Virus record (IMG/VR): IMGVR_UViG_3300030098_002480
Location: 1-46,581 of that record
Direction: 5' to 3' (one strand)
DNA length: 46,581 nucleotides
Origin: a virus
Shown: positions 1 through 46,581 of the stretch, one piece after another
Numbering within the stretch: position 1 is the first letter of the stretch
How the letters are laid out: every line of letters begins with the position of its first letter
Program-made: the position numbers and the translations under genes
Notes under the pieces: generated by a model
Databases searched by the model: none
What the model was told of the DNA's origin: nothing
Seen by the model: the letters and a program-made list of their open reading frames with translations, nothing else

Positions 1-3
1 GAG

Positions 4-101
4 TAGCTAGGTTTCCAGTAGCTCCCAAGCGTTTTCCCACTTACGGTACTTGGGGTTGCTGTCGTAGATTTTTACAGTCATAACTTTTATATCTTCAAAG
101 G
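4..101. repeat. Left copy of terminal direct repeat
   Basis: Bases 4-101 are identical to 46484-46581 (98 bp). Extended to bases 1-101 against 46481-46581, there is one mismatch, at base 3 (g here, a at 46483). The simplest reading is the overlap of a circular or circularly permuted assembly, giving a unit of about 46,480 bp. A short physical terminal repeat cannot be excluded from sequence alone. Confidence 0.9.
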
Positions 102-423
102 GAAATATCCAGAACCGCTTCTGGTCTATACCCACACAAATGTAAAAGTTAACCTCATCTCTAGTGTACTGACACTTGCTGTGCTTACCTTTGCCAAGTA
201 AAAATTGATAGTGCGGAGTATTGTTCTTGTAGTGATGCTGCCCCAAGGTAGACTTAACTTGAATACATACTAAGTGTCCCTTCTTTACACCAACAAGATC
301 ATAAGACGCAGAATCAAAAGGTCGCGCTACGCTCCATCCATGCTCAAGCAATTTTTCAGCTACGAGTAATTCACCCCTCTGCCCTGTGTTGCTTGCGCTT
401 AGTTTAACTCCACCATTATCCAA
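7..423 (-). CDS. PD-(D/E)XK family nuclease
   Basis: The 138-residue protein has the order typical of small PD-(D/E)XK nucleases: a Glu in a conserved helix (GELLVAEKLLEHGW, residues 17-30), an Asp in SYDLV and the catalytic strand IQVKST. This matches the family of archaeal Hjc-like resolvases and the PDDEXK_5 endonucleases. A Holliday-junction or branch-resolving role is reasonable for a phage but is inference; a host-DNA nuclease is the alternative. It is the last gene of the leftward arm, 5 bp after the giant virion protein gene, and its stop abuts the stop of the last rightward gene with no spacer. Confidence 0.75.
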   Translation of the reverse strand: MDNGGVKLSASNTGQRGELLVAEKLLEHGWSVARPFDSASYDLVGVKKGHLVCIQVKSTLGQHHYKNNTPHYQFLLGKGKHSKCQYTRDEVNFYICVGIDQKRFWIFPFEDIKVMTVKIYDSNPKYRKWENAWELLET

Positions 424-428
424 GATAA

Positions 429-3400
429 TCAGTAGCCCTTTGAGGCTAAAAAGTTAGGTAGATTCTCTGCCAGTAATTGCTTACGTCTTTCTGCTAACAC
501 TTCGTCAGCTATCTCTTGGTTGATAACATTACGTACAGCATCCTTGCCTCGGAGCCTGTTGATAAAGTCAACAAACGCAGCGGACTCCCTGAGAGATTGC
601 GGGTCTTTCGTTATTCTAGGGGATATACGCTTGGGCTTTTGATAGCCTTCTTGCAGCAAGGACTTAAACCTTTCACGGTCTAGTATTTGTTTCCCAGTAA
701 CGGGATCTTTACTCTGTGATCTATTCCACGAACTCTGCATAAAATCCTGCAAAGTATCGCGCATCTCCTCTTCAGTCTGTGCGTATTGATAGGTAGACTT
801 CGGTGTAGTTTCGTAACGTTTAAGATTCTGAAACCAACCTGTACCATACTCACCCTTGTTGAGTCTGTTAAATATACGCAGGTCACGCTCGTAGCCCTTG
901 CGGTCTGCCTCTGCTGCTCTGGTACGTACGTAAGTTGTCCCTAGCGCTCTGTCTATATCTTTTGAAAGATTTGAACTTGCTATGACTTGGTTACGTGCTA
1001 TGCGAAGTGTCTGGTTTAGGTTTGTAATTATGTCCTCAATAAACCTCATGGTAGTTGGAGTTTCCCTGCCGGAATTTAGGTACGCAAACGTAGTCTGCGC
1101 CAACCCCTTGTCAGCAAGTAAGGCTTCAAATCCTGGGAAAGTTACAAAAGACAAATCTTCTGGTGCAGCTTTTCCTGTGCGTATCATGCGAACCGCGTCA
1201 TTGCTTAGGCCAGAAAGCAAACCAAAGTAACCGGACATATTCGCCATGTGCATTGCGTGATACACGTAGTCTTCAAACCCAGCATTAGATTCTAAAAGCT
1301 CTGCTGTTGTAGGTTCATAGTTCTCCTTGGCGTTAATCATCTCGGTAAGTTCCATGAGGACATTTGCCTCAACAACAGAACCTAGCGTAGCTTTTAGGAA
1401 AGGCTTAAAGTCCTTCTTGCCTGTTGCTGGATCACCTTTGGTCATAGGCATCACAACATCCTTCAAGTACCTGTTGTACTTTTCAATAGACCAGCGAGAC
1501 AAAGAGGTGAACCAACTAGACGGGCCTCTTATAGACCAACTGGGTACACCTCTTGCACCATAAGTACCTTGGTTGATCTCTACCCAAGCTGTCGCAAGCT
1601 TGTTAAGGTCGGCCTCTGTAGTTGTCTCAGGATTCTTCGCGAGCCTAGCAGTATCAACGTCTCCCATACGGCCCATCAAATTTAGCATACGCTTAACGTG
1701 TGCGTCTGGAGTACCGCTGTTTAGGTAGCTACGCATAAGAAGCTTACCCAAGTTAAATTGTATAGCTCGCGTCCCGCGCTCAAAGAGTTCCCTGCCTGAG
1801 TATTTCTGCGACAAGTCGGCAACTGTTGCCATAGCATCCGAGGCTCGGTCTACGCTGTCGTGTGCAAACTCAAGTCTTGATAGCTTGCTTCTGTTTGCGC
1901 CTGAGATGTGGCTCTGTTTCCAAGCATCCTGAAAATGCGTAAGTGACTTGAGTATCAAAGGCCAGTCCTCTGTCCTCATGTACATATTTGCATTCTTGAA
2001 CGAGTTAACAAAATCACGTACGCCAGACAGAGTTCCGAGCCATTGGGAGGTGATAAGCCTGTTGAGGCGCAGAATTGAAAGGTCTCCTCTACGATGGAAT
2101 CCCGTGTGTACTTCATCAAGATTCTTAAACGTACCCTGCGCTCTCGCGAGATAACCAGCGTCAACGTCGTCACCAAAGATTTCCTTTAGCGTAGGTGTTA
2201 ACATCTTGTCGCTACCTTCACTCTCTGGAGTTCTGTGCGTGGGTACGTTTGCATCATCCGGTAAGTCTCGGATGGCTCGCATTACTTCATCACCTTCAAT
2301 CTGCGTATGCCACGCCATGTCTTTTGAAAACCTGCCGATATACCGTTGCGCTCGCATAAACGGGTCAGCATCTACTAAGTCCGGTGGCATCAGCAAACCT
2401 TCACCCTTACGTAACGCACCAAATTTTGAAGCGGTTGTCAGAGGTCTGTTCTCTCCAGTAGTAGTCACATAACTGTCCTTGTTTGAGATAACAGCTATGT
2501 ACTCCGCAAGTTCATCGCGGAGTTCAGCCTCTTGGCCGGCCTTTACACCCTCCTGCTGCTGGCGTTGCTTTAACCAGAAAGCTAAAATCTTTTCTTGGAG
2601 TTCCTCACCCTCTTTTGTATGAGCCTTGGTACGTAGCAGAGTATTGTTATCATGGCTTAACATATAAGGGTCGTAGTAGTCCCCTTGTGTTTCCTCTACA
2701 CGAACGTACTTATTACCAACCTTGATGCGCGGCCCATTAGCAACCTGCTCTGCGCGTGTCTCCCTGTACAACTTATCAAGAGTTTCGTTTGCGTCAGCTA
2801 ACTTGCGGTTTAGTTTAATATCCGCCTCTAGCTTCTGGTACTTATCGGCGTAAGGTTTTGTGATCGTACTGTCGTTGCCAAACTTTTTAACAAGACGGCG
2901 TAGTATACGATACGTGCCTAAGTCCTGTATCTCCTGCTTGCTCAGGTGCATAGAACGAAAGCGCATTAGCAGAGGTTCTACAAACATATTAACATAACGC
3001 TTCTCTGCCATCTCCAATCTGTTATGAGCGTCTCTGGCATACAGAGCCATACGCTTTGTGGAGTCTGTGATCTCGTCATTCTTCAAACCTTCAAACGGTC
3101 TGAGAATTAACTGATCTGTTTCAGCTTGAACAAGACGAGACAAGCCAAAAATCTGACCACGCATAACCGCACGTTCAGAATCAAAATACTCAAGACCTGT
3201 TTGCACCTTGTCAAAGTTTTCAGCGTTGTACCGTGCAGAGTCTCTGACTTCCTTGAATGGGCTTTCTGTTACGGTGCGTTCTCCTCTGGCTGCTTGATAC
3301 TTACGACCTTCAACATTAGTATCTTTTTTCAGTACAGTCATAAATAAGCCTTCTTGTGGTTCTTGAATAAGATCACCTACAGGCTTATACCCAGCCGTCT

Positions 3401-6400
3401 GAAAAAAATCTAAACCGCTAAAGTCACCAGCGTTAGGATAAGCTATAACATAAACTAATTTAGCATCGCTATCTTTAATAGCTTTTTGCCAGTTTTCTAG
3501 AGTATGATTTTTTGAAACAGGCCCGGTAAATTGCTCTCCTACCTGTGCAGTACGCTCATTTGGTATACGATGAAGCACAACAACATCAGCACCATGCCCT
3601 GCACCTTCTAAAAAGTTCTGACCTTTTGTAAGGTTTACAGGCTTTTCATCTAGGCTATTGATGTCAGCTCTAGTGCCTATACGCTTCCCTAAGTCCTTAC
3701 GTACATAAGAATTACGCAAAGCATCTTGACTCATACCAGACAAATCTTCAGCCCCTACATGAGAGACGGTAATCTTATCGCCTCTAGTGACTTTAGATCT
3801 TAAATCATCAATTGGGTCGAGAGGTCTTACTCCTTTGGCTTCTTGGAATTTAAGGTCTCCAGATTCCTGTCTTATACCCTGCATTATCCGCTGGACAGGT
3901 GCGCCTGTTGCTGGCTTATCAAACTTCATACCCTGCTCGCGCTCTAGGGTTTTCTTCATCTGAGCCATGAGGTCTAAACCCTCTTCGTCCGACACAACAC
4001 GCTTACCAGATCTGTTAAATCTCTCCTTAGCTTCCTGAAATTTTAAGTCAGCCCAAGGGTCTCTACTCCCAACGCCACCTATCGCAGCCGCAGGTATTGG
4101 ATTACCAGCAGTTACATCGTTAAGTATCTTCTGACGTTCTGCGTCCCAAGCGCGTGCTTCGGCTGGGTCAGTAGGCCGCGCCTTACCTATACGCTTTGCG
4201 GCAAAGCCGTCTATAAAATCTGAGTTGTACAAAAACGGGCTATCGGTTTCGTACTTGATAAGCATAAAGTCTTTAAGATTCTTAGCAGAGAACTTCATAC
4301 CAAACTTGTGCATCCAACGAAGCTTGGCCTCACGCACCAGTCGTCTTAACTTCTGCTGATTACCTGTAGCTTTGCGAGTCTTGAGTCGCTGAGTTAAAGC
4401 GCGGCCTAGAAACTCTACACCTTCTTCTTCGTCTCTGAAAAGTTTCAGGTAGTCCTCATGCAGCTTACGGTCTTTCTTATTCGTAGAATACTGAAGGTCA
4501 TCCATGAAGTTGTGCCATCCTTCATGAGCAATCGTGTCATCAGTTGCGGTACGTGGATCAAAAGTTATGTTACGTGTATCATAAGCTGCGAACCCTGCCT
4601 GACGTACGAGTCTGCCATCTGGTGTGCGGCGATATATACCACGGCGTATGGCTTCGGTTATATTAAAGCCTCTTACTGCTGCAAGCTTGGCCAACTCAAT
4701 AAGTACATCCTCATCTAGTGGCTTGAGTTCTTTAGGCTTAGGCTTGGGGTAAAGTTTATCTATAGCTGCTGCGCGAGACGCTTCTTCCTGCCGAATAAGT
4801 TCAATCTCACGCTCGGCATTTTTTCGCGTACCCTCAATGTGATCTAGGTAATGCTGCCGTACTTTCTTTGCGTCAGCAGCCGAAGCAAATCTCCAAGACG
4901 TTGAGCCGTCTTTTCGTCTGACAGCAAGCTGCACACTACCGTTGTCTAAAATTCTTACCGGACTACCAAGCGTGGCGGCTCCTTCTCCGTATACGTCAGC
5001 CAAAGCTGGTAGTCTCCAAACATCAATCCTTTCATCCAAAGGCTCTCCGTTTCTATCAACTAACCTACGAGAAGCTGCTGGGTCAACCTCTATAACCCGT
5101 CTGGTTATAGGTTTACCTGTTGTGGGGTCAACGTCTTTAACGCTTGTTGACCTACCCCTGAAAAGTGACTTGAGCTTATTAGACTCAGCCGCACTCATTG
5201 CAGGTGTAGTCTCAACAATAGCTGTAGCTTTGTTAACTTGCTTTTGTAATTTGTTAACTGCGCTTTGTGCTTTATTTATGGCACTCTTTTTAGACAGCGG
5301 GTTGTTGTTTAAGTTTTGAAGTTTTCTTTGCGCTGCATCTAGGTCTGGAAGTAAGCGATCAAGTTCTTCTGTTGCTTTCTGTGCGGCTTTCTCTGCGCCA
5401 CCATAAATATCTGACAACGTACTTGGCGCAACACCGTAGCCTTTTGCAGCTTCTTCTGCTGTCATGGGTGCAATACCAACACCCGGTCTACGCATACTCT
5501 GAGCCGCTGGCCCCGGTACAGTTGGGTCTAGAAAACCTACGCCACCAGTTACCTCGCGTTCTATCGTAGCAGCAACATCGTAAGGTGTGGGAGTAAGCCT
5601 GTCTTCTACAGTACCCACATGAGTTCCTTCTGTTCCTACGATAGCTTCGTCACCAATTCCACGCTTTGGTATATACGCGGTATTTCGTATGTTTACCGCA
5701 GCCTCTGTAGGAGATGGCAGAGGTTCTCTGTAGATATTAAAAATTTTGCTGGGGTCTTTACCACGGGCTATTGCAGCACTCTCGCGCCTCTTGATTAAGT
5801 CATCAATAGCCTTCGTCTTAAACGTAGGTTTCTGTAGTAACGTACCTACACCAAAAGCACCGGCTAGTCTACCTGCGTCAAAGTCACCTCTGGCAATCTG
5901 ACCTGCGCCTTCTATACCTGCTTCCAAACCTCCGCCTATACCTGACTGCAACAACGCAGCAGTCTCAACTTGAGTCAAAGGTTTAGCCTTTGCAATACTC
6001 CCTGCACCAGAGAACGCAGACTTGAGCAGTCGTGGGTCAGGTCTAAAAGCTACCAAAGAGGGAGCTACCTGACCGGCAAAAGAAGATAACGGGTTAGCAA
6101 GCCTCGCTTCCATACGATCTTGCTGTAGCTGTCGTAACTCGTCATCGTCGTAAACAGCACCTTCAATACCTTCTTGTATTTTACTACCGCCGTATGCACC
6201 AGCTAAACCACCAGCAATCATCAAAGGTACACCAACTACTGCACCAGCTCCTGTTAATGCCAGACCTGCACCTATTGCTCCCACCGCGCCACCTAAACCT
6301 GCGCCAGCGTGTTCGCCTAGCCCTGTCGTAAAAGACTCAAACTTTGAGATGTCCTCTGCCAGATAGTCTTCAAGTTCATCATCTGTTAAGAGTTCTACCT

Positions 6401-6494
6401 CGTCAGGGTTAAGACCCTTAGAGCGCATATAGTCATCGTAGATTCCCTTACGTTTGGTAGTTGGCCTACGATATACTGGTGTTAGTTTTGCCAT
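429..6494 (-). CDS. Giant virion protein with HEGWH metallopeptidase motif (polyvalent/LPD38-like)
   Basis: A 2021-residue protein. Residues 58-106 are Gly/Ala-rich and hydrophobic, resembling membrane-active segments of ejected proteins. About 368-425 is a predicted coiled coil. H657-E-G-W-H661 is a zincin-type HExxH motif. About 900-1050 forms a separate globular segment ending in an acetyltransferase-like strand pattern (tentative). The C-terminal third, about 1635-1860 (SSWFTSLSRWSIEKYNRYLK), resembles the LPD38 domain of large polyvalent proteins in podoviruses and mobile elements. Its place downstream of the tail and internal-protein genes suggests it is packaged and ejected with the DNA. 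The peptidase could open the cell wall or process virion or host proteins. Real gene: near certain; function: inferred. Confidence 0.85.
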   Translation of the reverse strand: MAKLTPVYRRPTTKRKGIYDDYMRSKGLNPDEVELLTDDELEDYLAEDISKFESFTTGLGEHAGAGLGGAVGAIGAGLALTGAGAVVGVPLMIAGGLAGAYGGSKIQEGIEGAVYDDDELRQLQQDRMEARLANPLSSFAGQVAPSLVAFRPDPRLLKSAFSGAGSIAKAKPLTQVETAALLQSGIGGGLEAGIEGAGQIARGDFDAGRLAGAFGVGTLLQKPTFKTKAIDDLIKRRESAAIARGKDPSKIFNIYREPLPSPTEAAVNIRNTAYIPKRGIGDEAIVGTEGTHVGTVEDRLTPTPYDVAATIEREVTGGVGFLDPTVPGPAAQSMRRPGVGIAPMTAEEAAKGYGVAPSTLSDIYGGAEKAAQKATEELDRLLPDLDAAQRKLQNLNNNPLSKKSAINKAQSAVNKLQKQVNKATAIVETTPAMSAAESNKLKSLFRGRSTSVKDVDPTTGKPITRRVIEVDPAASRRLVDRNGEPLDERIDVWRLPALADVYGEGAATLGSPVRILDNGSVQLAVRRKDGSTSWRFASAADAKKVRQHYLDHIEGTRKNAEREIELIRQEEASRAAAIDKLYPKPKPKELKPLDEDVLIELAKLAAVRGFNITEAIRRGIYRRTPDGRLVRQAGFAAYDTRNITFDPRTATDDTIAHEGWHNFMDDLQYSTNKKDRKLHEDYLKLFRDEEEGVEFLGRALTQRLKTRKATGNQQKLRRLVREAKLRWMHKFGMKFSAKNLKDFMLIKYETDSPFLYNSDFIDGFAAKRIGKARPTDPAEARAWDAERQKILNDVTAGNPIPAAAIGGVGSRDPWADLKFQEAKERFNRSGKRVVSDEEGLDLMAQMKKTLEREQGMKFDKPATGAPVQRIMQGIRQESGDLKFQEAKGVRPLDPIDDLRSKVTRGDKITVSHVGAEDLSGMSQDALRNSYVRKDLGKRIGTRADINSLDEKPVNLTKGQNFLEGAGHGADVVVLHRIPNERTAQVGEQFTGPVSKNHTLENWQKAIKDSDAKLVYVIAYPNAGDFSGLDFFQTAGYKPVGDLIQEPQEGLFMTVLKKDTNVEGRKYQAARGERTVTESPFKEVRDSARYNAENFDKVQTGLEYFDSERAVMRGQIFGLSRLVQAETDQLILRPFEGLKNDEITDSTKRMALYARDAHNRLEMAEKRYVNMFVEPLLMRFRSMHLSKQEIQDLGTYRILRRLVKKFGNDSTITKPYADKYQKLEADIKLNRKLADANETLDKLYRETRAEQVANGPRIKVGNKYVRVEETQGDYYDPYMLSHDNNTLLRTKAHTKEGEELQEKILAFWLKQRQQQEGVKAGQEAELRDELAEYIAVISNKDSYVTTTGENRPLTTASKFGALRKGEGLLMPPDLVDADPFMRAQRYIGRFSKDMAWHTQIEGDEVMRAIRDLPDDANVPTHRTPESEGSDKMLTPTLKEIFGDDVDAGYLARAQGTFKNLDEVHTGFHRRGDLSILRLNRLITSQWLGTLSGVRDFVNSFKNANMYMRTEDWPLILKSLTHFQDAWKQSHISGANRSKLSRLEFAHDSVDRASDAMATVADLSQKYSGRELFERGTRAIQFNLGKLLMRSYLNSGTPDAHVKRMLNLMGRMGDVDTARLAKNPETTTEADLNKLATAWVEINQGTYGARGVPSWSIRGPSSWFTSLSRWSIEKYNRYLKDVVMPMTKGDPATGKKDFKPFLKATLGSVVEANVLMELTEMINAKENYEPTTAELLESNAGFEDYVYHAMHMANMSGYFGLLSGLSNDAVRMIRTGKAAPEDLSFVTFPGFEALLADKGLAQTTFAYLNSGRETPTTMRFIEDIITNLNQTLRIARNQVIASSNLSKDIDRALGTTYVRTRAAEADRKGYERDLRIFNRLNKGEYGTGWFQNLKRYETTPKSTYQYAQTEEEMRDTLQDFMQSSWNRSQSKDPVTGKQILDRERFKSLLQEGYQKPKRISPRITKDPQSLRESAAFVDFINRLRGKDAVRNVINQEIADEVLAERRKQLLAENLPNFLASKGY

Positions 6495-6495
6495 T

Positions 6496-7536
6496 TTAAG
6501 GTATTCTTGGAGTCATCCACGAGCCAGCTTCATTAGTATCAAACTCGTGTCCTGTAGGGTATATACCCGCCGCTGCTGCACCGCGTTCAGAAGGTACAGT
6601 AGGTCTACCTCTTTGACTAGTAGCCTGAGCTTCTTTGAGTTCTTTCTCTGCTATTATTAGCTCCAGCTTGGCCTTTTCTAAATCTGCAACTGCTGTTGGA
6701 TCATTCCTAAGACGCTGAATTGTCTGGTCAAGAACTAGCTTTTCTACTTGAAGTGTAGCTAAAGTTTTGTCTGATTCCGCTGCCGCAATCTGCTGTGCTA
6801 AAGGACTCTGCGCTACGGCTAACCGAGTCTGATTAAGAGCGTTCTCAAGTTCCACACTTATCACTTGCTTGTTAGCTAACAGGTTTGCGTAGTTTGGCGG
6901 CAATGCATTACGAACTGAATCTGCAAGTTCCTTTGCTGCTTGCTGAGTTGCGAGTGTAGTTTGTGCTGATTCTAGCTGTGTTTGCGCCGTTAGTGCTGGA
7001 GTTGCTGCGCGGTTTAACACCTCAAGCTCTGCTCTTTGACGGGGAGTCATCGTATTGATGTTTTGATCGTAGTATTCTCTGCCGGATTTCTTAACAAAAT
7101 CTGGAGATAGTACGCTACGCTGCTTCCACTCTTCAAAACCTGCGTCTGCTTTTTGTTGTTGCTGTCCTAGCATCTGTCTGCGAGCTTCATCCGCTACAGC
7201 CTTGGCGCGGTTTTGTCGTGCAATCTGTCGAGCAAAGTTCTGCTGCTGATTAAACTTTTCCAAAGCTTGCTGTTGGCGTAATGCCGCACCTCTCGCATCC
7301 ATTACATCAGCCAACCTGCGAGCTTTTTCAGGCTCAATCGCAGCTCGCATAGCGGCTAAGTTCTCATCGCGACGACGGCCACCACCATACTGAAGGTAGT
7401 TTACCGGACGCTCTTGTGGAACATACGCGCCAGCAGCACGCAGCTCCTCTATCATACGACGTTCTTCTTCGTCTAAGTCCCGCTGATTCTGCGGAAAGAT
7501 GCCGCTCATTAAGTTACCTAAAAAACCTTCTGCCAT
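6496..7536 (-). CDS. Coiled-coil virion protein (internal protein candidate)
   Basis: The chosen start is the internal ATG (MAEGFLGNLMSG) because it is preceded by AAAGAAAG, the purine-rich ribosome-binding pattern also seen before 30450 and 36697. The longer frame from 7569 overlaps the upstream gene. The 346-residue product is rich in Gln, Ala, Arg and Glu, with long helical stretches at about 60-130 and 180-295 (predicted coiled coil) and a Gly/Pro-rich tail. No catalytic motif is visible. Lying between a small Gly-rich protein and the giant virion protein, it occupies the place of the T7 internal core proteins. The core or ejection role is inferred from position and composition only. Confidence 0.75.
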   Translation of the reverse strand: MAEGFLGNLMSGIFPQNQRDLDEEERRMIEELRAAGAYVPQERPVNYLQYGGGRRRDENLAAMRAAIEPEKARRLADVMDARGAALRQQQALEKFNQQQNFARQIARQNRAKAVADEARRQMLGQQQQKADAGFEEWKQRSVLSPDFVKKSGREYYDQNINTMTPRQRAELEVLNRAATPALTAQTQLESAQTTLATQQAAKELADSVRNALPPNYANLLANKQVISVELENALNQTRLAVAQSPLAQQIAAAESDKTLATLQVEKLVLDQTIQRLRNDPTAVADLEKAKLELIIAEKELKEAQATSQRGRPTVPSERGAAAAGIYPTGHEFDTNEAGSWMTPRIP

Positions 7537-7550
7537 GTTATTACTTTCTT

Positions 7551-8474
7551 TTAATTGCCGCCTTGCCAAAAATTCTCCAGAGTTTTTGCACCTCTGCTTA
7601 TTCTACCAAGGAAGCTATTGTCTTGATCTAACGAACCTTGGAGTAAGTTACTCGGCGCAGCCTGTCCTGCTCCCATATAATTCTGAACAGGTTGCACGCC
7701 TTGGAAGTTGCCAGCTATCTGATTCGTACCACTACTTCTACCAAGCGTGGCCTGTATAGGATCAAAACCAGAGCGTGAACCAGCCATAAAATTTGTAGCA
7801 GCCTGTAAAGCCTGACCTAACTGACTGCGCTTCTGGTCTAGCCGAGAGCCAAACTGCATAGCGTTTTCTATCGCAGTTAAGTTTCCGCCACCACCTGCTT
7901 GACCGCGCTGTAGATTACGCCGTGCGTTCATGCGCTCAATCTCTGCGCGTTCTCCACCAGAGAGGCCACCCATGTTTATGCTTCCGAGAAGTTCAGCTAC
8001 TTTTTGTCTTCCAAGGTCTCTGGATTGCAGCCAAGGTTGATCAGTTATAGCCAACTGATCCATCGTAGACTCAGCCATGTACGGCCCTTGGAGTCTCATT
8101 ATATCCAAGTCTGTACCAGCAGCACCTCTACGTGAGATATTATCTACGTCTGCTCCAAGTTGTGCATATTCACGAATACCCGGCACGTACCCGGCGGGAA
8201 GTCTCTTCGCCTCTTCACTACCTACAAGCTGCTCATAGGCTAGTCTTTGCTGCTGTGGAGCGAACTCTTGTTGTACTCCAAGTTCTGCGGCTGCTGTAGG
8301 TCTTAGCTCGTCCCTAATTGCTGCCATTATCTTAGGGTAAGACTCTGCGTAAGCTTCACCCTGCGCTTTACCTACGTCACCAGCGTCCTTCTCATTTGAC
8401 TTACCTACGGCATAATTAACACCAAGATTTATTAACGAAGGTACTACGTCTGACCATCCAAATCCATTACCCAT
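7551..8474 (-). CDS. Putative internal virion or DNA-ejection protein
   Basis: A 307-residue protein with no recognised catalytic motif. It has an N-terminal Gly/Asn segment (MGNGFGWSDVVPSLINLG), a helical middle (about 30-90 and 125-215) and a Gly/Gln/Ser-rich C-terminal part (SRSGFDPIQATLGR onward). This composition is common in small ejected proteins and tail-associated proteins of podoviruses. It stands directly after the head-fibre-like gene in the virion unit, and the next gene begins just after its stop. No homologue is recognised with confidence, so the role is by context. Confidence 0.65.
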   Translation of the reverse strand: MGNGFGWSDVVPSLINLGVNYAVGKSNEKDAGDVGKAQGEAYAESYPKIMAAIRDELRPTAAAELGVQQEFAPQQQRLAYEQLVGSEEAKRLPAGYVPGIREYAQLGADVDNISRRGAAGTDLDIMRLQGPYMAESTMDQLAITDQPWLQSRDLGRQKVAELLGSINMGGLSGGERAEIERMNARRNLQRGQAGGGGNLTAIENAMQFGSRLDQKRSQLGQALQAATNFMAGSRSGFDPIQATLGRSSGTNQIAGNFQGVQPVQNYMGAGQAAPSNLLQGSLDQDNSFLGRISRGAKTLENFWQGGN

Positions 8475-8486
8475 AACTCTATTTCC

Positions 8487-8729
8487 TTATGTTGCCAGCA
8501 CACCCGCTGTCCTAAGACTTGCGAGAAGTGCATTTATTGTTGTTTGATTATTAGAAGCCGAACTGCCTGAAACATCAGACACAGCGGCAGCTTGTTTTAC
8601 CACGCCATAAGTTGATCCCGTAGCCGCCGGTACGGTAAGCCCTGCTAACCACGTATCAAAATCATCCTTACTGGTGAACAGCGTCACCTTATCCGACTTC
8701 GTTACTGAACTGTTTATTGCTACTGACAT
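8487..8729 (-). CDS. Head-fibre-like protein (phi29 gp8.5-type C-terminal motif)
   Basis: An 80-residue protein whose second half carries the signature YGVVKQAAAVSDVSG followed by TTINALLASLRTAGVL. This resembles the short head-fibre family (Phage_fiber_2) in which a GxVKQAAAVADL segment precedes a C-terminal amphipathic helix. The N-terminal half (VTLFTSKDDFDTWLAGL) looks like a small adapter. It starts one base after the stop of the tail nozzle gene. In this tail-protein context it may be a virion surface adapter instead of a true head fibre. Confidence 0.6.
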   Translation of the reverse strand: MSVAINSSVTKSDKVTLFTSKDDFDTWLAGLTVPAATGSTYGVVKQAAAVSDVSGSSASNNQTTINALLASLRTAGVLAT

Positions 8730-8730
8730 A

Positions 8731-11112
8731 TCATGCTGAGTATGCTTGGTTAATAAGTGACGACTTTAACGTCACATCTTTAGCCTCAAGCCTTAACTGC
8801 GAAAGCTTGGGAGACCCTTGTAAATAAATTCTGTACTTAACCTTCCAACCCTGCTCGCTGGCTTGCCAGTTAAAAGCTAGGTTAGCGTGGGTGTTTATAT
8901 CAAACTCCGCAGGAAAAACCACAGGAAATCTTACGCCTGACTGTATCAAAGGCAAGCCTCTGGTTTTTAACCCGCCATGCGTTGCGTCAGTTCTGCTATC
9001 GTCTACAAACTGGCTGACTGCAACAAAACCTGCATTACGACCTTCATCATTATCAGACACAGCAGCGTTAGACAGAATACCCGCAACCTTGGTAGAACTG
9101 TTTGACAGCGATCTGCCTACCTGCCCGTCTGTTGCGAACTCCTTATAAACAAGCGTAGCACCACTATCAAAAAACAGGGTTGTATTATGTACAGGAAGGT
9201 TATCGTCTGTTACAGCCGTGCTACCTTCCTTAAAATTGTCTACAGTTATGTATAAACTTGTGGGAGAAGTGCTGAGTAGTTCTGTTGTTGCTGTTGAAGG
9301 GTATACTCCAGGTGGGTATCCGCTGGCGTTGTTTATCTTAAACGAGTGGAACACCTCAAAAGGCTTATTGAACATGAGGTTCAAGTTTGACGGCTTGAGT
9401 TCTATCTTTGGTTCCGCCGAACAGTAAGCTTTTGTATCCACGCGAGACATGGCGAACTCATTGCTGCCGTACAAATGCTTAACCCAAAAAGTCTTACTGC
9501 TAGGATCATCTGTAATAGCGAACAAGTCTTGATTACCAGCCGTAGTAGTTCCCACAGCCATGTCTCTTATCGGAGTACAGTATGTATTTGCGTCAAAGAC
9601 ATCTATCGTCCCTGCGTTACCGTCTCCCCACGTAACTCCTGTGCTACTAACTTCCTGACGATCAAGGCTTACAAACTTTTTTGTAGCCATGTCATAAACT
9701 ATCGTCAGGTATTGTTCTGGTAAGTTCGTAAGTACGTGAAACAAAGCGTAGCCATCGTGAACTACTGCACATTGAAATGTTCCATCCTGTACAACGCCCT
9801 CAAATATATCGGAAATAGGACGAGAAAATATATCATTACGTGCTATGGTTTCAGACTGCTGCACAGCATTAAACGATCTTATGCCATGCTTGTCTATAAA
9901 AGCTGAGTCACCCAACAGATCAAGATAAGCGTTCTGATTTACTGGGCCTGTTGAAAACAGAAACTTTTTCGTAAACGTAGGCTCTCCAAATATCGTGTTT
10001 ACCCTATCTGGTTTTACCGCATAGCTGGAATTTGCCGCACCCACAAACAACTCATCAGTATTCATGGAGCGCAAACACGTAATTGGATCGTTGCTTATCG
10101 TGTAAGCTACAGCTTCAACTCCCCCGCTAGACTCTGCTGCGTGTATCTTATTACCGTTGTTATCTAGGGGAACCATGAAGTCCAGAGGACGACCACTAAC
10201 ACTATGGTAAAGCTTTGTTCCATCAGCAGAAGCCATGTAAAGCTTGCCACCGTGAAATGCCATCTGCTTACCCACCGGTACGTACTCACGAAAACCCAGT
10301 ATACCAACCTCATCGTCTGCCACGCTACCTACCAACGTACCGGCAAGCGCAGTATCTCCAGCAGAATTCGTGTCACTAACGGTAAGCGTGGCTCCCCCGC
10401 TAAACTTAATAACAGAACCAGCGTTAATCTGTACTGGTGTTGCATCAACAGTATACGTAGAAGTACCTGCGCTATAACCACCAGCGTTGTTTATGGTAAC
10501 ATAGTAATTCTGCCATTGGTCATAGCCCATAAGCTGACGACAAGTAACACTTCCGTCTGCTGCGATCTCAATTAAGTTGGGCCTGTTCGTACCGTCCTGT
10601 ACAACAATACCAGCTGCTGTTGGTGGTATTCGCTTTGTGTAATCCGACTTACCACCTGCGCTTGCATTATCCGAAGAAGCAGCGGCTGCTGCAAAATTAT
10701 CATAAGACGGCGGAACAACTGCTGTGTACACAAACTCTGCACTTGCAGAAAGTTGTATCGTACCTGTTGTGGTTGTTACCCCGTTTGAATATGCAGCAGG
10801 TTTCGTGTGAGTGCTGGATGTAGTCCATACGGTAGAAAACGTGCTGCTGTCTTTGCCTTTCTTTAGACATACGCCGTCTACGAAAACAAAAAACCAAGGA
10901 TCTACAAAAATGATTCCTTGGATCTTTGGATCAGTTGCGCTGTAACCCCCAAGTGTCGGCGTAGTATCAAAAGCTTTCGCTTTCTTCACACACTCCAAAG
11001 CGTCGTGACGATTCCTTATGTTATACGCAAGTCCATACTCATTAGTGCCGAGCCTAGTGTCATCGACACCAAGGTTCATGCCACCTGAAAATGACTGTTG
11101 TATAAAATCCAT
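8731..11112 (-). CDS. Tail tubular protein B-like (tail nozzle) protein
   Basis: A 793-residue beta-rich protein beginning MDFIQQSFSGGMNLGVDDTRL, a start style (short N-terminus, then SGGMN and a D/N-rich turn) shared by gp12-type nozzle proteins of podoviruses. The rest is a succession of short beta strands rich in Ser, Thr, Gly and Val with no enzymatic motif, as expected for the propeller-like nozzle. Size matches T7 gp12 (about 790 residues). Its ATG shares one base with the stop of the gp11-like gene (TAATG), the same pair order as T7 genes 11 and 12. The assignment rests on size, order and composition. Confidence 0.75.
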   Translation of the reverse strand: MDFIQQSFSGGMNLGVDDTRLGTNEYGLAYNIRNRHDALECVKKAKAFDTTPTLGGYSATDPKIQGIIFVDPWFFVFVDGVCLKKGKDSSTFSTVWTTSSTHTKPAAYSNGVTTTTGTIQLSASAEFVYTAVVPPSYDNFAAAAASSDNASAGGKSDYTKRIPPTAAGIVVQDGTNRPNLIEIAADGSVTCRQLMGYDQWQNYYVTINNAGGYSAGTSTYTVDATPVQINAGSVIKFSGGATLTVSDTNSAGDTALAGTLVGSVADDEVGILGFREYVPVGKQMAFHGGKLYMASADGTKLYHSVSGRPLDFMVPLDNNGNKIHAAESSGGVEAVAYTISNDPITCLRSMNTDELFVGAANSSYAVKPDRVNTIFGEPTFTKKFLFSTGPVNQNAYLDLLGDSAFIDKHGIRSFNAVQQSETIARNDIFSRPISDIFEGVVQDGTFQCAVVHDGYALFHVLTNLPEQYLTIVYDMATKKFVSLDRQEVSSTGVTWGDGNAGTIDVFDANTYCTPIRDMAVGTTTAGNQDLFAITDDPSSKTFWVKHLYGSNEFAMSRVDTKAYCSAEPKIELKPSNLNLMFNKPFEVFHSFKINNASGYPPGVYPSTATTELLSTSPTSLYITVDNFKEGSTAVTDDNLPVHNTTLFFDSGATLVYKEFATDGQVGRSLSNSSTKVAGILSNAAVSDNDEGRNAGFVAVSQFVDDSRTDATHGGLKTRGLPLIQSGVRFPVVFPAEFDINTHANLAFNWQASEQGWKVKYRIYLQGSPKLSQLRLEAKDVTLKSSLINQAYSA

Positions 11113-12080
11113 TAGTAAATTCCAACTGCTCTAGATGATTTTGTATACTTGTTAAGTAGGGATACAGAAAGTTTGTCGTGAGGATGCTTGTCAAACTTGA
11201 CTTTTTGTAGCTGTCCGCGCTCAAGATCGGCGTTACGTCGGCCAAGACTACGCGAGGCTTTCTGGTCGTATATACGAGCCTCCTCCATCTTGCCTTGTTC
11301 CTCCAAGAATAACTGCATAACCTTGTTTATTAAGATATTGTCGTATCCGTCAGCCGGAAACTCGTCGCTATCTTTGCTAAGGTAAGGAAGTTTTTTCTTA
11401 TATAGAACCTCAAGTGTATGTTCGTCATCCTGCGTTGCTGTAGACTCCCAAGGGTACTCACTAACATCACAAATAAGATAACGAGATTCTTTCTCGTTAT
11501 TTGGAATAACCGCAAGGACGGTATCATCAGACTGCTTTATGCTAATATCATACGTACAAACATCAGACTTTATAACAGACTCTATAGACGTAAACGTAGT
11601 TGAAAAGGTGTTACTTGTTCCATCCATCTCAACTTCTTCTACAAACCTTGAAGCATCAGAGCGCGTACCAACAACGGTCAAGGTTATCTCAGGCATAGCT
11701 TGTGTAGCTGTAGCTTTTATTCCTGAGTAACTTGTTGGTGTTACTTTGAAAGGTTCGTAGCCACGCACTCGCCAAGTTCTGTCGTCCTGTTCTACGTTAT
11801 TCCGAGAGTAGCGTTCTGTGAGATTTGTGAGAACCCAAGGATATTGACTTTCTTTTTCCCGCATAGCTCGTATTGAACTTACGTTACTTGGCAGAGCTAT
11901 TGTTTTGTCACCTTGAACATAGAACGAGTCTTCGGTAAGACTCCCTACCATATCAGATTCCTCGTAGAGTTCTTGGGCTGCTTCGTTAAGGTAGTCCAGC
12001 ATTATAGAACGCTGGTGATTATCGTTAGGATTTATTCCCAGCTTCTTCCCGACCCTATCCAGTATATATTCTACACTCAT
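11112..12080 (-). CDS. Tail tubular protein A-like (tail adaptor/gatekeeper) protein
   Basis: A 322-residue protein opening with helices (YILDRVGKKLGI, then LDYLNEAAQELYEESD), followed by a beta-rich centre and a helical C-terminal part (LFLEEQGKMEEARIYDQKA, then SLGRRNADLERGQ). This helix-beta-helix outline with an early AxELY helix fits the T7 gp11 adaptor family that sits below the portal. It is translated just before the gp12-like nozzle gene and overlaps the stop of the upstream 42-residue gene by ATGA, so the pair is probably co-translated. It is larger than T7 gp11 (196 residues). Confidence 0.7.
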   Translation of the reverse strand: MSVEYILDRVGKKLGINPNDNHQRSIMLDYLNEAAQELYEESDMVGSLTEDSFYVQGDKTIALPSNVSSIRAMREKESQYPWVLTNLTERYSRNNVEQDDRTWRVRGYEPFKVTPTSYSGIKATATQAMPEITLTVVGTRSDASRFVEEVEMDGTSNTFSTTFTSIESVIKSDVCTYDISIKQSDDTVLAVIPNNEKESRYLICDVSEYPWESTATQDDEHTLEVLYKKKLPYLSKDSDEFPADGYDNILINKVMQLFLEEQGKMEEARIYDQKASRSLGRRNADLERGQLQKVKFDKHPHDKLSVSLLNKYTKSSRAVGIY

Positions 12081-12205
12081 CTTGCTGTAACTGAACTTTT
12101 TGTAGGCTTAGTGCGAGCAGTAACCGCGCTAACAGAACTCTTAGTACGTGCTGTGACCGCACTTACCGTAGGTTTTGTTCTGGGAGTTACTGCTGTAGTT
12201 GCCAT
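12077..12205 (-). CDS. 42-residue repeat peptide (SAVTARTK)
   Basis: A tiny gene: ATG at 12205, TGA at 12079-12077 overlapping the ATG of the gp11-like gene (ATGA). The good Shine-Dalgarno AAAGAGGT lies before the start. The product is basic and almost wholly repetitive: SAVTARTK occurs twice in tandem and a third, degraded copy (SSVTAR) ends the protein. No cysteine, no membrane segment. Function unknown. The ribosome site and tight coupling on both sides support it as real; it could be a coupling peptide for the tail genes or a small DNA- or surface-binding protein. Confidence 0.65.
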   Translation of the reverse strand: MATTAVTPRTKPTVSAVTARTKSSVSAVTARTKPTKSSVTAR

Positions 12206-12399
12206 TAGTTACCTCTTTCTAACTCATACTCAAGGCGTGCTATTGTTCTCATCGCTTGTCGTGTGAAGTCCGGTGCGTGAAACGCCGCTCTCGGAAACTG
12301 CGGGTGTGCCGTCAGTTCCTTGACGTTCTCGTACTTCGGCGTCGTCTGGCAACCCGTGGATACGCATAGCGTTATCAATATGAGTAAGCTTGTCCTCAT
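12205..12399 (-). CDS. Rz1-like outer-membrane lipoprotein (o-spanin candidate)
   Basis: A 64-residue protein from ATG at 12399: MRTSLLILITLCVSTGC is a short positively charged start, hydrophobic core and imperfect lipobox (Ser rather than Leu/Val at -3) ending in Cys17. The mature part is polar (about 47 residues). The frame lies mostly inside the 92-residue gene in another reading frame and runs past its end, the architecture of nested Rz/Rz1 pairs that fuse inner and outer membranes in Gram-negative hosts. The proline content usual in Rz1 is modest. Its stop shares a base with the next start (TAATG). Confidence 0.6.
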   Translation of the reverse strand: MRTSLLILITLCVSTGCQTTPKYENVKELTAHPQFPRAAFHAPDFTRQAMRTIARLEYELERGN

Positions 12400-12508
12400 A
12401 CCTCTGTGCTGCGTTTGCTTCTCTGACTGCATTTGATACTTGCACAAAAAACCTTTCCAAAGCAGGAAAGGCTTTGAACAACGCAAGTATGGCCTTAATT
12501 AGACCCAC
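12230..12508 (-). CDS. Small helical protein, possible Rz-like i-spanin
   Basis: A 92-residue protein. The N-terminus (MGLIKAILALFKAFPALERFF) is hydrophobic to amphipathic, followed by a charged helix (VSNAVREANAAQRYEDKLTHIDNAMR) and a polar tail. If anchored, this gives the inner-membrane subunit layout of an Rz protein, and the nested lipoprotein frame supports that reading. The hydrophobic segment contains two Lys and a Glu, so it may be only a membrane-surface helix. Its start lies within the end of the 57-residue holin-like gene (14-nt overlap). Confidence 0.5.
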   Translation of the reverse strand: MGLIKAILALFKAFPALERFFVQVSNAVREANAAQRYEDKLTHIDNAMRIHGLPDDAEVRERQGTDGTPAVSESGVSRTGLHTTSDENNSTP

Positions 12509-12668
12509 TTGTGTCGCTCTTTACACCTTTCCGTAGAAACACGGCAAGCAACGATGTAACAACAATGTTTATCATCGTACCCATTTCCATATCTCCAGAG
12601 AAGTACGCACCTACAGCCGCGAGAATACCACCGGCTGCCGTCATGTATGTCTTTTTACCTGATAACAT
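12495..12668 (-). CDS. 57-residue membrane protein, holin candidate
   Basis: The ATG at 12668 directly follows the stop of the basic 44-residue gene (TAAATG). The product has two hydrophobic segments (MTAAGGILAAVGAYFSG, residues 9-25, and INIVVTSLLAVFL, about 33-45), then a basic tail (RKGVKSDTSGSN). Two short transmembrane helices with charged ends in a lysis-gene context suggest a class II-like holin. No family is assigned with certainty. It overlaps the next gene by 14 nt. Confidence 0.6.
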   Translation of the reverse strand: MLSGKKTYMTAAGGILAAVGAYFSGDMEMGTMINIVVTSLLAVFLRKGVKSDTSGSN

Positions 12669-12803
12669 TTAACGTCTCTTTCGTTTTGCCATAGCTGATT
12701 TAACAGCTTTTTTGGCGGTTCTCTTAGCTGCCGCATTAGCAGCTCTACCCATTTTCGGTGGTCTACCCACTTTACTTCCGTATGTCCCTTTTCCGTGAGG
12801 CAT
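12669..12803 (-). CDS. 44-residue Arg/Lys-rich protein
   Basis: It starts at 12803 behind AGAAAG-TAAT. The product begins MPHGKGTYGSKVGRPP, a motif that recurs at the start of many small phage proteins, and ends in a basic Ala-rich helix (AANAAAKRTAKKAVK, then AKRKRR). Nearly a third of the residues are Lys or Arg. A nucleic-acid-binding or minor virion role is plausible. It lies between a single-span membrane protein and the holin candidate. Function unknown. Confidence 0.6.
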   Translation of the reverse strand: MPHGKGTYGSKVGRPPKMGRAANAAAKRTAKKAVKSAMAKRKRR

Positions 12804-12819
12804 ATTATTACTTTCTGTT

Positions 12820-12978
12820 TTACTTATTACCGTTCTTCAAAAGCTGTCGTATCTTCAAACTTATGTAGATTAAACTTGCAACAGATATAGCCACCTTGAG
12901 AACAAGGTCTATCTCAACCATCCAGTTACCCAAACCTGTAGCACTAGCGATTGCAACTTTAAGATCATCTAGATTCAT
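12820..12978 (-). CDS. 52-residue single-span membrane protein
   Basis: The ATG at 12978 overlaps the stop of the lipoprotein gene (ATGA). The product has one hydrophobic segment (IDLVLKVAISVASLIYISL, about 23-41) and a short basic tail (KIRQLLKNGNK). One-span proteins of this size in lysis cassettes can be holins or pinholins. With the 57-residue protein, it makes two holin-type candidates here. No specific family is recognised. Confidence 0.55.
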   Translation of the reverse strand: MNLDDLKVAIASATGLGNWMVEIDLVLKVAISVASLIYISLKIRQLLKNGNK

Positions 12979-13127
12979 TCACTCTTTTCGCCTTGGTATT
13001 CTATGTCAAAGAAAGGCGTGTCTACTTCCAAGGAACCTGGCAAAGACTTACAGCCGCTTGCCATCACGACAATAAAGACCAACGCTCCTATGAAAATTCC
13101 TAGTGTTATTTTATCAGTTCTACTCAT
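12975..13127 (-). CDS. 50-residue putative lipoprotein
   Basis: It starts at 13127 inside the end of the MscS-like gene and ends in ATGA with the next gene. Residues 8-20 (TLGIFIGALVFIV) form a hydrophobic core, then VMASGC at 21-26, a possible lipobox with an acceptor Cys at position 26, and an acidic 24-residue tail. It could be a second outer-membrane lipoprotein or an alternative o-spanin. The -3 residue is Ala, a weaker lipobox, so lipidation is uncertain. Confidence 0.5.
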   Translation of the reverse strand: MSRTDKITLGIFIGALVFIVVMASGCKSLPGSLEVDTPFFDIEYQGEKSE

Positions 13128-13509
13128 CTTCTACCAGCTCCACTTTCATTACACCGCCTTCATCACCTTTCGGCAAGTAGGCTTCACCGCCATTGATAGG
13201 TAGCCTTTTTTCTACAACAAGAGCCTTTAATTGCTCATTCGGCACGATCATCTTGGTCTGCCTGTCTGTCATAAAGAATGTAGTGGATGTTAAGCCAAGT
13301 CGTATAACTCGCGCTTGTCTTCCGCTAATGTAAAGTATTTCATCATTCTCAAAGTCGCTACCCCAATAAATTAGTAAACCTTGGGCAAAGTTGAATAGAA
13401 CGTCCTTGAACAGCAGCGCACAAAACGCAGCAACAATCATCCACCCATAGTGGCCAATCGCTTGTTCTGCTACGCGATCAAGTGCTGCATGATCTAGGAC
13501 ATTAGTCAT
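13120..13509 (-). CDS. Truncated MscS-like membrane protein
   Basis: A 129-residue protein. A single hydrophobic segment (residues 21-49, ending DVLFNFAQGLLIYW) resembles the pore-lining TM3 of MscS channels (NFxxGLxI pattern). It is followed by a small beta domain (residues 50-105: ISGRQARVIRLGLTSTTFF, then MIVPNEQL) matching the MscS beta domain pattern IGGxxGxVExIGLRxT ... xIPNxxL. TM1, TM2 and the C-terminal cytoplasmic cage are missing. In the lysis cassette it might form or modulate a pore, or act during osmotic stress at lysis; that is inference. Overlaps flank it on both sides. Confidence 0.7.
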   Translation of the reverse strand: MTNVLDHAALDRVAEQAIGHYGWMIVAAFCALLFKDVLFNFAQGLLIYWGSDFENDEILYISGRQARVIRLGLTSTTFFMTDRQTKMIVPNEQLKALVVEKRLPINGGEAYLPKGDEGGVMKVELVEDE

Positions 13510-13744
13510 TCACTGCTTTGTCTACTGTGTCTTCTTTTTCTTCTAGCGACTGATTTAACAAACCCATGAAGTGATTTCTCGCTCCAAGTGTCTGTTCCAA
13601 GCTGAAGTTAATCTGACTCGCTTTGCGATCAAGATCACTTACATGGTTTATTAGCGTGACTTGTTGTGGAGTCAAGTCTGCTACGTTGTGTTCTTCCCCG
13701 TTAATGATAACGGTTTCCTTCTTCTCTGGATTTTCTGAGTCCAT
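13502..13744 (-). CDS. DUF6447-like small helical protein
   Basis: The start at 13744 (MDSENPEKKETV) is preferred over 13777 because AAAGGA lies 8 bases before it and it begins just after the fibre stop. The 80-residue product has the pattern xVxINGEEHNVADLTPQQ then a long helix with LEQTLGARNHFMGLLNQSLEE, like small phage proteins in which a TVxINGxEYxVxxL hairpin precedes a helical hairpin ending in ARNAY. It usually lies beside fibre genes. Possibly a fibre assembly factor; function unknown. Confidence 0.6.
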   Translation of the reverse strand: MDSENPEKKETVIINGEEHNVADLTPQQVTLINHVSDLDRKASQINFSLEQTLGARNHFMGLLNQSLEEKEDTVDKAVND

Positions 13745-13748
13745 AAAA

Positions 13749-16700
13749 TTATCCTTTAAGTGCTTTAACTTCTGCACTTAGTTCTTGTACAGCCTTCAGC
13801 AACGGAATCACCAAGTTGCTGTACTTCACCGCCAGCTTCCCGTTCGCGCCTTTAGTCACCAAATCAAACTCAACACCGGCATCAGCCATCGCCGTCTGCA
13901 CATCCTGTGCGACAAGTCCCAAACGCACCGTGTCATCGTCGTCTGGTCGTTCGTCAGCCGGTACAGTTACTGTCTTGTAAACTGCTTCCTGCGCTTCAAC
14001 CGCTGGACTTACCAAACGCCGTTCCTTGACTTCCTCAACTGCTGGCTCGGCTGGTGTGATTACGCGCACTTCAGTTCGTGCTGGAACCGCGTCTTGTACC
14101 TTGCGTCGTTCAGTACGTTCCGGTTCAGCCTTGCGGACAACAACCATCTCGCGCACTTCTTCCTGCGCTTCTTGAACCACGACAGTCTCACGCTTCTCCT
14201 CGCGTGCCTCCTGCACAACAACGGTTTCGCGCTTCTCCTCTTGCGCTTCTTGAATGACGTACTCCTCGCGAACAGGACATTGATGAATCACTTGTTCGGT
14301 GACAGCCGCTTTAGCTTCAACCGCTGGCTCAACAATTTCAGTTCGTGCTGGCTCAACTTCAACAGTCTCCATGACTGCGTTACCGTCATCGTCAACTACA
14401 CCGTCACCATTTTCGTCAACAACTTGGCGCTCCTCCGTAACTGCTGGAACCTCGCGAGTAACCGCTTCTTTGGCTTCAACAGCCGGTGAAATAATGTTCA
14501 AGCATGGAGTACCGTCCTCGTTGACTACTGGGTGATCCACATACAACGGAGTGCGCTCAATACGAGTGACTGTTTCGGTGGTAACTTTGCGGATGTAGTT
14601 GTTGCCTTCACCCTTAACCATCTCCACCTTCTCAACCTCCTCGGTGACTTCCTTCTCGTCGTGCTTGTGACGCTCGCCTTTAATCTCCTCACGCGCTTCT
14701 TGTACTACGCGCTCCTCCGTAATTTCCTCCTGCGCCTCTTGTACAACACGTTCCTCGGTTACTTCCTCGCGTGCGTGTTGGGTAACTTGTTCCTCCTTGA
14801 GTTCCTCAATAGCAGGAATGATTACGTCCTCCCAAACCTCCTCTTGCGCTGGGTGTTCAATTGTTTCAGTAACTTCCTCAACAGCAGCGCGTGCTTCAAC
14901 AACGACAACGTCCTCGTACACGGCTTCAGCAGCTTCAACTGCCGGCGAGACAAGTTCTTGGTGTTCCTCAACGCGGTAACGGTGACTCCGAATTTCCACT
15001 GGCCAATCGGCTGGATTGAGTCGCTTGTAGTTGATTGTCGCCAACTTCTCAACGAAGTCCAAGCCGACGTTGTTATCGGTGATGTCACGCTTGATGCGGC
15101 GATCCGATAAGGCGGAAATTGATGTATCCGCGCAGTGAATTGAAGACGTGTCATCGTTACCCAGCGTGATCGTGTTACTGCCGTTACCAACTGCCGTATG
15201 TCCAATGATTATCTCGTTAGAACGATCCGACTCGGATGCGCGTGTGTCGTAACCGATAAATATTGAATTTGCACCGGCTGTATTGTTTCCGTCTGGTGTT
15301 GCGGAACCCGGCGTTGTTGTTGCCGTGTCTTCATAGTAGCGACCGGCATCTTTACCAATCGCTATATTGTTGTCACCATCAGCATGATTTATTGCAAACA
15401 GTGCGGAATTACCTATCGCTACATTACTGTCACAAGCGGCAGCGGTTGCGCCCATTGCACTTGTGCCAACAGCGACATTACCACTCCCGCTTGATGCCCC
15501 GTCCATTGCGAATGCGCCAACCACAACATTTGTCGCACCAGTTCCTCCTGCATACGCTTCCCTCCCTAGCACGGTGTTGCTACTAGATGTTGTTATTGCA
15601 CTACCCGCTGAATGACCAACAAGTACGTTGCTTGTACCACTCGTAATTGCGTCACCGGCATTTTCGCCAATGGCCATGTTAATTGCAGACGCATCGTTTT
15701 GGACGTTTAGTGCATTTCTACCAATTGCGATACAACTGTCTGCGCCACTTGCTTCTGCGCCTAGCGCGTTTGACCCGATGGCGATGTTGTAGTTGCTGTC
15801 GCCGGTCATTGCGTCAGCCGCTTGAAAACCAATGGCGACATTGTAATCGCCGGTTGTCATTGCACCACCAGCAGACCGTCCAATGAGTACGTTGCCGGGG
15901 CCGTCTGTTAATGCGTCACCCGCTTGACTACCAATAATGACATTGTCATCTCCTGTCGCACTTGAATCGTTGTACGCGCCCGCACCAATCGCAACATTAT
16001 CACTCCCTGTTGCACTTTGGCCTGAAGTGTGTCCGATATAAGTGTTGTTATCATTGCCGCTAAGTCCCGAACCAGCCGCATAACCCATTATGGTGTTACC
16101 AGTGCCGTTCGTAATCGCATCACCCGCGAGGCCACCTATTGCGGTGTTTTTGACGTTGGCGTTTTGGTTTAGAAGTGCGGAGTAGCCAACTGCCGTGCAG
16201 TAATCAGCACCGGATGTTTCTGTACTTAATGTAGCGTAGCCTACTGCCACATTGAAATTTTCACCCCCATTAGCTGCGTCCAATGCGTACGCGCCAATCG
16301 CTACGTTTTGAGAATTTGTAGTAAACTCCTTACCCGCATCGCGTCCAGTTAATACATTTTCGTAACCCCATGTAATGTCCTCACCAGCCGTGTAACCAAT
16401 GCAAGTATTGCTGTCGCCGGTTCCTCGGTAGAATGTCAGCGTTACATTACTGGCATTTGTTGTTGCAGCTTCGCTTAATGTGAAACTGGTAACAGCAGTT
16501 GAATCGTTGACTGCGGTTACGTAAGCACCATATGGAATGCCGTCACCAGTTACCGATTGGCCGACTTGAATGTCGGTGTTGCTGTCACACGTTACGGTTG
16601 TTGATCCGTTTAAGTCGCAAGTACCGTTGGAAAATGTGCTACTTCTGTGAGAGTGGTATCCAATTGCCGTATTAGCCGCAGCATGGCCAACATAGTTTCC

Positions 16701-19094
16701 AGCACCGCGCCCAATCCACGTGTTGTAACCGTCAACACACGCATAACCGGCTTTGTAGCCAATTGCAGTCGAGCCATCTCCAGCTTTATTATGAAATAAC
16801 GCTTGGTGTCCGACGGCTGTGTTGTCCACGTCAGCGTCTTGACCCCGCATTGTGTTGTAGCCAATTGCGACACATCCATCTGCACCAGATGTTTCGGATT
16901 CTAACGCACTTGACCCAATAGCAATATTGTATTGTTCACCCCCGTTGGCCCCATTTAATGCGTAGTAGCCAATCGCAACATTGTTGTGGTTGCTAGTAAT
17001 GTTTGCAGCGGCAGACTTTCCAAGTGCCACGTTGCGATAACCGCTTGTCAGATCGTAACCAGCGCCTTTACCAACAATCGTATTGTCGTCACCGGTGATT
17101 GTTCCTGAACCACCAGATTGGTAGCCAACGTAAACACTATCGGTTCCAGTTGTTAAATTTAGGCCAGCTTGATAACCAACAGCTACGTTGTTTCCGTTGC
17201 TAACATTTTGGTCTTCAAGTGCGTAAGCACCAACAGCAACAGAAGCACCAGCCGTTGTTTCAGTTTTTAATGCGGATTTACCAACAGCAACTGTACTACT
17301 ATTGGTATCTAATGCCTTACCGGCTTCGTGGCCAATAAGGACGTTCGCTTGGCCTGTCGTAATCGCTGTTCCAGCGTTGTACCCAACTGCAACATTTGAG
17401 TGCCCCGTAGTCGCTGCGTCTAGTGAGTAGTTACCAATTGCTACGTTGTAGTCGCCTTCGGTGTTGCCGCTTGCACCAAGGAAAGCATTACGGCCAATTG
17501 CTACGCAGTGGTCTACAGTCGAAGCGTGATAACCGGCATTCATGCCAACCATTACGTTGCTGCTTCCTGTTACCTCACGGGCCGCGTGCTTGCCGACTAC
17601 TGTGTTTTGCGCCCCTGTCAGACAACTATCGAGTGCCTCGGTTCCGATAACTGTGTTGTCATCACCTTCTGTTAAAGCCCCAGCAGCGCCTTTTCCGACA
17701 GCAGTTAAATTCGCTGCACTTGTCGCTGCATCTGCTGCACCACTACCAACGGCAGTTGCGTCTGATCCGGTGAATAAGAGAAGTGCTTCGTTGCCAACGG
17801 CGGTATTATTACTAACGCAAACTGCACCCAAGGCATTAACACCTACTCCAACATTGTTACTTCCAGTTTGAGTTGCGTCCAAACAGTACGCACCAACAGC
17901 AGTGTTCATCGAACCGGAAGTAATAGCCGCACCAGCATTTGAACCAATTGCTGTGTTGTAATCGGTGGCGTTTGTGTGCGCTCCGGTTAATGCACTATTA
18001 CCAACCGCCGTATTGTGAATTGCGCCAGCGTGTGAACTATCTAAAGCGTCTGTTCCAATAGCTGTATTTGTTGTCCCACCAACACCGTGACCGATGTCGA
18101 GTGAACCAACTGTGAGTGTGCCAGACGAGACGGTGACTGCGCCGGTGCTGGATATGGTCAAATCCGCCGCCGGTTCGCTGAAGCCTCCACTTGCGTTCGC
18201 AGTTCCAATCGTCAACGTGCCAGTATTTGTGGCTTTTATCGCGGCGGTGTAACCCTCTGTGCCAGATGCTTTGCCGCCGAAAGTTAACATCGAAGCAGCG
18301 CCGCTGCCTTGAGCCGGATTGTGCAGCAACATTTCTGGCCCGACTGCTGTGCTGGCAGAACCTTCTAGCTGCATCTTCTTCGCGCCTACGTTGGCATCAA
18401 GTGCCGCTGCGCCAACCAAAACGTGACCGTTGGCGTCTATCTTCATCTTCGCCGAATACCCCGCCGCATCGACGCCGGTTTGGCTGGCAAACTCTAAATA
18501 ACCACTAGAGTCATAACCTACATAGCTACCAGTTCCACCTGCACCAATTTCGACAAACTTCGCTCCCGCCTTTTTAAAAAAGCCGCGACCAAGCGTAGCG
18601 TCCTCTACTGTTAACTTCCCAGCAAGTGTTGTAGTGCCGCTGGAGTCTATGGTGAGACGAGTTGATGCTGCCGTGTAGAGTTTGAGGCTGTCATCATTGT
18701 TATCGTAATTGATTCGACCTCGTCCAGCAGCGTCGCCATCACCAAAATAAACAGCAGCATCACTTGTGTTGCCGCTCAAAATAGTCATCCCCGCATTGCC
18801 GGTGTTTTCTATCAACAACTCATCAGCGTCTGCCGAAGGCGCAATACCAGCGTCAGCAGTCTGAATTACGACTTTTCCCGCTACATCCAACGCCCCTGTC
18901 GGCGCAGCGACTCCGATACCTAGTCGCGCTGGATCACCAGCAGAACCACCTTCTGTGATGTAAATACCATCAGCACCGCCATCAGACGGTTGCCATTGCA
19001 TGATCTCGCCAGAACCATCTGACTTAACGATGGGTTCGTTTTCGTAAGAGACACCTGTTGTATGAATTGAACTTTGCTGAGTAATCCTAGCCAT
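13749..19094 (-). CDS. Tail fibre/spike with beta-roll repeats and interrupted S74 chaperone domain
   Basis: A 1781-residue protein. Residues 1-340 are beta-rich adapter and stalk. From about 340 to 1310 there are dozens of repeats of the type NTAVGxxAL ... NVAIGxxAG, the pattern of YadA-like trimeric left-handed beta-roll heads. They are broken once by a Cys-containing beta insert (GQSVTGDGIPYGAYVTAV). S1330-DRRIKRDI begins a peptidase S74 intramolecular chaperone domain, which self-cleaves after trimer assembly. Its second half (LGLVAQDVQTAM ... VKYSNLVIPLLKAVQEL) appears only at about 1725-1781. Between them lie about 340 residues of Glu/Val-rich repeats (EEVTEERVVQEAQEE type). It is the likely receptor-binding protein. 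Confidence 0.9.
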   Translation of the reverse strand: MARITQQSSIHTTGVSYENEPIVKSDGSGEIMQWQPSDGGADGIYITEGGSAGDPARLGIGVAAPTGALDVAGKVVIQTADAGIAPSADADELLIENTGNAGMTILSGNTSDAAVYFGDGDAAGRGRINYDNNDDSLKLYTAASTRLTIDSSGTTTLAGKLTVEDATLGRGFFKKAGAKFVEIGAGGTGSYVGYDSSGYLEFASQTGVDAAGYSAKMKIDANGHVLVGAAALDANVGAKKMQLEGSASTAVGPEMLLHNPAQGSGAASMLTFGGKASGTEGYTAAIKATNTGTLTIGTANASGGFSEPAADLTISSTGAVTVSSGTLTVGSLDIGHGVGGTTNTAIGTDALDSSHAGAIHNTAVGNSALTGAHTNATDYNTAIGSNAGAAITSGSMNTAVGAYCLDATQTGSNNVGVGVNALGAVCVSNNTAVGNEALLLFTGSDATAVGSGAADAATSAANLTAVGKGAAGALTEGDDNTVIGTEALDSCLTGAQNTVVGKHAAREVTGSSNVMVGMNAGYHASTVDHCVAIGRNAFLGASGNTEGDYNVAIGNYSLDAATTGHSNVAVGYNAGTAITTGQANVLIGHEAGKALDTNSSTVAVGKSALKTETTAGASVAVGAYALEDQNVSNGNNVAVGYQAGLNLTTGTDSVYVGYQSGGSGTITGDDNTIVGKGAGYDLTSGYRNVALGKSAAANITSNHNNVAIGYYALNGANGGEQYNIAIGSSALESETSGADGCVAIGYNTMRGQDADVDNTAVGHQALFHNKAGDGSTAIGYKAGYACVDGYNTWIGRGAGNYVGHAAANTAIGYHSHRSSTFSNGTCDLNGSTTVTCDSNTDIQVGQSVTGDGIPYGAYVTAVNDSTAVTSFTLSEAATTNASNVTLTFYRGTGDSNTCIGYTAGEDITWGYENVLTGRDAGKEFTTNSQNVAIGAYALDAANGGENFNVAVGYATLSTETSGADYCTAVGYSALLNQNANVKNTAIGGLAGDAITNGTGNTIMGYAAGSGLSGNDNNTYIGHTSGQSATGSDNVAIGAGAYNDSSATGDDNVIIGSQAGDALTDGPGNVLIGRSAGGAMTTGDYNVAIGFQAADAMTGDSNYNIAIGSNALGAEASGADSCIAIGRNALNVQNDASAINMAIGENAGDAITSGTSNVLVGHSAGSAITTSSSNTVLGREAYAGGTGATNVVVGAFAMDGASSGSGNVAVGTSAMGATAAACDSNVAIGNSALFAINHADGDNNIAIGKDAGRYYEDTATTTPGSATPDGNNTAGANSIFIGYDTRASESDRSNEIIIGHTAVGNGSNTITLGNDDTSSIHCADTSISALSDRRIKRDITDNNVGLDFVEKLATINYKRLNPADWPVEIRSHRYRVEEHQELVSPAVEAAEAVYEDVVVVEARAAVEEVTETIEHPAQEEVWEDVIIPAIEELKEEQVTQHAREEVTEERVVQEAQEEITEERVVQEAREEIKGERHKHDEKEVTEEVEKVEMVKGEGNNYIRKVTTETVTRIERTPLYVDHPVVNEDGTPCLNIISPAVEAKEAVTREVPAVTEERQVVDENGDGVVDDDGNAVMETVEVEPARTEIVEPAVEAKAAVTEQVIHQCPVREEYVIQEAQEEKRETVVVQEAREEKRETVVVQEAQEEVREMVVVRKAEPERTERRKVQDAVPARTEVRVITPAEPAVEEVKERRLVSPAVEAQEAVYKTVTVPADERPDDDDTVRLGLVAQDVQTAMADAGVEFDLVTKGANGKLAVKYSNLVIPLLKAVQELSAEVKALKG
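14000..14960 (-). repeat. Glu/Val-rich coding repeats inserted in the S74 domain
   Basis: In-frame degenerate repeats encode units such as EERVVQEAQEE, EKRETVVVQEARE, and PAVEAxEAV. The 11-14 codon units recur in two clusters (about 14130-14270 and 14680-14790) with intervening related sequence. The DNA copies are closely similar (GCTTCTTGxACxACxCGxTCCTC type), so the block probably grew by tandem duplication. Boundaries are approximate. Confidence 0.75.
15260..18080 (-). repeat. Beta-roll repeat array of the tail fibre
   Basis: The array encodes tens of degenerate 14-27 residue units with the core (N)xAVGxxAL/AG, recognisable at DNA level as repeated CCAACxGCxxxGTTGT-like stretches. One longer unit near 16430-16650 carries an inserted beta segment. 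Such arrays form trimeric beta-rolls that set fibre length. Edges are approximate. Confidence 0.8.
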
Positions 19095-19110
19095 AACGTA
19101 GCCTTATGTT

Positions 19111-19473
19111 TTAGTAAGCTGTACCAGGCGTGTGAACACTATCGCCAATCTGCACGCTAAAAACCACGGCAGTAGTCGTAGCTGTTCCCGCTGCTGTACA
19201 CGCTGTTACGTCTGTAAATTGTACGTCACCTATATCAGCCTGTGACATAGGAGAAAGTTTTATGTGATAAACGTCATCTGTAGCAACTCCATCTACACGA
19301 ATGTACATATTTTCAGAGCCAACATTTTGAACTAATGCTGTTGCGTACTGATAACGTCCGTCAAGAAGCTTTACGTTTTCACCACCCCCTGCATCAAGAG
19401 GAACTGTAACTAAAGAAGGAGTGTTAACTGTGCCGTTTGTTACGCGACCAGCTCTTAGAGATAAAGTAGCCAT
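19111..19473 (-). CDS. Small beta-rich structural candidate (decoration or adaptor)
   Basis: A 120-residue protein with a short basic start (MATLSLRAGRVTNGTV) then alternating short beta strands rich in Thr, Val, Ala and Asp, and no Cys except one near residue 92. It is the only gene between the capsid gene (with its terminator) and the tail fibre. Small beta-sandwich proteins in that place are often capsid decoration or head-tail proteins. No homologue is recognised. No clear Shine-Dalgarno is visible before the ATG; the leader is the T/C-rich tail of the terminator. Confidence 0.55.
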   Translation of the reverse strand: MATLSLRAGRVTNGTVNTPSLVTVPLDAGGGENVKLLDGRYQYATALVQNVGSENMYIRVDGVATDDVYHIKLSPMSQADIGDVQFTDVTACTAAGTATTTAVVFSVQIGDSVHTPGTAY

Positions 19474-19487
19474 AATAGAAAAAGAAA

Positions 19488-19515
19488 GTGGAGGGGGCTT
19501 TTACACCCCCTCCAT
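19488..19515 (-). terminator. Hairpin terminator after the capsid gene
   Basis: A perfect stem GGAGGGGG/CCCCCTCC (19490-19497 with 19506-19513, plus a flanking T-A pair) with an 8-nt loop. On the minus strand it is followed by ACTTTCTTTTTC. It lies between the capsid stop (19525) and the next gene. A leaky terminator here would raise capsid mRNA over distal genes; T7 places its Tphi terminator directly after its capsid gene too. Confidence 0.75.
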
Positions 19516-19524
19516 TGTTATGAA

Positions 19525-20931
19525 TTAAGTAGTGCGACGACGACGATAGAATATCGGCAAGCAATGGCGAGCATCACCGGGGATACCACCAAACACAGCT
19601 TGCGAGATGAACTTCAAGTAGTCACCGTACACGTTCAAGTCTTGGCCATCACCCGGTTCTGCTGCTGAAAGCGCAGTACCACTATTAGGAATCAAGAACT
19701 GATCCGTCAGAGTAACCTCACCGTTCCACTTCATAGAGTAGAACTTCTTGGCACTCATGTTCTTAGAGGCAAACTCTTTCGGCGGCGGGCCAACAGAGAT
19801 TGTCTTGAACGCATCCGCACCGACAAGGAACGCTACTTCAAGAGATGACTTAGTGTCACTTGCGGCGGCAATAGAAGTATAGTTGCTATTAGGAACTACC
19901 TTACCAGTTGTTCCATCCACAGTTTGCGGAGCAATAAAACTACCGTCATCTGTAAACCGTAAAGGATACGGGTCAAACTTAGCAGTAACTTTGCCGAACA
20001 GATCACCAGCAAAACCGTCAGTTATAAGACTGAGGTTAGCAGAACCTAAACGAGCCTTACCGTCAGCACCATCTTTCAGGTCAGCATCCCACATCAAAGA
20101 AGACCAAGCTTCCGTAGAGCAAATAAGAACGTACTTACCCTTGATAAACTCAGAATTTTTTGGTGCGTTTTGAAGACGATCAAACGTAGGAGCCTGAACA
20201 TCTTCCTGCAAGTGCAGCATAGCCTTGTAAATATCTTTCAAGGTTAAGTTGCCAGCTTCGTTAGTTGCGCCTTGGGCGAACTGGTCACGATAAGACTCAC
20301 CGCCACTATTAGTAACTGTAGCAGAGCCACCGTGAGAAGTTGTAGTTCCAATACCGTCAGCGGCGTTGTCTACAAGACGAATGTCATCACCAGTAAATGC
20401 ACGCTTTTCGTGGTTTGAAGCGAGCGTTAAACCAGAGCTAAGACCTTTGTTACAAACATAAACGTCCGGTGTCTGGTAATACATTAACGTACGAGTGAAG
20501 ATGTTGTTAGCCAAAGCAATTTGACGAACAATATCCTTATGCGCGTACTGAAGTTGATCCCGCCAGAAAGACTCAAAGTTACTCAAGAAACGAAAACGAT
20601 GACTCTCAAAGCGATGCGCTCCAAGCTTTGCAGTTTCGTAACGCTCACCAACTTTGAACTGATCTTTCGCAGGGAAAGAGTCTAGAGTATTAGGAGCGAA
20701 GGTTATCCTTTCCACAGGGCTAGGCGTTGCGGTCAGGCCATTAAGGGTATCACCCATGTTAGGTTGCCACTTAATAGAACCAAAAAGGCTATCGTAGGTA
20801 TTCCACTTAGGGAACTGGGCAACTTCGTTACGTGCGAGATAGAAAGAAAGCTTTCTAAACTCAGGCTGATGTGGTGTAGCTGTTGCGTTAGACGCATGAA
20901 TCACACTATCAGCAGCGACTGAACTAGGCAT
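19525..20931 (-). CDS. Major capsid protein
   Basis: A 468-residue protein placed directly after the scaffold gene and before a strong hairpin terminator, the usual position and size of a major capsid protein. It has an N-terminal Ser/Ala-rich arm, a helical segment (FWRDQLQYAHKDIVRQIALANNI), and a long mixed alpha/beta body with the extended C-terminal region expected of an HK97-fold subunit. No motif proves the fold. The 113-bp leader upstream with a stable hairpin and the terminator downstream suggest mRNA stabilised for high expression. Confidence 0.8.
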   Translation of the reverse strand: MPSSVAADSVIHASNATATPHQPEFRKLSFYLARNEVAQFPKWNTYDSLFGSIKWQPNMGDTLNGLTATPSPVERITFAPNTLDSFPAKDQFKVGERYETAKLGAHRFESHRFRFLSNFESFWRDQLQYAHKDIVRQIALANNIFTRTLMYYQTPDVYVCNKGLSSGLTLASNHEKRAFTGDDIRLVDNAADGIGTTTSHGGSATVTNSGGESYRDQFAQGATNEAGNLTLKDIYKAMLHLQEDVQAPTFDRLQNAPKNSEFIKGKYVLICSTEAWSSLMWDADLKDGADGKARLGSANLSLITDGFAGDLFGKVTAKFDPYPLRFTDDGSFIAPQTVDGTTGKVVPNSNYTSIAAASDTKSSLEVAFLVGADAFKTISVGPPPKEFASKNMSAKKFYSMKWNGEVTLTDQFLIPNSGTALSAAEPGDGQDLNVYGDYLKFISQAVFGGIPGDARHCLPIFYRRRRTT

Positions 20932-21044
20932 AATGTTTTATTATATTACAAGTTGAGGAGTCCGTAGACTCCGGTTTTATGAGAGTTCTAATACGCACTC
21001 TCTGCGTTGCGATGCCCTTCGCCTATAGTAGCAGTGGTATGCCC
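20932..21044 (-). promoter_or_regulatory. Leader of the capsid gene with a hairpin
   Basis: This 113-bp gap separates scaffold and capsid genes. It contains a perfect 6-bp hairpin (GGAGTC, CGTA loop, GACTCC at 20957-20972). On the minus strand it is followed by TCAACTTGTAATATAATAAA, so it is a weak terminator at best and could be an RNA-processing or stabilising element. No convincing promoter was found; a GG-N10-GC match here was rejected. Confidence 0.45.
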
Positions 21045-22178
21045 TTACCCTAGTAGCTTTTCAAAGTCTGTCGTTGAAAACATTTCATCATCACCTACTG
21101 GCTCTGACTTCCTTGCTGACCTCGGTTCGACTCGTCGAGAATCTTTCTTGTTTGTCTCTGAGATGTCAAGCTGTTTTTTCAACTTTCCAAGCTCCGCAGA
21201 CTGCAATTGCAAAGTGACGTAAAGGTTTGATGCTAAGTTAGTTACGGGATGACGTTTGAAATTTGATGGAATTGCCTCGAAAAAACCCTCTTTAATCTGG
21301 CCTATCGTAGCAGGTTTTCCAGTCGGCGTTTCAATAGATGTGTTCAGCTTCTCTGGATCTCCTTCCCACTCAAAGTATTTCTTCTGCTCATCTGCTAACA
21401 TCGTATTAGCATTCTTGTAGATGTCACTGTAGTTCTGCTGAATATGTGCAGCCTGTTGGCCAAACTGATTCATGAAGTTCTTGGCTTCTTGTAGTGCAGA
21501 TTCAATGTCTATCTCGGAAGACTGTGTAGGCTGGTAAGCTTGTTTACTTGCAACCATCTGACCGTTCTGGTCGTAGCCTTCTATGCCTTGCCAAGCTTCT
21601 CCATTACGCACGTTGATAAGCTGCTGTTTCCAGTGATTAAACTCAGACTGAGCTTTGGCGTAATTGGTAGCTGCTTCTCTGTATTCGTGCGAGAGAGTGT
21701 AAGCTTCGGGATGTTCGTGCATATTTTCTGGCATTTTAACTCCAGAATCTTGCTTATTGAGTTCCTCAAGCTGCGCCCTTGCCTCGGAAAGCTCTCGCTT
21801 ATTCTTGGCGTACTTCTCAAAAGCCGCATTAGACATCTGCTTTAGCAACGGCCTCTCAGACTCATCGAAGTCATCGTAGTTACGTGGCTCCGCTTTTGTT
21901 TGTGCTGGCTCAACCGCTGCCTGTTCATCACCTATAAGCTCACCTTCTGGCAAAGGCTCGGCTTCGTCATCGTCGGCTGGGACATCCTGTGTCTCACCCT
22001 CGTCTTCTACAAGCTCCCCGTCAAAGATGTCGTCAAACAGGTCAAGCTGGTTCTCAGAAGATTCTACTTCTTCCGCTGTCTCAGTTGGTTCTGTTTCGAG
22101 TTCTTCGACCGGCGTTGATGTTCCTGCCCGTTGATCTTGGACTGTTACCTTCTGCTCGAATAATGTTTCCTCGCTCAT
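21045..22178 (-). CDS. Scaffolding protein
   Basis: A 377-residue, strongly acidic protein. Residues 20-90 are dominated by Glu and Asp (ETEPTETAEEVESSENQLDLFDD). The centre is helical and Gln-rich, the expected elongated coiled form, and the C-terminal 60 residues are basic (DSRRVEPRSARKSE). An acidic, helical protein with a short positively charged end, directly before the capsid gene and after portal, fits the scaffold of podoviruses. The final FSTTDFEKLLG may be a capsid-contact segment. Confidence 0.8.
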   Translation of the reverse strand: MSEETLFEQKVTVQDQRAGTSTPVEELETEPTETAEEVESSENQLDLFDDIFDGELVEDEGETQDVPADDDEAEPLPEGELIGDEQAAVEPAQTKAEPRNYDDFDESERPLLKQMSNAAFEKYAKNKRELSEARAQLEELNKQDSGVKMPENMHEHPEAYTLSHEYREAATNYAKAQSEFNHWKQQLINVRNGEAWQGIEGYDQNGQMVASKQAYQPTQSSEIDIESALQEAKNFMNQFGQQAAHIQQNYSDIYKNANTMLADEQKKYFEWEGDPEKLNTSIETPTGKPATIGQIKEGFFEAIPSNFKRHPVTNLASNLYVTLQLQSAELGKLKKQLDISETNKKDSRRVEPRSARKSEPVGDDEMFSTTDFEKLLG

Positions 22179-22395
22179 TTATTATACTGGTTATGTCGTC
22201 TACTGTTTTTAACTGTGCAGCCCTGTAACGTATTATAGAGTCTGGAGAGGCTGCGTCTACAGACTTAAATTTAATCTCGTTTAGTATTTGTTCTTTATAT
22301 TCATCCAGTCGCTCAATCAAAAGCTTCGTACATACGGAATCACGCCATTGCAAAAACGCTAACTCAGCTTGCTGTTGGTTGTGGCTGCTGTCCAT
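22081..22395 (-). CDS. Small protein between portal and scaffold
   Basis: A 104-residue helical protein (QQQAELAFLQWRDSVCTKLLIERLDEYKEQILNEI) overlapping the portal end by 32 nt and the scaffold start by 98 nt. Such compact overlaps are common in this arm. The first 80 residues look like genuine coding sequence; the last 25 are Arg/Asn-rich and coincide with the scaffold start. Similar small genes lie between portal and scaffold in many podoviruses without known function. Confidence 0.55.
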   Translation of the reverse strand: MDSSHNQQQAELAFLQWRDSVCTKLLIERLDEYKEQILNEIKFKSVDAASPDSIIRYRAAQLKTVDDITSIINERGNIIRAEGNSPRSTGRNINAGRRTRNRTN

Positions 22396-24049
22396 TTGGA
22401 TTTAGTACCTGCTGTACCTGTTGCATTATCTGTTGTAATTGCTGCTGGTAAGGTTGCGCCTCCTCACTTAACTGCCCGGTTTCTGGATCAGTAATTAAAG
22501 ACTGAACAATTGTTTGAAGCTGCATGAGTAGCTGTGTCTTGGTGTTGTCATCTTGGATAGCTTGAACGTAGGCTTGACCATCTTCGGGAAACAGCATTGA
22601 GACGAAGCGTTTAAGAAAGAGGGAAGCCGCGCCTGTTTGTTGAACGACAGGCCATGCTTGCATCATCTTGTTTATCTTTTCCTGACGCTCTATTACGTCT
22701 GCGTCGCCTGCCGGTCTTATTGAGTATTCGTGGTCTGTGAAAAAGTTTGGAGGTATTGAAGCCTGTATAAGTCCTTCTATTGTTCTTGACCTGTATATGT
22801 TCCAACATTGCGTGTAAACTTTTTTAAGTGCTATGCTAAAGAGCGCAACCTGTGAAGCTGAAAGTGCTTGAGCTTCTGACGTTGCAGCTTGTACTTCTGT
22901 GGCTGTCTTTCGACTATCTTTACGGTTCATGGCCGCAAAATTTACCTGAGAAGTCTCCTGCATATTCTGACCCAGTATCGTTTGGATTGCGCCCATGATA
23001 GATGAGTCAGGTGGACTAAGCTGAAATTGTTTTATGTTAGAATCAATAAGAGCGTTTGGAGTAAAGAACACGCTAGTTTGTACATTGGTGTTGTTTGGGT
23101 CGTTGTTGTCCTTGGCGAAGTACAATCCAGAGGCTCTACGGTGCGCCGTAACAAACGACGATAAGAGTGATGTTGCCGATTCTTGTGCATACTCATCAAG
23201 TTCTGCTCGCCCTTTCATTAGCGAGATGGTTGTGTCCTCGTTAATGTTGTACGGGAATAAGACGTAAGGATACTGCGTTTCAAATAGTTCTTCACCTTGT
23301 TGCCGTTTACCGAGGAACAAAGGGCGAGGCTTACGTACCCAATCATTACAACGATCTATACAAGCCCACCCGACATAAACTACGTTGTTCTTTTTGAACA
23401 AAACCTTCTGAACTTCCATCAAGGAGTAGTTCTCAGCCAGCTCCTTAAAATCCAAGTTGTTAACCTGCTCTTTGTTAAAGTCGTCGGTTTCAGCCATACG
23501 CTTTAATTGAAGGTCTGTGAAGTAGTGCCTGTGAACAATCATCTCACAAGCTTGTATATCCCGCGCATCTTCAGGCAAACCAAGATCTTCAAAGTTAACA
23601 TCGTTAACAGCAAAGTGACCAGGTTTTGTTACGTCGAAAGAAACTTCTGCTACACCGTAGCCGTGTAGCTGCATGGAATCTATGATACGGAATATGGATG
23701 TTTGCCAGCCCGTGTATCTTGCTTTGTCTGTAAAGTCTTCCTCAAGTACAGTTGAGTCAAACGTAACATCGTTGAGGCTTTTGAAGATAGCCACACGCCT
23801 TGAAGAACTTATATAAGACACGTAACGAGCCTGTTCGCGTCGTATGTTCATATCCACAAGATGCAACGGTATGTACAGCTCATCTGGAGCTAAATGGCCA
23901 CTACGCTGCTCTGCATCTATGTCTATTGTGGGATGACGCAGGAGTCTATGTTCGTCCGCTTTTGTAGCTTGTGTTTGAAGATGGCTGTTTAGGCGATGTA
24001 TTTCTTTCGCCGCATCATCATACTTTATGTAGTCATAATCAGTCTTCAT
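22364..24049 (-). CDS. Portal protein
   Basis: A 561-residue protein between terminase and scaffold. It has the polar N-terminus, a mixed wing region (DVTFDSTVLEEDFTDKARYTGWQTSIFRIIDSM), a segment of long helices (about 370-470, ATEVQAATSEAQALSASQVALFSIALKKVYTQ) resembling the portal stem and crown, and a Gln-rich C-terminal barrel helix (QPYQQQLQQIMQQVQQVLN). Size and order match podovirus portals, which form the 12-subunit ring for packaging and tail docking. Its ATG overlaps the terminase stop by 4 nt. Confidence 0.85.
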   Translation of the reverse strand: MKTDYDYIKYDDAAKEIHRLNSHLQTQATKADEHRLLRHPTIDIDAEQRSGHLAPDELYIPLHLVDMNIRREQARYVSYISSSRRVAIFKSLNDVTFDSTVLEEDFTDKARYTGWQTSIFRIIDSMQLHGYGVAEVSFDVTKPGHFAVNDVNFEDLGLPEDARDIQACEMIVHRHYFTDLQLKRMAETDDFNKEQVNNLDFKELAENYSLMEVQKVLFKKNNVVYVGWACIDRCNDWVRKPRPLFLGKRQQGEELFETQYPYVLFPYNINEDTTISLMKGRAELDEYAQESATSLLSSFVTAHRRASGLYFAKDNNDPNNTNVQTSVFFTPNALIDSNIKQFQLSPPDSSIMGAIQTILGQNMQETSQVNFAAMNRKDSRKTATEVQAATSEAQALSASQVALFSIALKKVYTQCWNIYRSRTIEGLIQASIPPNFFTDHEYSIRPAGDADVIERQEKINKMMQAWPVVQQTGAASLFLKRFVSMLFPEDGQAYVQAIQDDNTKTQLLMQLQTIVQSLITDPETGQLSEEAQPYQQQLQQIMQQVQQVLNPNGQQPQPTAS

Positions 24050-25575
24050 TCTTGTAATGCCCTAATCTCTTCGAGTAAAAATTCTTGAGCGACAGGATCA
24101 CGCTTAGGCAATAAATGCTTAATACGATTGTTATGCCTAGCTTGATTTAAGGTAAAAACCTTACGCTCAGTCTTCGGTTCGCACTTGTTAAGTTTGTACT
24201 TGACACGCTTACCTCTGGTTTTTGTAGGGTAGTAGTCACAGAAAGCAAGCACAAAAGCATCGGCTTGGTCAGGAGACTTACGCCCTTTCGACTTCGCTAC
24301 CTTCTTACTCTCTAGCTGTAGCTTGTTTTGAGGCGTTACCATGTAGTACCGAGAGGCGAGCTGCTTACGTAATGTGCTGTACTTGGGTATGATTATCTCC
24401 TTGTTTTCGATAAGTTTAGCTACGTTAAACCACGTTTCTGCGCCACGATTTAAGTAGGCTAGCTCATTACGAGGTTTTGCTTGGTTAAGGACGTACTTGA
24501 CAGGCCAGTTGTTTGCTTTTAGTGTATCAAGTATTGGTTTACCTAGACCACCGGCGTCACCGTATATTATGGCATCTTGGTTATCTAGGTTGTATTTGTA
24601 GAAAAGTTTTTCAAGGTGTTCGATCAAAACAACCGTATCTGTGAACTTAAATGACTCAAGCGCAATAAGTTGATTACCGTTACGCACCGCAAGAACCTGT
24701 TCGTCACCACCTGCTGAAAGGTCAAGACCTGCTGTGTTTTGCTCGGCTGCCTTGTGATCTATCTCAACCTCATCGAGTTCCACAAGCTGCTGAAAGTTTA
24801 TCACTACCTGTTCTTCTAGGCCGCCAAAGTCAGCTAGAATCATTGAACGGTAGAGGGTGGAGTTTTCTCCGTAAGCGTTCTTTACGTCATCTATGTAGTC
24901 TTGACTAAGATGCGGACAGTCAAAAGCCGTTACGTGATACTGTTTCCATACGTTACCCACACAAGCATTGTAGAAGTGACCGTCAGGTATTCCCGGCGAA
25001 CTGACATCGACACGTTTAGTAAAGCCAGTACAGCGAGCTAAAGCTGTAAAGATGTCGTCAGTAATAGACTTAGCTTCTGAAACGAAAATTCCAAACTGAC
25101 CATTAGCCACCGCTGGATGCCAGCCCTCAGCTCTACCGGGTTCATCTGTAGCAAACAACTCTATTGTGGAGCCATTCAACAAGTTAGTGTAATGTCTGTA
25201 GTTTATTTTCCATATCTGCTTCTCAAACAATCTGTTTATTCCATTGAGTAACTGCTGTATATACCTGTCTGTCTGGCGATCCAACTGATTACCAGATGCA
25301 GAAGTTATGATGCAAAGCGAGTCATCATAGACTGTACCTAACCATACGGCGCAAGGGGCTATTATATATTTGTCCTTACCCGAACCGTTAGCTGCACGAA
25401 CAACTGAACGAAACGGGTCTTGGTCAGTAGATGGCTTGGCAAAGTCAGTCATTATCTGAGCTTGCCACTTGTGCAGTTTCATCTGACCGTTAAGAATCTC
25501 GTCATCTACGAATGTGACGAGTTCTAGGGGTGAGTTAAACTTTAGGCTACGTTCTTGTTTAGTAGCTATCGACAT
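24046..25575 (-). CDS. terL: Terminase large subunit
   Basis: A 509-residue packaging motor. The ATPase domain has Walker A RAANGSGKD (about 60-68), a Walker B-like strand GIFVSEAK (about 162-169, catalytic Glu after Ser rather than Asp) and the SSPG coupling motif (about 192-195). The nuclease domain has an RNase H-like pattern: GLDLSAGGDEQ (first Asp), IIYGDAGGLG (second Asp) and SPDQADAFVLAF (third Asp). It cuts concatemers and drives DNA into the prohead with the portal. The start overlaps the small terminase candidate by 17 nt. Confidence 0.92.
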   Translation of the reverse strand: MSIATKQERSLKFNSPLELVTFVDDEILNGQMKLHKWQAQIMTDFAKPSTDQDPFRSVVRAANGSGKDKYIIAPCAVWLGTVYDDSLCIITSASGNQLDRQTDRYIQQLLNGINRLFEKQIWKINYRHYTNLLNGSTIELFATDEPGRAEGWHPAVANGQFGIFVSEAKSITDDIFTALARCTGFTKRVDVSSPGIPDGHFYNACVGNVWKQYHVTAFDCPHLSQDYIDDVKNAYGENSTLYRSMILADFGGLEEQVVINFQQLVELDEVEIDHKAAEQNTAGLDLSAGGDEQVLAVRNGNQLIALESFKFTDTVVLIEHLEKLFYKYNLDNQDAIIYGDAGGLGKPILDTLKANNWPVKYVLNQAKPRNELAYLNRGAETWFNVAKLIENKEIIIPKYSTLRKQLASRYYMVTPQNKLQLESKKVAKSKGRKSPDQADAFVLAFCDYYPTKTRGKRVKYKLNKCEPKTERKVFTLNQARHNNRIKHLLPKRDPVAQEFLLEEIRALQE

Positions 25576-25990
25576 CTACGAAATTTTCTTCTACACGTTT
25601 TTGAGCGGTTTCCAGTCGGAGGTTAATGTCGTTTATGTTGAACGAGATTCCCTTGGTGTTCTTATCGCTCTTTTGATCTCCGAGCCACTTGAAGATGTCT
25701 TTCTTAACAGCTTCGTTTTCTCCGTACTCCAGTAGCTCACGGGCAGTTTGGAAAGCCAAAGGCAGTAGCTTGTCTACCTCTTCATTGAAGTTAAACTCTG
25801 GTTCTTCAGCGTTGTAGTCTAGGTCTTCCTCGTTTTTTGATGTAGCTTTTTCAAGCTGGTACTTAAAGAGGTTGTCAAAGGTTACTTTGAACGCTGTGTG
25901 TTCTTTACTTTGACCAAGTAACTCTCCAATTTTTGACGGGCTAAGTCCCTGCCTTGCGAGGGCAATAGCCTGTAAATCTTGGTTTTTCAT
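25559..25990 (-). CDS. Terminase small subunit candidate
   Basis: A 143-residue protein with an N-terminal helix-turn-helix-like stretch (LQAIALARQGLSPSKIGELLGQSKEHTAFKV), an acidic linker and a helical oligomerisation-like segment. Small, HTH-bearing and directly upstream of terL with overlap: the typical setting of TerS, which recognises packaging sites. No direct sequence match is recalled, so the call is by motif and position. Confidence 0.7.
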   Translation of the reverse strand: MKNQDLQAIALARQGLSPSKIGELLGQSKEHTAFKVTFDNLFKYQLEKATSKNEEDLDYNAEEPEFNFNEEVDKLLPLAFQTARELLEYGENEAVKKDIFKWLGDQKSDKNTKGISFNINDINLRLETAQKRVEENFVDVDSY

Positions 25991-25997
25991 TTAGTAA

Positions 25998-28900
25998 TTA
26001 ACTTTGTGCGGCTTCTCGCTGTTGCCTAGCAAGTTCTAGCAGGAACTCTCTGAAGTCTTCGCTCCCTGTCCAATCAATTCCATCTGTACCTGCAATTATA
26101 TCCAGCATACCAGCGTTCAAGCCTAAGTCTGCTATGACTTTTTTAGCATCGGCCATTCGTTGATCTGTTATGGTTTTATCAAAAGACATAGCGTTGTTGT
26201 GGAACTTAACCTTTACACCGTTTTCTAATAGTGTTTTGGTTATCCTGTATCTTAGGTCGCCCACTTCATCGTCTTCGTTTTTGCTGCGGTAGAGTAGCTT
26301 TCTGGATACTTCCATCGGGTCTTCTTTCAAATCCTTAGATGTGAAGTTTAGCTTACCTGTTATCTTTTGTCCGATTTCGGAAAACACCGAACCAACTGCT
26401 TTTGCACCTTGGCCAAGTAAGTGAAAAGCTCCATTGAGTACGTCTTGTATTGGATTTCCTGAGTAGTCTGCGTTAGCCTCGAACATACCCTGAGCTGCGT
26501 TTTTAATGTCGCTAAGGAGTGCGTTAGCTGTCATTCCGATGGCTGCTGGTGGGTTTGTGAGTAGGGCAAAAATTCCCATAGGTTGAAGGTCTCCGTATTC
26601 TTGGGTTTCTGTTAAGTTGTTCCACTTTCTACCCCAAGCTTCGTCCTTGCTTGTTTCCCATGTTTGACCAAGTTCTTTTCTTAGTTTGTTTAGGTTTTTC
26701 GCAAATTCTTTTAGCTGTTCTTTTGTGCCTTTCAGGCCAGATGCTTGTAAGGATTCCTCGCTGATCGTCTTACTTGGGTCTCCAGCAAGGTCAAATACGT
26801 TGTTAATCATACCACCTAGCTCGTTGAACCCATCTAAAGCTTTGTTGCCGTAGCCTACGATTTTACCTGTCTCGTCTTTCTTCTCGTAGTTAAGATTACT
26901 AAACCCAACGTCCGGTCTTAATGATTGGTTTCCATCTACCCAGTTATCAAAGTCTGTCTCTGACCTGAAAATAACTGTCTTGCCATTGTTAACACCATTA
27001 GGATGCAGACTGTCAAGCACAGGAGTTACGCTTCCTTCTGATACATCCATAATTTCCTGCATTGTAAAGCCGTTCCGTGAACCGCCGGGAACTCCTTCTG
27101 ATATTGTTGTTGTTTCTGTTGTTCCGGTTGTTCCTGTGCTACCGCCCATTACGCTGCCGGGGGTTCCTGTAGGGAGTGGTGCATTTTGCTTGAAGTCGTA
27201 ACCTGCACGATTCGACCACCATGAGAGTGGCTGTTGTGTTATTTCTCCAGTCTCTCTGTTTACCTGTGGGCCAGATGTGTAAGGTGTTTGAGATATTATA
27301 GGCTGTCCTTGAGATGCGCCAGACGTAGACCAGCGCGTTTCTGCATAACCTTGTGGGCCTGTGTATAACCAGCCACGACCCGGTGCTGGTTCTTGAGCTT
27401 GAACTTGCTGGTTCCTATCCGGTGTTACCTGCTGTTCTGGCAAGTCTGGTACAGCTAAGTTTGGATTCTGTGCAAATGTTTCTGTTGTTTCTGTTGTTTC
27501 TGCTGGCAAGTCTGGAGTTTCTGTTACTATCTGTGCATCAGCTATCTCGCCGGTAAATGGTTGTTCTTGTATTTGGGTTATATCTGGCCCTGCATTTACG
27601 TCTATTCCCTCTGGTATAATAACTGTGTCTTGCGTCAGAGTTGTTGATGGGTCAATAGTTTTAGCTAGAATTTCTGGATTAGCCTGTACTATTGCGGGAT
27701 CTAGAGGGGGTTTGCCGGGTTCTGTTACAGGGCCGCGTATGTAGCCGTGAGGGCCAGAAGCGTGTCCCGGTACGTTTTTAACCATGTCACCCTCTTGATC
27801 TTTGAAGATTATTGGGTTAGAGCCGGGAGGCGGAAAGTTTATCTCGCCAGCGTCCATAGTTTCTGGTTCTACCGGAATAGGCACGGGGTCTAACTGTACA
27901 GGCTCCTGTACAGGAATCGGATCTTCTGCTACGGTTATTGGCTGTTCTGTTACGGTGGGGGCTGGCTGTTGTCTAGGGTCTATTGGGGGTAAGGCTACTT
28001 CGTACGGGTTTATTTCTGGCTGTAACTGAGTGGTTATTTCCGGTGCAGTTTGTATTGGTGGCTGTGCTAGAGGGTTTTGTGCAATAACGGGGGCAGTTTG
28101 TATCGGCGGTGCTTGGTCTATGATGTCTTGTACTTGCTGTGCCTGTGGGCTTTCTGCCCATTGGGGTACGTCAGACTCAGGCACAACTATGCTTTTAGGT
28201 TCTGCGGTGGTTACATCTGGTACTATGTCGTCTAGGATTGTTGTTACTTCGTCAGGCACTATTGGTTGTTCTGTCGCAGGGGTAGGTTGCTGTATTTGTA
28301 TGGGTTCTGCGGTGGCTATTTCTGTGAGAGTTGGTGGAGAGAAAGTTTCTTGAGCGACAACCGGAGGACTTATTGGGGATAGTGTCGGGGGTAACTCTGG
28401 TGTTATTGTTCCTACGGGGTCTGCTTGGGGTCTAATTATTTGGGTTCCTATTGGCCCTTGGTCTATCGGCAGAGGCATGGGAGCCTCGATGTAGACGGGT
28501 TGAGGCTGTTGTATGTCAACTGGTTCTGCTGTTGTATCTACACCTACGTTGGGGCCGGGTACAGGTAAAGGTTGCTCAGGTGTGACTAAGTTTGGTTGTA
28601 CCGGCGAAATTGGCGGTAGTAAGTTAGGTTTTTGTGGTACAGTTAGGTTTGGTTGTACGGGAGAAACCGGAGGTAGTAAATTGGGCTGTTGCGGTGTAAC
28701 TAGGTTTGGTTGTATTGGGGAAGTTGGTGGTGTAGTTCTTGGGTCAGGTAAGGTTATGTCGCCTTCTCCGGTTTCTCGTCGAAATCTAGGGTCTACGGTG
28801 GGTGGTTGATTTTCTGGCATCCATACTCTGTCTGGAGATGGGCCGTAGTTTTCTGGCCTTGGAGCTGGAGTACCCATACGCCTCCTTGGCATAGGCTCTG

Positions 28901-29123
28901 CTATGATAGCGTTGGGCGCAGGAGTAGGAACAGGTTCTACAGCAACAGGAGGCGGAAATATGGGCTGCGAAATCGGAGGTTGGTAGTAGTCGTTGTATAC
29001 TGTAGGCCCGGTGTCTATTCCAGTAGCAGGAGCTATTGGGGGTACAAACTGCGGGGATACCCGCCTTACAGGTCTAATCGCTTGTTGCTGGTTAACTTGT
29101 GGTTTCGCTATTGTCCTTGCCAT
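25998..29123 (-). CDS. Proline/glutamine-rich protein heading the virion operon
   Basis: A 1041-residue protein of unknown function. About residues 1-620 are low complexity, rich in Pro, Gln, Thr and Val, with a 19-residue tandem repeat (SPVQPNLVTPQQPNLLPPI) near 130-185. About 680-1041 looks folded: a mixed segment, then helices, a hydrophobic stretch (IFALLTNPPAAIGMTANALLSDI) and a charged helical end. It is the first large gene after the minus-strand sigma-54-like promoter and precedes terminase, an unusual place for a structural gene. A virion surface, internal or host-interaction protein are all possible. Shine-Dalgarno AAGGAAA precedes the ATG. Confidence 0.75.
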   Translation of the reverse strand: MARTIAKPQVNQQQAIRPVRRVSPQFVPPIAPATGIDTGPTVYNDYYQPPISQPIFPPPVAVEPVPTPAPNAIIAEPMPRRRMGTPAPRPENYGPSPDRVWMPENQPPTVDPRFRRETGEGDITLPDPRTTPPTSPIQPNLVTPQQPNLLPPVSPVQPNLTVPQKPNLLPPISPVQPNLVTPEQPLPVPGPNVGVDTTAEPVDIQQPQPVYIEAPMPLPIDQGPIGTQIIRPQADPVGTITPELPPTLSPISPPVVAQETFSPPTLTEIATAEPIQIQQPTPATEQPIVPDEVTTILDDIVPDVTTAEPKSIVVPESDVPQWAESPQAQQVQDIIDQAPPIQTAPVIAQNPLAQPPIQTAPEITTQLQPEINPYEVALPPIDPRQQPAPTVTEQPITVAEDPIPVQEPVQLDPVPIPVEPETMDAGEINFPPPGSNPIIFKDQEGDMVKNVPGHASGPHGYIRGPVTEPGKPPLDPAIVQANPEILAKTIDPSTTLTQDTVIIPEGIDVNAGPDITQIQEQPFTGEIADAQIVTETPDLPAETTETTETFAQNPNLAVPDLPEQQVTPDRNQQVQAQEPAPGRGWLYTGPQGYAETRWSTSGASQGQPIISQTPYTSGPQVNRETGEITQQPLSWWSNRAGYDFKQNAPLPTGTPGSVMGGSTGTTGTTETTTISEGVPGGSRNGFTMQEIMDVSEGSVTPVLDSLHPNGVNNGKTVIFRSETDFDNWVDGNQSLRPDVGFSNLNYEKKDETGKIVGYGNKALDGFNELGGMINNVFDLAGDPSKTISEESLQASGLKGTKEQLKEFAKNLNKLRKELGQTWETSKDEAWGRKWNNLTETQEYGDLQPMGIFALLTNPPAAIGMTANALLSDIKNAAQGMFEANADYSGNPIQDVLNGAFHLLGQGAKAVGSVFSEIGQKITGKLNFTSKDLKEDPMEVSRKLLYRSKNEDDEVGDLRYRITKTLLENGVKVKFHNNAMSFDKTITDQRMADAKKVIADLGLNAGMLDIIAGTDGIDWTGSEDFREFLLELARQQREAAQS
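28582..28738 (-). repeat. 57-bp tandem repeat, about 2.7 copies
   Basis: Repeats with a 57-bp period (anchor TTTGGTTGTA at 28591, 28648 and 28705) encode the 19-residue Pro/Gln repeat of the 1041-residue protein. The copies differ mainly at third codon positions, so the protein repeat is being kept. Confidence 0.85.
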
Positions 29124-29235
29124 TCCAAGTTTCCTTTTCTTTCTTCAGGTAGTGTTTGATTAGCGCTGTGCTAAGGCAAATCTCTTTGGCCCTCTCCGAG
29201 AACCCCTCGAACTTGATTTTACTGCTGGTATCCAT
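29092..29235 (-). CDS. Small protein in the virion-operon leader (47 residues, longer open frame)
   Basis: The ATG at 29235 gives a 47-residue product (MDTSSKIKFEGFSERAKEIC ...) overlapping the next gene by 32 nt. The frame is open further upstream to a TAG near 29413, about 107 codons in all, and those residues also look protein-like (YELVNSYQGALTVRLDGI), yet that part has no ATG. It may start at a TTG, be a gene that lost its start through a change in the GGGGAGGGGG run near 29380, or be short as listed. The sigma-54-like promoter lies inside the upstream part. Function unknown. Confidence 0.4.
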   Translation of the reverse strand: MDTSSKIKFEGFSERAKEICLSTALIKHYLKKEKETWNGKDNSETTS

Positions 29236-29250
29236 AACCAACTCGCCTAT

Positions 29251-29266
29251 AGCAACTTTGATGCCA
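29251..29266 (-). promoter_or_regulatory. Sigma-54-like -24/-12 promoter for the virion unit
   Basis: The minus strand reads TGGCATCAAAGTTGCT, with GG-N10-GC spacing exactly as in sigma-54 promoters (consensus TGGCACG-N4-TTGCW). The -12 half TTGCT is perfect, the -24 half differs at two places. It points to the 1041-residue gene and the whole structural arm. The AACAGTT palindrome lies just upstream. Confidence 0.65.
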
Positions 29267-29273
29267 TCCAACC

Positions 29274-29302
29274 TAACAGTTAAAGCACCTTGGTAACTGT
29301 TA
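29274..29302. promoter_or_regulatory. Palindromic AACAGTT operator/enhancer element
   Basis: Perfect 9-bp inverted repeat TAACAGTTA - 11 nt - TAACTGTTA. The minus strand reads TAACAGTTACCAAGGTGC, almost the same as TAACAGTTAAAGGTGC at 36658-36673 near the other sigma-54-like promoter. It is likely bound by a dimeric regulator. Confidence 0.6.
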
Positions 29303-29459
29303 ACTAACTCGTATTTTTTGTCATTTTCCCAGAGAGGGTGATAGTTCTGGAGTCGCTTTTGTTCTGGCCCCCTCCCCTCTGGACTACGTACACCAGGACA
29401 ACATTTTTCCTAGACTATAATCATAAATTATGTAGAGCAGGAAAAAGTATCAGATGTTA

Positions 29460-29629
29460 ATGATGATTGAAAAATAAGTTTATAGGAAAAGTAAAGGGAG
29501 GGCGAGAGGTTGAGAGAGGTTTATGGTTGTTTGTATTTATATAAATATATTTTTATATATATAATAAGACCCCCAAAGCTACTTACCCCTCCCGCTTTTT
29601 TCGTGATAAACTTATAAATCAATCATCAT
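29460..29629. other. Inverted repeat around an AT-rich core at the arm switch (replication origin candidate)
   Basis: ATGATGATTGA-AAA-ATAAGTTTAT at 29460-29483 recurs as its reverse complement at 29606-29629 (ATAAACTTAT-AAA-TCAATCATCAT). Weaker similarity extends inward (GAAAA then GGGAGGG on the arms). Between them, 29535-29570 is almost pure A/T (TATATAAATATATTTTTATA). Repeats flanking an easily melted core at the point of divergent transcription fit an origin, though divergent promoter control is an alternative. No gene is seen in 29,420-29,700. Confidence 0.5.
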
Positions 29630-29661
29630 CAATACCTGTTAAAACTTTCTTACTTTAGCAG

Positions 29662-29691
29662 TTGACAACCTAGGCCAGAAAATGCTAGATT
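29662..29691 (+). promoter_or_regulatory. Sigma-70-type promoter of the single-gene unit
   Basis: TTGACA (29662-29667), 18-nt spacer, TAGATT (29686-29691) with TGC before the -10 (extended type). Predicted start near 29698, just before the first rightward gene. Confidence 0.65.
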
Positions 29692-29733
29692 TGCTGCACG
29701 TGCTAAATGCACGTTTTAACTACTAAAAACATA

Positions 29734-30192
29734 ATGAGTACAAAATACATGACACATGTGGTCGAGTTTGCGGCCGAATTCACTATTGAAGATAACAGAC
29801 TCGGCAACGATGCTATACGCTACACCGGTAGCGTGGCAGATGCTGAGGCATTTATCACGGCTCAGACTGAGCGCCCCGGCGAGGGAGATCAGTCTAGCTA
29901 TGAAAAGGTGTTGCTGGAGATTCTCACCGCCAACTTTAACAGTAAGGTGAATGACCTACCGGCGGAAGAAAACAGCGAAGCCTTGCTAAAGCGCCTTAAC
30001 GGTTGGCACAAGCGCCCCGAAAAGGCCGCCACAAGCGCCGAGAATACCAGAAACTCGGCGCACTACAACGAAACCCAAAATCTTGCCGCCGCTCACTCTG
30101 AAGCTATCGCGAAGTATGGCGAAGAGTCTGAGGAGGCCAAAAAGACAGCAGCGGCCCTTGTCGCTTACAACCTGTCCAAACTCGGAGTCTAA
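29734..30192 (+). CDS. Unknown 152-residue protein with its own promoter and terminator
   Basis: The frame opens at 29707; MSTKYMTHVVEFAAEF at 29734 is preferred because the predicted transcript starts near 29698, but neither start has a clear Shine-Dalgarno. No motif is recognised. The protein is polar and helical, with an acidic middle and a C-terminal Ala/Glu helix (AIAKYGEESEEAKKTAAALVAYNL). The gene is richer in G+C and uses GCC, CGC and GGC more than the genes to its right. With a sigma-70 promoter before it and a strong terminator behind it, it is an independent unit, like a moron or an immediate-early host-takeover gene. Confidence 0.7.
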   Translation: MSTKYMTHVVEFAAEFTIEDNRLGNDAIRYTGSVADAEAFITAQTERPGEGDQSSYEKVLLEILTANFNSKVNDLPAEENSEALLKRLNGWHKRPEKAATSAENTRNSAHYNETQNLAAAHSEAIAKYGEESEEAKKTAAALVAYNLSKLGV

Positions 30193-30218
30193 GCCTCCCC
30201 CGACATACAACAAGCAAG

Positions 30219-30244
30219 CCGTCCCTTTTTGGGACGGTTTTTTT
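30219..30244 (+). terminator. Rho-independent terminator
   Basis: CCGTCCC, TTTTT loop, GGGACGG, then seven T. This is a textbook intrinsic terminator 27 bp after the stop of the single-gene unit. The following 150 bp (30245-30393) is C-rich and holds no gene that I can see. Confidence 0.92.
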
Positions 30245-30393
30245 CTTCCCTCTACCAATTACACTTTTACCCCTTTTCTATAATCTCGTATCCCCCGATC
30301 TACAACCCCCGCAACTTATAGACTACACCCCTTTTAATAAGTAAAGTAACAATCCCCAACGGTTAGACCACACAAATAACCCGTAGAATATGC

Positions 30394-30421
30394 TTGTTTA
30401 TTACGTAGAGTATGGTATAAT
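30394..30421 (+). promoter_or_regulatory. Early sigma-70 promoter
   Basis: TTGTTT (30394-30399), 16-nt spacer, perfect TATAAT (30416-30421) with TGG directly before it (extended -10). The transcript would start about 20 bp before the first early gene and its AGAGAAAGAAAG ribosome site. Confidence 0.8.
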
Positions 30422-30449
30422 TGGCGGTTGCTAGAGAAAGAAAGTTAAA

Positions 30450-30935
30450 ATGAACCTAGACTATCTATTAAATGACACAAAGACCACAAAAGTTTGGTGC
30501 TTACTGAAGCTTGCCAAGCCTACGTGCAACCCGATGTACGACACGTACTCCCGGCACGACTCGGTAGAGATTACTCTAGCTGAGGCCGTGCGCGTAGCAG
30601 ACGCTCAACTTCCAGATGTCGTAGTTGAGTATCAAGGCGAGGAGTACACTAAGACTTGGTACGATAAGCCTATGCCGAAACTTAGCGTAGGTAAAGCACG
30701 CCTTTGGTGTAAGCAAGCGTGGATTGCTAGCCGACAACGCCGAAGTCTTGAACAAGACAAGATTGCAAAGCGTACCGCAAAGATCGAGCTGGTCATAGAC
30801 TACTTTGTCCAAAAGCTAGAGCGAGACCGGCAAAAGGTTAGACTAGAGCTACTGTGTGAGATGGACAGGACAACTCAGCAAGCTACGATAGACGCAATCT
30901 ATCCTATAGCCCAGAAAGCCTTAGCCCACAAGTAA
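30450..30935 (+). CDS. Unknown early protein (161 residues)
   Basis: First gene of the early unit, behind an extended -10 promoter and an AGAGAAAGAAAG ribosome site. The N-terminal half is mixed (KVWCLLKLAKPTCNPMYDTY), the centre basic (VGKARLWCKQAWIASRQRRSLEQDKI) and the C-terminal half a long charged helix. No catalytic motif is seen. Position suggests an immediate-early regulator or host-takeover protein, but nothing in the sequence proves that. Confidence 0.7.
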   Translation: MNLDYLLNDTKTTKVWCLLKLAKPTCNPMYDTYSRHDSVEITLAEAVRVADAQLPDVVVEYQGEEYTKTWYDKPMPKLSVGKARLWCKQAWIASRQRRSLEQDKIAKRTAKIELVIDYFVQKLERDRQKVRLELLCEMDRTTQQATIDAIYPIAQKALAHK

Positions 30936-30980
30936 CCAAAGATTTAATCCAAGGCTAGTAACTTTGGACTAACCAAGAAA

Positions 30981-32528
30981 ATGAAAGTACAGAAACCAGA
31001 CAAAGACTATATGCTAGATTGCACAGAGCATATAGTCCAAGCGGCTATTGAAACGATAGTCGAGAATGCTGGAGCGCGTAGTATGCCGTTCCAGATAAAG
31101 GCTGCGACAAGTGCAGCCATCAAGCTACAGCAGAAGCAAGGTGTTCTGCTCCAAGCTCACGCCGGTCTAGGGAAAACCTACATGGTACTCCCCGCAATCA
31201 AGTACCTACTCGACAACAACTTACTAGAGAAGAAAAGTAATTGGCCTATGCCAATCTTGTGGGTTACTCCAGCAGCAGTCATACCCCAAACTCTAGAGGT
31301 TATCAACCAGTTTAGGCTAACTCCCCACATATTTCCTATGTCTTACGCTGGTCTACGAGGTAAGATAGGCGAACAAGTTTACTGGACTAAGCACAAGCAT
31401 CCGGTACACAATACGTTCGCATACAACTGGAACCCACACGCTTTGCCGTCTCTGGTAGTCTTTGATGAGTGCCAAGGTCTCAAGAACGAGACCGCTTCCC
31501 AGACACAGATCGCTTGGTCTATCCCACAGGGAGTCAAACGTATCTTTATCTCTGCCACTCCCTACCAGAAAGTCAGCGAGTCACGTAGCGTAGTCCAAGG
31601 TGTAGGTATGAACTACGGCCAAGAACAGGTTACGACAGACACGGCCCCGCAACTACTCCGAGACATAGCTCGCTGGGGTAGCCCAAACAAACTATGCCAA
31701 GCCCAAATGGGTAGACTACGCGACTCCATGAAACCTTACGCTGTCTACGTACCAAAAGTACGCTACAAGCACGTAACACACACGCGCTGTCGTCTCATAG
31801 AGTTTGAGAGCGACGAAGAGAAGGCACAATATGATGGCTTCTACGAAGCGTTCCTCGCCAAGTGTCGTAAGTACGACCGTAACACTAACTTCGGTTGGAA
31901 CGAGATGCTCGTAGCCATGCAGAAGTTCCGAGAGGGAGCCGAACTTACTCGCGCCAAGCGTATGGCCAAGCGTGCGATAAGCACTATCGAGCGGGGCCGA
32001 CAGACTATCGTAGTCTGCAACTTCGTTGAACCTATGCGGGAAGTATACAAGTCTCTGGTAGACCTCGGCCTTCCCAAGTCCAGGATTACGCACATCGTTG
32101 GCGGACAATCCCAAAGTACAAGGGAACACCAACGGCAACAGTTCCAGAAAGGCGACGCGGATGTTATGCTATTCACCATGCGGTCAGGTGGAGTAGGTAT
32201 CAGCTTACACCACGACAACGAGAAGGCTAGGCCAAGACACATAATCATACCTCCAACATGGTCAGCCATAGATTTAGTCCAAGCACTAGGTCGAGGCCAC
32301 CGTATAACTTCCATCTCTGACACAACTCAGGATGTTATATGGTACAAGAACACCATAGAAGAAAAGGTATGCGCCAGAGTGGAGGCTAAGCTAGGTTGCA
32401 TCAACGCTTCAGTAGGTGCGAAAGAGAATTGGGTTAACGTATTCACCAACGGTACAGTACAAAAAGACATAGCTACCAAAGATGAATATACCGAGAACGA
32501 AGAAGAAAACCTTACAGTAGAACAATGA
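30981..32528 (+). CDS. SNF2-like superfamily 2 DNA helicase/translocase
   Basis: A 515-residue protein with the two RecA-like lobes. Lobe 1: Walker A AHAGLGKTY (about 59-67), LWVTPAAVI (motif Ia), DECQ (162-165, motif II) and SATP (191-194, motif III). Lobe 2: a motif V region (MRSGGVGISLHHDN) and QALGRGHRI (motif VI). DECQ and the GVGISL/LGRGHR pair match compact phage SNF2-type helicases. It probably moves along double-stranded DNA in replication or recombination. It is near the start of the early unit and couples to the next gene through ATGA. Confidence 0.85.
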   Translation: MKVQKPDKDYMLDCTEHIVQAAIETIVENAGARSMPFQIKAATSAAIKLQQKQGVLLQAHAGLGKTYMVLPAIKYLLDNNLLEKKSNWPMPILWVTPAAVIPQTLEVINQFRLTPHIFPMSYAGLRGKIGEQVYWTKHKHPVHNTFAYNWNPHALPSLVVFDECQGLKNETASQTQIAWSIPQGVKRIFISATPYQKVSESRSVVQGVGMNYGQEQVTTDTAPQLLRDIARWGSPNKLCQAQMGRLRDSMKPYAVYVPKVRYKHVTHTRCRLIEFESDEEKAQYDGFYEAFLAKCRKYDRNTNFGWNEMLVAMQKFREGAELTRAKRMAKRAISTIERGRQTIVVCNFVEPMREVYKSLVDLGLPKSRITHIVGGQSQSTREHQRQQFQKGDADVMLFTMRSGGVGISLHHDNEKARPRHIIIPPTWSAIDLVQALGRGHRITSISDTTQDVIWYKNTIEEKVCARVEAKLGCINASVGAKENWVNVFTNGTVQKDIATKDEYTENEEENLTVEQ

Positions 32529-32791
32529 AAAACCTATCACGCGAAACAAGAATAACAAGACTGTGCGAAAGGCTACGCGGAGAGCGTTCGCCAACTAGAA
32601 TCGGCACTATAACCAAAGGCTCCCTTGAGATACAGATTAACAGGGGAGATAAGCTAAACTACACACGCTTGGCGTTTATCGTAGATCGCTGGGACGACCT
32701 ATCCTGGCAAGATAAAACATGGCGGATTAAGTTTGCTCAGTTTATGAACTACGAAGGAGCTTTACCTCTAGGTTGGAGAGTAGAACAATGA
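32525..32791 (+). CDS. Unknown small protein (88 residues)
   Basis: Starts in ATGA overlap with the helicase stop and ends in ATGA overlap with the next gene. A basic N-terminal half (ETRITRLCERLRGERSPTRIG) is followed by LEIQINRGDKLNYTRLAFIVDRWDDLSWQD. The fold is unknown. Possibly a helicase accessory protein given the coupling. Confidence 0.6.
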   Translation: MKNLSRETRITRLCERLRGERSPTRIGTITKGSLEIQINRGDKLNYTRLAFIVDRWDDLSWQDKTWRIKFAQFMNYEGALPLGWRVEQ

Positions 32792-32931
32792 AAAAACGTA
32801 GACTTCGAGACCTTAACAAAGAACTAAGCAGAACAGGTACACCTTTAGGCTTAGGAAACCAACAACGTGCAGCCAACACTAACAAAGGCAAGTCCACTAA
32901 CAGACAGAAACCTAGGAGACGTAAGAAATGA
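32788..32931 (+). CDS. 47-residue basic protein with NKGKxTNRQKP tail
   Basis: ATGA overlaps at both ends. About a third of residues are Lys or Arg. The C-terminal NKGKSTNRQKPRRRKK matches the end of the 45-residue protein at 39035-39172 (NKGKATNRQKPKKRKR), so the two are paralogues at that end. Likely binds nucleic acid; no family recognised. Confidence 0.65.
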   Translation: MKKRRLRDLNKELSRTGTPLGLGNQQRAANTNKGKSTNRQKPRRRKK

Positions 32932-33083
32932 GCCGCAAGTATACAAACCTACTTATCGAAATGGTCGAAGATGGTAGGATAGACAAAGACCAACTTATCA
33001 TAGCCTTCGCCAAGTACATGAGCGAGGACGAGGTAAAGGACATGATGCACCTAAACGAAATAACTACAGACGATGAAGAATAA
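32928..33083 (+). CDS. 51-residue acidic helical protein
   Basis: Begins in the stop of the basic gene (ATGA). MSRKYTNLLIEMVEDGRIDK, then FAKYMSEDEVKDMM: a helical protein of the kind frequent among small phage proteins, with a SEDEVKDM stretch. Function unknown. Confidence 0.65.
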   Translation: MSRKYTNLLIEMVEDGRIDKDQLIIAFAKYMSEDEVKDMMHLNEITTDDEE

Positions 33084-33195
33084 AACATACATAAACTTAA
33101 TGTACTCTATAACAGCCATACTCCATTGGACTATCCTCGGTACTCTAGCATGGGTAACAGGCATAGCCCTCGGCTACTTACTATTCTACCCATGA
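33073..33195 (+). CDS. 40-residue single-span membrane protein
   Basis: Overlaps the previous gene by 11 nt and the next by 4 (ATGA). One hydrophobic helix (ILHWTILGTLAWVTGIALGYLLF) covers most of the protein, with a basic N-terminus, so it is probably anchored with that end inside. An early one-span protein could act in superinfection control or membrane takeover. Function unknown. Confidence 0.55.
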   Translation: MKNKTYINLMYSITAILHWTILGTLAWVTGIALGYLLFYP

Positions 33196-33551
33196 ACTCA
33201 CAGGATAAAGAATACGTAAACCTACCACACACCTACGTCTTTACCGTAGACACCGAGACAGCGTTCAGGAATATCGGGGAATGTATCCCAACGATTCTTG
33301 AAGCGTACGAAAAAGCCGGAGACATTAAAGGCTACAGCTTTGGCAACTGGGTAGAAGTCCAAGCTCCCTCTTATGTCTACGGAAAAAGTCTAGCTTGGAC
33401 AGATCGCAAGCTACTCAACAAGACTACTTATTGGCTAGTCTTTAAGACATCTGAATATGTAGATGTCATGCGTCCAATACAAGCTCTATGTATGTACCTA
33501 GATGCAAAGAAAAACAACACAGAAGAAAACACAGAAGAAAATGAGTTCTAA
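33192..33551 (+). CDS. Unknown early protein (119 residues)
   Basis: The start at 33192 (MNSQDKEYVNLPHTYVFTV) is chosen over 33126 because it forms ATGA with the upstream stop. The protein is mixed alpha/beta, with a Trp/Tyr-rich centre (GNWVEVQAPSYVYGKSLAWTDRK) and an Asn/Glu-rich tail that overlaps the next start by 11 nt. No motif recognised. Confidence 0.6.
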   Translation: MNSQDKEYVNLPHTYVFTVDTETAFRNIGECIPTILEAYEKAGDIKGYSFGNWVEVQAPSYVYGKSLAWTDRKLLNKTTYWLVFKTSEYVDVMRPIQALCMYLDAKKNNTEENTEENEF

Positions 33552-34593
33552 TAATGACTGGATAGATGGACTAACAGAACAAGTCCTAGGAAAAATAGAC
33601 GACAAGTACACAGAGAAGTTTACTGCTCTGGAAAAGGCAATCTCTGAGACTACTCAGCAGAATGTAAAGCTAGAAATCAAGCGTGTCATAGCGCACAACA
33701 GGGAACACTACTCTACGTTGGAGGGTCAGCACTACCAAGTGAAGCCCCTACTCGAAACGCTGGGAGCCGGTTTGTCTGCTATGATTATCGGGCCTACGGG
33801 TAGCGGCAAGACTAGGGTAACAAAGCCTATCGCCGTAGCTTTAGGTTGCAAGCACTATGCTATACGTCAGGTTAACAAACAAACAGGGACGCACGACCTT
33901 ATTGGATTCAATAACAGCGGCGGACAGTACGTACCTGGTGTGTTGACTGACGTAATTAAACACGGTGGCCTAGCTGTTATAGATGAGATGGACAACGGGA
34001 ATAGTAACGTACTCATGATTATCAAGGGTATCTGTAGCGGACATATCAATATGCCGTACGGCCCGCAGGATGTACACCCTGACTGTCGGCTTATGTGTAC
34101 CGCAAACACGTGGGGACTTGGGCCAGACCGCGAGTACGTAGGACGCAACGCGCTAGACGTAGCCCTGCTAAACGAGTTCGTCTGTATAGAATGGCCGTAC
34201 GATACGGATGCAGAGAAAGCTTGGGCTAAGGAAACATATATCCGAGTAGACAAACCTCACATTACTCCCGTACAGTTTAATAAATTCTGCGACAGGTTCC
34301 AGAAGATGAGGGAGTACGCAGAGAGTAACAAGATACGAGTCATCTTCAGTACACGTAACCTACACCAGTGCATTACCTTACAGGCTATGTCTGGTTGGGA
34401 TGCAGTAGATTGCCTAGATGCCACAGTCTTTCGCTCTGTCAAAGGTGACGCTCGGCGTAAGCTACTCGACGTATACATGGAGAAGCTCAAGCCTATAAAG
34501 ACTCAGTACAAAAGCCCGCACAAACACGTAGTTAAAAAGCCTGATGTACCGGAAGAAGTAAAGGATATTGTAGACGAAGAAGTACCGTTTTGA
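33541..34593 (+). CDS. CobS/MoxR-like AAA+ ATPase
   Basis: The start MSSNNDWIDG at 33541 gives 350 residues; the longer frame from 33502 lies inside the upstream gene. Walker A GPTGSGKT (84-91), a helix-2 insert (DLIGFNNSGGQYVPGVLTDVIKHGG), Walker B LAVIDEMD (144-151), sensor 1 CTANTW (N189) and a basic C-terminal tail. This is the AAA_5/CobS-MoxR pattern. Such ATPases act with von Willebrand factor A-like partners in metal insertion or protein remodelling; a vWA-like partner candidate is encoded two genes on. The phage role is unknown. Confidence 0.8.
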   Translation: MSSNNDWIDGLTEQVLGKIDDKYTEKFTALEKAISETTQQNVKLEIKRVIAHNREHYSTLEGQHYQVKPLLETLGAGLSAMIIGPTGSGKTRVTKPIAVALGCKHYAIRQVNKQTGTHDLIGFNNSGGQYVPGVLTDVIKHGGLAVIDEMDNGNSNVLMIIKGICSGHINMPYGPQDVHPDCRLMCTANTWGLGPDREYVGRNALDVALLNEFVCIEWPYDTDAEKAWAKETYIRVDKPHITPVQFNKFCDRFQKMREYAESNKIRVIFSTRNLHQCITLQAMSGWDAVDCLDATVFRSVKGDARRKLLDVYMEKLKPIKTQYKSPHKHVVKKPDVPEEVKDIVDEEVPF

Positions 34594-34601
34594 AAAGAGC
34601 T

Positions 34602-34886
34602 ATGAAGATAACACTAGACTACAAACTAAACCCCGACAAGGACTACACGTTAAAGGATATTAACCTATACCTCTATGCTTACTGCGAAGAAAGGAATCCA
34701 GAGGTAGCCCGTAAATTATTTGACCCACTAATGACCTTGGTAGGCTACAGTATGGACTTGGTTATGAACTACGATGTAAACAAGATACTCGTAGAGTTGC
34801 CAAAGTTTGGGCGAGAGATACAGGAACTACGAGAAGAACGACAACGCCGTTTAAGCCATGAAGATAATAAAGAAAACAATCTATAG
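34602..34886 (+). CDS. Unknown small helical protein (94 residues)
   Basis: ATG at 34602 (MKITLDYKLNPDKDY) is preferred to a TTG at 34590 inside the ATPase stop. Helical second half (LMTLVGYSMDLVMNYDVNKILVELPKF) and an Arg/Glu-rich tail overlapping the next gene by 29 nt. Its place between the AAA+ ATPase and the vWA-like candidate suggests the three work together. Confidence 0.55.
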   Translation: MKITLDYKLNPDKDYTLKDINLYLYAYCEERNPEVARKLFDPLMTLVGYSMDLVMNYDVNKILVELPKFGREIQELREERQRRLSHEDNKENNL

Positions 34887-35742
34887 TTGGGACGAGTTCC
34901 GCTCTGTCCTAGACAATGAACCAAAGCTAGACGAGGACAACTCAGACTTGAACGTCTGGTCTTCAAAGGAAACTACAGAGACAGACGACTGGTACGGTAC
35001 GAAGTCTTGGCTTGAAGCCGTGTTCATACTGGACGCAGGTGGTTGGGGTATACCAAAGCTGGAGCGCACAAAGATAGACGACAAAATAACAGACTCTATC
35101 GCTCCACTCGAGGACTACCTGACAGAGTACGTGCCTACTGTAGCTGGAGGTACAATAAACATAGAGGCTGCCATAGCAGACTGCTCTCCCGAACACTTCA
35201 TGGAGGAAGAGGAAACAGAGACAGTCATAACCAAAGGCAAAAGACTCCTGACAATCTACGTTAACTGCTGGAACCATTGTGGTATACCGGAGGAATGCTA
35301 CTTCCACAGGGGAGCCTTGATATACAAAGCTATAGACCACCTAGAAACCTTGGGCTACGGCTGCGAAGTTATCGCCACGTTCCCCTGTCGCAGCGGCCAA
35401 GAAGCCCACGTAACCTACGTTAAGATCAAGGACTTCCAAGAGATGATGGACATAGACAAGTTGTGCATAACCATGTGCGCTACGTTTATGATGCGTCGAT
35501 TCCTGTTCCACCTCCAAGAACTAGAACCGCCAGATATACGCAAGAAGTTTGGCTACTTCGCCAATGGTGGCTACGGCACGCAGATAAAGATGGGTACTCT
35601 ATCAGATGAGGACATTGCTATCCAACAAGACAGCTCCGAGCTTATCTTCTGGTACGATGTTTCTGGACTAGAGCGAGTCAAGGACATAGAGGAGGCGTTC
35701 ATCAAGTTAGTGGAGACCAAGTTCAATGAAGTCACAGACTGA
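34858..35742 (+). CDS. Possible vWA-like partner of the CobS-like ATPase (294 residues)
   Basis: An acidic N-terminal half (DEDNSDLNVWSSKETTETDDWYG) leads to a Rossmann-like core: LLTIYVNCWNHCGI, then GALIYKAIDHLETLGYGCEVIATF. The strand-helix-strand order, with a helix before GYGCEVIATF, recalls vWA domains, but the metal-site DxSxS is replaced by NCWNHCG, so any vWA would be degenerate. Operon order ATPase, small gene, this gene resembles MoxR/CobS-CobT sets. Tentative. It overlaps the sigma-54 activator gene by 17 nt. Confidence 0.5.
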   Translation: MKIIKKTIYSWDEFRSVLDNEPKLDEDNSDLNVWSSKETTETDDWYGTKSWLEAVFILDAGGWGIPKLERTKIDDKITDSIAPLEDYLTEYVPTVAGGTINIEAAIADCSPEHFMEEEETETVITKGKRLLTIYVNCWNHCGIPEECYFHRGALIYKAIDHLETLGYGCEVIATFPCRSGQEAHVTYVKIKDFQEMMDIDKLCITMCATFMMRRFLFHLQELEPPDIRKKFGYFANGGYGTQIKMGTLSDEDIAIQQDSSELIFWYDVSGLERVKDIEEAFIKLVETKFNEVTD

Positions 35743-36508
35743 CGCAGAGCGACTACGGGAAAAGGCAGAGAAGCTACTCAAGGCGCACACTCTACCGAGA
35801 GACTTCGGCTTTATTACGCAAGACGCTGACACCCTGCGGCTTCTAGCCTTGGCAGATAAGCTTGCGCCTCTAGATGATACGGTGCTGATTACCGGAGAGA
35901 GTGGCACAGGTAAAGACCTTGTTGCACGTAGGCTACACGGCAGACGTAGCGGTAGGTTTCTATCGTTGAACCTTTCAGCAATACCGGAGAGTATGATACA
36001 GAGCGAACTCTTCGGCCATGTTAAGGGAGCCTACACGGGTGCGGTATCTAACCGTATGGGTCTGCTGGTCGCAGCCTCCAGAGGTACGATGTTTCTGGAT
36101 GAGATAGGAGACATATCCCCTGCACTACAGGTCTTACTTCTTCGTGTCATAGAGACACGTAAGTTTCGTAGGATAGGTGAGAACGAGGACACAGAATTCA
36201 AGGGCCGATTTATCTTTGCCTCGAACAAAGTAAACTCCGGTTTCCGTGAAGACCTCTACCATAGAATCGCCACCTATAGACTAGACCTAAAGCCGTTGAG
36301 AGATAGGCCCGATGACATCCCCCTTATAGTGGACTCCCTTGGCTTAGGTTTTACACCAGAGGAAATCAAAGACCTCTGGCAGCTAATCCGTACCGCCAAG
36401 AAATATCAAGAGGAACTACTCTCAGGCAACGTGCGGGAACTTATTCGCCTCGCCAAACAGTACAAAGTTCTAGGCCGAGACAACCTAGACCTCTACTCTA
36501 GGCTCTAA
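35726..36508 (+). CDS. Sigma-54 activator AAA+ domain protein (bacterial enhancer-binding protein type)
   Basis: 260 residues, last gene of the early unit. Walker A GESGTGKD (57-64); SELFGHVKGAYTGA (93-106) contains the GAFTGA loop that touches sigma-54, here with Tyr for Phe; Walker B TMFLDEIGD (121-129); sensor I FIFASN (162-167); FREDLYHRI (173-181) with the two arginine-finger positions; DRPDDIPLI; sensor II GNVREL (234-239). This is a complete Sigma54_activat domain. Missing are an N-terminal sensor and a C-terminal Fis-like helix-turn-helix, so it may act from solution or be recruited by another protein. A sigma-54-like promoter lies 82 bp after its stop. Predicted to let host sigma-54 polymerase start the replication and virion units. 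Confidence 0.9.
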   Translation: MKSQTDAERLREKAEKLLKAHTLPRDFGFITQDADTLRLLALADKLAPLDDTVLITGESGTGKDLVARRLHGRRSGRFLSLNLSAIPESMIQSELFGHVKGAYTGAVSNRMGLLVAASRGTMFLDEIGDISPALQVLLLRVIETRKFRRIGENEDTEFKGRFIFASNKVNSGFREDLYHRIATYRLDLKPLRDRPDDIPLIVDSLGLGFTPEEIKDLWQLIRTAKKYQEELLSGNVRELIRLAKQYKVLGRDNLDLYSRL

Positions 36509-36574
36509 GAAAATTCCTTACAGGAAACTGGAATATAGGCTACGAAAAAACTTTCAACTTTTAAGATTATTTTT

Positions 36575-36665
36575 CAACAGTTGTAACAGTTGGCATGATT
36601 CCTGCTCTATATAGATAGTTAAAAAATTAACTGCTAACAGTTAAATGAATTTTGCACTAACAGTT
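36575..36665. repeat. Four AACAGTT repeats around the replication-unit promoter
   Basis: (C/T)AACAGTT occurs at 36575, 36584, 36635 and 36658. The copy at 36635 is part of an inverted repeat TTAACTG-CTAA-CAGTTAA (36627-36644). The last copy continues as AAGGTGC, as does the copy at the virion-unit promoter. Likely regulator-binding sites. Confidence 0.65.
36590..36606 (+). promoter_or_regulatory. Sigma-54-like -24/-12 promoter for the replication unit
   Basis: TTGGCATGATTCCTGCT has the invariant GG (36592-36593) and GC (36604-36605) separated by exactly 10 nt and agrees with TTGGCACG-N4-TTGCW at all but two consensus positions. Predicted start near 36617, about 80 nt before the first gene of the unit. 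Confidence 0.75.
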
Positions 36666-36696
36666 AAAGGTGCATCAGTAAAAGAAAGTAAATACT

Positions 36697-37116
36697 ATGT
36701 TAAACATAGAAACAAACTACACGATGGAGCATTTCCAGTCTGGCGATTGGGAAGGCTATAAGTTCGCAGTACCAGAATTCAAGACTACAGCAGATGTAGT
36801 CAGCAGGTACGGCGAGGAAAAAACACTAGCCTTGTTGAACCAACAGGTTAGCGCACGTATCCGGTCTACGGTAAAGAACTCGTTGAAGCCTAACGGCAAA
36901 ACAACTGAGGAACTCAAGGCTGAGTTAGACCAGAAGCATCCAGATCAGGTAATCTACACCAAGGAGGATGCTGACAAGTGGACACCGGAGACTACAACAG
37001 AAACTCCTAACAAGCTTTTCAATAAAGCCAAGGCAGCATTCGCCGCTGGTGATATTGAACAGGGTAAGGCGTTAATCAAACGCATGGAGGAACTGATGCC
37101 TTCTAGCGAAGGCTAA
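36697..37116 (+). CDS. Unknown protein (139 residues), first gene of the replication unit
   Basis: A strong AAAGAAAG ribosome site precedes the ATG. N-terminal part mixed (MEHFQSGDWEGYKFAVPEFK), centre helical and basic (LLNQQVSARIRSTVKNSLKPNGK), then an acidic region and a C-terminal helical hairpin (FNKAKAAFAAGDIEQGKALIKRMEEL). The leader with the sigma-54-like promoter and the RNA structure downstream suggest high and separate expression. No motif is recognised. A DNA-binding or transcription role would fit. Confidence 0.7.
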   Translation: MLNIETNYTMEHFQSGDWEGYKFAVPEFKTTADVVSRYGEEKTLALLNQQVSARIRSTVKNSLKPNGKTTEELKAELDQKHPDQVIYTKEDADKWTPETTTETPNKLFNKAKAAFAAGDIEQGKALIKRMEELMPSSEG

Positions 37117-37123
37117 GAAAACA

Positions 37124-37237
37124 AAGAGTAGCGTAGCATGGTGTGTAGGGAGAACCTACAACGGGATACCGGTAACAAGGGTTTTTGTACTCCCCCTTGT
37201 TCAACTCTGTCGCCTATAGAAACACTACGCTACTCTT
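37124..37237 (+). ncRNA. Structured RNA element A (three-way junction)
   Basis: A perfect 13-bp closing stem (AAGAGTAGCGTAG, 37124-37136, with 37225-37237) encloses CATGGTG, a 6-bp hairpin (TGTAGG, GAGAA, CCTACA; 37144-37160) and an 8-bp hairpin (AACAAGGG/CCCTTGTT; 37174-37201, 12-nt loop), then GAAACA before the closing strand. Element B at 41982-42071 repeats this layout with a different closing stem. No T-run follows, so it is not a simple terminator. Candidate cis-regulatory RNA, processing site or small RNA. Confidence 0.75.
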
Positions 37238-37252
37238 AACTTTAATTTAACT

Positions 37253-37801
37253 ATGTCAGAAAAAACTTTAGAAGATCATTCAAACCTACTGCGTAGACTA
37301 CGCTCACGCCCGTCACCAGCACGTTCATCGTATAGCGCAAGTAGCACAGCCAAGGTAAAACCTGTACTGGACAGGCTACTCGACGGAAGAAACGACATAC
37401 TTGTTACATCGGAAGACACAGGCTACACGGTTAACACCCTGTATGTTAAGCTTGTTGACGGTCTCAAGTTCCTAGTGGATAACTCGGAAGAGTACGGTTC
37501 GGTCTATGCTGAACTACGTTCCCAGATTTCCATGCGGAAAACAGACACGGGTGTTCTTATTTATTTCAAGGACACCGTACGCAACTTGATTAAAGAGAAG
37601 GAACTCAAGTACGACTACGCAGACTCTAGCGTTTGGCGTGGTGAGCTACTTACTTGGTTGCAAACTGCACAAGACATGGAGACTTGGAAGCGGGATAACC
37701 TTGTACTCAAGGAGGAAGATTTGAGGTGGCTAGAGGAACAACAGAAAACCATAGACTTCGAGTTTGATACCGCACAGGACAGGCTCGCCGTAATACGATA
37801 G
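37253..37801 (+). CDS. Unknown protein (182 residues)
   Basis: Follows RNA element A. A Ser/Arg-rich start (RRLRSRPSPARSSYSASS) suggests a flexible tail, then a mixed alpha/beta body (TLYVKLVDGLKFLVDNSEEYGS, GVLIYFKDTVRNLIKEK) and a charged helical end. No catalytic motif. Placed before nuclease and recombination genes, it may be a DNA-metabolism accessory. Confidence 0.65.
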   Translation: MSEKTLEDHSNLLRRLRSRPSPARSSYSASSTAKVKPVLDRLLDGRNDILVTSEDTGYTVNTLYVKLVDGLKFLVDNSEEYGSVYAELRSQISMRKTDTGVLIYFKDTVRNLIKEKELKYDYADSSVWRGELLTWLQTAQDMETWKRDNLVLKEEDLRWLEEQQKTIDFEFDTAQDRLAVIR

Positions 37802-37804
37802 CCT

Positions 37805-37891
37805 ATGCCGCTTACAATTTTATCTGTAGCATCTTTATTCTTTACACTCTTGTTCCTTGCTTTATTTATCATAGACTTTTATGACGATTGA
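37805..37891 (+). CDS. 28-residue hydrophobic peptide
   Basis: MPLTILSVASLFFTLLFLAL then a short acidic end (FYDD). Begins 3 bp after the upstream stop and overlaps the next start by 11 nt. A single membrane helix. Small enough to be chance, but the tight packing favours a real gene. Confidence 0.4.
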   Translation: MPLTILSVASLFFTLLFLALFIIDFYDD

Positions 37892-38096
37892 GCAGCTACT
37901 AGATTGTACCGTAGAACAGTTGGAGGCTATGTCAGACGACGAGCTACTCCAGCATTTTGAAAAGTACCTTGCGCTAACAGAACCCAAGGTAGAATTGGCG
38001 AAGCCAAAGACTGCGCGAAAGAAGCGTGTTGTAAAGGAAAAGAAAACCCTGCTTGACAAAGCAGAAGAACTAAAAAGAACCTATGGAATTACTTAA
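37881..38096 (+). CDS. 71-residue protein with acidic helix and basic tail
   Basis: An acidic helical first half (IEQLLDCTVEQLEAMSDDELLQHF) is joined to a Lys/Arg-rich second half (KPKTARKKRVVKEKKTLLDKAEELKR). Such proteins are frequent near phage recombination genes. It overlaps the Cas4-like nuclease gene by 14 nt, suggesting a partner role. Function unknown. Confidence 0.65.
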   Translation: MTIEQLLDCTVEQLEAMSDDELLQHFEKYLALTEPKVELAKPKTARKKRVVKEKKTLLDKAEELKRTYGIT

Positions 38097-39015
38097 TTTA
38101 GAGAAAACACCGGAGGGCAAGTACATTGTAAAGATAGATGCGTCCCTTATTAAAGAGTCAGCTTGTGAACGTAGGCTATGGTATATGCTATTCCGTGGAC
38201 TACGAAAGCGTAACTCTAATCACAAGATGGAGTATGGTACTGCTGTACATAAAGCACTTGAATCCTTCTACGAGAACGGTGACAAGGATGCAGCAATCAA
38301 TAAAGCCATAGACCACTACGCAGATGTTCTCGTACCCGACAAAGACTTTCGAGACCTAGCGCACCTAGTCAACCTACTCAATCAATACTTCAGTATAGAC
38401 ACAGGACTTGAGGTAAAGAAAGACCCCGACCCTGTACTGGAGATGCGCTTCGCCTACCCGTACAAGCAGACACCCAAGTTGGACATACTCTTTTGCGGTA
38501 CGATAGACTTCGTTGGAACCTACTATGGCAGACCTGTTATTGTAGATCACAAATCCACAGCAGCGTACAACACCGCCGCTTACTTCGCCTCGTACAAGGT
38601 ATCACCGCAGCTTATGTTTTATAATCTTATCTGGAACACGTTGTTTCCTGATGAGTACATTGGCTGTATGATAAACGGAATCTTTCTTGCACGTTCTAAC
38701 AAGAACAAGTTCGAGCGCAGCGAGATATTTGAGTTTAGTAAAGACAGACTGGCGAAGTTCAAGGACTACGTTGATGATCTTGTAGACAGAATCATACTAA
38801 AATTTGACGACTACGTTGACAATGTTAACATAGTTGGCGAGCAGAAGGCAGAGGCAGAGAAGATTTTCTACAGTAACTTCTCCTCTTGTGAAACGAGGTT
38901 TGGTCTATGTTCTTTCGTGCCTCTCTGTACAGCAAATAGCGCACGGGATAGGGAATCAATAGTGAACATGGACTACACACGTAAAGTTTATGACCCGTTA
39001 CAATTTCAATTATGA
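38083..39015 (+). CDS. Cas4/RecB-like PD-(D/E)XK exonuclease with Fe-S cysteines
   Basis: 310 residues with MEYGTAVHKALESFY (His56), FCGTIDFVG (Asp142), PVIVDHKST (Asp155, Lys157) and later a Gln/Tyr motif (SPQLMFYNLIW), the Cas4-AddB exonuclease order. Four cysteines (C28, C269, C276, C282; spacing C-x6-C-x5-C at the end) match the 4Fe-4S site of that family. It probably resects DNA ends to supply single strands to the Sak4-like annealing ATPase downstream. There is no CRISPR array in the window. Confidence 0.88.
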   Translation: MELLNLEKTPEGKYIVKIDASLIKESACERRLWYMLFRGLRKRNSNHKMEYGTAVHKALESFYENGDKDAAINKAIDHYADVLVPDKDFRDLAHLVNLLNQYFSIDTGLEVKKDPDPVLEMRFAYPYKQTPKLDILFCGTIDFVGTYYGRPVIVDHKSTAAYNTAAYFASYKVSPQLMFYNLIWNTLFPDEYIGCMINGIFLARSNKNKFERSEIFEFSKDRLAKFKDYVDDLVDRIILKFDDYVDNVNIVGEQKAEAEKIFYSNFSSCETRFGLCSFVPLCTANSARDRESIVNMDYTRKVYDPLQFQL

Positions 39016-39038
39016 AAGCTAAGAAACATAAACGATGA
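39012..39038 (+). CDS. Possible 8-codon coupling peptide (MKAKKHKR)
   Basis: An ATG inside the nuclease stop (ATGA) opens an 8-codon frame that ends in ATGA with the next gene. It may carry ribosomes across the 20-nt gap to the 45-residue gene. Too short to prove as a gene. Confidence 0.3.
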   Translation: MKAKKHKR

Positions 39039-39172
39039 ACTACGAAAAAAAGTTTAGATCAATTGAGCAAATTGTGTTAAACAAAACAGGTTTACTAAGG
39101 ACAGATGGAAAACCTTTATCTAATAAAGGCAAAGCCACTAACAGGCAGAAACCAAAGAAGAGGAAAAGATGA
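39035..39172 (+). CDS. 45-residue basic protein with NKGKxTNRQKP tail
   Basis: The C-terminal NKGKATNRQKPKKRKR matches the end of the 47-residue early protein (32788-32931). The N-terminal parts differ (MNYEKKFRSIEQIVLNKTGL here). Both genes end in ATGA with the next gene. Probable nucleic-acid-binding tail. Confidence 0.65.
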   Translation: MNYEKKFRSIEQIVLNKTGLLRTDGKPLSNKGKATNRQKPKKRKR

Positions 39173-39351
39173 AAGCTATAACATCAATTAACGGTAATGT
39201 TGAGGTAGTTGAGCTACCGGACAACGCGAGGAACTGGACAAAGTTAGATAGCCCAAGCGAAGCGGAAAGCACTAGCGCCTCCAAGCGTCAGGATAGCTGG
39301 GAGAAAGCCCTTACCCCTCACGTAGTCAAAAGTAAAAAGTTTAAAACCTGA
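39169..39351 (+). CDS. Unknown 60-residue protein
   Basis: Starts in ATGA overlap. Beta-like start (MKAITSINGNVEVVELPDNARNW) then a polar, Ser-rich, probably disordered segment with a basic end (VKSKKFKT). No family recognised. Confidence 0.55.
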   Translation: MKAITSINGNVEVVELPDNARNWTKLDSPSEAESTSASKRQDSWEKALTPHVVKSKKFKT

Positions 39352-39357
39352 AGTAAG

Positions 39358-39642
39358 ATGGAAGACATACAACAGAAAACTAAAGACGCTAGGCTAGATG
39401 CCTACAAGGATGGCATGGAGAACTTTACCATGCTACGCTACACAGCAGCACTTGAATCGCTTAACAGTACCATTCAAGCTACGCTACAGGACAATGATAG
39501 AGTAGGCGCACTCACCGGCGACTGCGCTAGTCACACAGCGGCAATCCTAGCTGCGGCAGATATGCTTGGTAGCAAGCTTACAGCACTAGACAAGTCTATC
39601 CAGAACTTATCGTTGCTAGTGGGAAGGAGTCTAAGTAAATGA
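39358..39642 (+). CDS. Unknown helical protein (94 residues)
   Basis: A helical protein with an Ala/Leu-rich centre (TAAILAAADMLGSKLTALDKSIQNLSLLV). Its stop forms ATGA with the Nmad1-like gene, so it is co-translated with it. No motif is recognised. Confidence 0.6.
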   Translation: MEDIQQKTKDARLDAYKDGMENFTMLRYTAALESLNSTIQATLQDNDRVGALTGDCASHTAAILAAADMLGSKLTALDKSIQNLSLLVGRSLSK

Positions 39643-40019
39643 ACTCGACGTTACTCAAGAAGATAAAGTTAGACACGCTCGCAGGTAAGCGTGCGCTGTT
39701 TGTGGCAACCGACTGCGTTAGTCTACTGGATGCAAAGCAGAAGGACTACGGGCCAAGAAACATCAGCCGCTTCGGCACAAAAGGTCTTGCAGTACGTCTG
39801 TACGATAAGGTAGAACGTCTGGCGAACCTTCTCATTGATAGAGAATCTGCTCCAAACAACGAGTCTTTAGAGGACACGTTTAAGGACATAACCAACTACG
39901 GAATCATTGGTCAGCTACTCTTAAAAGAAGAGTGGCCAGCAGATGAGCCAGAAGAATTTGACACTTTCTACGGTGTCATTGAACCAGAAACTAAAGTAGA
40001 TATTAAAGAAAATGTATAA
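39639..40019 (+). CDS. Nmad1-like (DUF1599) protein
   Basis: 126 residues. AKQKDYGPRNISRFGTKGLAVRLYDKVERLANLL followed by NESLEDTFKDITNYGIIGQLL gives the DYGxxN ... G..G...R..DKxxRLxNL ... ES..DTxxDxxNY pattern of nucleotide modification-associated domain 1. In phages this family accompanies DNA base modification or nucleotide metabolism; its exact activity is unsettled. No modification enzyme partner was found in this window. It overlaps the Sak4-like gene by 8 nt. Confidence 0.7.
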   Translation: MNSTLLKKIKLDTLAGKRALFVATDCVSLLDAKQKDYGPRNISRFGTKGLAVRLYDKVERLANLLIDRESAPNNESLEDTFKDITNYGIIGQLLLKEEWPADEPEEFDTFYGVIEPETKVDIKENV

Positions 40020-40668
40020 ACCACTAATCGGCATTATAGGACAAAGCGGAACTGGCAAGAGTACGTCGTTGCGTAACCTAGACCCAAAGACAACTTACAT
40101 CCTAGACTTGGAACGCAAAGGCTTTCCTTTTCCCGGAGCTAATAAGTTCAACATAATTCCAGTAGATAACCCTAACGCATTCACGCGAGAGTTTGCCAAG
40201 GCACTCAAGGAGGACAACTGTGAAACCATTGTTATTGAATCCTTCACGAAGTACGTAGAGCAAGTAGCTACGCTGGCTAACACCAGCTTCAAGGGGTTTG
40301 ATATATGGGCTTTCATAGCTCGTACAATACGCTCAATGCTGGATAGTATAAAGAATGACAAGGCTACTGTTATATGTACAGGTATTGACGATATTGTAAA
40401 GATCCCACAAGTTACAGGCGGGGAAACTTCCAGCCGCAGGATTAAAGTACAAGGCAAGGTACATGAAGGTACAGTTGAGAAGGAGTTTCTCATAGTCTTG
40501 TTTACTGAAATTTGTAAGAACGAGAAGACGGAAGAGATAGAGTATTTCTTCCAGACCAACACGGACGGTGTTACTTCTGCCAAAACTCCGCTGGGTATGT
40601 TTAAGGAACGTCTGATACCCAATGACATTGCTGAAGTTTTGAAAGCTGTTGAAGAATACTACGAATAA
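40012..40668 (+). CDS. Sak4-like RecA-fold ATPase (single-strand annealing/recombination)
   Basis: 218 residues with Walker A GIIGQSGTGKST (about 6-17), the early strand TTYILDLERKGFPF, a Walker B-like TIVIESFTKY, a central ATVICTGIDD strand and a C-terminal segment typical of the AAA_24 family. This small RecA-core size without DNA-binding ends is that of phage Sak4 recombinases, which work with an SSB-like partner; an SSB-like protein is encoded at 41490. It probably directs annealing after resection by the Cas4-like nuclease. Confidence 0.82.
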   Translation: MYKPLIGIIGQSGTGKSTSLRNLDPKTTYILDLERKGFPFPGANKFNIIPVDNPNAFTREFAKALKEDNCETIVIESFTKYVEQVATLANTSFKGFDIWAFIARTIRSMLDSIKNDKATVICTGIDDIVKIPQVTGGETSSRRIKVQGKVHEGTVEKEFLIVLFTEICKNEKTEEIEYFFQTNTDGVTSAKTPLGMFKERLIPNDIAEVLKAVEEYYE

Positions 40669-40672
40669 TTTA

Positions 40673-40790
40673 TACTTGAGATATGGAATACGCATCTTCT
40701 AGACGTTGGACAACGAGTAGCTCTGGTCATTGGCTACTTGGCGTAAACCTTAACCTGCTGTTTGTTAGTGTGTCAGCGGGGTCTCAAGTA
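40673..40790 (+). ncRNA. Structured RNA element C (multi-branch)
   Basis: A 9-bp closing stem (TACTTGAGA 40673-40681 with TCTCAAGTA 40782-40790) encloses TATGGAA, a stem TACGC/GCGTA (40689-40693, 40741-40745) that itself holds two hairpins (CGTT/AACG, 40704-40715; AGTAGC/GCTACT, 40716-40738), and a hairpin CCTGCTG/CAGCGGG (40754-40780). GTTTTT follows the closing stem, so termination or attenuation before the 77-residue gene is possible. Related to A and B only in layout and an ATGG in the first junction. Confidence 0.6.
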
Positions 40791-40801
40791 GTTTTTAACC
40801 T

Positions 40802-41035
40802 ATGAAGAAACTAAAGTTAAAACTAGGACGGCTACTAGAGGTAGAGAACAAAGGTAAGCACAAGGCTGCCAACTCAACATACAGTCTTGTGTATCTTGAA
40901 GGTCTGTATAAACAAAGAGACGGAAGCCCAGCTCCCTACCTGTTTACCACTTCGCAACTTGCGGAAGCTAGAGATAGGGCGCAGAAGAACAAAGAGGACT
41001 GCGGTTCGCTGTCTCGGTGGTGGAAGTTTTGGTAA
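40802..41035 (+). CDS. Unknown 77-residue protein
   Basis: Directly after RNA element C. Basic start (MKKLKLKLGRLLEVENKGKH), then mixed sequence (STYSLVYLEGLYKQ, FTTSQLAEARDRAQKNKED) and a Trp-rich end (SRWWKFW). The central part resembles small phage proteins with a LFTxxQLxEARxRAxKN motif. Function unknown. Ends 1 bp before the SNase start. Confidence 0.65.
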   Translation: MKKLKLKLGRLLEVENKGKHKAANSTYSLVYLEGLYKQRDGSPAPYLFTTSQLAEARDRAQKNKEDCGSLSRWWKFW

Positions 41036-41036
41036 G

Positions 41037-41405
41037 ATGAAAACCAAGAACAAGCTTTACCACTACAGCGCAGAAGTTACGCGGGTAGTTGATGGTGATA
41101 CTGTTGATGCCTTCGTAGACTTGGGGTTTGATATGCACTCCAAACAACGTGTTCGACTGTACGGTATAAACACACCTGAGTGTAGAACACGGGACAAGAT
41201 AGAGAAGGTAGCTGGACTAGCTGCCAAAGCGCGTCTACAAGAGATGCTTAAAGAAAACAAAAACAAGTGTGTCATTAAGACTAGCTTGGATAAGAAGGGT
41301 AAGTATGGGCGAGTTCTCGGCGTACTCTACGTTGATGATGTAAACCTAAACGAAACTCTAGTGGAAGAGGGCCATGCTGATAAATACTTCGGAGGCTCTC
41401 GTTAA
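41037..41405 (+). CDS. Thermonuclease (SNase) family nuclease
   Basis: The start MKTKNKLYHY at 41037 gives 122 residues; the upstream extension is the shadow of the 77-residue gene. VVDGDTVDAFVDLGF (Asp21), RVRLYGINTPE (Arg40, Glu48) and GKYGRVLGVLYV (Arg92) reproduce the calcium site and the two catalytic arginines of staphylococcal nuclease. There is no signal peptide, so it should act in the cytoplasm, on host DNA or in phage DNA processing. Confidence 0.88.
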   Translation: MKTKNKLYHYSAEVTRVVDGDTVDAFVDLGFDMHSKQRVRLYGINTPECRTRDKIEKVAGLAAKARLQEMLKENKNKCVIKTSLDKKGKYGRVLGVLYVDDVNLNETLVEEGHADKYFGGSR

Positions 41406-41408
41406 GAA

Positions 41409-41484
41409 TTTTCCTACGAGTGTAGGAGAAATGTGTACGTTACACCTAATAAACTAAACATAAAACATAAAACATAAAACATAA
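41409..41484 (+). promoter_or_regulatory. Leader with two hairpins and CATAAAA repeats
   Basis: An 84-bp gap before the SSB-like gene. Hairpin 1: TTTCCTAC/GTAGGAGAA around 41409-41430 (one G-T pair). Hairpin 2: GTGTA-CGT-TACAC at 41433-41445. About four tandem copies of the 7-mer CATAAAA follow (41459-41484), an unstructured A-rich stretch leading into the ATG in place of a Shine-Dalgarno. This design could protect the mRNA and favour translation. Confidence 0.55.
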
Positions 41485-41489
41485 TACTC

Positions 41490-41966
41490 ATGGCTACAAT
41501 AAGTCTAAAAGATATTACGGAAAGTTCTGGTAGGCCATACCTACCGAACGGTACATACACGCTGCGTGTCGTAGAGGCAGAGCGTAAGGTTAGCGCAAAG
41601 GGCAACGATATGGTTGCCGTTGTCGCTGAAGTCGTTGAACCTACAGAAGTTAACGGGCCTAACGGTTTCGTTGAGATCGGTGGCGTTCAGGTACGTGACT
41701 ATCCTCTGATTCCTTCTCGGAGTCTCAAGGAGTATCACAAAATCTTCGATCTTCCAGATGAGTTTGAGTTGGAAGACTACGACGAGATTGCTGAAGGTTT
41801 GAAGGGTAAAGCATTTAAGGCTGTACTCTACACAAAGCAAGAGGCTAGAATGGACGAAATCAGCGGCGATCCCATGATCGACCCGATTACGAATCAACCG
41901 TTGGCTACCAATAGGTACAACGTGGAGCGCAGGTTAGAAGCTGCACCAGACCACGACTTAGGTTGA
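41490..41966 (+). CDS. Putative single-stranded DNA-binding protein (DUF669-like)
   Basis: 158 residues. The first 75 are beta-rich (GTYTLRVVEAERKVSAKGNDMVAVVAEVVE), the strand pattern of the DUF669 OB-fold family with the central K-x-G-N-D-M turn. The C-terminal half holds GKAFKAVLYTKQEA and an acidic end (PDHDLG). It lies between Sak4/SNase and polymerase genes in the replication unit. The likely role is ssDNA coating and recruitment of the annealing ATPase. The leader structure and downstream RNA element B flank it. Confidence 0.7.
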   Translation: MATISLKDITESSGRPYLPNGTYTLRVVEAERKVSAKGNDMVAVVAEVVEPTEVNGPNGFVEIGGVQVRDYPLIPSRSLKEYHKIFDLPDEFELEDYDEIAEGLKGKAFKAVLYTKQEARMDEISGDPMIDPITNQPLATNRYNVERRLEAAPDHDLG

Positions 41967-41981
41967 TCTAGTCTCTAACAT

Positions 41982-42071
41982 GGGAGTTTGTGGCATGGTG
42001 CGTAGAGAGACTCTACGACTGGTTGCGGGTATATTGGTTCCCCGTTCCATCTGAAACAAACACAAACTCCT
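41982..42071 (+). ncRNA. Structured RNA element B (three-way junction)
   Basis: A 10-bp perfect closing stem (GGAGTTTGTG 41983-41992 with CACAAACTCC 42061-42070, plus a G-T pair) encloses GCATGGTG, a 7-bp hairpin (CGTAGAG, AGA, CTCTACG; 42001-42017), a short hairpin (CGGG/CCCG; 42026-42044, 11-nt loop) and GAAACA before the closing strand. Junction CATGGTG, the GTAG(A/G)G-type hairpin, the GGG...CCC hairpin and GAAACA are shared with element A, while closing stems differ in sequence but keep pairing. Confidence 0.75.
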
Positions 42072-42086
42072 CTTTAAGAAAATATT

Positions 42087-42239
42087 ATGTCTAACACAAA
42101 AACAGATGCGCGAGTTAAAGAGTACAAGCCTGTACTTATTCCAGCTCCGCTGCACCGAAAAATAAAAAGGCTCGCAAGGCGTGAAGGTTTACGCCTTAAC
42201 GACATTGTTCCGCAACTACTAAAGACCGCCCTGAAATAA
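42087..42239 (+). CDS. 50-residue ribbon-helix-helix-like protein
   Basis: KEYKPVLIPAPLHRKIKRLARREGLRLNDIVPQLLKTAL reads as one beta strand followed by two helices with a GLRLND turn, like RHH (CopG/Arc-type) regulators that bind DNA as dimers. It follows RNA element B and shares a base with the next start (TAATG). It is the best phage-encoded candidate to bind the AACAGTT palindromes, but that link is inference. Confidence 0.6.
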   Translation: MSNTKTDARVKEYKPVLIPAPLHRKIKRLARREGLRLNDIVPQLLKTALK

Positions 42240-42514
42240 TGACTGTACTAGATACATTAAGACAAGAACTGGACAGCTTATCTCCTGACAAGAAGCAGGA
42301 TACAGAAGCTGCGGCTCATAGACTAGCTGGTGTAATGTCTACTATCTTGGTTACAGGCTACAAGTCAGGGTTTCAAGATGCGACAGCAATGTTAGGGTCT
42401 TATGTTAACGATCACTTCTCTGGTAACAAAGACTTTGATAAAGAGTCTGCGGAGATTGCTCTAAAGAAGCTAGGCGAAATAGACTTCCCTTCGGATGAGG
42501 CACAAACCGAGTGA
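42239..42514 (+). CDS. Unknown 91-residue helical protein
   Basis: Helical (LDTLRQELDSLSPDKKQDTE, AAHRLAGVMSTILVTGYKSGFQDA) with an acidic end. Overlaps the polymerase gene start by 20 nt. Perhaps a polymerase accessory; no motif recognised. Confidence 0.6.
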   Translation: MTVLDTLRQELDSLSPDKKQDTEAAAHRLAGVMSTILVTGYKSGFQDATAMLGSYVNDHFSGNKDFDKESAEIALKKLGEIDFPSDEAQTE

Positions 42515-44882
42515 ACCTTACTCCGGTCTAACTGTTGTCATTGATACGCCCTCGCGTTTTGACCGCCGTATACTGATGAGCGGTTACGCGGGGGCGTTTT
42601 TTGACTCTACACTTACTGTTAGCCGATACTCCTGTGACCTTCGTACTCTAGCTACGATGAACGCTGGGCTACTGCCAGACACAAAGGTAGTCCTGTTGTT
42701 GGGTCGCAAGTCTTTGCACCAGTACAAACCAGGAGTAGGTCTTGATGAACAGAGAGGGAATCCTTGGATAGAAGATGGCGTAACTTACATAGCCTCTTAT
42801 ATGCCGCAGGATACATTTGATCGTAAGAACTACTTCAACCCCAACGAAGAGTACGTAGGTGGTAGTGACGACGACAAGGTAACACACGGCAAGACCAAGC
42901 GGCAGAACTGGAGATTCTGGCTACGCAAAGATCTAAAGAAAGCGTGTCGCTACCTGCTGGTTAAGCCTACGCTACATGAGGCAGAGGAGGTAATCTATCC
43001 AGAGGTTGATGATGTGGTTAAAGATCTTACAGAAACCAAGGGTAAGGATTTGTTCTTTGATGTAGAGACCGCGAGCGACCTGACGCTTACGTGCTTTGGC
43101 TACGGCTGGAACAGTAGAGTTGCCGTATGCGTCCCTATGTACGAGATACCGCGACAGGCTTATTACTATGGGGGTAAGGGTACAGCAAGAATTTTAAGAG
43201 CCTTGGCGGTAGCTTTCCGTGACAATACGGTGGTAATCCACAACGCACTCTTTGACCTTTTCGTTATGGCATACAAGTACGGTATCCCAGCACCCCGAAA
43301 AGTCTACGACACAATGCTGGCGCACCACCGCCTATATCCAGAGGTGGAGAAATCCCTTGGCCATTGTATCTCCCTCTACACAGATCGTGAGTACCACAAA
43401 AACGAAGGCGTATTCGAGCCACGCAATCAGCAACAGATACTCTCCCTCTACCACTACAACGCCAAGGACGTAGTTACTCTCGCCCTTCTCAAGCCAAAGC
43501 TAGACCTCCACGCGAAGCAACTCTATGCAGAGGACAGCATACGCCAAGTAAACGAGAGTATCACGCCGTACCTGACAGCCATGTTCCAAGGTCTTAACTA
43601 CGACAAGGACAAGCTGGAAGCACGCGTAGCCTACAACAACCGTTACTGCGCCCAGATTTCTCGTATGCTAAGTATTCTCGTAGGCTACGAACTGAATCCG
43701 AACAGCCCCAAGCAGGTATCCAACTACCTCTACAACTGTATGCGGTACAAGAAACCTGCGAAAGACCTGACGAATGAGAAGACGATTCTACAACTAAGGC
43801 TCAAGCACGATAATCCTGTACTCACGCTGATTTTAAAGTACCGAGAGATTGCCAAGCAGTCTGGACAGTTAAAGTTCCCGCCGTATGTTCCACGTGGAAC
43901 AACCAAAGAAAGGGTAACGACAGCCTATAACCTTGCAGGTACTACGACATACCGACTAGCATCCCGTAGGCTGCTGAATAGGTGGGGGACTAACGTGCAG
44001 AACTTCCCAAAAGACCTACGTAAACTGTTTATACCAGATGAAGGAAAGGTTTTCATACAGGTCGATCAGTCAGGTGCGGAGGCACTTGTTGTTTCTTACC
44101 TCTGTACTGAAGGTAACTTTCGCAGCCTCTTTCTACACGGCATTAAAAGTCATGTGTACGTTGCCTTGCGTCTGTTTGCCGATGTGTGGTCTTCAGAGAT
44201 GGGCCACTCAGTTGATGAGTTTTGTACTGCGCCTATTGACAAGGTTGCTACGCTAAAAGGCTGGGCCGATCTAGACAAAGTAATAAAGTCAAGTGACGGC
44301 TGGAGCGCGGAGAAGCGTTACTACTTCATCTCAAAGATGGTATGTCACGCCAGTAACTACGGCATGAAGCCACCTACGTTTCGGCTAAACTTACTCCAGA
44401 AATCGGAAGGCAAAGTATCCATATCACTACCAGAAGCTAAACGATTCCTAAATACCTACCACGAACTATTCCCCGAAATACAACTTTGGCACAGAGAAAC
44501 CATAAACACATTACGTCGTGATGGTATCCTACGTAACTTGTTCGGATACCCTCGCGTTTTCACGGCTCAGGTAGAAGAGTCAATGTACAAGGAAGCCTAC
44601 GCCTTCGTACCTCAATCCACTGTAGGCACAATAACGAACCTAACATTCAGTAAAATGCAACAGAAAATAGAAGACCCAAATGACAAGCTATCCAGTATGA
44701 ACGTGGACATTGTACAGAATAACCATGATAGCGTACTAATCCAATGTCCACCGGAACACGCAGACTACGTAGCAAAAGAAACTGTTGACGTAATGAACTG
44801 CGACTTGGTATCTCCAAGAGGCGAGAGATTCAAGATGAAGAGTGAAGCTTGCATAGGTGATACGTGGGGAGGTCTCGCGTGA
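42495..44882 (+). CDS. Family A DNA polymerase with 3'-5' exonuclease and N-terminal UDG-like region
   Basis: 795 residues. About 10-150 resembles the uracil-DNA glycosylase fold (VVLLLGRKSL, then RGNPW) found fused to some phage polymerases; it is tentative. The exonuclease has FFDVETA (D189, E191), HNALFDLF (D254) and YNAKDVV (Tyr321, D325), so proofreading is intact. Polymerase motif A VDQSGAEALV (about 522-531), motif B SKMVCHASNYG (about 612-622) and motif C NNHDSVLI (about 741-748, HDS instead of HDE). Aligned on K-x7-YG, the residue equal to E. coli Pol I Phe762 is His. It is the replicative polymerase of the phage. Confidence 0.92.
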   Translation: MRHKPSEPYSGLTVVIDTPSRFDRRILMSGYAGAFFDSTLTVSRYSCDLRTLATMNAGLLPDTKVVLLLGRKSLHQYKPGVGLDEQRGNPWIEDGVTYIASYMPQDTFDRKNYFNPNEEYVGGSDDDKVTHGKTKRQNWRFWLRKDLKKACRYLLVKPTLHEAEEVIYPEVDDVVKDLTETKGKDLFFDVETASDLTLTCFGYGWNSRVAVCVPMYEIPRQAYYYGGKGTARILRALAVAFRDNTVVIHNALFDLFVMAYKYGIPAPRKVYDTMLAHHRLYPEVEKSLGHCISLYTDREYHKNEGVFEPRNQQQILSLYHYNAKDVVTLALLKPKLDLHAKQLYAEDSIRQVNESITPYLTAMFQGLNYDKDKLEARVAYNNRYCAQISRMLSILVGYELNPNSPKQVSNYLYNCMRYKKPAKDLTNEKTILQLRLKHDNPVLTLILKYREIAKQSGQLKFPPYVPRGTTKERVTTAYNLAGTTTYRLASRRLLNRWGTNVQNFPKDLRKLFIPDEGKVFIQVDQSGAEALVVSYLCTEGNFRSLFLHGIKSHVYVALRLFADVWSSEMGHSVDEFCTAPIDKVATLKGWADLDKVIKSSDGWSAEKRYYFISKMVCHASNYGMKPPTFRLNLLQKSEGKVSISLPEAKRFLNTYHELFPEIQLWHRETINTLRRDGILRNLFGYPRVFTAQVEESMYKEAYAFVPQSTVGTITNLTFSKMQQKIEDPNDKLSSMNVDIVQNNHDSVLIQCPPEHADYVAKETVDVMNCDLVSPRGERFKMKSEACIGDTWGGLA

Positions 44883-46087
44883 GTAACCTAGAGAAATGGC
44901 GACTGTACCTGCGTGACTTAGAATCCCCCGACCTTTACATAGATTGGGGATTTTACTTTCTAATAAGTACCTGCCTCCAGCGTAGAGTATGGACTTCCCA
45001 AGGTATCAACGCAATCTACCCGAACTTGTTCATGCTTCTTGTAGGCCCACCTGCCTGTGGTAAGAGTCGTGTTGTATCTATGATAGCTGATCTTATAGAG
45101 GACAGCGCGTTGAAAACAATGAGCAAAGACAAGAAGCAAACTGCACCTCTGTTTCCTTACACAGCAGACAGTATCACAGCAGAAGCTTTGAGTGAGTACC
45201 TCGCGAAAGAATGTACCAAGCACTTCAAAACCGAGGACGACAAGGAGTACATACACGCTTCGTGTACCATGCTTGTCGAGGAACTCGGTGTGTTCCTGAA
45301 GAAGCGCACAGAAGATACCGTAAATATGCTTAACCAACTGTACGATGCTCGCAACTATAGATACTACACGAAGCAGAAGGGTAAGGATAATATACAAAAC
45401 GTCTGCGTGTCTTTGGTTGCAGGTACAACACCTTCGTTTATACGCGAGTGTTTCAACGACAACTTAATATCCCAAGGCTTTACCTCTCGCTTTGTTGTAG
45501 TTTACCAAGACCAACCAAGATTTCTACGACAGTTCACAGGTTTCACGGACGACCAGCTTCAAGCTAGGGCAGAACTTGTGAAGCACATGAAGGCGTTAAG
45601 CACACGCTGCGGCCCGATACCAATGTCAGAAGAATGCGCTGCCTATCACAAGCGACGTTACGAGAGCGGCTCTTACATACACAACAGAATTAACACCAGT
45701 CCCAAGCTGGATATGTACTACGCTAGAAAAAACATTCACCTACAGAAACTTGCCATGTGTGTACAGATGGGCAAGTCGGCAAAGTCTACAGAGATAGAGA
45801 TGGAGTCATTTAAGCAAGCTGAGAAGTTTATTGCTGAGACAGAAATTTTCATGCACCTTAGCTATGACTTAACTGGCCGTAATGCAATTCACGAGTTCAC
45901 ACGCAAGCTTGGTGAGTACGTAAACAACGCACCAGAAGGTGTGTCGCATAAGCGTGTGTGGTTAGACTGGCATAGTGATTTGAAGAAGGACGAGCTGGAA
46001 GCAGCCTTGGAGTTTCTACTACAAACAGACCAGATCAAGGCGACGAAGCAAAAAGGAAAGCTAGTCTACCTACCCAAAGGAAACTAA
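44879..46087 (+). CDS. DUF3987-like replicative helicase/primase ATPase
   Basis: The start GTG at 44879 overlaps the polymerase stop (GTGA) and has GGGGAGG seven bases before it, giving 402 residues. After a hydrophobic helical start, Walker A VGPPACGKSR lies near residue 55 and a Walker B-like strand TMLVEELGVFL near 140, followed by NQLYDARNY, VSLVAGTTPSF and a SQGFTSRFV arginine stretch, as in DUF3987 phage/plasmid ATPases. The C-terminal 80 residues suggest a small winged-helix domain. It probably unwinds DNA for the polymerase. No separate primase gene was found. Confidence 0.75.
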   Translation: MSNLEKWRLYLRDLESPDLYIDWGFYFLISTCLQRRVWTSQGINAIYPNLFMLLVGPPACGKSRVVSMIADLIEDSALKTMSKDKKQTAPLFPYTADSITAEALSEYLAKECTKHFKTEDDKEYIHASCTMLVEELGVFLKKRTEDTVNMLNQLYDARNYRYYTKQKGKDNIQNVCVSLVAGTTPSFIRECFNDNLISQGFTSRFVVVYQDQPRFLRQFTGFTDDQLQARAELVKHMKALSTRCGPIPMSEECAAYHKRRYESGSYIHNRINTSPKLDMYYARKNIHLQKLAMCVQMGKSAKSTEIEMESFKQAEKFIAETEIFMHLSYDLTGRNAIHEFTRKLGEYVNNAPEGVSHKRVWLDWHSDLKKDELEAALEFLLQTDQIKATKQKGKLVYLPKGN

Positions 46088-46293
46088 TGACAACATGGCA
46101 TGAAGAACAAAAGCAAACGATGAAAGAATCTTTAGAGCAACTAATAATAAATCTTACCGAGTACAGGAAAAAGCTAAACAACAAAGACGAGCTACGCATA
46201 ATCAACAAGGCAATTGAACAAGCGTGCGAAGTTCAGAATAAAAAAGTAGAAACTCTAGAAGAAGCAGTTAAGGAGTCTGACGATGCTAGTTGA
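46087..46293 (+). CDS. 68-residue coiled-coil protein
   Basis: ATG shares a base with the helicase stop (TAATG). A single charged helix throughout (ESLEQLIINLTEYRKKLNNKD, then EQACEVQNKKVETLEEAVKES). Probably a coiled-coil dimer. Function unknown. Overlaps the next gene by 11 nt. Confidence 0.6.
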   Translation: MTTWHEEQKQTMKESLEQLIINLTEYRKKLNNKDELRIINKAIEQACEVQNKKVETLEEAVKESDDAS

Positions 46294-46486
46294 TGGAGTA
46301 GATTGTATAGGTAGTTTGGAACGCGCAGGAGCGTTCATTGTTAACTCTGAGTATATGGAGGAGGAGATACTAGATAATACCGATGAGCAATCCCACAAGT
46401 TCAAAACATGGAAACAGCTTATTGAGTATCTAGAAAAAGAGTGTGGTTCTGGCGAAGTCTACGAGCTGATTACCATACGAGAATAG
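46283..46486 (+). CDS. 67-residue acidic protein, last gene of the rightward arm
   Basis: A beta start (LVDGVDCIGSLERAGAFIV) then acidic helices (SEYMEEEILDNTDEQ, TWKQLIEYLEKECG). The stop TAG at 46484-46486 directly abuts the stop of the leftward nuclease gene (CTA), so the arms end in TAGCTA without a spacer. No terminator hairpin separates them. Function unknown. Confidence 0.6.
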   Translation: MLVDGVDCIGSLERAGAFIVNSEYMEEEILDNTDEQSHKFKTWKQLIEYLEKECGSGEVYELITIRE

Positions 46487-46581
46487 CTAGGTTTCCAGTA
46501 GCTCCCAAGCGTTTTCCCACTTACGGTACTTGGGGTTGCTGTCGTAGATTTTTACAGTCATAACTTTTATATCTTCAAAGG
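46484..46581. repeat. Right copy of terminal direct repeat
   Basis: This is the right-hand copy of the 98-bp repeat. It contains the stop codon of the last rightward gene and the 3' end of the leftward nuclease gene, so both genes read through the contig junction. The single flanking mismatch changes GAA to GAG before the stop codon, which is silent (Glu). That suggests natural variation in the sampled population rather than a misassembly. Confidence 0.9.

Follow-up and report, generated by a model that had tools for sequence, protein, structure and literature searches.

We propose that the phage whose 46.6-kb virus record was analysed here (the window, i.e., the whole of this stretch of DNA) makes a constitutively active AAA+ sigma-54 activator (bEBP) that switches on middle and late promoters read by the host polymerase with host sigma-54. 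On sequence evidence alone, without expression data, we regard this reading as very likely. On a broader scale, it is likely that in a widespread family of tailed phages, essentially uncultured, middle and late transcription form a sigma-54 regulon governed by an HTH-less bEBP that the phages themselves encode, with as many as 11 sites per genome and, in one branch of the family, a complete sigma-54 beside the activator. A sequence-only reading of the window had described the order early unit, activator, activator-dependent promoter as a built-in time switch; the comparisons reported below support it, transcription and rpoN dependence remaining inferred.

Organisation of the window

Early and replication genes are carried by the plus strand and structural genes by the minus strand. 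The transcription units, their predicted promoters and the activator gene are as follows:

7–29123, minus strand: late unit, with the terminase large subunit and virion proteins
29251–29267, minus strand: second sigma-54-like promoter, ATGGCATCAAAGTTGCT, ahead of the late structural block, with transcription expected to begin near 29240
29662–29691, plus strand: sigma-70-like promoter before the early unit, TTGACA-N18-TAGATT with TG (weak evidence)
29707–36508, plus strand: early unit, with hypothetical genes, an SF2 helicase, an AAA_5/CobS-like ATPase, a DUF7192 protein and, last, the activator
35726–36508, plus strand: sigma-54 activator (bEBP) of 260 aa, AAA+ core only, with a GAYTGA loop and without receiver or HTH
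36590–36606, plus strand: predicted sigma-54 (-24/-12) promoter at the head of the middle (replication) unit, with transcription expected to begin near 36617
36697–46486, plus strand: middle unit, with a PD-(D/E)XK nuclease, Sak4, DUF669, DNA polymerase A and a primase-like DUF3987 protein

The early sigma-70-like site is a consensus match only, such sites being no more numerous than in shuffles; it is mostly retained in two close relatives. The window yielded neither a sigma-70 region 4 nor a sigma-54 gene, in line with the earlier statement that it lacks a sigma factor gene, and none of the proteins scanned was recognised as an RNA polymerase (the direct search with PF00940 was run without a positive control). 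The sequence-only reading had further placed the sigma-54 site at the head of the whole replication unit: this holds for the replication genes at 36697–46486, but the SF2 helicase sits in the early unit.

Two other features deserve mention. The CobS/MoxR-like AAA_5 ATPase and DUF7192 protein (33502–35742) form an early pair adjoining the activator; the pair is kept in clade A, with no counterpart seen in the larger relatives examined. On the late strand, a small protein (13120–13509, minus strand) matches a mechanosensitive-channel beta-domain (E 8e-5).

The last early gene encodes a sigma-54 activator reduced to its AAA+ core

The product of the last early gene had been read as a full Sigma54_activat AAA+ domain with GAYTGA, and is confirmed as a sigma-54 activator cut down to its AAA+ core; that it opens promoters is an inference. 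Residues 30–186 match PF00158 (Sigma54_activat; E 8e-48, 163 bits), the GAYTGA motif of the L1 loop occupies residues 101–106, and the motifs GESGTGK, FLDEIG, FREDLYHR and GNVREL were found, so that Walker A and B, the arginine finger and sensor II are all accounted for. The chain stops just past the lid subdomain, 26 aa beyond NVR, with no receiver and no C-terminal HTH, and the C-terminal tail is similarly short in all phage relatives. An AF2 model built with 47 sequences (a model with 7 sequences was poor) reached a pLDDT of 91 and matches the AAA+ domains of NtrC4, FleQ, FlrC and PspF, the best PDB matches being NtrC4, FleQ and FlrC.

The L1 loop reads GSYSGA, GSYTGA, GSFTGA or GAFTGA in variants among phage relatives. 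The GAYTGA, GSFTGA and GAFSGA variants have been reported to be still activation-competent (PMC6615313); GSYSGA, which is common in clade A, is three positions off GAFTGA and is not among the variants named in that paper. The missing HTH does not exclude the protein from the bEBPs, because FlgR, CtcC and FleT also lack it (PMC3162934). There is precedent for activity of an AAA+ core on its own, DctD250 needing no enhancer to activate sigma-54 promoters (PMC3844500).

A sigma-54 site behind the activator gene is conserved among relatives

The TTGGCATG-N4-CTGCT that had been noted soon after the activator stop, with exact GG-N10-GC spacing, is confirmed: the sequence TTGGCATG-ATTC-CTGCT is present 81 bases on (complete site, TTGGCATGATTCCTGCT). 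With 13.2 of a possible 13.9, this site has the top sigma-54 score of all positions on both strands. As one of 20 Markov-simulated genomes contained a site scoring equally high, the match within a single genome is merely suggestive and comparative evidence is needed. A further exact site at 28887–28902 is antisense, inside a 1041-aa late gene, and was taken as chance.

An alignment search for relatives yielded 80 loci, and the short bEBPs were clustered at 75% identity into 32 clusters. The strict pattern TGGCAYR-N5-TGCW was sought on the same strand within 285 bp downstream of the activator stop. Such a site follows the short-bEBP gene in 26 of the 32 clusters, as compared to 16 of 841 other long-ORF ends (Fisher p 3e-33) and to none of 11 full-length (HTH-bearing) bEBP genes; in the controls with the opposite strand or with the reversed pattern, none of the 32 clusters scored. 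Among the clusters without a site, four (L043, L047, L062 and L064) have none near the short-bEBP gene, though sites occur elsewhere in their records, a fifth (L060) has its site 438 bp from the gene, outside the limit, and the sixth (L085) is a member of the sigma-54-encoding group described below. The activator tree contains a well-supported branch (99/98) that has the full-length proteins to one side of it.

The -24/-12 bases and their spacing are kept downstream of activators at 99%, about 65% and about 40–45% protein identity, whereas the distance from stop to site varies freely in relatives (2–263 bp), as does the surrounding intergenic DNA. When the sites of 15 clade-A phages were anchored, TTGGCA, G and TTCCTGCT were invariant, the surrounding 120 bases were mostly variable, and no invariant block in 140 bp was longer than that within the site. 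Conservation of the -24/-12 bases in relatives that keep the protein was the check set beforehand, and it was passed. At the level of sequence comparison, conservation in relatives thus settles what the single-genome match could not.

At four loci (L005, L023, L030 and L035), the activator-promoter spacer carries, just behind the activator stop, short repeats that resemble NVAIGYN (YadA-like) units. Units of this type also lie within the gene for the 1781-aa Peptidase_S74 protein of the window (13749–19094), and the spacer repeats may be what is left of tail-protein repeats, or may have been their donors.

A second conserved site heads the late block

The site at 29251–29267, which the sequence-only reading had not mentioned, ties for second place in the genome-wide scan and differs from the strict pattern at one position. 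Seven phages, the window phage being one of them, have its TGGCA and TGCT without variation at this place, and through this second conserved site the switch probably governs the late block as well. Across 40 records that carry these activators, 174 strict sites were counted against 7 for the reversed-pattern control, genomes of about 52 kb having up to 11 sigma-54 sites each. In four larger relatives (G027, G033, G017 and G032), a site stands about 170–200 bp ahead of the homologue of the window gene 19525–20931, a capsid-region gene by position only. These latter sites recall the structural-region promoters of phage YuA.

Proposed mechanism

Sigma-54 polymerase cannot initiate without an ATP-driven activator. 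A phage that brings one therefore gains a tight on/off switch and the use of the host polymerase, with no sigma gene. In the sequence of events that we propose, the early genes would be read from the sigma-70-type promoter, with the activator as the product of the last of them, while sigma-54 polymerase, in closed complex, would wait at the -24/-12 sites. Having no DNA-binding domain, the activator may assemble in solution, like truncated bEBPs; its GAYTGA loop would then contact region I of sigma-54, and ATP hydrolysis would open the promoter. As sigma-54 promoters need an activator for opening, the middle (replication) and late (structural) genes are proposed to be silent until the activator is made. 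Whereas the protein family, its motifs, the sites, their conservation and their linkage to the activator gene are read directly, the sigma-54 dependence, the activation from solution and the timing are inferred.

TAACAGTT elements and other readings of the locus

The window has five exact copies of TAACAGTT, all of which flank the two sigma-54 sites:

29274–29281, plus strand: copy just upstream of the late sigma-54 site
29295–29302, minus strand: inverted partner of the preceding copy, likewise upstream of the late site
36584–36591, plus strand: copy that overlaps the middle sigma-54 site at its upstream edge
36635–36642, plus strand: copy in the predicted middle-transcript leader, present in the window and its nearest relatives but not in the wider clade
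36658–36665, plus strand: copy in the predicted middle-transcript leader, retained across clade A

About three copies are expected in a random genome of this composition, so that the signal is their placement and not their count; the layout is repeated in relatives whose activator is about 65% identical. On the strength of this placement, TAACAGTT itself could be the true switch, an operator or enhancer at which another DNA-binding protein of phage or host acts and on which the bEBP depends. We consider this improbable: a k-mer comparison found no comparable shared element upstream of the sites in four larger relatives, which nevertheless retain activator and sites. No HTH partner protein for TAACAGTT was recognised, and such a protein could be an added layer on the bEBP switch and not an alternative to it.

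It is less probable still that the activator mainly reprogrammes host sigma-54 regulons, the phage promoters being secondary. HTH-less bEBP cores are promiscuous (PMC3844500), as such a role would allow, but the sites cluster directly behind the activator gene and recur across phage genomes far over the control. That 36590–36606 is an ordinary sigma-70 promoter or a chance likeness is very hard to maintain: although TTGGCA-N18-GATAGT also passes the sigma-70 scan (the total of such sites equalling that in shuffles) and the simulations allow for an equally good sigma-54 match by chance, conservation extends to TGCT and GG-N10-GC but not to the -10-like GATAGT, and the same motif stands behind activators about 40–45% identical. 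Finally, a replication or motor ATPase unrelated to sigma-54, for which only weak PHROG matches to clamp loader and CobS-like ATPases speak, is scarcely credible in view of the Sigma54_activat score, the L1-loop motif, the bEBP-like fold and the linkage to sigma-54 sites.

One branch of the family has its own sigma-54 gene

One relative, G038 (IMGVR_UViG_3300015360_000006), encodes a short activator (bEBP) and additionally a sigma-54 (L117:2730–4196). The latter has 488 aa with activator-interaction (AID), core-binding (CBD) and DNA-binding (DBD) domains, all three being confident Pfam matches, and its gene lies between the Sak4 and DUF669 genes. No canonical sigma-54 site was found in G038. 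Two fragments, L121 and L122, have sigma-54 genes 95% identical to this copy; the other family records searched have none. The sigma-54 gene raised the possibility that G038 is a bacterial contig, which was excluded by terminase, portal-position, polymerase and primase homology and by matching ends. Judged by these homologies, G038 is a phage of the same broad family.

Relation to known systems

According to the sequence-only reading, no characterised lytic phage is known to commandeer host sigma-54 polymerase in this way. This was too broad in one respect, since Pseudomonas phage YuA (P. aeruginosa) is reported to depend strictly on host sigma-54 (PMC5053324); it stands with regard to the activator, as YuA has no bEBP. 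In the 50 kb read of the YuA record (Yuavirus; NC_010116), three high-activity -24/-12 promoters are annotated in the structural region, and the genome has no PF00158 activator; nor does the strict pattern occur in it exactly. The window phage, whose dependence on host sigma-54 is inferred from its sites and their conservation, differs in encoding an activator; YuA presumably relies on that of its host. The use of host sigma-54 by a phage was therefore already known, whereas a phage-borne activator with linked promoters is apparently undescribed. No description of a phage-encoded bEBP was found in the open-licence literature searched and none was found among the isolate phages searched: a DNA-level search of annotated phages gave no match, and the matches from protein searches of isolate phages were bEBPs of full-length bacterial type or contigs without annotation, all of them spanning less than 80% of the query, with one distant unannotated match in MT121960.

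PspF/NtrC-type bEBPs share the AAA+ core, L1 loop, arginine finger and sensor II with the phage protein; however, they carry a C-terminal HTH and bind enhancers, whereas the phage protein stops behind the lid. Like the phage protein, the sigma-54 activators Rhodobacter FleT, which has neither of the flanking domains (PMC3162934), Helicobacter FlgR and Chlamydia CtcC do without a DNA-binding domain, but these are bacterial genes in cellular regulons and none is a phage stage switch adjoining its own promoter. DctD250 likewise has no HTH but is engineered. In phage T4, MotA and AsiA are phage products that retarget the host polymerase to later promoters. A sigma-like protein of phiEco32/7-11 likewise redirects host polymerase (PMC8948821). 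Both cases belong to a sigma-70 setting, while the window phage instead contributes the ATPase that sigma-54 needs. In Pectobacterium phage Q19, gp2 is a putative sigma-54 factor with an HHpred E of only 0.67 (PMC7693777), as against the three confident sigma-54 Pfam domains of G038; that paper describes no activator or promoters.

Significance and host

If the proposed switch is correct, it would represent a further route of phage takeover and account for stage timing in a large phage group, and it would provide natural minimal bEBPs for work on mechanism. The hosts would have to possess sigma-54, with the G038 branch perhaps excepted. The best terminase relatives among isolates are those of Akkermansia phages (30–32%). 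The sole match in genome collections is contig L116, in a Methanoregulaceae (archaeal) MAG without sigma-54. This contig carries terminase, portal-position and capsid-region homologues and is probably a mis-binned phage.
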